Part shown: positions 1 to 27,338 of the stretch, one piece after another
Layout of the letters: each line of letters opens with the position of its first letter
Position numbering within the stretch: position 1 is the stretch's first letter
Virus record (IMG/VR): IMGVR_UViG_3300050015_001120
Location: 1 to 27,338 of that record
From: a virus
Direction: 5' to 3' (one strand)
Length of the DNA: 27,338 nt
Notes under the pieces: model-generated
What the model saw: the letters and a program-made list of their open reading frames with translations, nothing else
Told to the model about the DNA's origin: nothing
Database searches by the model: none
Translations under genes and position numbers: made by a program

Positions 1-879
1 ATGGATGACGCGTACCTCAACGGCTACGCGAAGTTGTGCAAACCGCACGGTACCTGCGTTTATATGTCTTTGTGTCGTCACGCGGACAAAGAACAGGAAA
101 GCTGGCCGTCCATCGAAAGAATTGCCGATGAGCACGGCATAAGCCGGTGGAGCGTTATGCGCGGGATTAAAGAGCTGGAAAGATGGAACATTGTCAAAAA
201 AATTAAAGAAAAGGATGAAAAAACCAAGCGCCAGCTCAATAATATTTATGTGCTGATCGACAAATCCGAATGGGTTTCCGCGCCGGACGGCCGCGTAGCC
301 GTGAGCAACGCGGAAAACTCAAAAGCCGAGTTCGTTCCGGCAACGCGGGAAAACGGGAGCCGTGTTGCAGAGAATTTACAAAGCCGCGTTGCCCGATTGA
401 ACTGTAAGGAAACACAGAATGAAGGAAACACAGAATATGCGGCGCAAACCGTCGCGGGCGATATTGACAGATTTGATTTCAACGCCAAATTGCGGGAAAT
501 GCAAAAAGACAAACGCCGGCACATTCAAATCATCGCGCTTTACTGGAAAGCCAAGGGTATGAGCCACGAAAACGAAAAACAGCACCAGGCGGCGATCAAA
601 CGCGAATGCCGCGCCGCGTGCAATCTTGTCGGCTACGACGACGCGCGAATCCAAAAAGTGATCGACTGGCTCGCCCAAAAATTCAATTCCGCATGGAAGT
701 TGGAAACAATTCATAAATACATCGACGAACCCGACCTCTCAAAGGCCGAACTGATCAAAAAGAAAAAAATGTACTACCAGGGACTCGAGGTGCGCGAATC
801 CAACGGCAAGAAATTCGTGATCAAAAACGGTGAATGGTTTGATTTCGGCGGCAAGGAAAGCGAAATAACCAGGGAATGA
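1..879 (+). CDS. HTH replication-initiator-like phage protein
   Basis: A 292-residue protein. Residues about 10-85 form a winged-helix domain of the HTH_36/RepA-N kind found in phage and plasmid replication initiators: a conserved W-P-S-I core ('SWPSIERIADEHGISRW'), a recognition helix and a basic wing rich in K/E. A variable linker (about 95-155) is followed by a helical C-terminal domain with W/F-spaced helices near residues 175-245, of the sort seen in DnaD-like or replisome-organiser proteins. It probably binds the phage origin and recruits a helicase, but it could be a transcriptional regulator. The ATG lies at base 1 of the window, so its leader cannot be seen and an upstream start cannot be excluded. 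Its TGA overlaps the next ATG (ATGA, 876-879), indicating translational coupling with the methyltransferase. Confidence 0.7.
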   Translation: MDDAYLNGYAKLCKPHGTCVYMSLCRHADKEQESWPSIERIADEHGISRWSVMRGIKELERWNIVKKIKEKDEKTKRQLNNIYVLIDKSEWVSAPDGRVAVSNAENSKAEFVPATRENGSRVAENLQSRVARLNCKETQNEGNTEYAAQTVAGDIDRFDFNAKLREMQKDKRRHIQIIALYWKAKGMSHENEKQHQAAIKRECRAACNLVGYDDARIQKVIDWLAQKFNSAWKLETIHKYIDEPDLSKAELIKKKKMYYQGLEVRESNGKKFVIKNGEWFDFGGKESEITRE

Positions 880-2045
880 TTATGCGATATTTTTCAATGT
901 TTACCGGCATAGGAGGGTTCGAGCTCGGGATTCAACAGGCGTATGAAATACTTCGCGGCAATGCTGACGGAAACAAGGACGGAAAAAAGCAAGCGGATAA
1001 GAAAAGCGATGGCCAAAACAGGGCGGGATTGGTCGCCCAGGAGGGGGAAAGTTCTGGTGCCAAGGCGGGATGGCTTGGTGAACGCCCTGCAAACTTCGCT
1101 GACAAAAGACCATTTTGTGTTGGTTATTCCGAAATCGATAAATACGCGATCCAAGTTTTTGAAAAACATTTTCCAAACATTAAAAACTATGGAGACTGCA
1201 CCGCTATCAATGCCAAAGAATTGCCGGAATTCGACTTCCTTGCCGGAGGTTTCCCGTGTCAAAGCTTTAGCATCGCTGGCAGACGGCGCGGATTTGAAGA
1301 CACCCGAGGGACTCTTTTTTTTGACATCGCAAGGATTCTCAAAGAAAAACGGCCAAAACATTTTCTGCTCGAAAATGTTAAGGGATTGCTTTCTCATGAC
1401 GGTGGAAGAACTTTCAAAACCATTATCGCCGCGCTTGCAGAACTGGGGTATCGCGTGGAATGGCAAGTGCTTAACAGCAAGAATTTCGAAGTGCCCCAGA
1501 ATCGGGAAAGAGTCTTTATTGTCGGACATCTTGGAGGAGAATCCCGCGGGGAAATATTTCCTTTCGGAGAAGAGCCAAAATTACATATTTCGCAGGATGG
1601 AAGAAAACAAGAAAGCGGGCAGGGGATTTGCAGCACGCTTGATGCTCGATACGGGGCGATCCGTAACAGCGGAGAAACTTACATCGTGCCGACCATCAGG
1701 GCCACGGAATACAAACACGGTGATAATCAAACGCTCATTGTCGAACCGCCGCACAAACACGGAGAAATTCGATGCTACGACCGCTTAGTTCCGACAATGC
1801 AGGCACGCTGGGGCACGGGGGGAGACAATGTCCCGTATGTCGCCGAAGCGAGAATAAGAAGGCTCACTCCCAACGAATGCGAACGTTTGCAAGGGTTCCC
1901 CGATAATTGGACCGCTCAAGGGACCCAGGGGCCAATCAGCGACACTCAGCGATATAAGATGTGCGGTAACGCGGTGACGGTGAATGTTGCCCGGGAAATA
2001 TTTATAAGATTATGGAAACAAAACAAAATCAAAAACAGCAACTGA
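876..2045 (+). CDS. DNA (cytosine-5)-methyltransferase (Dcm type)
   Basis: Transfers a methyl group from S-adenosylmethionine to C5 of cytosine. Motifs are in canonical order: motif I 'FTGIGGFELG' near the N-terminus, acidic motif 'GYSEID', motif IV 'GGFPCQSF' with catalytic Cys128, motif VI 'ENV' (166-168), motif VIII 'PQNRERVFIVG' (Arg210), then a target-recognition region and motifs IX-X ('RLTPNECERLQGFPDNW', 'MCGNAVTVNVA'). All key residues are present, so it should be active. An unusual insert of about 45 hydrophilic residues separates motifs I and II. The start may instead be the second ATG at 882 ('MRYFSMF'), which has a weak AGGGA six bases upstream. No restriction endonuclease lies beside it, so it is an orphan methylase, probably for self-protection or regulation. 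The next gene overlaps its end by 34 bp. Confidence 0.95.
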   Translation: MIMRYFSMFTGIGGFELGIQQAYEILRGNADGNKDGKKQADKKSDGQNRAGLVAQEGESSGAKAGWLGERPANFADKRPFCVGYSEIDKYAIQVFEKHFPNIKNYGDCTAINAKELPEFDFLAGGFPCQSFSIAGRRRGFEDTRGTLFFDIARILKEKRPKHFLLENVKGLLSHDGGRTFKTIIAALAELGYRVEWQVLNSKNFEVPQNRERVFIVGHLGGESRGEIFPFGEEPKLHISQDGRKQESGQGICSTLDARYGAIRNSGETYIVPTIRATEYKHGDNQTLIVEPPHKHGEIRCYDRLVPTMQARWGTGGDNVPYVAEARIRRLTPNECERLQGFPDNWTAQGTQGPISDTQRYKMCGNAVTVNVAREIFIRLWKQNKIKNSN

Positions 2046-2263
2046 CAAAAATATTCGATTTTCTCAAATCAAGGGGTCTTTTTTCCGGCTTTCAAAATCA
2101 TGATGATTGGATAAAACACAGGGATTTTATGCCTATTGAGAAAGCGGAAAATAAACCGAGCGAAGCGATGTTGATCGCGATCGCGGCAGGCGGAGTGCGT
2201 CCAAAACCAAAAAAACCGGCATGCGCAAAAAAGCTTAGGCCGATGTTTGGTTATGACGATTAA
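2012..2263 (+). CDS. Small hypothetical basic protein
   Basis: An 83-residue protein not recognised as any family. It has a helical N-terminal half ('IFDFLKSRGLFSGFQNHDDW') and a basic, proline- and lysine-rich C-terminal tail ('GGVRPKPKKPACAKKLRP'). It starts inside the end of the cytosine methyltransferase gene (34-bp overlap) and ends 3 bp before the next gene, so it belongs to the same tightly packed early operon. The start ATG at 2012 follows 'aagatt' without a Shine-Dalgarno sequence, like most genes in this window. A DNA-associated role is only a guess from its charge and neighbours. Confidence 0.6.
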   Translation: METKQNQKQQLTKIFDFLKSRGLFSGFQNHDDWIKHRDFMPIEKAENKPSEAMLIAIAAGGVRPKPKKPACAKKLRPMFGYDD

Positions 2264-2266
2264 ACT

Positions 2267-2539
2267 ATGAAAAACAAAATTGAAACATTGGAAACGATTC
2301 ACGACCAGCTTCTTGAAGAAATTACAAGACTGGAGATTGCGATAAGGAATTTGGCCGACCGCGATGACGACGAAATCATAATTCCGCGCATCGCGCCTTT
2401 TTGCAAGGAAGGCCAGAAAACCAAAAAAGAGCTTGTGTCCGAATACTCCGAGCGCGCCCAGAAAGTTGGCCATGCCATAAAAACCGCGGAAGCGATGATC
2501 GAAGAAATACATTCGACCAATAAGCAATCCCAAACATAA
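2267..2539 (+). CDS. Small coiled-coil hypothetical protein
   Basis: A 90-residue, highly charged, mostly helical protein. The first 25 residues show heptad-like spacing ('IETLETIHDQLLEEITRLEI') and a second helix occupies residues 50-85, so a helical hairpin or dimeric coiled coil is likely. No catalytic motif was seen and no family recognised. It sits between two methyltransferase-module genes (3 bp after the previous stop, 9 bp before the next start) and begins 'ctATG' without a Shine-Dalgarno sequence. Confidence 0.6.
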   Translation: MKNKIETLETIHDQLLEEITRLEIAIRNLADRDDDEIIIPRIAPFCKEGQKTKKELVSEYSERAQKVGHAIKTAEAMIEEIHSTNKQSQT

Positions 2540-2548
2540 CAAGCGACT

Positions 2549-3811
2549 ATGGATAAAAACGAAAAAACAATAAGTCTGTTGGATTTGAAGCATCCGAACT
2601 ACAATCCGCGAGAAATCGAGCGGGAAGATCTGGACGCGCTGAAGCGTTCGATCGAAAGGTTCGGATTGAGAGGTCTTATAACCGTCAACGCCAATAAAGG
2701 TCGGGAAGGAATCATCATTGGCGGTAATATGACGGTGATGGCGTTAAAAGAACTGGGAATGGAAACCGTGCCCAAGGAAAATGTTGATTTTGTGGATTTG
2801 GACGAAGCGGAAGAAAAAGCGTTGAGTCTTGCGTTAAACAAGATCGCTCAGCGCCGGGACTGGAACGACGAAAAGCTGGCCGAGCTCATGTGGGAATTGA
2901 ATCACGGTGATTACGACTTGACTCTCACCGGATTCAACGAGGTTGAAATAAGCAACCTTCTCGACAGCCAGATGCTGGACGGCGACGAGGAAGAGCAAAG
3001 CGCGCAGGAAGAATACGAAAACATAAAGAAACCGGAATCGAAGTACGGCGAGATTTACCAGCTCGGCCGCCACCGGCTGATGTGCGGGGACGCGACCAAG
3101 ATCGAAGACATCAATAAACTTCTCGAAGGCAAACCGGCGGATATGATTTTCACCGATCCGCCCTACAATGTCGCGCACATAAGTCACGAGAAAAAAGGAA
3201 AGTTTCCGACCGAACAGGGGAAAATCCTCGGCGATGAACAGAGCCAGGAAGATTTCGAGGCGTTCAGCGAAAGTGTTTTCCGCAATTGCCGCGATATTCT
3301 CAAACCGGGGGCGACAATTTATGTCTGCAGCGGATATTCAAGCTATCCTTTGTGGTATTACGAACTGCTCAACGCGGGATTCGAATTTTCCTCGACGATT
3401 GTCTGGGTGAAGCCATCGTTTTCTATCGGGTGGGGAGATTACAAGAAACAATACGAGCAGGTTATGAAAGCCAAGCGCGGCAAATCCAAAGCCGAGCCCA
3501 TAATCTATGGCTGGAAAAAGGGCGAAAGGCATTTTTACTACGGCGACAATAACGAAAGCGATGTGTGGGATATGCCCCGCAAAGCAATAACCCAAATGGC
3601 ACATCCCACGGAAAAACCTGAATGGCTGATAATGCGCGCGATAAAGGGTTCGAGCCGGGTGGGGCAGACGATAGTTGATTTATTCGGCGGTGCCGGAAGC
3701 ACGTTGTTCGCGGCCAACAAGCTGGAAAGGAATTGCTGTTTGCTGGAGCTTGATCCGCGTTGGTGCGATGTAATTCGCAAACGCTGGGAAAAAATAAAAC
3801 AAAGAGTTTAA
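2549..3811 (+). CDS. ParB-like domain fused to beta-class DNA methyltransferase
   Basis: A 420-residue fusion. Residues about 5-110 are a ParB/Srx-like N-terminal domain: 'HPNYNPREIEREDLDALKRS', then 'GIIIGGNMTVMALKELG', corresponding to the G-G-x-x-R/M box of the fold. Residues about 165-418 are a DNA methyltransferase of the N6-adenine/N4-cytosine type. The catalytic motif IV D203-P-P-Y206 precedes the AdoMet-binding motif I 'FGGAGST' (379-385); this order defines the beta class. 'TEKPEWLIMRAI' is the usual motif X region. DPPY favours N6-adenine but does not decide it. Such fusions are common in phages, where the ParB-like part is thought to help DNA binding or recognition. No restriction partner is visible. 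It ends 2 bp before the terminase small-subunit ATG. Confidence 0.92.
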   Translation: MDKNEKTISLLDLKHPNYNPREIEREDLDALKRSIERFGLRGLITVNANKGREGIIIGGNMTVMALKELGMETVPKENVDFVDLDEAEEKALSLALNKIAQRRDWNDEKLAELMWELNHGDYDLTLTGFNEVEISNLLDSQMLDGDEEEQSAQEEYENIKKPESKYGEIYQLGRHRLMCGDATKIEDINKLLEGKPADMIFTDPPYNVAHISHEKKGKFPTEQGKILGDEQSQEDFEAFSESVFRNCRDILKPGATIYVCSGYSSYPLWYYELLNAGFEFSSTIVWVKPSFSIGWGDYKKQYEQVMKAKRGKSKAEPIIYGWKKGERHFYYGDNNESDVWDMPRKAITQMAHPTEKPEWLIMRAIKGSSRVGQTIVDLFGGAGSTLFAANKLERNCCLLELDPRWCDVIRKRWEKIKQRV

Positions 3812-3813
3812 AA

Positions 3814-4404
3814 ATGAAGATAAAAAAACTCACAACTTCAAAGATGTCTTTCGAAACCGAACAGCAATACACGGCTTGGCTTTTGTATTGCGAAGCCGGC
3901 AGTATTCAGAAGACGCTGAAGCTGTGGGACAGGGTTGGGCAAAGCGGGGGTGAAATGGGGGTGGAATTCGCCGGCAGGCTGGGCAAAAAGCCAAGCGACA
4001 CAACGGTAGAGCGATGGTCGAAAAAATATCGCTGGGTTGATCGCAAAGATATAAAACTAACTGAAGATTTGGAAATTCTGCGCAAAAAGGCGCAGGAAAT
4101 CAAGGAAAGGAAAGTTTATTTTATCGCCGAGATGTTCTGGGATAAATTGCAAACGATAAAACGGCAAATGAAAAAAGGCGAAGTGGCCACCATCGATGAG
4201 CTGAAAAAGCTTTGGGAGATGCTTCGCACCGAATTCGGGGAATCGTTGGGCAAGCACGACCTCAACATCAGAGAAGAAGACCAAAGTCCGCCGACTCCCG
4301 AAGAAGACGAACTCGGCCGGGAGATCGACGAAACCATCAAAGATTTTTATGGACGAAAAGCAAAAGGAGAAAAGCAGCATTCTGTATTGGATAAGAAAGA
4401 ATAA
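3814..4404 (+). CDS. terS: Putative terminase small subunit
   Basis: A 196-residue, helical, highly charged protein, assigned mainly by position directly upstream of and overlapping (56 bp) the terminase large subunit. Residues 10-75 look like a DNA-binding HTH segment ('SIQKTLKLWDRVG', then 'SDTTVERWSKKYRWVDR', the W-S-x-x-x-x-W pattern common in small terminases that recognise pac or cos). The middle is a long amphipathic helix likely to oligomerise, and the C-terminus is acidic. I start it at the ATG at 3814, 2 bp after the previous stop; an in-frame extension to 3760 would overlap the methyltransferase. There is no Shine-Dalgarno sequence ('gtttaaaaATG'). Expected role: ring-forming DNA recognition subunit of the packaging motor. 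Confidence 0.7.
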   Translation: MKIKKLTTSKMSFETEQQYTAWLLYCEAGSIQKTLKLWDRVGQSGGEMGVEFAGRLGKKPSDTTVERWSKKYRWVDRKDIKLTEDLEILRKKAQEIKERKVYFIAEMFWDKLQTIKRQMKKGEVATIDELKKLWEMLRTEFGESLGKHDLNIREEDQSPPTPEEDELGREIDETIKDFYGRKAKGEKQHSVLDKKE

Positions 4405-5890
4405 GATCAAGGGCGAAAGCGGCGACCGGATCGAGTTCGCGGATCACCGCTTTATGCTCGACATCTATTCGGACCGCTCGTCGTTCCAAGCGATACGCAA
4501 GGGGTCGCAGATCGGCGCCAGCACGATGGAAATATTGAGGGCGATTCACGGCGCGCGCTTCTGGGGCATCAACCAGATTTATACTCTGCCGACGGTGGAT
4601 GACGTAGCCGAGTTTGTAAAAAGCAAGGTTAACCGCATCATGCAGGTTAATCCCTGCATCAGGGAAGGAGTGAGCGTGAAAGACACGGATTCGGTGGAGC
4701 AGAAACAAATCGGAAAATCGTTTCTTTTCTTCAAAGGGACTTACACTGAAAAAGAAGCGATTATGCTCACCTCCGATCGCAACATCCACGACGAGTTGGA
4801 CAAATCCAAGCCCGAAGTGATCCGCGATTACATGAGCCGGATGGGATTTTCCAAGATAAGAAGTCAGCACTATTTTTCAACTCCGACCATTCCCGATGCG
4901 GGGATCGACAAATTGTTTGCCCAGTCCGACCAAAAATTCTGGAGATTCAACTGTCCGCATTGCGGTTTTCGCCAGCATATGGATTGGGAAAAGAATTTAA
5001 ACCGCGAGTTTAAAATTTATGTGTGCCAAAAATGCCGCAAGGAAATAACTTCCCGCATGGCGTGCGACGCGGGGGATTGGGAAGCTCGGTTCCCGGGTCA
5101 AGAGATAAGCGGATATTGGATCAACCAGATGATGTGTCCCTGGCGCACCGCCAAGGATTTGCTCGCCGAAGAAGCCAATGCCGAAGACCAACAATACTTT
5201 TACAATTTCGTTCTGGGGCTGCCCTACATTTCCGCCGACCAGAAAATCTCCGCGGGATTGTTTCTTCGCAACGTCACCGACGTTAAGGCCGATGCCGGCG
5301 ATTGGAATGTTATGGGGGCGGATACCGGCGACGAGAATCACGTGGTGCTCGGCAACGAAAAAGGAATTTTCTGGATCGGCAAGATCAAGGACAAACCCAA
5401 CAAAACGCGTTGGGATTACATCGCCGAACTTATCCAGTTTTACGATGTGCGGGTTTGCGTGATCGATGCGATGCCCTGGACCGAAGAGGCGTTGCGTCTG
5501 GCCCGCAAATTTCCCTACCGGGTTTACGTTAATTTTTACAAAGAAGACCCAAAGATGCTGGAAGTCGTCCGGTGGAACGATGAAAAAGAAACCGGAGACA
5601 AACCGTTCGAAGATGAAATAAAAGTCCTCACTTCCCGCAATCGCATCATCGACGACACCATTTCGTCGCTTCGCCGAGGGGAGATAAGGTTCGCGATGAG
5701 CCCCGGCGATGCGACATTCAAATTGCTTGTCGAACACGCGCAAACAATGTACGCACGCACAGTCACCAACCAATACGGCCAGGAAAAGCGCGAGTGGGAA
5801 TCAACCACGGGGAATGACCATCTGTGGCACGCTCTCGTTTACTGGCATATCGCTTTAAACAAGCGTCTCAAATATGAACCAAACCGATAA
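4349..5890 (+). CDS. terL: Terminase large subunit (GpA-like)
   Basis: A 513-residue packaging ATPase/nuclease. The P-loop is of the deviant lambda GpA type, with the lysine early: K51-G-S-Q-I-G-A-S-T59. The Walker B-like acidic segment is 'NIHDELDK' (145-152). A zinc ribbon follows, C202-P-H-C205 and C226-Q-K-C229, which is typical of the GpA family. The C-terminal RNase H-like nuclease shows spaced acidic residues D325 ('GADTGDE'), D373 ('VCVIDAMPW') and D490 ('GNDHLWHALVYW'). It cuts concatemeric DNA and drives it into the procapsid through the portal. It is shorter than lambda GpA (about 640 residues) but complete in its core. It overlaps the small subunit by 56 bp. There is no Shine-Dalgarno sequence ('gatttttATG'). 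Confidence 0.95.
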   Translation: MDEKQKEKSSILYWIRKNKIKGESGDRIEFADHRFMLDIYSDRSSFQAIRKGSQIGASTMEILRAIHGARFWGINQIYTLPTVDDVAEFVKSKVNRIMQVNPCIREGVSVKDTDSVEQKQIGKSFLFFKGTYTEKEAIMLTSDRNIHDELDKSKPEVIRDYMSRMGFSKIRSQHYFSTPTIPDAGIDKLFAQSDQKFWRFNCPHCGFRQHMDWEKNLNREFKIYVCQKCRKEITSRMACDAGDWEARFPGQEISGYWINQMMCPWRTAKDLLAEEANAEDQQYFYNFVLGLPYISADQKISAGLFLRNVTDVKADAGDWNVMGADTGDENHVVLGNEKGIFWIGKIKDKPNKTRWDYIAELIQFYDVRVCVIDAMPWTEEALRLARKFPYRVYVNFYKEDPKMLEVVRWNDEKETGDKPFEDEIKVLTSRNRIIDDTISSLRRGEIRFAMSPGDATFKLLVEHAQTMYARTVTNQYGQEKREWESTTGNDHLWHALVYWHIALNKRLKYEPNR

Positions 5891-6053
5891 CGGCAAAAAA
5901 CAAGAAAAAGAAGAAAGAACCAGAAAAATCATCGAAAAGGCGTATCGCGATGCCGGCGGTTTGAAGTTTGGCCGGATCACGATTTTCGTGCAGGACGGCC
6001 AAGCTTTCAGGGTGGAGACAACCGATTCCTATACGGGCAAGAAATCCGCTTAA
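5874..6053 (+). CDS. Small hypothetical protein after terminase
   Basis: A 59-residue ORF overlapping the last 17 bp of the terminase large-subunit gene (ATG at 5874, TAA at 6051-6053). The N-terminus is hydrophilic and charged ('NGKKQEKEERTRKIIEKAYR'). The C-terminal half reads like a small beta sheet ('FGRITIFVQDGQAFRVETT'), a pattern often seen in short phage proteins. The reading-frame overlap, the 'aatATG' start context shared with the other phage genes and the plausible composition support it being real. Function unknown. Confidence 0.6.
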   Translation: MNQTDNGKKQEKEERTRKIIEKAYRDAGGLKFGRITIFVQDGQAFRVETTDSYTGKKSA

Positions 6054-6206
6054 GCTTCCCTTCGAAAAATCTTTAAGAAATCTTAATCGCCAAAATTATA
6101 AGATGATCTTGTTCCTTGAAACGAGGCAATCTTGGCGCAAAAATGCGGCTTGACTTATAAAAGAGTTTTGGCGATGCTGTTGCTAAGCAATAATCAATAA
6201 AAAAGC
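6054..6206 (+). promoter_or_regulatory. Intergenic region before the exported-protein cluster
   Basis: This 153-nt gap separates the terminase module from the MltG gene and is the likely place for a promoter of the 6207-8890 unit. It holds a perfect 10-bp inverted repeat, ATCGCCAAAA (6086-6095) and TTTTGGCGAT (6166-6175), 70 nt apart, and a small hairpin CGCA-AAAA-TGCG near 6137-6148. A TTGACT (6150-6155) is present, but the matching -10 (GATGCT, 6173-6178) is poor. The AAAGGTCG octamer found in other gaps is absent here. No terminator with a T-run is seen after 6053. Confidence 0.4.
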
Positions 6207-7433
6207 ATGCAATATTTAAACAATCGCAAAACTTTGATCGCGGCATTTCTTATCCTGGCGTTGTTCGCCGGTTTGGGGATTTATTCTTCGAGCCTGTTTT
6301 CAAAGCATTCCCAGCCGGTTCCCGAGACGAATCTTCCTTCGAGTGCCGCCCTGAATCAAAAAACTGATTCCGCGACAACAACCGAAGTGGAAATTACGTC
6401 TCAAAAGGAAACGCCGTCAGTTTCAGATAAGCCCGCCGAAATCGCAAAACCGGATGAACCAACCCCCGTTGTTTCAAAGCCAGTGCAAAAATCTCAAACT
6501 TCCGATACTCCGGCGCAAAAACCGCAGAACACCGATCCGGTAGCCATAGCTTCTCCGATGGAAACGGAACGATTCGCGGTGCCGCCGGAAGCGAACGCAA
6601 TCGATCAAGTCGCCGACAGTCTCGCCGAGCAAGGATTCATCAAAAACAAAGATGCGTTTAAAATCGCATTCACCTCAAAGGAGCTAACGATCAATCCGGG
6701 CGGGTACAAACTTTCCAAAGAAATGAGTGTGTCTCAAATCGCGGAAGCGTTGCGCCAAAAGCCTTATATGAAATGGGTCGTGATCCCCGAAGGTCTTCGC
6801 AAAGAAGAGATCGCGGCTCTTCTTTGCGACGCTCTCGGGTGGACGCAAAATCAAAAAAACCTCTGGATCACCACTTACACCAAAATGAAATTCGACAATA
6901 TCGAAGGTGTTTATTTTCCCGATACTTACCTGATACCGGTCGATGAATCTCCGATTGACGTTGCAAGCAGGCTGATCGCAAAATTCAATGAAAAATTCGC
7001 GGTGTATCTTCCCGAATTCAATTCCCAAAATATTAAATGGACAACAGGATTGACCTTGGCTTCGATAGTCCAAAGGGAAGCGGCCAACGATGCCGAGATG
7101 CCCTTGATCGCCGGCATTCTCTGGAATCGCTTGAATCAAAGCATGGCGCTGAATGTCGACGCGACGCTTCAGTATGTCCGCGGCGATATCGGCAACGGCT
7201 GGTGGGCTCCGATAACCGTCGCCGACAAACAAACCGAGTCGCCCTACAACACTTATAAAAACAAAGGTTTGCCTCCGCATCCGATCTGCAACCCGGGGAT
7301 TCCCGCCATCGAAGCGGTTCTGACTCCCGCCCAAACCGACTGCTTGTACTACCTTCACGGCAAAGACGGCCAAGTCCACTGCTCCAAGACCTACGAAGAA
7401 CATCAGGAAAACATAGAGCAGTATTTAAAGTGA
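6207..7433 (+). CDS. mltG: MltG-type endolytic murein transglycosylase
   Basis: A 408-residue YceG/MltG protein that cleaves nascent glycan strands at the membrane. Residues 10-29 are a single N-terminal transmembrane anchor ('FLILALFAGLGIYSSSLF'). A Pro/Thr/Ser/Lys-rich spacer (about 30-120), a LysM-like segment (about 121-180) and the catalytic domain follow. Catalytic Glu291 lies in 'LASIVQREA', with the family signatures 'GILWNRLNQSMALNVDATLQ' and 'YNTYKNKGLPPHPICNPG'. The ending 'TDCLYYLHGKDGQVHC...TYEEH' resembles, from memory, MltG proteins of Patescibacteria rather than E. coli MltG. All core residues are present. This is a host-type cell-wall enzyme in an unusual place, between terminase and portal. 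It could assist lysis, entry or envelope remodelling. The start 'aaaaaagcATG' has no Shine-Dalgarno sequence. Confidence 0.93.
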   Translation: MQYLNNRKTLIAAFLILALFAGLGIYSSSLFSKHSQPVPETNLPSSAALNQKTDSATTTEVEITSQKETPSVSDKPAEIAKPDEPTPVVSKPVQKSQTSDTPAQKPQNTDPVAIASPMETERFAVPPEANAIDQVADSLAEQGFIKNKDAFKIAFTSKELTINPGGYKLSKEMSVSQIAEALRQKPYMKWVVIPEGLRKEEIAALLCDALGWTQNQKNLWITTYTKMKFDNIEGVYFPDTYLIPVDESPIDVASRLIAKFNEKFAVYLPEFNSQNIKWTTGLTLASIVQREAANDAEMPLIAGILWNRLNQSMALNVDATLQYVRGDIGNGWWAPITVADKQTESPYNTYKNKGLPPHPICNPGIPAIEAVLTPAQTDCLYYLHGKDGQVHCSKTYEEHQENIEQYLK

Positions 7434-7441
7434 AATCCTTA

Positions 7442-7485
7442 CAAATCGGCGGAGCGAAGGTTGGTTCACTCCGCCGGAGGGATTT
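7442..7485 (+). other. Strong RNA hairpin between mltG and next gene
   Basis: A perfect 8-bp stem CGGCGGAG (7447-7454) / CTCCGCCG (7469-7476) with a 14-nt loop, extended by AAATC (7442-7446) / GATTT (7481-7485) around a GAGG bulge. No T-run follows, so it is not a standard terminator. It lies 2 nt upstream of the AAAGGTCG octamer and could be an mRNA processing or stability element. Confidence 0.55.
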
Positions 7486-7487
7486 GC

Positions 7488-7495
7488 AAAGGTCG
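7488..7495 (+). promoter_or_regulatory. AAAGGTCG octamer upstream of secreted-protein gene
   Basis: The octamer AAAGGTCG lies 49 nt before the ATG at 7545, right after a strong hairpin and before an extremely A-rich leader (7496-7544) with no Shine-Dalgarno sequence. The same octamer recurs in the leaders at 13748, 14624, 15951 and 16438, and shortly before the start at 13147. Its function is unknown; promoter element, RNA processing site or translation element are all possible. Confidence 0.5.
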
Positions 7496-7544
7496 AAAAA
7501 AATAAAAGTCGTAAAACAATTAAGCAAAATAAAACAAACAATTT

Positions 7545-8339
7545 ATGAAAAAACATTTTATTATTGCGAGTTTAGGTTTGGCGGTTTGTTTGGCGGTCGG
7601 CATAGGAATAACCTACGCCAGCCAGGCGCTCACCAAGCAGGACGAGGTGGCGCTCAAGCAAGCGATGAAACCGGAAGTTCCCGCCGGGGAGCGGATGGTC
7701 GATATGGTGGGGGTCTTCCCGCCGCAGTTTGAATCGGATGCCGACGCGCAAATTAAGGCATACGATAAAGAATTCGGGAAAGACAATGTCCAAGTCTTAA
7801 ATTACCAAGCCTACACGATTATCGTTCCGCCCGGGAAAACCGCCGAAGCCGATAAAGCGAAGCAAAGGATCGATGCCAACATAAAATCGCAGCAGTCTGC
7901 GATTCCGCAACAAGGTATCCAGCAAAGGGATATCGACAGAATCAAGGAAGTGTTTGGAACGCAGGATGCCAGCTACGATTCTACGATTGGAGCTTATGTC
8001 GACGAAAGCGGAAACCAGTATAACTTTGTCAAAGGCGAGCTGGTCAACAAGCAAGTCGGCGCGACTCCGGCGTTGCAACAAAAGTGGGAGAAAAAATATC
8101 CTCACTTGAACGGTTCGTCAGTCGCACAGGCTGTCGTCACCGAAGAGCAGGCCGAAGATAAAGCCGGCAAATTGTTGGACAAATTGTTCAGCGTTGAACG
8201 GGCGGGTGAACTCAAGACGAAAGTCGAAGCGACTTTAATCGACGACAAGCTGACGGGAATCGTTTATGGAGACAACGAAGCGAGTTTTTTGGTCGACAAG
8301 GTTACAGGTGACATAATTGCCTACAGTAAAATAAAATAA
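7545..8339 (+). CDS. Secreted or membrane-anchored protein, PepSY-like C-terminus
   Basis: A 264-residue exported protein. An N-terminal signal or anchor (residues 2-26: 'KKHFIIASLGLAVCLAVGIG', then 'ITYASQA') is followed by a soluble, charged, Gln-rich domain. The last 60 residues ('AEDKAGKLLDKLFSV', 'LTGIVYGDNEASFLVDKVTG', 'DIIAYSKIK') have the rhythm of a PepSY-type domain: helix, strands, then a terminal 'VDKVTGDII' strand. PepSY domains are often inhibitory or protein-binding modules outside the membrane; the assignment here is tentative. Upstream are a hairpin, the AAAGGTCG octamer and a 49-nt A-rich leader without a Shine-Dalgarno sequence. It lies between MltG and another secreted protein, which suggests a common envelope role. 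Confidence 0.75.
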   Translation: MKKHFIIASLGLAVCLAVGIGITYASQALTKQDEVALKQAMKPEVPAGERMVDMVGVFPPQFESDADAQIKAYDKEFGKDNVQVLNYQAYTIIVPPGKTAEADKAKQRIDANIKSQQSAIPQQGIQQRDIDRIKEVFGTQDASYDSTIGAYVDESGNQYNFVKGELVNKQVGATPALQQKWEKKYPHLNGSSVAQAVVTEEQAEDKAGKLLDKLFSVERAGELKTKVEATLIDDKLTGIVYGDNEASFLVDKVTGDIIAYSKIK

Positions 8340-8344
8340 CCACC

Positions 8345-8890
8345 ATGAACAAAAAAAATTTTATCGCAGCGTTGCTTCTCGCGATGACAACGGTGTTCGT
8401 GGGGGCCAACGCAATGGCCGTGGATTGCCCTTACCTGCACGACTTCTGTCCCACGGGAGGCGGAGTACACGGCTGGTGGGCGACATTTACGCCCACGCAC
8501 CGATTGTGTTCCACGGATTACTACACATGGAACTCAACGAGCTACGGCAGCGAAGAGTCTTGGTATTTATCGGGTGCCATTTATCAGCTGTGCGGCCAGC
8601 AGATTCCCAATCTTGGCGGACCGTCAAGCTATGATAACGTCCTCGCCCGGGCTTATATTCCCTGGGCTCACGCAACCCAAACCCATTACGCGCATTACTA
8701 CGACTGGGAATCGGGGAGCACTTATTATTCGATTGGTTCGATTAATCAGTACGGCACGGCGGGCTGGGGTTATTTGGCGACGACCAACTGGGTCTGGATA
8801 GGCCAATTCAAGCTTTCCGACTGGACGAACGAAAGTTACGAGACCAAGACCGTGGATCTGGACAGTTACTCGGTGGATTGTCCTACCTAA
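8345..8890 (+). CDS. Secreted Trp/Tyr-rich Cys-containing protein
   Basis: A 181-residue protein with a clear Sec signal peptide (basic 'NKKN', hydrophobic 'FIAALLLAMTTVFVGANAMA', cleavage likely before 'VDCP'). The mature part is very rich in Trp, Tyr, Ser and Gly and has five cysteines, including 'VDCP' near both ends, so disulphides outside the cytoplasm are likely. The order 'YDNVLARAYIPW', 'THYAHYYDWESG', 'YGTAGWGYLATTNWVWIGQF' suggests an all-beta sugar- or wall-binding fold similar to golvesin/Xly-type domains, but this is a weak resemblance. It begins 5 bp after the previous stop ('aaccaccATG', no Shine-Dalgarno sequence) and is the last gene before a strong terminator. Role unknown: surface modification, superinfection exclusion and wall binding are all possible. 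Confidence 0.7.
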   Translation: MNKKNFIAALLLAMTTVFVGANAMAVDCPYLHDFCPTGGGVHGWWATFTPTHRLCSTDYYTWNSTSYGSEESWYLSGAIYQLCGQQIPNLGGPSSYDNVLARAYIPWAHATQTHYAHYYDWESGSTYYSIGSINQYGTAGWGYLATTNWVWIGQFKLSDWTNESYETKTVDLDSYSVDCPT

Positions 8891-8920
8891 CAAAGCCGCA
8901 AGCAGAACGCAACCAACCGC

Positions 8921-8949
8921 AAAACCTCTCCCAACCAAGAGGTTTTTTG
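8921..8949 (+). terminator. Rho-independent terminator after exported-protein cluster
   Basis: A perfect 9-bp stem, AAAACCTCT (8921-8929) / AGAGGTTTT (8938-8946), with an 8-nt loop and a T-run (8943-8948). It lies 30 nt after the stop of the secreted protein and separates the phage operon from the accessory cassette. Confidence 0.85.
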
Positions 8950-8997
8950 TTTGGAATTCAATTTGACTATATGGATAAGAAAATGCTTTATTAAAAC

Positions 8998-9041
8998 ATC
9001 AAGGGCAGAAGCTCCGCCAACCCGGAACTGAAGCCCTTGAT
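8998..9041 (+). other. Hairpin at left edge of accessory cassette
   Basis: A perfect 9-bp stem ATCAAGGGC (8998-9006) / GCCCTTGAT (9033-9041). The 26-nt loop can itself pair TCCG/CGGA around CCAACC. A weak promoter-like TTGACT (8963-8968) lies upstream. On the minus strand the stem is followed by GTTTTAAT, so it may be a terminator read leftward; on the plus strand the T-tract is weak. It could also be a short regulatory leader. The rest of 8891-9056 shows no gene. Confidence 0.45.
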
Positions 9042-9056
9042 TTCGTTTGCTGAAAT

Positions 9057-9085
9057 TTGACAAGAACGAATAATGGTGATATGGT
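9057..9085 (+). promoter_or_regulatory. Sigma70-like promoter for NUDIX-like gene
   Basis: TTGACA (9057-9062), 17-bp spacer, TATGGT (9080-9085). It is directly upstream of an AGGAGG Shine-Dalgarno sequence (9098-9103) and the TTG start at 9111, giving a very short leader. This argues against translation starting at the upstream in-frame TTG (9057) or ATG (9081). Confidence 0.7.
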
Positions 9086-9110
9086 ATATAATAAAATAGG
9101 AGGCAAGAAA

Positions 9111-9692
9111 TTGGCTAAAGATATAGTGGTGCTTCCCGAAAAGAATCTTGGGAAGGTTAAGGAATTGGTGGAGAAAAAACATCAAGTCGCAGCAACAATA
9201 GGATTGTTTGTTGCTCCCATACGTGTAACGGGAGATCGTGTCGAAGTCCTTGTTAGGAGAAGGACCGCAAAGGATTCCCTGTACGATGTTGATTTATCGG
9301 GGAAGAACGAGGCTATCGGAGGTGCTCAGTCATATAAAGACCTCACTAATGGCTACTTCGCTTCGATAATTGGTACTCTTTGCAGGGAGGCTATGGAAGA
9401 GGCTGGCTTAGACCTTTCAAACTGGAATCCTGGATTCCCCCTCGTCATGCTTCCGGCGCAACTGAGTAAGGAAGACGGAATGAATGATTTTGCCTTCATT
9501 GTGCCAATGAAGTGGAGCGATGACTATGGGACGCAGGTGTACTCTAATAAGCTGGCCAGCGGAGCAGTAAACTGGTATGGAGAAGACGATCTGACTAATC
9601 TTAACAAGCCAGTGGTATCTCTTCGTACCCGAGTCCTGCTTCTTCAAGCCATAGAGTACGTTCATATGGTAGAAGCGAAATACCCTTCTTGA
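9111..9692 (+). CDS. NUDIX-like hydrolase
   Basis: A 193-residue protein with the second half of a NUDIX box intact ('REAMEEAGLDL', matching R-E-U-x-E-E-x-G-U), preceded by 'AIGGAQSYKD' and about 15 extra residues where the standard G-x5-E part should lie. The catalytic glutamates binding Mg are therefore present, but the box is stretched or degenerate. NUDIX enzymes hydrolyse nucleoside diphosphate derivatives; the substrate cannot be predicted. The TTG start is chosen because a perfect AGGAGG lies 7 nt upstream; the in-frame ATG at 9081 lies inside the promoter. It has its own promoter and a long hairpin overlapping its stop codon. Frequent AGG/AGA arginine codons and the strong SD differ from the surrounding phage genes, consistent with a separately acquired cargo gene. 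Confidence 0.75.
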   Translation: MAKDIVVLPEKNLGKVKELVEKKHQVAATIGLFVAPIRVTGDRVEVLVRRRTAKDSLYDVDLSGKNEAIGGAQSYKDLTNGYFASIIGTLCREAMEEAGLDLSNWNPGFPLVMLPAQLSKEDGMNDFAFIVPMKWSDDYGTQVYSNKLASGAVNWYGEDDLTNLNKPVVSLRTRVLLLQAIEYVHMVEAKYPS

Positions 9693-9751
9693 GGCATTTC
9701 TAAATGAATCATCTATTTTTTTGATGTTCAAATGGAAATGCCTTTTAATTT
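9692..9751 (+). terminator. Long imperfect hairpin terminator after NUDIX-like gene
   Basis: AGGCATTTC (9692-9700) pairs perfectly with GAAATGCCT (9735-9743). Inner pairing continues imperfectly (ATGAA...CATC with GATG...TTCAAAT) around a T-rich loop, and TTTAATTT follows. The stem begins on the last base of the stop codon. It probably insulates the NUDIX-like gene from the promoter that follows. Confidence 0.65.
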
Positions 9752-9759
9752 ATAAAACC

Positions 9760-9788
9760 TTGACAACGTTTAATAACTATAGGATACT
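9760..9788 (+). promoter_or_regulatory. Sigma70-like promoter for the overlapping ORF pair
   Basis: TTGACA (9760-9765), 17-bp spacer, GATACT (9783-9788). A Shine-Dalgarno sequence GAGGTGA (9816-9822) lies 6 nt before the ATG at 9829. Confidence 0.75.
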
Positions 9789-9828
9789 TTCAGGAGCAAG
9801 ATTTTCTTGTAAATTGAGGTGAGATAGT

Positions 9829-10068
9829 ATGCCGTATGTGGTAAATTCAGAAGGGGCAACTCGGGAAATGGTCGAGCATCAGGACCTTAAGGGAACAGCG
9901 TTGGAGCTGATGAATAGGATCGGCCTATTGGACGAAGGAAGCGATGGAGAAGATCTCTCTTGGCTCTGTGATGCCATTATAAGAAAGTATGGCCCCGTGG
10001 AAAGCTTGATAACAACTCTTGCGACAAAAAAGCCATGGAAAGGGATGATGGCGAGCTGTTGGCAATAA
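9829..10068 (+). CDS. Hypothetical protein, possible upstream part of a frameshifted product
   Basis: A 79-residue acidic, helical protein ('TALELMNRIGLLDEGSDGED', 'LSWLCDAIIRKYGPVESLIT') with an excellent promoter and a GAGGTGA Shine-Dalgarno sequence. No family recognised. Its 3' end overlaps the next ORF by 34 nt, and the frame relation is -1. Codons 66-68 read ACA AAA AAG, so they contain A_AAA_AAG (10026-10032), the classic dnaX-type -1 slippery heptamer in the correct phase. Slippage would join residues 1-68 to the next ORF to make about 217 residues; without it, translation ends 12 codons later. An indel splitting one gene is the alternative explanation. Confidence 0.65.
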   Translation: MPYVVNSEGATREMVEHQDLKGTALELMNRIGLLDEGSDGEDLSWLCDAIIRKYGPVESLITTLATKKPWKGMMASCWQ

Positions 10069-10081
10069 CCGCAAAGCTTGC
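10026..10081 (+). promoter_or_regulatory. Candidate -1 ribosomal frameshift site
   Basis: A_AAA_AAG at 10026-10032 is in the zero frame of the upstream ORF, and the -1 frame is open from there into the downstream ORF. A possible stimulatory stem GCGAGCT (10051-10057) / AGCTTGC (10075-10081, one G-U) lies 18 nt downstream, farther than the usual 5-9 nt. No clear Shine-Dalgarno-like stimulator was seen upstream. The heptamer phase is the strong part of the evidence; the stimulators are weak. Confidence 0.45.
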
Positions 10082-10481
10082 AAAGGCATTATATGTGCCT
10101 GCGGGAGCAAGTATGGCTAAAAAGAAAGAGCCAGGGATACACAAGGATTTCGTGACCGCCGTAGTCCAAGTGGTGTTGTTCCACTGCTCTATTCCGAAGA
10201 ATGCAAGCACCACTCTCGCGGACTCTGTCAGAGCGGGATACAAGGGGATCAGCGATGAATCCGCCGCCAAGTTCTTTATATTTGAATGGATCAAGGATGG
10301 ATCGGCAACAAGCAAAGAAGCGCGCAAAGAAGTGCTCGCCGGCAATTATGCAGGCGCTTGGAAATTTGCCAACACTTGGCTCGGGAAATTTGGCTATGAG
10401 CGAGCTGTGCCGGAGGAAATATCGCTTAGCGATACCAGCTATGCAACCATAATCAGCGAACGGCCGGTAGAAGAAAGGTGA
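10035..10481 (+). CDS. Hypothetical protein, possible downstream part of a frameshifted product
   Basis: A 148-residue protein not recognised as any family. It has a basic segment ('MAKKKEPGIHKDF' from residue 27), a hydrophobic strand or helix ('VTAVVQVVLFHC'), and a helical C-terminal half with aromatic residues ('AAKFFIFEWIKDG', 'YAGAWKFANTWLGKFGYER'). The first ATG (10035) has no Shine-Dalgarno sequence, which is out of character in this cassette. The ATG at 10113 has GGGAG 5 nt upstream and is a reasonable independent start. Alternatively it is expressed as the second half of a -1 frameshift product with the preceding ORF. Its stop codon lies within a Rho-independent terminator. Confidence 0.65.
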   Translation: MERDDGELLAITAKLAKALYVPAGASMAKKKEPGIHKDFVTAVVQVVLFHCSIPKNASTTLADSVRAGYKGISDESAAKFFIFEWIKDGSATSKEARKEVLAGNYAGAWKFANTWLGKFGYERAVPEEISLSDTSYATIISERPVEER

Positions 10482-10502
10482 GCAAATCCACCTTTTTATT
10501 TT
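10474..10502 (+). terminator. Rho-independent terminator overlapping stop codon
   Basis: A perfect 7-bp stem AAAGGTG (10474-10480) / CACCTTT (10489-10495) with an 8-nt loop, followed by TTATTTTT. The TGA stop of the preceding ORF (10479-10481) is part of the stem. Confidence 0.85.
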
Positions 10503-10516
10503 TGGATGCGATGCTA

Positions 10517-10545
10517 TTGATAACCTTTTTTGTTTTGTGTATTAT
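10517..10545 (+). promoter_or_regulatory. Sigma70-like promoter, upstream of a pair
   Basis: TTGATA (10517-10522), 17-bp spacer, TATTAT (10540-10545). It lies 71 bp upstream of a second, stronger promoter serving the same short ORF. Confidence 0.55.
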
Positions 10546-10578
10546 CTATCCATAATCTATTTTTAAACAGTTCTTTGG

Positions 10579-10616
10579 GCGTCATAGTTGACAAAAATCA
10601 AAATATGACGCATAAT
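10579..10616 (+). promoter_or_regulatory. Sigma70-like promoter with overlapping operator-like inverted repeat
   Basis: The promoter is TTGACA (10588-10593), 17-bp spacer, CATAAT (10611-10616). A perfect 8-bp inverted repeat GCGTCATA (10579-10586) / TATGACGC (10604-10611), with half-sites 25 bp apart, brackets the -35 and reaches the -10. This is the layout of a repressor operator. The binding protein is unknown. The spacer also contains AAAATCAAAATAT (10594-10606), repeated at the next promoter. Confidence 0.7.
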
Positions 10617-10636
10617 TGAAATGGAGGAATTGATGA

Positions 10637-10792
10637 ATGAAGCAACTCGGAAAATATCACCTATGCGAAGGGATAAACAAGAAACGCGCCAAATGGGAGC
10701 CAAGACTGCTCTATAGTTTTATCACAGGGACTATCTGCATTGACCCCACGTTCGTTCCGGGCGCTTTGATAGATGAATCCGTAACCGTCTAA
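10637..10792 (+). CDS. Small 51-residue protein under operator-like promoter
   Basis: A short ORF with a GGAGG Shine-Dalgarno sequence (10623-10627) 9 nt before its ATG, a strong promoter just upstream and a perfect terminator downstream (10822-10860), so it forms a complete monocistronic unit. The product has a basic N-terminal part ('MKQLGKYHLCEGINKKRAKW') and a more hydrophobic C-terminal part ('LLYSFITGTICIDPTFVPGA') with two cysteines. No family recognised. An overlapping 27-residue ORF from ATG 10633 (stop 10714-10716) has SD spacing of 5 nt and is an alternative use of the same SD. The transcript could also act as an RNA. Confidence 0.5.
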   Translation: MKQLGKYHLCEGINKKRAKWEPRLLYSFITGTICIDPTFVPGALIDESVTV

Positions 10793-10821
10793 TTGCTTTC
10801 ACTTATGGGCTTTATGCCTGC

Positions 10822-10861
10822 CTCTCGAACTTACTTTTCCCATAGTTCGAGAGTTTTTTTA
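10822..10861 (+). terminator. Rho-independent terminator after 51-residue ORF
   Basis: A perfect 10-bp stem CTCTCGAACT (10822-10831) / AGTTCGAGAG (10844-10853), with a 12-nt loop and T7 (10854-10860). An alternative pairing TATGGG (10804-10809) / CCCATA (10839-10844) would compete with its base, so conditional read-through is conceivable. Confidence 0.9.
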
Positions 10862-10879
10862 TTGCGATTGTTTGAATTA

Positions 10880-10907
10880 TTGACATCAGAACAGGACTTG
10901 CTAAAAT
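10880..10907 (+). promoter_or_regulatory. Sigma70-like promoter for candidate structured RNA
   Basis: TTGACA (10880-10885), 16-bp spacer, TAAAAT (10902-10907). The 13-mer AAAATCAAAATAT (10903-10915), shared with the 10588 promoter, overlaps the -10 and the probable start of transcription. Confidence 0.65.
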
Positions 10908-10913
10908 CAAAAT

Positions 10914-11041
10914 ATCAGACAGTATAGCTTGACGGCGTTCCGATTTCGGAACTAAAAGTTACGGGGCTACGACTTCTGTCATCAACAGCCGTTTTACGCG
11001 GCGAAGATTGATGGCTGAAGTGGTAGCCCTTTTTTGTTTTA
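10914..11041 (+). ncRNA. Candidate structured small RNA or portal-gene leader
   Basis: About 120 nt between a promoter and a U-tailed terminator, with no ORF. Stem 1 is GTTCCG / CGGAAC with an ATTT loop (about 10938-10953). A large composite hairpin follows: GGGCTAC, ACTTC, CATCAA and GCCG pair in order with CGGC, TTGATG, GAAGT and GTAGCCC (about 10965-11029), ending in TTTTTTG. It matches no RNA family I can name. The portal ATG lies only about 20 nt beyond the T-run, so it is either an independent small RNA or a conditional leader controlling the structural operon. Confidence 0.55.
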
Positions 11042-11054
11042 TTCACCCCAACAT

Positions 11055-12920
11055 ATGGCGGAAATAACGGTTAATCAAATTGATCAAAATAAAACTCCGC
11101 CAAGCGAGGTCTATTCTCCCGATGCCGCGGAGCGGGCGCTTGTTGAAAAATGGAAAAAGCGATTCACTCGCGCCGACAATTTCCTGCGGCCTTACCGCGC
11201 CAAGTGGCTGCGGATGTACAAGCTCTACCGCGCTTATCAGGAAAAAACGAATTACGCGTATCAGACGCGCTTGATGCCGCCAATCGCTTTTGAAATTATC
11301 GAAACCGTGGCTTCGCGCCTGGCCACGGCAAAGCGCAAAACCCGCATCTTGCCGCGCAATAAAAAAGACGCAATTTCAAAATCGATTCAATCATGGGACG
11401 ACCTCGTGAATTACGATTTCGACACGGTGAAGATTGGAAAAAAACTGCCCAAATGGCTCAAGTCGTCGACGATGTACGGCAACGGCCTTGCCAAAGTAAC
11501 CTGGCTTACCGATTCCAGCATTGACTACGACGATCCGTTTCTTACCATCTGCGACCTATGGGACATCTTGATTGCGCCCGAAACCGAAGATTTGCACGAA
11601 GATTGTCCTTGGCTGATACATCGGATATTAAAATCAAAAGATCGGATCGAGCGGGAAGAGAAAGCCCGCGGCAACGACGCGATTTACAAAAATCTGAATT
11701 TCGTCGAGGCCAAGCAAGCCGATGATTGGAAAAAAGAACGATACGACGTGAATCTGAAAAAGATGGGTCAAATTCAAAGCGTCGAGGCCCAGGGAAGCGA
11801 AGGCGCGGTCATTAAAGTTTCGGATGATAAATACGAGCGGGAAAAACAAGTGGAGCTGTGGGAGTGCTGGGATTACGAAGAAGGCAAACTCGTTACCATC
11901 GCCAATAAAGAAGTTTTGATAAGAAACGATGACAATCCTTATCAAAGGGTAAACAGCGGCCGGATTTTCATAAACCTGCCCGATCACGAACTCAATTGGG
12001 AATTCTGGGCCGTGGGTCATATCGAGCCCGTCGAAACCACGATTGTGGAAATCGCGGATCTGCGCAACCAGCGGATGGACGATGTGATTCTCATGCTCGA
12101 CCCGGTGATAAAAATCCGCAAGGATTCGGGGATTTCGAAAAACGATATCATTTTCGCTCCCGGGGCGAAATGGGAACTGCGCAAAATGGACGATGTGCTG
12201 GTGGAGCGTTTGCCAGACATTAGCTTGATGGGAACCGATGAAGAGAAAGCTCTCCGCGATGAAATCGAAAGAACGCTGGCGATCTCGGAATATGTCCAAG
12301 GAATGCCCAAGTCCGCCCAAGAACCGCTGGGCAAAGTGGAAATGCTTATCGGCCAAACCAATCTCCGATTAAGTTCGCTGTCGCAAAATCTTTCAGAATC
12401 ATTGACCCAGCTGGCGAATATTCTTGTGGAAATGAACCGCGAGTTTATCGGCCAAAACAAATTGTACCGGCTGGTCGGCGATGATGTCGGTTTCAAAGAA
12501 TTCACCACTGACGACAAGGAAGTGAAGGTTGACGCGGTGGTGCAGGTTGACCCGATAGTGCCGCCGGATCAGGAAACGCGCTTGAACCAAGCATTCCTTC
12601 TCTACGACAAATTCGTCGCCGAAGACAAACCCGATCCGGCCAACCCAATCGAAACCGCGCAATGGCGGAAGCGCAAGCGATTCATTCAAGAAATGATTCT
12701 GGAGGAGCTTGGCAAAGAAGCGTACAAAGCGGTGATTTTAGGAGAATCTGAAAACATTGCGGCGGAAACAAATATCGCGCCTCAAGCGAATCCGGCTCCG
12801 TCGCCGCAAATCGTAGCTCCGCAACCGCCACCCTCGGCGGAATCAAATCAACAGCCGGGATTCCTCGGGAAAATCCTTTCCAAAATTCCATTTATCGGGC
12901 AGGGTCAATCACCGGTTTAA
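11055..12920 (+). CDS. Portal protein (P22-like)
   Basis: A 621-residue protein that would form the dodecameric ring at the capsid vertex. The N-terminal region ('FTRADNFLRPYRAKWLRMYK', 'YRAYQEKTNYAYQTRLMPP') is the helical start typical of P22/T7-type portals. The wing and stem region includes 'STMYGNGLAKVTW', 'FLTICDLWDILIAPE' and 'PVETTIVEIADLRNQRMDDV' leading into 'MLDPVIKIR', a common portal signature. The C-terminal 60 residues are Pro/Gln/Ala-rich and end in a short hydrophobic helix. The length is close to but shorter than P22 gp1 (725 residues). I start at ATG 11055 ('caacatATG', no Shine-Dalgarno sequence); an in-frame TTG at 11034 lies in the terminator T-run. It is the first gene of the structural operon. 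Confidence 0.88.
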   Translation: MAEITVNQIDQNKTPPSEVYSPDAAERALVEKWKKRFTRADNFLRPYRAKWLRMYKLYRAYQEKTNYAYQTRLMPPIAFEIIETVASRLATAKRKTRILPRNKKDAISKSIQSWDDLVNYDFDTVKIGKKLPKWLKSSTMYGNGLAKVTWLTDSSIDYDDPFLTICDLWDILIAPETEDLHEDCPWLIHRILKSKDRIEREEKARGNDAIYKNLNFVEAKQADDWKKERYDVNLKKMGQIQSVEAQGSEGAVIKVSDDKYEREKQVELWECWDYEEGKLVTIANKEVLIRNDDNPYQRVNSGRIFINLPDHELNWEFWAVGHIEPVETTIVEIADLRNQRMDDVILMLDPVIKIRKDSGISKNDIIFAPGAKWELRKMDDVLVERLPDISLMGTDEEKALRDEIERTLAISEYVQGMPKSAQEPLGKVEMLIGQTNLRLSSLSQNLSESLTQLANILVEMNREFIGQNKLYRLVGDDVGFKEFTTDDKEVKVDAVVQVDPIVPPDQETRLNQAFLLYDKFVAEDKPDPANPIETAQWRKRKRFIQEMILEELGKEAYKAVILGESENIAAETNIAPQANPAPSPQIVAPQPPPSAESNQQPGFLGKILSKIPFIGQGQSPV

Positions 12921-12933
12921 TTTCAAAACATTT

Positions 12934-13134
12934 ATGGCAAAAAGCAATTCAACGATAAAAACCGCAAAAGTGAAAGCGATGAGCAAGACGCTCAGCGGAA
13001 GCGATTGCATCGTGTCGTTCCAAGAAGACCAAGGACGGGTTCACACTCTTTATTTAAGCAAAGAAGAATCGTCCGCGATTGATTTGGGCGACACCATTCA
13101 GATCATTATCGCAAAGGTCGATATAACCCAATAA
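12934..13134 (+). CDS. Small hypothetical beta-rich protein
   Basis: A 66-residue protein. A basic N-terminus ('KSNSTIKTAKVKAMSKTL') is followed by alternating strand-like segments ('DCIVSFQEDQGRVHTLYL', 'GDTIQIIIAKVDITQ'), suggesting a small beta barrel. No family recognised. It sits 13 bp after the portal gene and 12 bp before the next gene, starts 'catttATG' without a Shine-Dalgarno sequence, and its end contains the AAAGGTCG octamer (13113-13120), 26 nt upstream of the next start. Confidence 0.6.
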   Translation: MAKSNSTIKTAKVKAMSKTLSGSDCIVSFQEDQGRVHTLYLSKEESSAIDLGDTIQIIIAKVDITQ

Positions 13135-13146
13135 CCAAAATTTTAT

Positions 13147-13461
13147 ATGACAGAACAGCAATTGAAAAATGATCCGGGTGGAAACGATGCGCAAAAAATA
13201 GGTTTCAAGAAAATGGATGCAAACCAACCTGCCCAGTCCGACGATCAATGGAAAAAGGTCGAAGACATTGTGACCGCGGCCAAAGATGCATATGTTTCCG
13301 GCCAATCCGATTTTCGCAATGTTATCGAAACCATGGTTTCCACTCTTCAGGATTTGCTGGCGAGCGAACAGGGTGGGCCGCAGATGGGCGGGCTTGGCAT
13401 CGGTGCGCCTCAAATGGACATTTCCGAAGGGGAAGCACCCGCCGGAAACCAGCCACAATAA
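13147..13461 (+). CDS. Small hypothetical structural-operon protein
   Basis: A 104-residue protein with a hydrophilic N-terminus, an amphipathic helical centre ('VEDIVTAAKDAYVSGQSDFR' continuing to 'LASEQ') and a Gly/Pro/Met-rich tail ('GGPQMGGLGIGAPQM'). The 'MGGLGI' string recurs at the very end of the scaffold-like protein (14605-14622), a small shared C-terminal feature within this operon. Position between portal and scaffold suggests a head-assembly accessory role; no family recognised. The start context 'ttatATG' is preceded by AAAGGTCG. Confidence 0.6.
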   Translation: MTEQQLKNDPGGNDAQKIGFKKMDANQPAQSDDQWKKVEDIVTAAKDAYVSGQSDFRNVIETMVSTLQDLLASEQGGPQMGGLGIGAPQMDISEGEAPAGNQPQ

Positions 13462-13466
13462 TCGTT

Positions 13467-13748
13467 ATGCCGCAAACCAACGAAGAAAAACTGGATGCGG
13501 GGCTTGCCGTTCTGGAAATGTCCAGAACGAGAGGCTGGAAATGGCTCGAGGAGCGGATTCAAACCGAGCTTCGCATCGAGTACGTCGAGCTTCGCGAGTT
13601 TGAAGTTTCCGGTAAAACTGCCGAACAGATCGCCGCGGAATATCTCCAACATCGGGCGGCGGTAAATTCTTACGAAAAAATTATGGGAATGGTTGTCGCC
13701 GCCATCAATGAAAAAGACGAAGCGGCCGAAGCGATGAATCGCGAATAA
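13467..13748 (+). CDS. Small helical structural-operon protein
   Basis: A 93-residue, almost wholly helical and acidic protein ('EEKLDAGLAVLEMSRTRGWK', 'WLEERIQTELR', 'TAEQIAAEYLQHRAAVNSYE'). I begin at ATG 13467, 5 bp after the previous stop; in-frame codons continue upstream to 13248 but only overlap the previous gene. No family recognised. It ends in a small GCGA-TGAA-TCGC hairpin (13731-13742) just before the AAAGGTCG octamer that leads into the scaffold-like gene. Confidence 0.65.
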   Translation: MPQTNEEKLDAGLAVLEMSRTRGWKWLEERIQTELRIEYVELREFEVSGKTAEQIAAEYLQHRAAVNSYEKIMGMVVAAINEKDEAAEAMNRE

Positions 13749-13755
13749 AAGGTCG
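13748..13755 (+). promoter_or_regulatory. AAAGGTCG octamer before scaffold-like gene
   Basis: AAAGGTCG begins on the last base of the preceding TAA stop, 27 nt before ATG 13783. The intervening leader is made almost only of A and T, with no Shine-Dalgarno sequence. Confidence 0.5.
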
Positions 13756-13782
13756 AAGAAATAAAAAATAAAACAATATTTT

Positions 13783-14625
13783 ATGAAAGAAGAAAGAACA
13801 AAAGAAATTGGCAACATTTTAAAAAATCCTCCCGAGCCCGAAGGGGATGAGAAGGAATTAGAGAAAAAAGAAGCTGATGCCAAAGACGGAAAGGCGGCTG
13901 AAAATAAGCCACCGATCAAGCAAGAAGCTGGCGAAGAGAATAAGTCCGCCGTCGAAAACGATGAGGATGAGGAATCATCCGAAGAAGATGAGGAGTCCGG
14001 GAGCGATGAATCCGAAGAAGACGACCGATGGCGCGGCAAGACCCGCGAGGAAGTGATCCGCATGTTCGAGGAGATCGAAAAAAAGAATAAGCCGGATAAT
14101 CTGCCCAAGCCTCCGGCGAAAGAAGAGGACAAACCGGATAAGGAAAATGAATTTGGAGTTCCCAGCGACGAAGAGCTTGCCAAAATGACTCCCAAGCAAT
14201 TCGCCCAGTGGATGATGGATAATGTCAAAAACATCGTCGGGAAAACCTACGACGCGCGAAACCAGATAAGAGATTCGGTGGCGCAAGAAATCAGGGAAAC
14301 GCAAAAAGATCATCCTCTTTTGAGAACCAGCGCCGAGTACCGGGAACTTGTGCTCGCCGTGATTGAATCCGCTTCCCAAAAGGGGGTGATGATGCCGCTC
14401 AAAGAAGCCTGCGCCAAGGTCGACGCGTTCGCCGGGAAAGTTCAGGGCGACACCAAAGTTTCCGATGACGAGGCGGTGCGCCTCAAAAAAGCCAAAGCGC
14501 AAGTTGAAAAGGGGGCGGGCGCTCCGATTTCGCCGGGCGAAGAGAAAGGCGACGAAGTCCGCCGTCTTGAAGGAATCTTCGGATCGGGCGGGACGAAAAG
14601 CCCGATGGGAGGGCTTGGAATATAA
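13783..14625 (+). CDS. Putative capsid scaffolding protein
   Basis: A 280-residue, strongly acidic, low-complexity protein placed directly before the major capsid gene, the usual place for a scaffold. Residues 1-100 are an E/D/K-rich disordered segment with a run of mixed E, D and S near residues 55-80. The middle holds helices ('SDEELAKMTPKQFAQWMMDN', 'DARNQIRDSVAQEIRETQ') and the end a charged helix plus Gly-rich tail ('SPMGGLGI'). Scaffolds have little sequence conservation, so the call rests on composition, length and position. The leader carries AAAGGTCG and is A-rich. The last codons contain a hairpin ATCGGGC/GCCCGAT (14583-14606). Confidence 0.7.
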   Translation: MKEERTKEIGNILKNPPEPEGDEKELEKKEADAKDGKAAENKPPIKQEAGEENKSAVENDEDEESSEEDEESGSDESEEDDRWRGKTREEVIRMFEEIEKKNKPDNLPKPPAKEEDKPDKENEFGVPSDEELAKMTPKQFAQWMMDNVKNIVGKTYDARNQIRDSVAQEIRETQKDHPLLRTSAEYRELVLAVIESASQKGVMMPLKEACAKVDAFAGKVQGDTKVSDDEAVRLKKAKAQVEKGAGAPISPGEEKGDEVRRLEGIFGSGGTKSPMGGLGI

Positions 14626-14631
14626 AGGTCG
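14624..14631 (+). promoter_or_regulatory. AAAGGTCG octamer before major capsid gene
   Basis: AAAGGTCG overlaps the TAA stop of the scaffold-like gene and lies 39 nt before ATG 14671, 17 nt after a 7-bp hairpin (14583-14606). The leader to the ATG is A-rich and has no Shine-Dalgarno sequence, although the capsid gene should be the most heavily translated one. Confidence 0.5.
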
Positions 14632-14670
14632 GACTTCCCAAAGAAAAAATAATTAATAAAAACACGCAAT

Positions 14671-15849
14671 ATGTCTTCAACAACTGGAATCAGAGGATCG
14701 TCGAACTTGGGCGTTACGCGCAAGTACGACGTGGCCGATGTTATTTCTCTTCTTGATGTCGAGCGTTATCCGCTTTTGGCGATTTTAACCAACGCGGGCA
14801 AAGACCTTGTTTCCAAACAGGGCAAATCGCTCAAGAAGAAAGAAACGACCGACCCCGAATTTAAATGGTTCGAGGATAAATTCGGAGCGCGCGAAGATAC
14901 GGTGTCGGCGGATCAAAGCGTCGCGACGACTTTGCCCGCGACCAACGGGGCGTACTTCAGCCCCGGCGATGTCATTTTGGTGGTTAAATCCACTCAAGCG
15001 ACCGGCAATCCGACAGGCGAAGTTTTATTGGTCGCGAGCATTGCCGGCAACAATTTGACGGTCGTGCGCCAGATCGGCGACAGCGGGTCGGGGGGCGGTC
15101 TTTTGAAACAAAATGACATCATCTGGATCATCGGCAACGCCAATGAAGAGGGTGCGGATCTGCGGACGATCAAAGCGACGACCGTCGCGGATGTGACGAA
15201 TTACTGCCAAATCTTTCGCACGCCCGTTGGTATCACTGAAACCGCGCGCAACACTAAAGGATGGATCAAAGAAGCTGATTTTGACTACCAAACCCGCAAA
15301 AAGGGAATCGAGCATTTGATAGATATCGAACGAGCCTTTATGTTCGGCAAAAAAGAGATCATCACTTCCGGCAGCCAGCCCAAGCGTTTCACCGGCGGCA
15401 TTTTCCAAAAAATCACGCAGGTGGCGAGTAATGTTTCCACGCGGGCCGATTTCAACAGCTACCTGGAAACGCTGTTCAAGCATGGCAACGCCGAAAAATA
15501 TCTTCTGGCATCTCCGTATGTGGTGAGTAAAGTTAATGAGTTCGCGATGGACAAGCTCCAGATTATGCAGGGAGCCAACACTTTCGGACTCACGGTGATC
15601 AAATATCTTTCGCCGCACGGCACGCTCAACATCATCAAACACGATTTGCTTACGGGTGATCTATACGGCAAATGCGCCGCGGGCATTGATATGGAAACGC
15701 TGACCTACCGGTATCTTGCCAGCCGCGACACCAAACTGCTTACAAACCGGCAGAATAACGGCGAAGATTCCCGCGTCGACGAATATCTCACCGAATGCGG
15801 TCTTCAATTCGAACAGGCAGAAAGACACGCGGTGGTGAAATTCGCTTAA
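14671..15849 (+). CDS. Major capsid protein (SU10/DUF5309-like)
   Basis: A 392-residue protein with features of the SU10-type HK97-fold capsid proteins: N-terminal 'DVADVISLLDVERYPLLAIL', a substrate loop region 'FKWFEDKFGAREDT', a beta domain with 'YFSPGDVILVVKSTQATGNP', then 'TNYCQIFRTPVGITETARNT', 'DYQTRKKGIEHLIDIERAFM' and the later 'TFGLTVIKYLSPHGTLNII'. The pattern 'NYCQIFRTPVGITETAR' followed by a long helix ending in 'DIERAFMFGKK' is especially typical of the family. Length is normal. It follows the scaffold-like gene and precedes small capsid-associated genes. An AAAGGTCG octamer stands upstream, and two hairpins occupy the 3' region. Confidence 0.88.
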   Translation: MSSTTGIRGSSNLGVTRKYDVADVISLLDVERYPLLAILTNAGKDLVSKQGKSLKKKETTDPEFKWFEDKFGAREDTVSADQSVATTLPATNGAYFSPGDVILVVKSTQATGNPTGEVLLVASIAGNNLTVVRQIGDSGSGGGLLKQNDIIWIIGNANEEGADLRTIKATTVADVTNYCQIFRTPVGITETARNTKGWIKEADFDYQTRKKGIEHLIDIERAFMFGKKEIITSGSQPKRFTGGIFQKITQVASNVSTRADFNSYLETLFKHGNAEKYLLASPYVVSKVNEFAMDKLQIMQGANTFGLTVIKYLSPHGTLNIIKHDLLTGDLYGKCAAGIDMETLTYRYLASRDTKLLTNRQNNGEDSRVDEYLTECGLQFEQAERHAVVKFA

Positions 15850-15875
15850 GCGGTTTTAGACAATCCTTCAAGTTT

Positions 15876-15937
15876 CGGTCGGACGGCAAGCTTTCCCAAC
15901 CCGCCTGACCGGATGGAAAGCCCTTGAGGGGTTTTCC
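15876..15937 (+). other. Two hairpins downstream of major capsid gene
   Basis: The first is an imperfect 11-bp stem CGGTCGGACGG (15876-15886) / CCGCCTGACCG (15901-15911). The second is GGAAAGCCC (15915-15923) / GGGGTTTTCC (15928-15937) with a TTGA loop. No T-run follows, so they are more likely mRNA 3'-end stabilisers or processing signals than complete terminators. They are followed at 15951 by AAAGGTCG, repeating the hairpin-then-octamer order seen at 7442-7495. Confidence 0.5.
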
Positions 15938-15950
15938 GCGGGTGAATCAT

Positions 15951-15958
15951 AAAGGTCG
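15951..15958 (+). promoter_or_regulatory. AAAGGTCG octamer before the post-capsid gene
   Basis: AAAGGTCG lies 34 nt before ATG 15993, in the 143-nt gap after the major capsid gene and 13 nt beyond the second hairpin. No Shine-Dalgarno sequence precedes the ATG ('taatgatATG'). Confidence 0.5.
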
Positions 15959-15992
15959 GCCCGCGGCGCAAACAAAATTTAACATTAATGAT

Positions 15993-16424
15993 ATGGCAAA
16001 TACGCAAACAATTGAAAAACCGAAAACAAAAAGCAAGCGCTACGCGACGCGCTTCGGACAGCATTACAGCATAGTGATGCTTCCAACGACAACCGAGATA
16101 GTCAACGGCTTGCCGATTACCAAGCAGGGCAAACGACTGGAATTTAAAAACGGAATTTATGAAACGGATGATCTTCAAGAGCAGGCGTTTTTGGAAGGGT
16201 CGGAATATTACGGAGTTGATTATCAGGAGGTCACCAAAGAAGTCAGCTCCGCCCTTCAGGCTAAATCGATCGCCGAAAAAGAAGCGGAACTGAAAACCAA
16301 GGAAGAAGATTTGAAACGCCGCGAAATGGCTCTTAAGGGAAAAGAAGAGGGCGGCGAATCTTCTTCGGAAAATGAACCGGAAGAGGCCGGAAAAACGGAC
16401 AAGAAGAAAGAACCAAAATTCTGA
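15993..16424 (+). CDS. Hypothetical capsid-module protein with coiled coil
   Basis: A 143-residue protein. The N-terminal part is basic, then beta-like ('RFGQHYSIVMLPTTTEIVNG', 'KRLEFKNGIYETDDLQEQAF'). Residues about 85-120 form a charged coiled coil ('AEKEAELKTKEEDLKRREMA') and the C-terminal tail is disordered and K/E/S-rich. This layout resembles short proteins located after capsid genes that close or connect the head, but no family is recognised. I use ATG 15993; in-frame codons upstream to 15924 fall in the hairpin-containing leader. It ends in TGA and is followed by another AAAGGTCG leader. Confidence 0.65.
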   Translation: MANTQTIEKPKTKSKRYATRFGQHYSIVMLPTTTEIVNGLPITKQGKRLEFKNGIYETDDLQEQAFLEGSEYYGVDYQEVTKEVSSALQAKSIAEKEAELKTKEEDLKRREMALKGKEEGGESSSENEPEEAGKTDKKKEPKF

Positions 16425-16437
16425 ATGATGATTAATG

Positions 16438-16445
16438 AAAGGTCG
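16438..16445 (+). promoter_or_regulatory. AAAGGTCG octamer before decoration-like gene
   Basis: AAAGGTCG lies 29 nt before ATG 16475. The leader is A/T-rich (including TTAATTAATTTTAAA) and lacks a Shine-Dalgarno sequence. Confidence 0.5.
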
Positions 16446-16474
16446 AGTGTTAATTAATTTTAAATCACAACGAT

Positions 16475-16768
16475 ATGGCGGTAGAAAGCAGACCAGGATT
16501 TGCCGTTGGCGAGGCGACGGTTGCGGGCGCGGGAACGCCGATTCAGCTTCCCGACATCAAAGTCGGCCAGGCGTGCGAACTGGTGGTTAAAGCCAAAAAA
16601 ACCAACCAAGGAGCGATTAAAGTCGGACAGTCTTCAAGCGAAGCCTTGGCCGGAAAATTCAATATGGAACCCGGCGAAGCGATCAAGCTTCGCGTGAGCA
16701 ATGCCAACAAAGCGTGGATCGATGCCGAAACAAGCGGCGACAAAGTCGAAATCATCACCGAACAGTAA
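16475..16768 (+). CDS. Small beta-sandwich protein, possible capsid decoration protein
   Basis: A 97-residue, beta-rich protein. The succession 'GQACELVVKAKKTNQGAIKV', 'FNMEPGEAIKLRV' and 'KAWIDAETSGDKVEIITE' matches the general pattern of small phage head-associated beta domains (a 'vkA...N.G.i.VG' strand pair, then 'L.pGe...l.V' and a final 'gdkV.ii' strand), which I know from many virion gene clusters as decoration or unannotated proteins. Position two genes after the capsid supports a capsid-surface role. It has its own AAAGGTCG leader, as does the capsid gene, consistent with high expression. Function inferred. Confidence 0.65.
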   Translation: MAVESRPGFAVGEATVAGAGTPIQLPDIKVGQACELVVKAKKTNQGAIKVGQSSSEALAGKFNMEPGEAIKLRVSNANKAWIDAETSGDKVEIITEQ

Positions 16769-16777
16769 TCAAAATTC

Positions 16778-17356
16778 ATGGCCGATTTTATCCAATCAAA
16801 AGGGGATGCAAGCTTTCTAAGGTTCAAGAAAAGCGGCCGCTATTTCGGCCCCTATCTTACCGGCGGAGCTTTGACCACCCAAGCGTTATCCTCAACGAAT
16901 TCGCTTCGTGCGTTTCCGCTGTTTATTCCCAAAACCGCGAAGTTTGACCGCATCGCGATCCGCGTATCAACCGCGGCCACCGGCGCAACGCCGCGCGCTC
17001 GGCTTGGCGTTTATGAAGACAACGGCAGTGTTTATCCGGGAAAGCTCGTTATCGATGCCGGCGAGGTTGATGTCAGCGCGACGGGCGTTAAAGAGCTGAC
17101 GATCGATATTGCGCTCAAGGCCGGCAAACTTTACTGGCTGGTGTTTGTGGGCCAAGATACAGTTTCGCTCGCCGTCGGCGCAATCCCGACCAGCGAAGCG
17201 ATCGCCGCGTTTCTCGGGCTTGATTCCACGCTGGCCGGAACTCCGATATTGGGGTACGCCGCGGTGCAAACATACGGCGCGCTGCCAAGCGCTTATCCGG
17301 CGGGGGCGACCGAATGGAGTCTTCCGGTTCCGCTTATCGCTTTGCGAAAATTGTAG
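16778..17356 (+). CDS. Hypothetical virion protein, jelly-roll-like
   Basis: A 192-residue, Ala/Gly/Val-rich, all-beta protein. The strands 'KFDRIAIRVSTAATGATPRA', 'RLGVYEDNGSVYPGKLVID' and 'LKAGKLYWLVFVGQDTVSLA' resemble the carbohydrate-binding or jelly-roll domains seen in phage fibre and baseplate-associated proteins ('R.gvY....g.P..lv.d.g.v......v.....l..G.YWl'). No catalytic residues were recognised. It sits 9 bp after the decoration-like gene and directly before a protein with related-looking beta domains plus an amidase, so surface or wall binding is plausible. Start 'aattcATG', no Shine-Dalgarno sequence. Confidence 0.65.
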   Translation: MADFIQSKGDASFLRFKKSGRYFGPYLTGGALTTQALSSTNSLRAFPLFIPKTAKFDRIAIRVSTAATGATPRARLGVYEDNGSVYPGKLVIDAGEVDVSATGVKELTIDIALKAGKLYWLVFVGQDTVSLAVGAIPTSEAIAAFLGLDSTLAGTPILGYAAVQTYGALPSAYPAGATEWSLPVPLIALRKL

Positions 17357-17364
17357 GCGTGGAT

Positions 17365-19005
17365 ATGAACTATATCGCTAAATTCAAAACATCAGTGGCT
17401 GAAACCATCGACGATGGTCGCGAACAAGACGGTGCGGGTTGGAATCCGCAAGGAAATGCGGGGAATGTGATAACCATCGGTAATGTCGGCGGTTCGGTTT
17501 ATTTCGCGGGGATCAGGTTTCGGGATGTCCGTATTCCCCGCGGCGCGAAAATAGTTCTGGCGCGGATTAAAATCCGGCCCGCGGCGACCGATTCCGCCGA
17601 CCCCGACGCAAGATTTGTCATAAAGGGAATCAAAGAATTAGATGCCAAGCCGTTCACTCAATCTTCGCGTCCAAGCCAGCGGACCAAAACAGTGAACGCC
17701 ACGCAATGGCACATTGTTAAAAAGTGGGAAGCTCACGAATGGGCGCAAACGCCGAATCTGAATCTCATTGTCGAAGAGCTTGCCGCGCAAGGCGATTGGA
17801 AATCGGGAAGCGCGATGGCGTTTGCCATCGAAGACAACGGATCTTCTTCGGGTCAAGCCGAAACAATGTGGGATAAAAGCAAAGGCGATGGCTATCAAGC
17901 GGAACTTGAAATTTGGTATGCAACCGAGAATGTAACGATTGCTTATCTTGCCGGCAATGATCGCGATGGCGTGGAAATCGATAAAACCGCTTGGCAATCA
18001 AGCCCGTCCGGCAATGTGATAACGATCGGCAATGACGGATCGGCGGCAAACGACGGAGGCTTTATTTTCAGCGGGATAAACATTCCTCGCTATGCGTTTA
18101 TAATCGGGGCGAATCTTTTGCTGACTCAAGCCGATCAAAACAACAGGTTTCCGAATTTGTTTGTCAAAGGTTTCGCGCAGGATGACGCGCCGCCGTTTAT
18201 GTCCGATGGATCAAACCGGCCTTCGATGCGGCAAAAGACAAACGCAAATATTGAATGGACGATCGGTCACAGCGAAAACGGAGTGTTCGTCGGCGAACAT
18301 TGGTCGGCGGAAAGCATGTATGAGTCGCCGGATTTGCGGGAAATAATCCAAGAAATCGTGGATCGGGACGGCTGGGCCGCCGGCAATAAAATCGGACTGG
18401 TTTTGGAAAACCGCTTGTCTTGGTCGGGGCAATACAAACTGCCCTGGGATTATTTGAAAAACAGCGGAGAGTTCGGCGCCAAACTGGCGATCGTGTGGAG
18501 CGAAAAACGCACCGCGCGGACTTCAAAAAAAGATGTTGCCAAGTATGAAAAAGCCAACTGTCCGGAATATATCATCGTTCACCATTCGGCCACGCCCCGC
18601 GATTCGACGCATTTTGCCACCATAAGAAACAATCATATCGGCATCGGCTGGGGAGATATCGCTTACCATCACTGGATCGCCGGAGCGTTGGATGGCGATG
18701 GCGAGCATATCGCCGGCAGACCCGAAAACAAGATCGGCGCACATTGCGACACGCAGAAAATGAATTACCGCTCGATCGGAATTTGCGTCTGCGGAAATTT
18801 TCACCCATCCAGCGGCAACGAGCAGCCTTCCTTGCAACAGATGGCGACGCTTCAGAATTTACTCGATGATATCCGGGCGAAGCGCGGAATCTCCAGAGAG
18901 CGGGTTTTGGGTCACCGGGAAGCTCCGGATTCGACTAATTGCCCGGGAGACAATCTGCTTGTTTATATCCGGCGTTATCGCGCGACGGGAAAACTGTCGC
19001 CCTAA
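17365..19005 (+). CDS. Virion-module amidase with two tandem beta domains
   Basis: A 546-residue modular protein. Two homologous beta-sandwich domains occupy about residues 1-188 and 189-381; both contain 'GNVITIGN' (from residues 33 and 216), then 'FxGIxxxxxxIPR', a 'FVKGF/I' strand and an 'xxLxxIxxExxxxxxWxxG' helix, so they are an internal duplication about 183 residues apart. Residues about 393-546 are a zinc N-acetylmuramoyl-L-alanine amidase (Amidase_2/PGRP fold): 'IIVHHSATP' (His406), 'GHRE' (His517) and 'NCPG' (Cys526) give the metal ligands. It cuts the amide bond between MurNAc and the stem peptide. Its location in the structural module suggests a virion-associated entry enzyme with sugar-binding domains. 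I start at ATG 17365, after the previous stop; the in-frame codons upstream overlap that gene. Confidence 0.85.
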   Translation: MNYIAKFKTSVAETIDDGREQDGAGWNPQGNAGNVITIGNVGGSVYFAGIRFRDVRIPRGAKIVLARIKIRPAATDSADPDARFVIKGIKELDAKPFTQSSRPSQRTKTVNATQWHIVKKWEAHEWAQTPNLNLIVEELAAQGDWKSGSAMAFAIEDNGSSSGQAETMWDKSKGDGYQAELEIWYATENVTIAYLAGNDRDGVEIDKTAWQSSPSGNVITIGNDGSAANDGGFIFSGINIPRYAFIIGANLLLTQADQNNRFPNLFVKGFAQDDAPPFMSDGSNRPSMRQKTNANIEWTIGHSENGVFVGEHWSAESMYESPDLREIIQEIVDRDGWAAGNKIGLVLENRLSWSGQYKLPWDYLKNSGEFGAKLAIVWSEKRTARTSKKDVAKYEKANCPEYIIVHHSATPRDSTHFATIRNNHIGIGWGDIAYHHWIAGALDGDGEHIAGRPENKIGAHCDTQKMNYRSIGICVCGNFHPSSGNEQPSLQQMATLQNLLDDIRAKRGISRERVLGHREAPDSTNCPGDNLLVYIRRYRATGKLSP

Positions 19006-19009
19006 ATTT

Positions 19010-19657
19010 ATGCAACTGCAAGAATTCCTGCAAGATTTAAATTCGCGGATGTCGGCTTCGAAAACCAACGGGTTTTGGAACGATTCCGACAAAAAGCGAT
19101 GGCTGAATAAAGCCATTGTGCGCGCCTGCAATTTCGCCAAATGGAATTTTCTCAACCATCATTCGACCCAGGCGACGGAAAAAAACGTTGAATCATATTT
19201 TATTCCTTTCGATTGCAAACCGGGCGGAATGATGATGATTAAAGTTGCCGGAAATGAGCATGTCAAAACCAGCGTGGAAAATTATCAAACCGGCAATTAT
19301 ATCTGGGAAAGAGTGTTTGCGATTATTGGCGATCAATTTTTATTAAAACCCGCGCCGGCCGAAGATGCCAAAGTTATCGACATTTATTACCGCAGGCGGC
19401 CCGTTCCTCTGGCCGACGATACCGATGAGCCGATAACGCCCGAAGAAATGGATGAGGCGATAATAAAATACGCGCTTGCGATTTGCCTCAAAAAAGATTC
19501 AAACCGGAGCGCCGAAGGGGATAAGGAAATTTTGGAAGCGAACGCGATTATTCAGCAAATAAAAGACCGCGAGAGCGAAGAAAACGGAGAGGCGGGATTT
19601 GTCGGCCAGGCAACAAGCACCCGTTTTATATACCGGCAAAATAATCCCGGACAATAA
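19010..19657 (+). CDS. Putative head-tail adaptor protein
   Basis: A 215-residue protein with the pattern of phage head-completion/adaptor proteins: an N-terminal helix pair ('LQEFLQDLNSRM', 'FWNDSDKKRWLNKAIVRACN'), an aromatic segment 'FAKWNFL', a central beta part ('VIDIYYRRRPVPLADDTDEP') and a C-terminal helical part ('EEMDEAIIKYALAICLKKDS'). 'YYRRPxxL...d.p..p....EAIiyyA' is typical of gp6-like/DUF6682-type connectors from memory. It would dock under the portal ring. It begins 4 bp after the amidase stop and ends 2 bp before the next start; no Shine-Dalgarno sequence. Confidence 0.65.
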   Translation: MQLQEFLQDLNSRMSASKTNGFWNDSDKKRWLNKAIVRACNFAKWNFLNHHSTQATEKNVESYFIPFDCKPGGMMMIKVAGNEHVKTSVENYQTGNYIWERVFAIIGDQFLLKPAPAEDAKVIDIYYRRRPVPLADDTDEPITPEEMDEAIIKYALAICLKKDSNRSAEGDKEILEANAIIQQIKDRESEENGEAGFVGQATSTRFIYRQNNPGQ

Positions 19658-19659
19658 TT

Positions 19660-21102
19660 ATGAGTTTGAATGTATACAAACTGCAAGGATTCCGGGGAGG
19701 TATCGCCGACGATGCGTACAAAGGCGTGGCCGGATCGTTTCGCTTCGGCTACAACCTCGATATCCGCTCGGGCGGCGATACGCTCAAATGCAATCAAGCG
19801 TTGAAAAAAGATTCGGAATCGGTTGTGACCGACCTGATATTGTTTTTTATTCCCGCTTCCAACGGCAAACTTTACGGATTCGGCGACACCGGAAGGATTT
19901 ACCGCAAAGATTCTCTGCTATCATCGTGGTCGCTGGCTTACGCCGATCCTGATGGAAAGATAACCGGAGCGCAGGAATATACCAACAACGATGGATCGGA
20001 AACTTACCGGGCTTATCTTTATTGGGCGACCGAATCGAAACTAAAACGGATCAAGCTGACGGGAGATTGGGCGGCCGACGTTGAGCAATTCGGGAATCTT
20101 AACGGCGATTCTTCATGGCACACGATGCTGATTGCCGTTGGGGTGCTTCAGATTTGCGACGGCAGATATATCGCGATGGTTGATTACGAAGGCAATTTCA
20201 ATAACCAAGCTTTGGATTTGATTGCGGGCAACCGCACCAAAACTTTATTGCCCGAGGATCAGACAGTTATCATCGGTTCGACCAAAGGCGACAAGGTTGA
20301 AGAAGGATGGCTATGGACATGGGACAAAGTCCAGCCTTCCTGGATATTGCGGCGAATGATCGCCGAAAAAGGAGTTAATGCGACAATCCATACCGATTTC
20401 ATCCTGATCCAGGCGGGCATAAACGGCGGCCTCTATTTCTGGGATACGGTGAGTATGCTTCGCATCAAACAACTTCCCGGCGGCGGATGGGTGAATCCGG
20501 GAGCGATTTCCAACTGCAAAGGTATGGCACTTTTGGGGGTGACGGGATCGGACAAATGCGGCGTTTATTCTTACGGCAGATTGAATAAAAACGATTCTTA
20601 CGCGCTTAATCTTGAATACGTTCCATCGCATGGAAAGCTTTCGGGAGCGGAAATCGGCGCGGTAACGATGTATGGAGATCAGCCCTTTGTATCGTGGCGA
20701 GACGGTTCGAGCTGTGGAGTGGATACGATCGATTCAAGCAACAAAGCGGATGCGCGGTATGAAGGGCTGGTTTTCGATGCGAACGAACCTTTCGCGCAAA
20801 AAGAATTCCGGCATATAAAACTTTTAACAAAACCGCTTCCGGCGCAATGCTGGATCAAAGTTTATTACCGGTTAAACGAAGAAGGCGACTGGAAGCCGGC
20901 TTGCATGGAAGATGACGCGGATTGTTTCGACAAAGAGGGGATGACCAAGGCTGTTTTTACAATCGAGACCGGTGGCGAAGATGGAGAAGAAAAGGGCAAG
21001 GGCGAAACTTACGAACTGGCGCTGGAGCTTTATCCATCGGGTAACGCCACTCCCGAGATTGTCGCCGTGTGTTCTTATTTTGAATCAATGGGAATTTTTT
21101 AA
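19660..21102 (+). CDS. Putative beta-propeller tail hub protein
   Basis: A 480-residue, beta-rich protein with repeating blade-like units, for example 'SNGKLYGFGDTGRIYRKDS', 'LYWATESKLKRIKL', 'INGGLYFWDTVSMLRIKQLP' and 'DKCGVYSYGRL'. After the propeller, 'FRHIKLLTKPLPAQCWIKVY' leads to a C-terminal beta-sandwich ('YELALELYPSG', 'ATPEIVAVCSYFE'). This resembles podovirus tail hub or stopper proteins (P22 gp10 type) that follow the adaptor gene. Assignment rests on fold-like periodicity and gene order, not on a specific motif. Head-tail joining role inferred. It lies 2 bp after the adaptor gene and 4 bp before the fibre gene. Confidence 0.6.
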   Translation: MSLNVYKLQGFRGGIADDAYKGVAGSFRFGYNLDIRSGGDTLKCNQALKKDSESVVTDLILFFIPASNGKLYGFGDTGRIYRKDSLLSSWSLAYADPDGKITGAQEYTNNDGSETYRAYLYWATESKLKRIKLTGDWAADVEQFGNLNGDSSWHTMLIAVGVLQICDGRYIAMVDYEGNFNNQALDLIAGNRTKTLLPEDQTVIIGSTKGDKVEEGWLWTWDKVQPSWILRRMIAEKGVNATIHTDFILIQAGINGGLYFWDTVSMLRIKQLPGGGWVNPGAISNCKGMALLGVTGSDKCGVYSYGRLNKNDSYALNLEYVPSHGKLSGAEIGAVTMYGDQPFVSWRDGSSCGVDTIDSSNKADARYEGLVFDANEPFAQKEFRHIKLLTKPLPAQCWIKVYYRLNEEGDWKPACMEDDADCFDKEGMTKAVFTIETGGEDGEEKGKGETYELALELYPSGNATPEIVAVCSYFESMGIF

Positions 21103-21106
21103 AATT

Positions 21107-22234
21107 ATGAGCGGAATAATTGATAAAATCTTCGGGAATAAAGTTGTTGACGATTCTCCGTTTCCGGAAATCCCGATTCATACCCACGACGGCCAGAATT
21201 CCCCGATGCTGGCGCCTCAATCAATCGATTCGATGCAGATTAAAACCGGAGCCGTCGGCGACAGCCAGTTGATGGATCTGTCGGTCACCGAGCAAAAGCT
21301 TGCGGATTTGGCGGTGGCCACCCAGAAAATAAGAGACGACGCGATTACCTCGGCAAAAGTTTACAAGGCGGGATCGGTTATCACTTTATCCGCCCAGATT
21401 GCCGAAGCGATCATCGCCACGGCGCACATCCAGGATTTGGCGGTCAAATGGGCGAAAATCGGCAATCTTGAAGTCGGTAACAGCAAAATAATGAATCTGG
21501 CCGTCAGTACTGGCAAAATTCAGGATTTAGCCGTGGAGTGGGCCAAAATCGGGGATTTAACGGTTGGAAACAGCAAGATAATGAACGCGGCCATCACCAA
21601 TGCCAAGATTGCGGATTTGGCGGTCGACAACGCCAAAATCTCGTACCTTAGCGCCGATAAAATCATCGTGGGCGTGCTTCAGGGAATTACCGTCAGAACC
21701 GGTCAAACTTCGGGAGGATATGTGGCCATGGAAACCGGCGGTTCGTACCCTCACAGCTTCGCGGTTTACGCCGCCGGCGGAATGTATGTTGGCAGGATGA
21801 CCTATGTGGGCGGCGCGCTGGCTTTGGTCGCGATGGGCGATATGGAAGTGAATGCCGGAGCGATATTGCCATACCAAAATAATGTTGTTGATCTGGGGAG
21901 CTCGTCGCTGAAATTCAATTCCATTTATAGGACAAATGAATTTTCCTGTCCGCTGCCGACTTCCAATTCAGCCATCGGCGTTTTCAAAAAAATTAAAAAG
22001 CCGCAGGTTGACAGCGGAGATTTCGGGGAAAGGCATTATTTCAAAGTCGAAGATTTTCCCGCGGAGATGAAGGCCACGGCAAAGAATGTTGAAAAAGCCA
22101 ACGGAAAAATTGAAGAGATTGAAGACATCGAACTTACCCGGGCACTGGGCGTTACTGTGCAGGCGGTGCGGGAGCTTATCGAAAAGTCCGATGATTTCGA
22201 GCAAAGAATCGCGGCGGTTGAAAATAAAAAATAA
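21107..22234 (+). CDS. Tail fibre protein
   Basis: A 375-residue fibre-like protein. An N-terminal attachment segment ('IPIHTHDGQNSPMLAPQSID') precedes a shaft of short pseudo-repeats of the type 'AKIxDLAVxxxKI', including a nearly exact 30-residue (90-nt) tandem repeat starting at 21428 and 21518. A Gly-rich beta region and the fibre tip motif 'NNVVDLGSSSLKFNSIY' follow, then a charged C-terminal part ending in a coiled coil ('VRELIEKSDDFEQRIAAVEN'). 'VDLGSSSLKFNSIY' is widespread in phage fibres, often just before a peptidase_S74-type chaperone, which is reduced or absent here. Probably a trimeric receptor-binding or connecting fibre. I start at ATG 21107, 4 bp after the propeller gene; the in-frame codons upstream overlap that gene. 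Confidence 0.85.
   Translation: MSGIIDKIFGNKVVDDSPFPEIPIHTHDGQNSPMLAPQSIDSMQIKTGAVGDSQLMDLSVTEQKLADLAVATQKIRDDAITSAKVYKAGSVITLSAQIAEAIIATAHIQDLAVKWAKIGNLEVGNSKIMNLAVSTGKIQDLAVEWAKIGDLTVGNSKIMNAAITNAKIADLAVDNAKISYLSADKIIVGVLQGITVRTGQTSGGYVAMETGGSYPHSFAVYAAGGMYVGRMTYVGGALALVAMGDMEVNAGAILPYQNNVVDLGSSSLKFNSIYRTNEFSCPLPTSNSAIGVFKKIKKPQVDSGDFGERHYFKVEDFPAEMKATAKNVEKANGKIEEIEDIELTRALGVTVQAVRELIEKSDDFEQRIAAVENKK
21428..21607 (+). repeat. Two 90-nt tandem units in tail-fibre shaft
   Basis: Units starting at 21428 and 21518 share most positions at protein level: 'IQDLAVxWAKIGxLxVGNSK', then 'IMN'. The DNA differs mainly at third codon positions, so the duplication is old and selected at protein level. 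Weaker 10-15-residue repeats flank it. Confidence 0.75.
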
Positions 22235-22238
22235 TAAA

Positions 22239-22457
22239 ATGTTTTGCAAGAAATTAAACAAAATCGATTTGGAAGAATTGCGGAAGCGCACTGAGCTGAT
22301 CAACCAGCATGTTCTTATTTCCCAGGCGCTGGAAACGCAAAAGCAAGCTTTTTTGCTGGGGCGATTTTCAAAGTATGACCTTGATATCGCCACGTTATAC
22401 GATATCGATTTGAAGACCGGCGCGATCAGGAAATCAAAGCCCGAAGATAAAAAATAA
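22239..22457 (+). CDS. Small hypothetical helical protein
   Basis: A 72-residue charged protein with a long N-terminal helix ('LNKIDLEELRKRTELINQHV') and a segment 'FLLGRFSKYDLDIATLYDID' before a basic tail. It sits 4 bp after the fibre gene and 4 bp before the next gene. It may be a fibre-assembly or structural accessory protein, but no family is recognised. Start context 'ataaaATG' without a Shine-Dalgarno sequence. Confidence 0.6.
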   Translation: MFCKKLNKIDLEELRKRTELINQHVLISQALETQKQAFLLGRFSKYDLDIATLYDIDLKTGAIRKSKPEDKK

Positions 22458-22461
22458 AATT

Positions 22462-23586
22462 ATGGCCACCAACGCATCGACAATTGACTGGGCACAATTT
22501 CAAAAGCAATTTGCGGATCTCCGCAAGGGTTTTGCTTCGCCTTCGGCGGCAACGCCGGATAAAACAAATTCGTCCGGCGCTTTTGATATCAATTCCGTCC
22601 AGGGCCAAATCAAGGCCACCCAGGATAAATTGCAAACGGCGCAGGGTGAATTGAGCAATCTCTACTCGACCCGTTACGACGAAGAATACGGCTCGCAGGG
22701 TTTGGGCGATATCAAAACGCGAATGTCCGATCTGGATCAGAAAATTGCGCAAGAAAAATTAACGCGCGACGAATCAATGAGCAAGGTGCGGAAAAATCCT
22801 TATTACTCGGCGGCGAATATCACCGGCGAGTCCGGCGAAATTGAAAAGCTGTCAAATTCCAGAATAAACGATTATATTGATGAGCGAAACGGAGTTGCGA
22901 GCCAGTATAACAGCGCGATTGATGAAATGACTAAGAAGATTGCCGGAGAAACAACTCAAAAAGAGCAAGAGATTGAAGGACTAAAATACAGCCTTGATTC
23001 GCTCAACAAACAGGCAAGCGATTATAAGGATACCCTGCAAAAGGAGTTGGAAAGCAAAACGAACGAGGAGCATTGGGACATGGAGTTTGCCCTCAAGCTC
23101 CAAGACGCGGAACAGAATGCGAAAGAAGCGGCCAAAACCAAAACAACCGACAACACGACCGCTGATGAGCGTTTCTCGCAGCGGGTGTCGCAAGGAGTCG
23201 AGCCTGACTCGACCCTCAGGGCGACCGCGCAAAGAATAATGGATCAGAATATTAACGACCCGACCAGGCTTGGTTATACCGGCGACTTGGCGGTGAAGCT
23301 GGAATCGGAAATCAGCTGGCTCAAAGGCCAGCAGCCCCAGCAATCGCAATCATCCCAGAAACCGGCCGCCGCCGCGGGATCGACCGCTGAAGGAACCTTC
23401 CGGCGCGAAGTGAGAAGTGCTTGGAAAGAAGGCTATACCGTTGACCAGCTCAAACAGATTTACGGCAATATCCAGTTTACCGATTCAAAGAAAACGCCCC
23501 AGGAAGTTATCGACGACGAATGGAATATAAAAACCGCTCCCGGGATAAAAGGATTTTTGGGACGGCTGTTTCGCCTTGGGGTATAA
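22462..23586 (+). CDS. Coiled-coil structural protein
   Basis: A 374-residue, Gln/Ala/Asp/Lys-rich protein. Residues about 45-220 are long charged coiled coils ('QIKATQDKLQTAQGELSNLY', 'LDSLNKQASDYKDTLQKELE') interrupted near 105-140. A Gln/Ser/Ala linker (about 290-310) and a C-terminal helical domain ('TFRREVRSAWKEGYTVDQLK') follow, and the last residues are basic and hydrophobic. The position before the giant protein and the composition suggest an internal virion or ejection protein, as in podoviruses, but there is no specific motif. A tape-measure-like role is less likely given its length and the podovirus-like gene set. Confidence 0.6.
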   Translation: MATNASTIDWAQFQKQFADLRKGFASPSAATPDKTNSSGAFDINSVQGQIKATQDKLQTAQGELSNLYSTRYDEEYGSQGLGDIKTRMSDLDQKIAQEKLTRDESMSKVRKNPYYSAANITGESGEIEKLSNSRINDYIDERNGVASQYNSAIDEMTKKIAGETTQKEQEIEGLKYSLDSLNKQASDYKDTLQKELESKTNEEHWDMEFALKLQDAEQNAKEAAKTKTTDNTTADERFSQRVSQGVEPDSTLRATAQRIMDQNINDPTRLGYTGDLAVKLESEISWLKGQQPQQSQSSQKPAAAAGSTAEGTFRREVRSAWKEGYTVDQLKQIYGNIQFTDSKKTPQEVIDDEWNIKTAPGIKGFLGRLFRLGV

Positions 23587-23592
23587 ATATTT

Positions 23593-26500
23593 ATGGCAAA
23601 TTTTTGGGATACAATAACGCAGCCTTTCAAAACCGTCGCTCAAAGCATTGGCGATTGGTGGTCGCGCGCGACAAACGCGCTGCCTTTCACGAAAGCGGCC
23701 ATAATCCCAAAAGAAGAACCGAAAGCTTCCGCTCAACCGCTCATAAGCGACAGCCAAATAGAAACCGCTAAAAAAGTTGGATCGGCGGTATTGGAATTCG
23801 GTAAAGACGTGCTTCGTGCTGGTCCGAGGGCCGGAGCTTCGGCGGCAATGTCTGCCGAAGGGCAAAAAGAATTCGTTCCCGGTACCGGCGCGGTTCCCTC
23901 GTTGGAAAAATTCTTGCTGGGAGAAAAACCGATCGAGGATATCGGCGGCACTGGACAAGAAACCATTCAAACATTTGGTGGAAGCGAACAAACCGCAAAA
24001 AAATATGCCTTACCATTGGGGTTCGCGCTCACTGCCATGGATATGATTCCCATTCTTCCCGAAAAATCCGTTGGCAAAGAAGTCGCAAAACAGCTGGCGG
24101 AGAAGTACGGTCCCGAAGTTGCGGCGACAATCGTAAAGAAGGGAGGCAAACAGCTTGCCGAGAAAGCGTTAAAAGACGGCGGCGAGAAAATATTGGAAAA
24201 ATCGGGGATTAACCTGGCCAAAAAAACTGTACCGATAGCAAGCGCGGGTATAGTACCGGCAAAAAGTGCGCTCGATGCGATCGACGGTATGGTGGGAAAA
24301 ACCGGCAAAGCCCAAAATCTGGGGGAGTGGTTCAAATCCGCTCCCGCCAAATTCACCGATGCGTTCAGCGACCGGTTCGCGCCGATAAAACGCTTTGAAG
24401 AAGATTTGGGTAAAAAGGCAGGCGAGGCGGTAGATATCAATTCAAGCCCTTATGTGGCGGCACGGATGTACGCGGGCCGAATGGGTACAGTGGAGTCTCA
24501 TTTAAGCGATCTGCAAAAAGTATTAAAACCGTTAAGCAAACAAAGGGAAGATTTTACAAGATATGTCTTGTCGGCGCGTGCGCTGGAACGCGCTCAAAGA
24601 GGATTTGCGAATCCCGGGGGCGTGACCGCGGACATCGCGCAACAAGCCATGGAAGAACTTAAAAATAAAGTGGGCGTTTCGGTTTTTGATAAATTTTCAA
24701 CTGCGGAGCAATCAATTCAGAAATGGGCGCACGACGCGATCTTGAAACCAGCGGCGGACACGGGGATACTTTCTCCTAAAGCGTACAAATCAATAATCGA
24801 AAAAAACAAGCATTGGATGCCTTTCCAGGTTCTTGATTATTTGCCGGATTCGGCCGCCGCCGATCGGATTCGCGTCGGCGGGGAAATATTTTCCGTCGGC
24901 AGGCAAGGCATTGTCAAAGGGTTGGAAGGAACGGAGAAAATCATCCGCGATCCGTTCGAGAATTTGATCGATAAGCTGACAAGCGCGGTCACCTTGGTCA
25001 AGCGAAACAATGTCGCGCGCAAGCTCATCGATATCCGCGAAGCGTTGCCGCAGGCCAAAGATCTTATAAAGCCAATCGAAAAAGACGCGCGTTTGCCGAA
25101 GGGATGGGGATCGATTAATGCGTTCATTGACGGCAAAAGCACGAAATGGGCGGTTCCCGAAGAATTGTCGTGGGCGATGCGCCAGATGAACGAAGTCGAA
25201 GCGGGGATGGTCGGCAATTTCGTGAAATTCACTTCCTCGGCGTTTCGCAAAGGAGCGACTACATTGTATATTCCGTTTTCGTTGTCCAACGCTTTACGTG
25301 ATACGCAGATGGCGGCAATGACCGCCAAATACGGATTCAACGCCGCGGATTGGATCAAAGGATTTTCCGAAGGGCTCAAGGGGTCGTTTGGCTGGGATTC
25401 AAAGTTGCTCGACGAATTCAACCGCAACGCCGGAGGCTTCGGCGGATTCATTCAAAGCGCGCGTCAAATAAGCGGTGTGAAAAAGGCGCTGTTCGAACCC
25501 GACTGGCTGAGGCGCGTGAAAGCTGTCGTCAATCCTCTTAGCTTGGTGACGAACTTTGCGGAAGCGATCGAGCTTGCTCCAAGACTTGGTGTCTATCGGC
25601 ATGCGGTTAAAGCGGGCGCATCGGGGCTTGAAGCGGCATTCGAGGCGCGGAACTCAACGATTGATTTTGCCAAGGCGGGCCAGGAGATGAGGATCGTCAA
25701 TATGTGGGTTCCGTTCGTGAATGCCCGCTGGCAGGCATTGCTTAACACCGCGCGGATATTCAAAGACAGTCCGGCGCGGTCGGCGGCCAAAGCCGGAGCG
25801 CTTATCATCGCGCCTGGGGTGACGACATACTTTTGGAACAGCCTGAATTTTCCCGATCTTTACGCGGATGTGCCTCGCTGGGTCAAGGATACATATTTTC
25901 CGTTAATTGTTGGCGAAGATAAGGATCAAAGCGGCAATCGCGTGCCTAAAATGGTGCTGATACCCAAAGGCGACGTCGGCCAGATTTTTTACAACCCAAT
26001 CGAATACGCTCTCGATTATGTCCGAACAGGGGAACCTTCCAATTTTACGAAACTCGCTTTGGAATGGATGAGCCAGCTGGCGCCGGTGCCGTTCGCGCGG
26101 GACGGCGAACTGTCAACGACGCAATTTCTTTCTTCGGCGCTTCCGCCCGTTATTCGCACGCCCATAGAATTGGCGGCCAACAAATCATTTTTTACCGATA
26201 GTCCGATTATTCCCCGAAACCTCGAGCAAGTCGCGCCTGCCGAGCAATACAATGATAAAACTCCCAAAGCCGCAGTGACCATAGGACAAGCCTTAGGCGT
26301 ATCGCCTATGAAGCTGGCCTACGGACTCGGCGGGATGCTGGGCGGATTTGGCAGGGAAGTCATTGACCCGGCCAAAATTTTGGAAAACACTACGCAAAGG
26401 TTTTATCGGGCGCAGGGCGGAGAAAAGCGCAATCAGGCGTGGAATCTCAAGGATGAGGCGACAGTCGGCTATAACACGGCGCGGGAGCAGGCAAAACGCG

Positions 26501-26775
26501 CGATCGAAGAAAACAACATACAAATGGCGATGGCGATCATAGATAAATGGAACATCCAGGCTGAAAAAGTGCTTCCCGATATTCTGCCGTTTATCGCGCC
26601 GGACGATCCCCAGGAAGCGCAAAAAATCAGATCAGCATTGACTTTCCAGCCGCAGGATATTGCCAGATTACAAAGGTCGGTCTACGACAATCAAAAAGGA
26701 ACTGCGACTATGGGCCAAATGTTTACCAATCAGCCGTTGCAGCCGGCGGATCTGAAGCAAATGAGAATGAAGTAA
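23593..26775 (+). CDS. Giant polyvalent protein, LPD38-like, likely ejected with DNA
   Basis: A 1060-residue protein. The N-terminal 120 residues are amphipathic and variable, followed by Lys/Ala-rich helices (about 150-250). The middle and C-terminal part resemble the large polyvalent protein-associated domain LPD38: 'TTLYIPFSLSNALRDTQMAA' (from Thr557, the usual 'p.N..RDt' motif), 'RNSTIDFAKAGQEMRIVNMW' (Asp691) and 'PFVNARWQALLNTARIF', then a hydrophobic stretch 'AGALIIAPGVTTYFW'. Such proteins are carried in phage heads and delivered into cells; here it replaces the P22/T7-type ejection proteins. The C-terminal 200 residues are helical and charged. No protease, ADP-ribosyltransferase or transglycosylase motif is evident. 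It starts 6 bp after the previous stop ('atatttATG', no Shine-Dalgarno sequence). Confidence 0.75.
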   Translation: MANFWDTITQPFKTVAQSIGDWWSRATNALPFTKAAIIPKEEPKASAQPLISDSQIETAKKVGSAVLEFGKDVLRAGPRAGASAAMSAEGQKEFVPGTGAVPSLEKFLLGEKPIEDIGGTGQETIQTFGGSEQTAKKYALPLGFALTAMDMIPILPEKSVGKEVAKQLAEKYGPEVAATIVKKGGKQLAEKALKDGGEKILEKSGINLAKKTVPIASAGIVPAKSALDAIDGMVGKTGKAQNLGEWFKSAPAKFTDAFSDRFAPIKRFEEDLGKKAGEAVDINSSPYVAARMYAGRMGTVESHLSDLQKVLKPLSKQREDFTRYVLSARALERAQRGFANPGGVTADIAQQAMEELKNKVGVSVFDKFSTAEQSIQKWAHDAILKPAADTGILSPKAYKSIIEKNKHWMPFQVLDYLPDSAAADRIRVGGEIFSVGRQGIVKGLEGTEKIIRDPFENLIDKLTSAVTLVKRNNVARKLIDIREALPQAKDLIKPIEKDARLPKGWGSINAFIDGKSTKWAVPEELSWAMRQMNEVEAGMVGNFVKFTSSAFRKGATTLYIPFSLSNALRDTQMAAMTAKYGFNAADWIKGFSEGLKGSFGWDSKLLDEFNRNAGGFGGFIQSARQISGVKKALFEPDWLRRVKAVVNPLSLVTNFAEAIELAPRLGVYRHAVKAGASGLEAAFEARNSTIDFAKAGQEMRIVNMWVPFVNARWQALLNTARIFKDSPARSAAKAGALIIAPGVTTYFWNSLNFPDLYADVPRWVKDTYFPLIVGEDKDQSGNRVPKMVLIPKGDVGQIFYNPIEYALDYVRTGEPSNFTKLALEWMSQLAPVPFARDGELSTTQFLSSALPPVIRTPIELAANKSFFTDSPIIPRNLEQVAPAEQYNDKTPKAAVTIGQALGVSPMKLAYGLGGMLGGFGREVIDPAKILENTTQRFYRAQGGEKRNQAWNLKDEATVGYNTAREQAKRAIEENNIQMAMAIIDKWNIQAEKVLPDILPFIAPDDPQEAQKIRSALTFQPQDIARLQRSVYDNQKGTATMGQMFTNQPLQPADLKQMRMK

Positions 26776-26787
26776 AAAGCAAATCGT

Positions 26788-27015
26788 ATGGAAAATAACA
26801 CTTACCAAGACGAAGTCCAGGATAAACGCCTCGATAATCTCGAGAAATCGGTTGCCACGATCAAAGACAATCATTTGCCGCATATCGTTGCCAAACTGAT
26901 TGAAGTCGGCATCGATGTAAGCTGGATCAAGCGATTTTTCTGGATCGTGGCGACGGCTTCAATCGGCGGGCTTATCGCGGCGATATTAAATCTTGCGCTT
27001 TCAATAAATAAATAA
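26788..27015 (+). CDS. XhlA-like/holin-like small membrane protein
   Basis: A 75-residue protein with a charged N-terminal helix ('DEVQDKRLDNLEKSVATIKD'), a linker with 'LPHIVAKLIEVGIDVSWIKR', and one C-terminal transmembrane helix ('FFWIVATASIGGLIAAILNL'). This order (coiled coil, then a single C-terminal transmembrane segment) is the layout of haemolysin XhlA-type proteins, which assist holins or act as holins next to endolysins. The adjacent amidase gene (5 bp downstream) supports a lysis cassette. Whether it alone makes the membrane lesion is unknown; no other holin is in view. Confidence 0.75.
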   Translation: MENNTYQDEVQDKRLDNLEKSVATIKDNHLPHIVAKLIEVGIDVSWIKRFFWIVATASIGGLIAAILNLALSINK

Positions 27016-27020
27016 AAAAC

Positions 27021-27338
27021 ATGGATACAATTAAAAAAATCTGGAAAGGATCGCCAAACTTTGCCGCAGGCAGGAAAGTGTTTAAACCGGAAGCCGTGGT
27101 GATTCACATAATCGACGGCTCGCTGGAAGGGGCGGATTCGTGGTTTGCCAATCCCATCTCCCAGGTTAGCGCGCATTACGGGATCGGCAAAAACGGGGAA
27201 GCGCACCAATGCGTGAAAGAAGAAGATACCGCCTGGCACGCGGGCCGGGTTGATAACCCCAGCTGGAATCTTATAAAACCGAATATAAACCCAAATCTCT
27301 ATACCGTTGGTATTGAGCACGAGGGCAATTCCAGCGAT
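27021..27338 (+). CDS. N-acetylmuramoyl-L-alanine amidase (endolysin), cut by window end
   Basis: An open frame from ATG 27021 to the last base (106 codons, no stop). The sequence is an Amidase_2/PGRP domain: 'FKPEAVVIHIIDGSLEGADS' with the first zinc His, 'NPISQVSAHYGIGKNGEAHQ', 'DTAWHAGRVDNPSW' and 'NPNLYTVGIEHEGNS', all family landmarks in order. The second His and the Cys ligand should lie beyond the window. It follows the XhlA-like gene by 5 bp, so it is most likely the lysis endolysin, distinct from the virion-module amidase at 17365-19005. Start 'aaaaaacATG', no Shine-Dalgarno sequence. Confidence 0.88.
   Translation, partial: MDTIKKIWKGSPNFAAGRKVFKPEAVVIHIIDGSLEGADSWFANPISQVSAHYGIGKNGEAHQCVKEEDTAWHAGRVDNPSWNLIKPNINPNLYTVGIEHEGNSSD

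Follow-up and report, generated by a model that had tools for sequence, protein, structure and literature searches.

Introduction

To our knowledge, almost nothing is known about the control of gene expression in Patescibacteria and their phages. Among the described systems that come closest to the one reported here, the late promoters of phage T4 consist of an octamer only, TATAAATA, which stands alone before many late genes, and CsrA-type sites present a GGA in a loop. The strong sites of the T4 RegB/S1 system, GG*AGRAYARAA, are intergenic and must be unpaired; they are a short purine-rich leader word with an A-rich stretch after it (PMC3014915). T4 RegA is a single phage protein that acts on many A-rich, unstructured leaders (PMC3014915).

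The viral octamer that we describe here, AAAGGTCG, shares something with each of these systems. Like the T4 late promoters it is a lone octamer before many genes, but it has a G/C core and a fixed distance to the ATG, and no common phage sigma factor was found. As with CsrA-type sites, a short GG word is single-stranded or lies in a hairpin loop, but it reads GGU and not GGA, and no CsrA was seen. Compared with the RegB/S1 sites, the word is GGUCG instead of GGAG, the genes are structural, and the distance to the start is ~30 nt, against 8 nt. The sites of RegA reach up to or into the AUG; the octamer is situated ahead of the region that the ribosome covers, and its core is strict. Finally, its AAAGG could pair with the CCTTT of the 16S tail, and a sister clade has a Shine-Dalgarno sequence at the same genes; the octamer, however, is 23–49 nt away from the start, its invariant TCG is unpairable, and the core of relatives lacks the AAA. 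No published description of AAAGGTCG as a leader word was found in the literature searched, which included Patescibacteria phage promoters and Shine-Dalgarno use.

Results

The window, that is, the whole stretch of DNA analysed, comprises 27,338 bases and is a complete virus record of IMG/VR. It contains nine copies of AAAGGTCG on the + strand, starting at 2696, 7488, 13113, 13254, 13748, 14624, 15951, 16438 and 26672, and none on the - strand, exactly the count that an earlier note, made by eye, had given. Dinucleotide shuffles predict 1.26 copies on both strands together, and 0 of 100 reach nine; a third-order Markov model predicts 0.92 per + strand, with a maximum of 5 among 300. In an unsupervised ranking of 8-mers, AAAGGTCG is the most over-represented in the window and also in L004 and L008, and the top 9-mer of the window and eight relatives is AAAGGTCGA, seen 42 times where 2.2 were expected. 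The enrichment also holds when the codons of the genes are shuffled synonymously, the comparison for which the note had asked: 0.38 copies are expected and at most 2 occur in 200 shuffles, against four coding copies including that at 13113.

Intergenic DNA totals only 2,263 bases in the window. Six of the nine copies are of leader type and lie 26–49 nt before an ATG, namely those of an exported protein (octamer at 7488–7495, gene at 7545–8339, gap 49 nt), of gene 13147–13461 (13113–13120, gap 26 nt), of a scaffold-like gene (13748–13755, gene at 13783–14625, gap 27 nt), of the major capsid gene, mcp (14624–14631, gene at 14671–15849, gap 39 nt), of the gene after mcp (15951–15958, gene at 15993–16424, gap 34 nt) and of gene 16475–16768 (16438–16445, gap 29 nt). 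These gaps are as previously noted, but the accompanying description of the copies as intergenic is only approximate, because those at 13748 and 14624 share bases with the end of the stop codon ahead of them, and that at 13113 belongs to the 3′-terminal part of the upstream gene (12934–13134). The three other copies, all on the + strand as well, are coding and head no leader: 2696–2703 in a ParB/N6-N4 methylase gene, 13254–13261 in gene 13147–13461 (WKKVE codons, also in G011) and 26672–26679 in gene 23593–26775 (codons also in G011). The window further contains a 90-base tandem direct repeat at 21428–21607, in the tail-region gene 21110–22234.

Capsid, portal and terminase searches yielded about 100 viral loci and twelve loci in bacterial genomes. 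Among 90 non-redundant octamer sites, 71 have an ATG reading frame 15–61 nt downstream (median 30, most within 23–49). At these 71 sites the octamer and the A that follows it are conserved and the bases upstream are not, and past the octamer the sequence switches abruptly to an A-rich, G-poor composition for ~30 nt. The downstream flanks do not fold significantly; the leader is A-rich and unstructured. About a third of the upstream flanks (34%, z < -2) do fold significantly, against 8–10% of coding and gene-end controls, which bears out the earlier remark that several copies follow a hairpin. These upstream structures vary from canonical terminators through hairpins without a U-run to an H-type pseudoknot after mcp. 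Intrinsic terminators lie 4–10 nt before octamers in G013 (3684), in L097 (13844) and, before the homologue of gene 16475–16768, in G014, G015 and G018; in the window, a hairpin without a U-run, CGGCGGAG..CTCCGCCG, stands just upstream of the 7488 octamer (7447–7476, + strand, z -5.0; z -8.5 in the near-identical L062). The leaders are indeed free of Shine-Dalgarno sequences, which occur at 4.6% of starts in octamer phages and at 4.8% in shuffles. In G013 (L141, reversed coordinates 1991 and 2002) two tandem octamers lie 11 nt apart, and a start codon at the usual distance is absent.

At some leaders the octamer itself is part of a structure. Folding of the window places the mcp-leader octamer in the loop of a hairpin at 14606–14640 (+ strand), and in 11 phages the mcp-leader hairpin with the core in its loop has 98.7% of its cells paired. 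All seven pairs of the stem show changes on both sides, and its covariation score is 0.97 against at most 0.31 when slid. The arms were aligned by hand, since MAFFT had set them out of register, and they were picked as the best stems, which biases the score upward, although the shuffles support most of these stems. Of the mcp and khpA leaders, 11 of 17 have a significant core hairpin (shuffle test, p < 0.05), compared with only 8 of 71 plain octamer leaders. The khpA leaders of G011, L109, L108 and L099 have the core filling a seven-base hairpin loop, with an A-U/G-C swap in the stem among the four genomes. An RNA-level protein operator would show a core that is unpaired or in a loop, on a covarying stem; this is what the mcp and khpA leaders have, and plain leaders are mostly stemless. 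Cores presented by a hairpin often lack the AAA flank (AGTCGA, TGGTCG), suggesting that the fold substitutes for this flank.

Around the octamer of the gene after mcp, folding gives a hairpin, CCGCGGG..CCCGCGG, whose loop contains the octamer (15936–15966, + strand), and G011 and L119 have the same hairpin with a different stem. The H-type pseudoknot lies 5′ of this octamer at 15874–15921 on the + strand (S1 15874–15882/15905–15913, S2 15890–15896/15915–15921). Both of its stems are kept among phages in unrelated sequences; those of the window, G011–G015 and L018 beat all 60 shuffles, and equivalents in G016 and G018 were recognized by eye only.

The mcp 5′ leader also carries a conserved, structured-looking RNA, GGGTG..CCC-GACC..GATAATCYAAAA, which has no Rfam match. 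It was seen in L021 (9881–9960), L015, L019, L020, L023, L026, L007, L009 and L017 and furthermore in G013, G014–G016, G018, L018 and L097, and in distant relatives it begins just after a TGnTATAAT-like element; sequence-only alignment yielded no consensus fold for it. A LOOT RNA (RF03000, 79 bits) lies between terminase and portal in L001 (3685–3809) and L002 (5808–5932) and was not found in the window, where the curated Rfam models gave no match.

Phages that share 51–77% capsid identity retain the octamer, or else its core RGTCG, at orthologous junctions, before gene 13147–13461, the scaffold-like gene, mcp, the gene after mcp, gene 16475–16768, the gene at 22236 and khpA. Thus the search for the octamer before the same genes in related phages, which had been proposed as a check, found it there, and host chromosomes have it at a chance-like level. 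The 13113 octamer is at the same place in G011, L001 and L119, the homologues of the scaffold-like gene in G014, G015, G016, G018 and L018 are also preceded by an octamer, and in G018 so is the homologous exported gene (6203, gap 44 nt). The mcp leader has the core in G011, L108, G012, G014, G015, G016, G018, L018, L097, L007, L017 and L025, and CGTCGA in its place in G013; the distant relatives L007, L017, L021 and L025 have the core alone, at some leaders. Octamers that overlap the upstream gene are read in different frames (KGR, KVD), which argues that the nucleotides themselves are conserved.

A sister clade (L011–L014, L056, L068, L103) has neither octamer nor core, and at several of the same starts it has a Shine-Dalgarno sequence, GGAGGTGA. 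In junction gaps of 25–80 nt, octamer phages have the octamer or core in 26 of 37 cases and a Shine-Dalgarno sequence in 0 of 37, whereas the corresponding counts in the sister clade are 0 and 10 of 17. A candidate replacement octamer in the sister clade, CGTTATTA, seemed enriched but mostly reflected shared coding ancestry. As gene-content correlates of the octamer, an integrase and a basic protein of ~80 aa are rejected: both are absent from this clade, but neither was seen in the window either.

The lineage that carries the octamer consists of tailed phages of Patescibacteria, which are ultra-small bacteria. The titled bacterial loci belong to Moraniibacteriota, Doudnabacteria, Nomurabacteria, Daviesbacteria, Gottesmanbacteria and Shapirobacteria, all of them Patescibacteria, and some sit on contigs of 0.4–1.1 Mb, so that we regard this as a Patescibacteria phage lineage with prophages. 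Related prophages were found in Doudna-, Moranii-, Davies- and Shapirobacteria genomes, and six octamers of the prophage in a Doudnabacteria genome match those of L001 and L002 in order and spacing. In seven host genomes, prophage included, AAAGGTCGA occurs 30 and 26 times on the two strands, as by chance, and 0 of 207 host gene leaders examined have the octamer, which rules out a host-general signal. Shine-Dalgarno use in two host genomes is little above chance (11% vs 6% and 8% vs 4%). Leaders without a Shine-Dalgarno sequence are therefore host style, and the octamer is the phage's own. Viral contigs were also scanned with a broad DNA pattern, and among the matches listed few of the other loci had three or more copies.

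Most members of the lineage encode a KhpA-like KH protein (PF13083; found in G013, G016, G018, G011, G012, L099, L108, L109 and L010–L014), and in other bacteria KhpA is described as binding RNA (PMC12456014). In G011, G013, G016, G018, L099, L108 and L109 the octamer or core stands before khpA, which would fit autoregulation. The phage KhpA-like protein is only a candidate for a factor that would act on AAAGGUCGA RNA, and it would not be a specific reader, because khpA also occurs in the octamer-less clade, there behind a Shine-Dalgarno site. G013 encodes a small protein (L141, reversed coordinates 6991–7314) with a cysteine-rich N-terminus (CxC..CPIC) and a sigma70 region 4, whose gene ends right at an octamer.

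Discussion

AAAGGTCG is a real, conserved and lineage-specific phage leader element. The earlier note had left three readings of it, a phage-specific promoter element, an RNA processing site and a new translation signal; the phage-specific element stands, the promoter is weakened, and the two RNA readings cannot be told apart by sequence. We consider it probable that the octamer acts in RNA, as a translation or a processing signal. What the sequences establish is the enrichment, the conservation at orthologous junctions, the phage specificity, the spacing, the lack of Shine-Dalgarno and -10 sequences, the covariation of the hairpin and the separate upstream promoter; action in RNA, binding of a factor and an effect on translation are our inference. 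The reading that we favor, and to which we give close to an even chance, is that AAAGGTCG(A) is an mRNA element to which a trans-acting factor binds, and which thereby recruits or gates translation of the cistron. Within the structural operon, the octamer marks the 5′ boundary of the ~30-nt A-rich unstructured leader, ahead of genes that are neither overlapping nor nearly contiguous with the gene before them. The core, RGUCG, would be offered either unstructured, with the AAA flank and the following A, or in a hairpin loop, where the flank is dispensable. A trans-acting factor present in infected cells may then bind just upstream of the docking site of the 30S subunit and recruit or gate translation of the downstream cistron; the lineage would thus use the octamer where its sister clade uses a Shine-Dalgarno sequence. 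It is possible, although we hold it tentatively, that this amounts to a Shine-Dalgarno-independent initiation signal, a strict RNA word ~30 nt upstream of the start through which a phage-specified factor would recruit the ribosomes of Patescibacteria to phage mRNAs, in a host with little use for Shine-Dalgarno sequences. A conserved, lineage-wide word that alternates with the Shine-Dalgarno sequence between sister clades gives direct, testable access to how translation starts or mRNA matures in a large uncultured group, and the octamer flags phages of this lineage in metagenomes.

Alternatively, and in our view somewhat doubtfully, the octamer could be a compact phage-specific promoter, read as DNA by the host RNA polymerase with a phage sigma factor or activator and starting transcription a few bases downstream, in the manner of the T4 late promoters. 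The octamers lie on one strand only with A-rich DNA immediately downstream, G013 encodes the sigma70 region 4 protein, in distant relatives the host-type -10 of mcp seems by eye to yield as the core appears, and the terminators 4–10 nt ahead of several sites favor a new transcription start. However, terminator-like hairpins alone are not proof of a new start, because one also precedes the portal gene, which has no octamer. A sigma70-type promoter would have a -10 (and a -35 or TG) at a fixed distance, but there is no -10 enrichment on either side of the octamers and no conserved base at -45 to -2; the GGTCG core, rich in G and C, does not resemble a -10 element that melts, and the stems around the core covary although their sequences are not conserved. 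An A/T-only octamer with a phage sigma factor, as in T4-type late promoters, is not what is found either, the core being GGTCG and G013 being the one octamer phage with a sigma70 region 4 match at cut-off. For a T7-type promoter, which needs an encoded single-subunit RNA polymerase, the model PF00940 had no match in 10 records, which are fragments and in which a control search was also silent. An N4-like hairpin promoter is rejected because most octamers have no hairpin.

Furthermore, each of the seven octamer phages tested (window, G011, G013, G014, G015, G016 and G018) has a separate strong sigma70-type promoter (10–12 of 12) 113–235 nt ahead of the portal gene, so that the octamers of the structural region lie inside an operon. 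In the window it is TTGACA-16-TAAAAT with a TG before the -10 (10880–10907, + strand), and the portal gene (11055–12920, + strand, weak PHROG portal/adaptor matches) is the first gene after it. Only one strong promoter match lies near an octamer in these seven records (G015, 4276–4304). By eye, the distant relatives L007, L017 and L025 have a host-type -10 some 100 nt or further ahead of the mcp core, which is therefore probably transcribed there. At 10880–11055 of the window, and at this place in G011, G013–G016 and G018, the host-type promoter is followed in several phages by a terminator-like hairpin with a U-run directly before the portal ATG, and promoter and hairpin together look like a putative attenuator for the late operon. 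In the window, the accessory cassette before the portal gene includes a YceG/MltG-like transglycosylase gene (6207–7433), also found in G011, G014 and G015.

An RNA processing site, at which an endoribonuclease would cut at GGUCG, so that the upstream mRNA would end in a hairpin or pseudoknot and the downstream mRNA would gain a short unstructured 5′ leader, we consider unlikely. It would account for the hairpin, terminator or pseudoknot just 5′ of a third of the sites, well above the controls, and for the A-rich, unpaired 3′ side, and RegB, with its unpaired intergenic sites, offers a precedent (PMC3014915). The octamer shares the A-rich, unpaired 3′ side with the RegB/S1 sites but has GGTCG where these have GGAG/U, and RegB silences early genes by cutting within the Shine-Dalgarno sequence, not 30 nt before structural genes. 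Moreover, no nuclease was identified, and cleavage needs no spacing of 23–49 nt to the start codon.

That the word reflects only chance, codon usage or the common descent of some copies, for which the coding position of three of the nine copies might speak, has a negligible probability given the shuffle and Markov enrichment, the k-mer ranking, the junction counts, retention at 50–60% protein identity across genomes of 35–54% G+C, and the conservation at orthologous leaders, which already refutes it.

Pairing with the anti-Shine-Dalgarno sequence is rejected because the TCG is unable to pair and the distance to the start is not the 5–10 nt of a Shine-Dalgarno sequence; the 16S tail in L111, L113 and L114 is CCTCCTTT. 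The complement of the core, TCGACC, occurs in the 16S of L111 and L113, and elsewhere in that of L112, which is the level expected by chance. The 16S rRNA gene of the Doudnabacteria genome G007:C1 (L115, L117) is in several pieces, as though insertions had broken it up.

Follow-up and report, generated by a model that had tools for sequence, protein, structure and literature searches.

Phage morons have been described as complete transcription units that lie between genes neighbouring in relatives and that are foreign in composition (Juhala et al., 2000, via PMC6316719; PMC2629481; cited from excerpts), and in lambdoid phages a moron site adjoins the late promoter (PMC4104026, excerpt). Two other described systems come close to the locus presented here. 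The hotspot of P2-like phages is, in the excerpt available, a small high-turnover locus between conserved phage genes with restriction, reverse-transcriptase and toxin-antitoxin-type cargo (PMC9122126), and the put RNA of HK022 has two stem-loops and closely follows a phage promoter (PMC9378689, excerpt). Few Patescibacteria, and few of their phages, have been cultured, and gene regulation and competition in these phages are poorly understood. Among the open-access papers searched, none was found on an RNA before the portal gene of Patescibacteria phages or on the use of Shine-Dalgarno (SD) sequences in these phages, and a search within PMC10746230 gave no SD terms.

We analysed a virus record of 27,338 bases (the window), which carries genes for a terminase, an MltG-type protein, two secreted-type proteins, a portal protein and an SU10-type capsid protein. 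The nearest terminase relatives in genomes (among 11 loci) were found in Moraniibacteriota and Doudnabacteria assemblies at 83% identity, from which we infer a host in the Patescibacteria group. Positions 9049-10892 are best read as a moron cassette of three units which a Patescibacteria phage acquired at a cargo hotspot (probability about 0.78). The direct basis of this reading is the empty site in a relative (locus L002), the foreign composition, the anatomy of the units and the variable cargo among relatives. The cassette represents a known type of arrangement with foreign genes that have no family match, and the adjoining leader RNA is the less ordinary part of the locus. The insert and the core features around it are:

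8921 to 8946, plus strand: terminator-like hairpin at the end of the upstream operon (core), also in L002
8998 to 9041, plus strand: core RNA hairpin E1 (z -3.4), adjacent to the left border of the insert
9049 to 10892, plus strand: inserted cassette of foreign composition, not present in L002; borders accurate to within about 10-15 bases
10880 to 10907, plus strand: core promoter TTGACA-16-TAAAAT preceding the leader of the portal gene, conserved in L002
10925 to 11039, plus strand: leader RNA R1 (core, conserved) immediately before the portal gene, carrying a terminal hairpin and a U tract
11055 to 12920, plus strand: portal protein gene (core), no SD

Using the portal protein as query, 17 related virus loci were found. 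In L002 (7,040 bases), 91% identity to the window was found on the left, ending at 9048, and 94% on the right, beginning at 10893, some 17 bases separating the two matches. Since L002 is continuous across 9048/10893, the foreign piece corresponds to approximately 9049-10892; the empty site is known from this single 7 kb record. A preliminary description of this DNA had proposed an acquired accessory block at 8950-11045. Alignment with related phages indeed gave a clean insertion with an empty site in L002, whereas the ends of the block had been drawn too wide, as 8950-9048 and 10893-11045 are also present in the insert-free L002. The segment 10893-11045 was in addition partly present in L003, L004, L005, L013, L029, L030 and L031, and hairpin E1 was present in L002 and, with compensating changes, in L005. 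Because L002 keeps 10893-11045 without the insert, the promoter at 10880 and the RNA behind it belong to the core and not to the cassette. From the promoters and terminators previously counted as cassette signals, three units remain; the promoter and terminator farthest to the right belong to the phage core. The idea that the block is part of the late operon's own control was rejected, as L002 keeps promoter and RNA without the block. Promoter and SD signals at such sites should not be taken as one island until they have been compared with an empty site.

The block 9049-10892 was present in none of 39 related loci examined, counted after removal of 15 loci that repeat the same contigs, and no relative was thus found that carries it at core-like divergence or composition. 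The record pair of window and L002 cannot by itself polarise gain versus loss, and L002 could have lost a block that is ancestral to both records; the absence of the block from all of these loci and its foreign composition make this improbable, the present outgroups being about 35% divergent. Still less probable is an assembly chimera of unrelated DNA. The window is a metagenomic contig and the block was in no other record searched, but both flanks are collinear with L002 across the gap of about 17 bases, so that two independent false joins at one point would be needed. Both cassette ends have a loosely similar TTTG..TTGACA stretch that is too weak to call a target duplication. A transposon or integron was discarded, as no transposase, integrase or recombinase family matched the four cassette proteins and the repeats were short and chance-like.

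The comparison of codon usage, tetranucleotides and start contexts that had been proposed for the block found it foreign in all three. The pooled codons of the block scored -0.064 under core usage, lower than 28 of the 29 core ORFs, and the only core ORF not above it, at 27022, is a fragment read in the wrong frame. The tetranucleotide distance of the block (0.394) exceeded that of all 110 core windows (maximum 0.290). Start contexts are treated below, together with the features of the cassette, which are:

9057 to 9085, plus strand: promoter of unit 1, TTGACA-17-TATGGT (sequence pattern)
9098 to 9103, plus strand: SD AGGAGG of unit 1, 7 nt before TTG 9111
9111 to 9692, plus strand: gene 1, 193 aa, TTG start, Nudix-like second half with degenerate Nudix box
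9692 to 9743, plus strand: predicted terminator-like hairpin of unit 1
9760 to 9788, plus strand: promoter of unit 2, TTGACA-17-GATACT (sequence pattern)
9816 to 9822, plus strand: SD GAGGTGA of unit 2, 6 nt before ATG 9829
9829 to 10068, plus strand: gene 2a, 79 aa, orphan, no family match
10026 to 10032, plus strand: candidate frameshift heptamer A_AAA_AAG in the frame of gene 2a
10035 to 10481, plus strand: gene 2b, 148 aa; a start at ATG 10113, behind GGGAG, would give 122 aa
10472 to 10497, plus strand: predicted terminator of unit 2
10517 to 10545, plus strand: alternative, weaker promoter of unit 3, TTGATA-17-TATTAT (sequence pattern)
10588 to 10616, plus strand: promoter of unit 3, TTGACA-17-CATAAT (sequence pattern)
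10623 to 10627, plus strand: SD GGAGG of unit 3, 9 nt before ATG 10637
10637 to 10792, plus strand: gene 3, 51 aa, orphan, no family match
10822 to 10860, plus strand: predicted terminator of unit 3, 10-pair stem, T7

Promoters of the TTGACA type with spacers of 16-17 nt start at 9057, 9760, 10588 and 10880. The stricter pattern TTGACA-N15-19-TANNNT occurs three times in the whole window, all within 8950-11045 (expected 0.41; 0 of 100 shuffles with three), and the consensus-like promoters noticed earlier in the block are thus above chance. Predicted 5' leaders of the units are 14-34 nt long. The predicted start of unit 3 falls nearly on its SD, so that transcription of this unit may in fact start from the weaker site at 10517-10545. 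Each unit would run from its own sigma70-type promoter over its own SD to its own terminator, so that the cassette could be expressed independently of the phage's own programme, such as in a lysogen; this expression is predicted from consensus sequences. To this extent the sequence supports the view that the block, placed ahead of the portal at a site used for cargo, is made of self-contained expression units. As in the morons of the excerpts cited above, the cassette is inserted between genes that are adjacent in relatives (the empty site of L002), its units have, by sequence, their own promoter and terminator, and its composition is unlike that of the phage core. Unlike those morons, it consists of three tandem units, its genes have no family match, it resides in a Patescibacteria phage, and its SD starts contrast with the SD-less starts of the other phage genes.

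The three cassette SDs were found at the positions given in the preliminary description, and its observation that core starts lack SDs also held: an SD preceded three of the three leading cassette genes versus none of 26 core starts examined (at least 4 nt; Fisher p 0.0003), in a count where the TTG start at 9111 was preferred because of its SD. The SD was not supported as a general mark of hotspot cargo, since only 2 of 23 cargo ORFs of the sibling phages L003, L005, L012, L013, L029 and L031 had an SD of at least 5 nt (counted by eye from ORF listings, including short dubious ORFs and excluding two likely spurious antisense ORFs of L003, 1831-2719). The SDs of the cassette could be a relic of the translation habits of an SD-using donor organism, as had been suggested. 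This fits the strong SDs and foreign composition of the cassette and the use of SDs in about half of the genes of the related Patescibacteria phages L009 and L023. By simple longest-ORF gene calls on part of each genome, which make these fractions rough, an SD was found at 43% and 54% of first-ATG starts in these two phages; in the Moraniibacteriota and Doudnabacteria genomes an SD of at least 4 nt was found at 20% and 18% of first-ATG starts versus 16% and 14% of internal ATGs, and one of at least 5 nt at 7 of 55 and 9 of 93 genes versus 5.4% and 4.8% in the controls. In genome G004, which holds the related locus L020, an SD of at least 5 nt was present at 4 of 36 genes versus 1.1% in the control, and the anti-SD tail (GGATCACCTCCTTTC) was intact; none of the other 16S loci examined yielded this tail. 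The low SD excess and the intact tail of G004 indicate that SDs are probably readable in the likely host group as a minority signal. Two relatives of gene 2b, in the Patescibacteria genomes G223 and G454, have strong SDs, and G223 shows no SD excess (at least 5 nt at 7 of 111 genes, the same as the internal-ATG control), which makes an SD-using donor species unnecessary. No donor sequence was found, and we consider a donor relic doubtful. A requirement for such a donor is not supported, given the SD-poor likely host group, the intact tail and the strong SDs of these relatives.

Searches with the cassette proteins gave few leads. Gene 1 had no match in Pfam, PHROG, NCBIfam or PADLOC no relatives in IMG/VR or genome_contigs and no tblastn match in phage or plasmid records, and among 379 Patescibacteria genomes it had two weak matches, with E values of 0.004 and 0.009 per genome that alone could be chance. 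The better of these is an ORF which, from its motif, we read as a Nudix protein, and the second half of gene 1 aligns with this Nudix-like ORF around LCREAMEEAGL. The full Nudix box is GX5EX7REUXEEXGU. In gene 1 REAMEEAGL is kept and the first G and E are lost, so that the full box is absent; gene 1 thus resembles Nudix hydrolases in its second half around this motif and differs from them by lacking the first half of the box and a Pfam match. Gene 2b had a match with an E value of 2e-10 in one of the 379 genomes and another at 0.004, and an alignment search recovered it in 2 of 86 genomes of the order concerned, one being the source genome of the alignment; no relatives were found in IMG/VR and no tblastn match in phage records. 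Unit 2 might encode a toxin-antitoxin-like pair or a single protein produced by a -1 frameshift. Its two small ORFs overlap and the heptamer A_AAA_AAG lies in the right frame, where a -1 shift would fuse gene 2a to the frame of gene 2b; in the core this heptamer is found at 2 of 6035 codon positions, so that over the 31 codons open in both frames its occurrence by chance has a probability of about 1%. The pair has no family match and both relatives of gene 2b are single genes without extension, and we regard a pair or fusion as rather unlikely. PADLOC returned no families for any of the four cassette proteins, so that no known defence system was matched. AlphaFold predictions without alignment (mean pLDDT 41 for gene 1 and 48 for gene 2b) and sequence searches of the PDB gave no lead.

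In relatives with both ends visible, terminase and portal are separated by as little as 14 bases and as much as 7.2 kb. Among nine phages that carry R1, comprising eight strong matches (L030 and L031 counted once) and the weak match L012, seven have cargo between the last upstream gene and R1, different in each, and L002 and L004 have none, in agreement with the earlier view of this site as a place for inserted cargo. The cargo is as follows:

L003: C5 methylase and SNF2 helicase
L005: C5 methylase, NgoFVII-type restriction enzyme and Vsr
L012: NYN
L013: N6-methylase with HSDR_N, and others
L029: Gp49-like and HTH_3 pair, presumably of the HigB/HigA type
L031: C5 methylase and reverse transcriptase
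Window: the three cassette units

The terminase-portal site is an accessory and defence hotspot, at which the window's own cargo has no known defence match. Direct repeats of a diversity-generating element were sought in L031 and gave no lead. Like the hotspot of P2-like phages, as far as the excerpt describes it, the site is a small high-turnover locus between conserved phage genes with restriction, reverse-transcriptase and toxin-antitoxin-type cargo; it differs in belonging to another phage group, in lying before the portal and in that its defence role is predicted from gene content. The site would be an insulated gap, with a terminator closing the upstream operon and the portal operon having its own promoter and leader RNA, so that various phages could load various cargo with neither side disturbed. 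By analogy with the defence-type cargo of the siblings, there is about an even chance that the orphan genes of the cassette serve host protection or phage competition, a function suggested by position only. With its defined borders and the conserved RNA marking its right edge, the cargo site lends itself to straightforward retrieval of candidate defence genes from metagenomes.

A promoter-like site was present 18-26 nt upstream of R1 in nine of the nine phages with a score of 10-11 of 12, which random stretches of those loci reach in 0-3%. R1 folds with a z of -6.8. In an alignment of 8 sequences its 29 pairs are 93% formed and 9 pairs are changed on both sides; with the pairing shifted by 1-3 columns, 38-49% of pairs are formed and double-sided changes drop to 0-2. 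From the U tract of R1 to the portal start there are about 17 bases in the window, so that the virion operon, if read from the promoter at 10880, would be transcribed through the terminator-like structure. This suggests that R1 acts by attenuation or antitermination and makes it a testable candidate for a late-gene switch. In a second subgroup an analogous hairpin with U tract (R2) precedes the portal in 11 of 11 loci examined. Tentatively, R1 and R2 might form a new leader RNA family that switches the virion operon of Patescibacteria phages by terminator-antitermination, the insulated gap making the site a defence-gene hotspot. The nearest working analogue of R1 may be the put RNA (PMC9378689, excerpt), likened by structure and position and not by sequence: R1, too, has two stem-loops and closely follows a phage promoter, but it is the longer of the two, sits ahead of the virion operon and has a terminator-like hairpin at its own end. 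The R1 and R2 loci searched had no Rfam match, and a loose RNA pattern scan gave no model match among the 80 loci listed. The exact R1 core pattern was found in 6 virus contigs, all already in the R1 group. In a model search of 40 sources, strong matches (>85 bits, including the 8 training sequences) were found only directly upstream of the portal, and weaker matches were located behind the portal in some other phages.

Structured RNAs of the phage core lie on both sides of the inserted cassette, and a possible frameshift site lies within its middle unit (unit 2):
10925-11039: R1, a structured leader RNA with terminator, before the portal gene
8998-9041: E1, a second small hairpin RNA, also in L002 (a close relative without the cassette) and in the related locus L005 (about 6068-6120)
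10026-10032: heptamer A_AAA_AAG, in frame

R1 is common to the window, L002-L005, L013, L029 and L030/L031, and its structure is backed by covariation; a comparison with Rfam gave no match. E1, located behind the secreted-protein gene, is conserved with compensating changes in the window, L002 and L005. The heptamer may promote a -1 frameshift from the first ORF of unit 2 into the second.

L003, L012 and L013 carry a further hairpin-rich, pseudoknot-like stretch downstream of R1; it occupies roughly the last 110 bases before the portal start and ends in a terminator.

In a second subgroup (L006-L009, L011, L015, L018, L023-L025, L041), an RNA analogous to R1, termed R2, is found just upstream of the portal gene. 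R2 consists of GCCTAACGAA, a GGGGCTTAGG stem and a U tract, in that order, and the 5' strand of the stem can pair with bases of the U tract and downstream of it. L009 has two ORFs on the reverse strand (8992-9728) immediately ahead of its portal leader, both with SD sequences and one response-regulator-like; this pair is further cargo, in the second subgroup.
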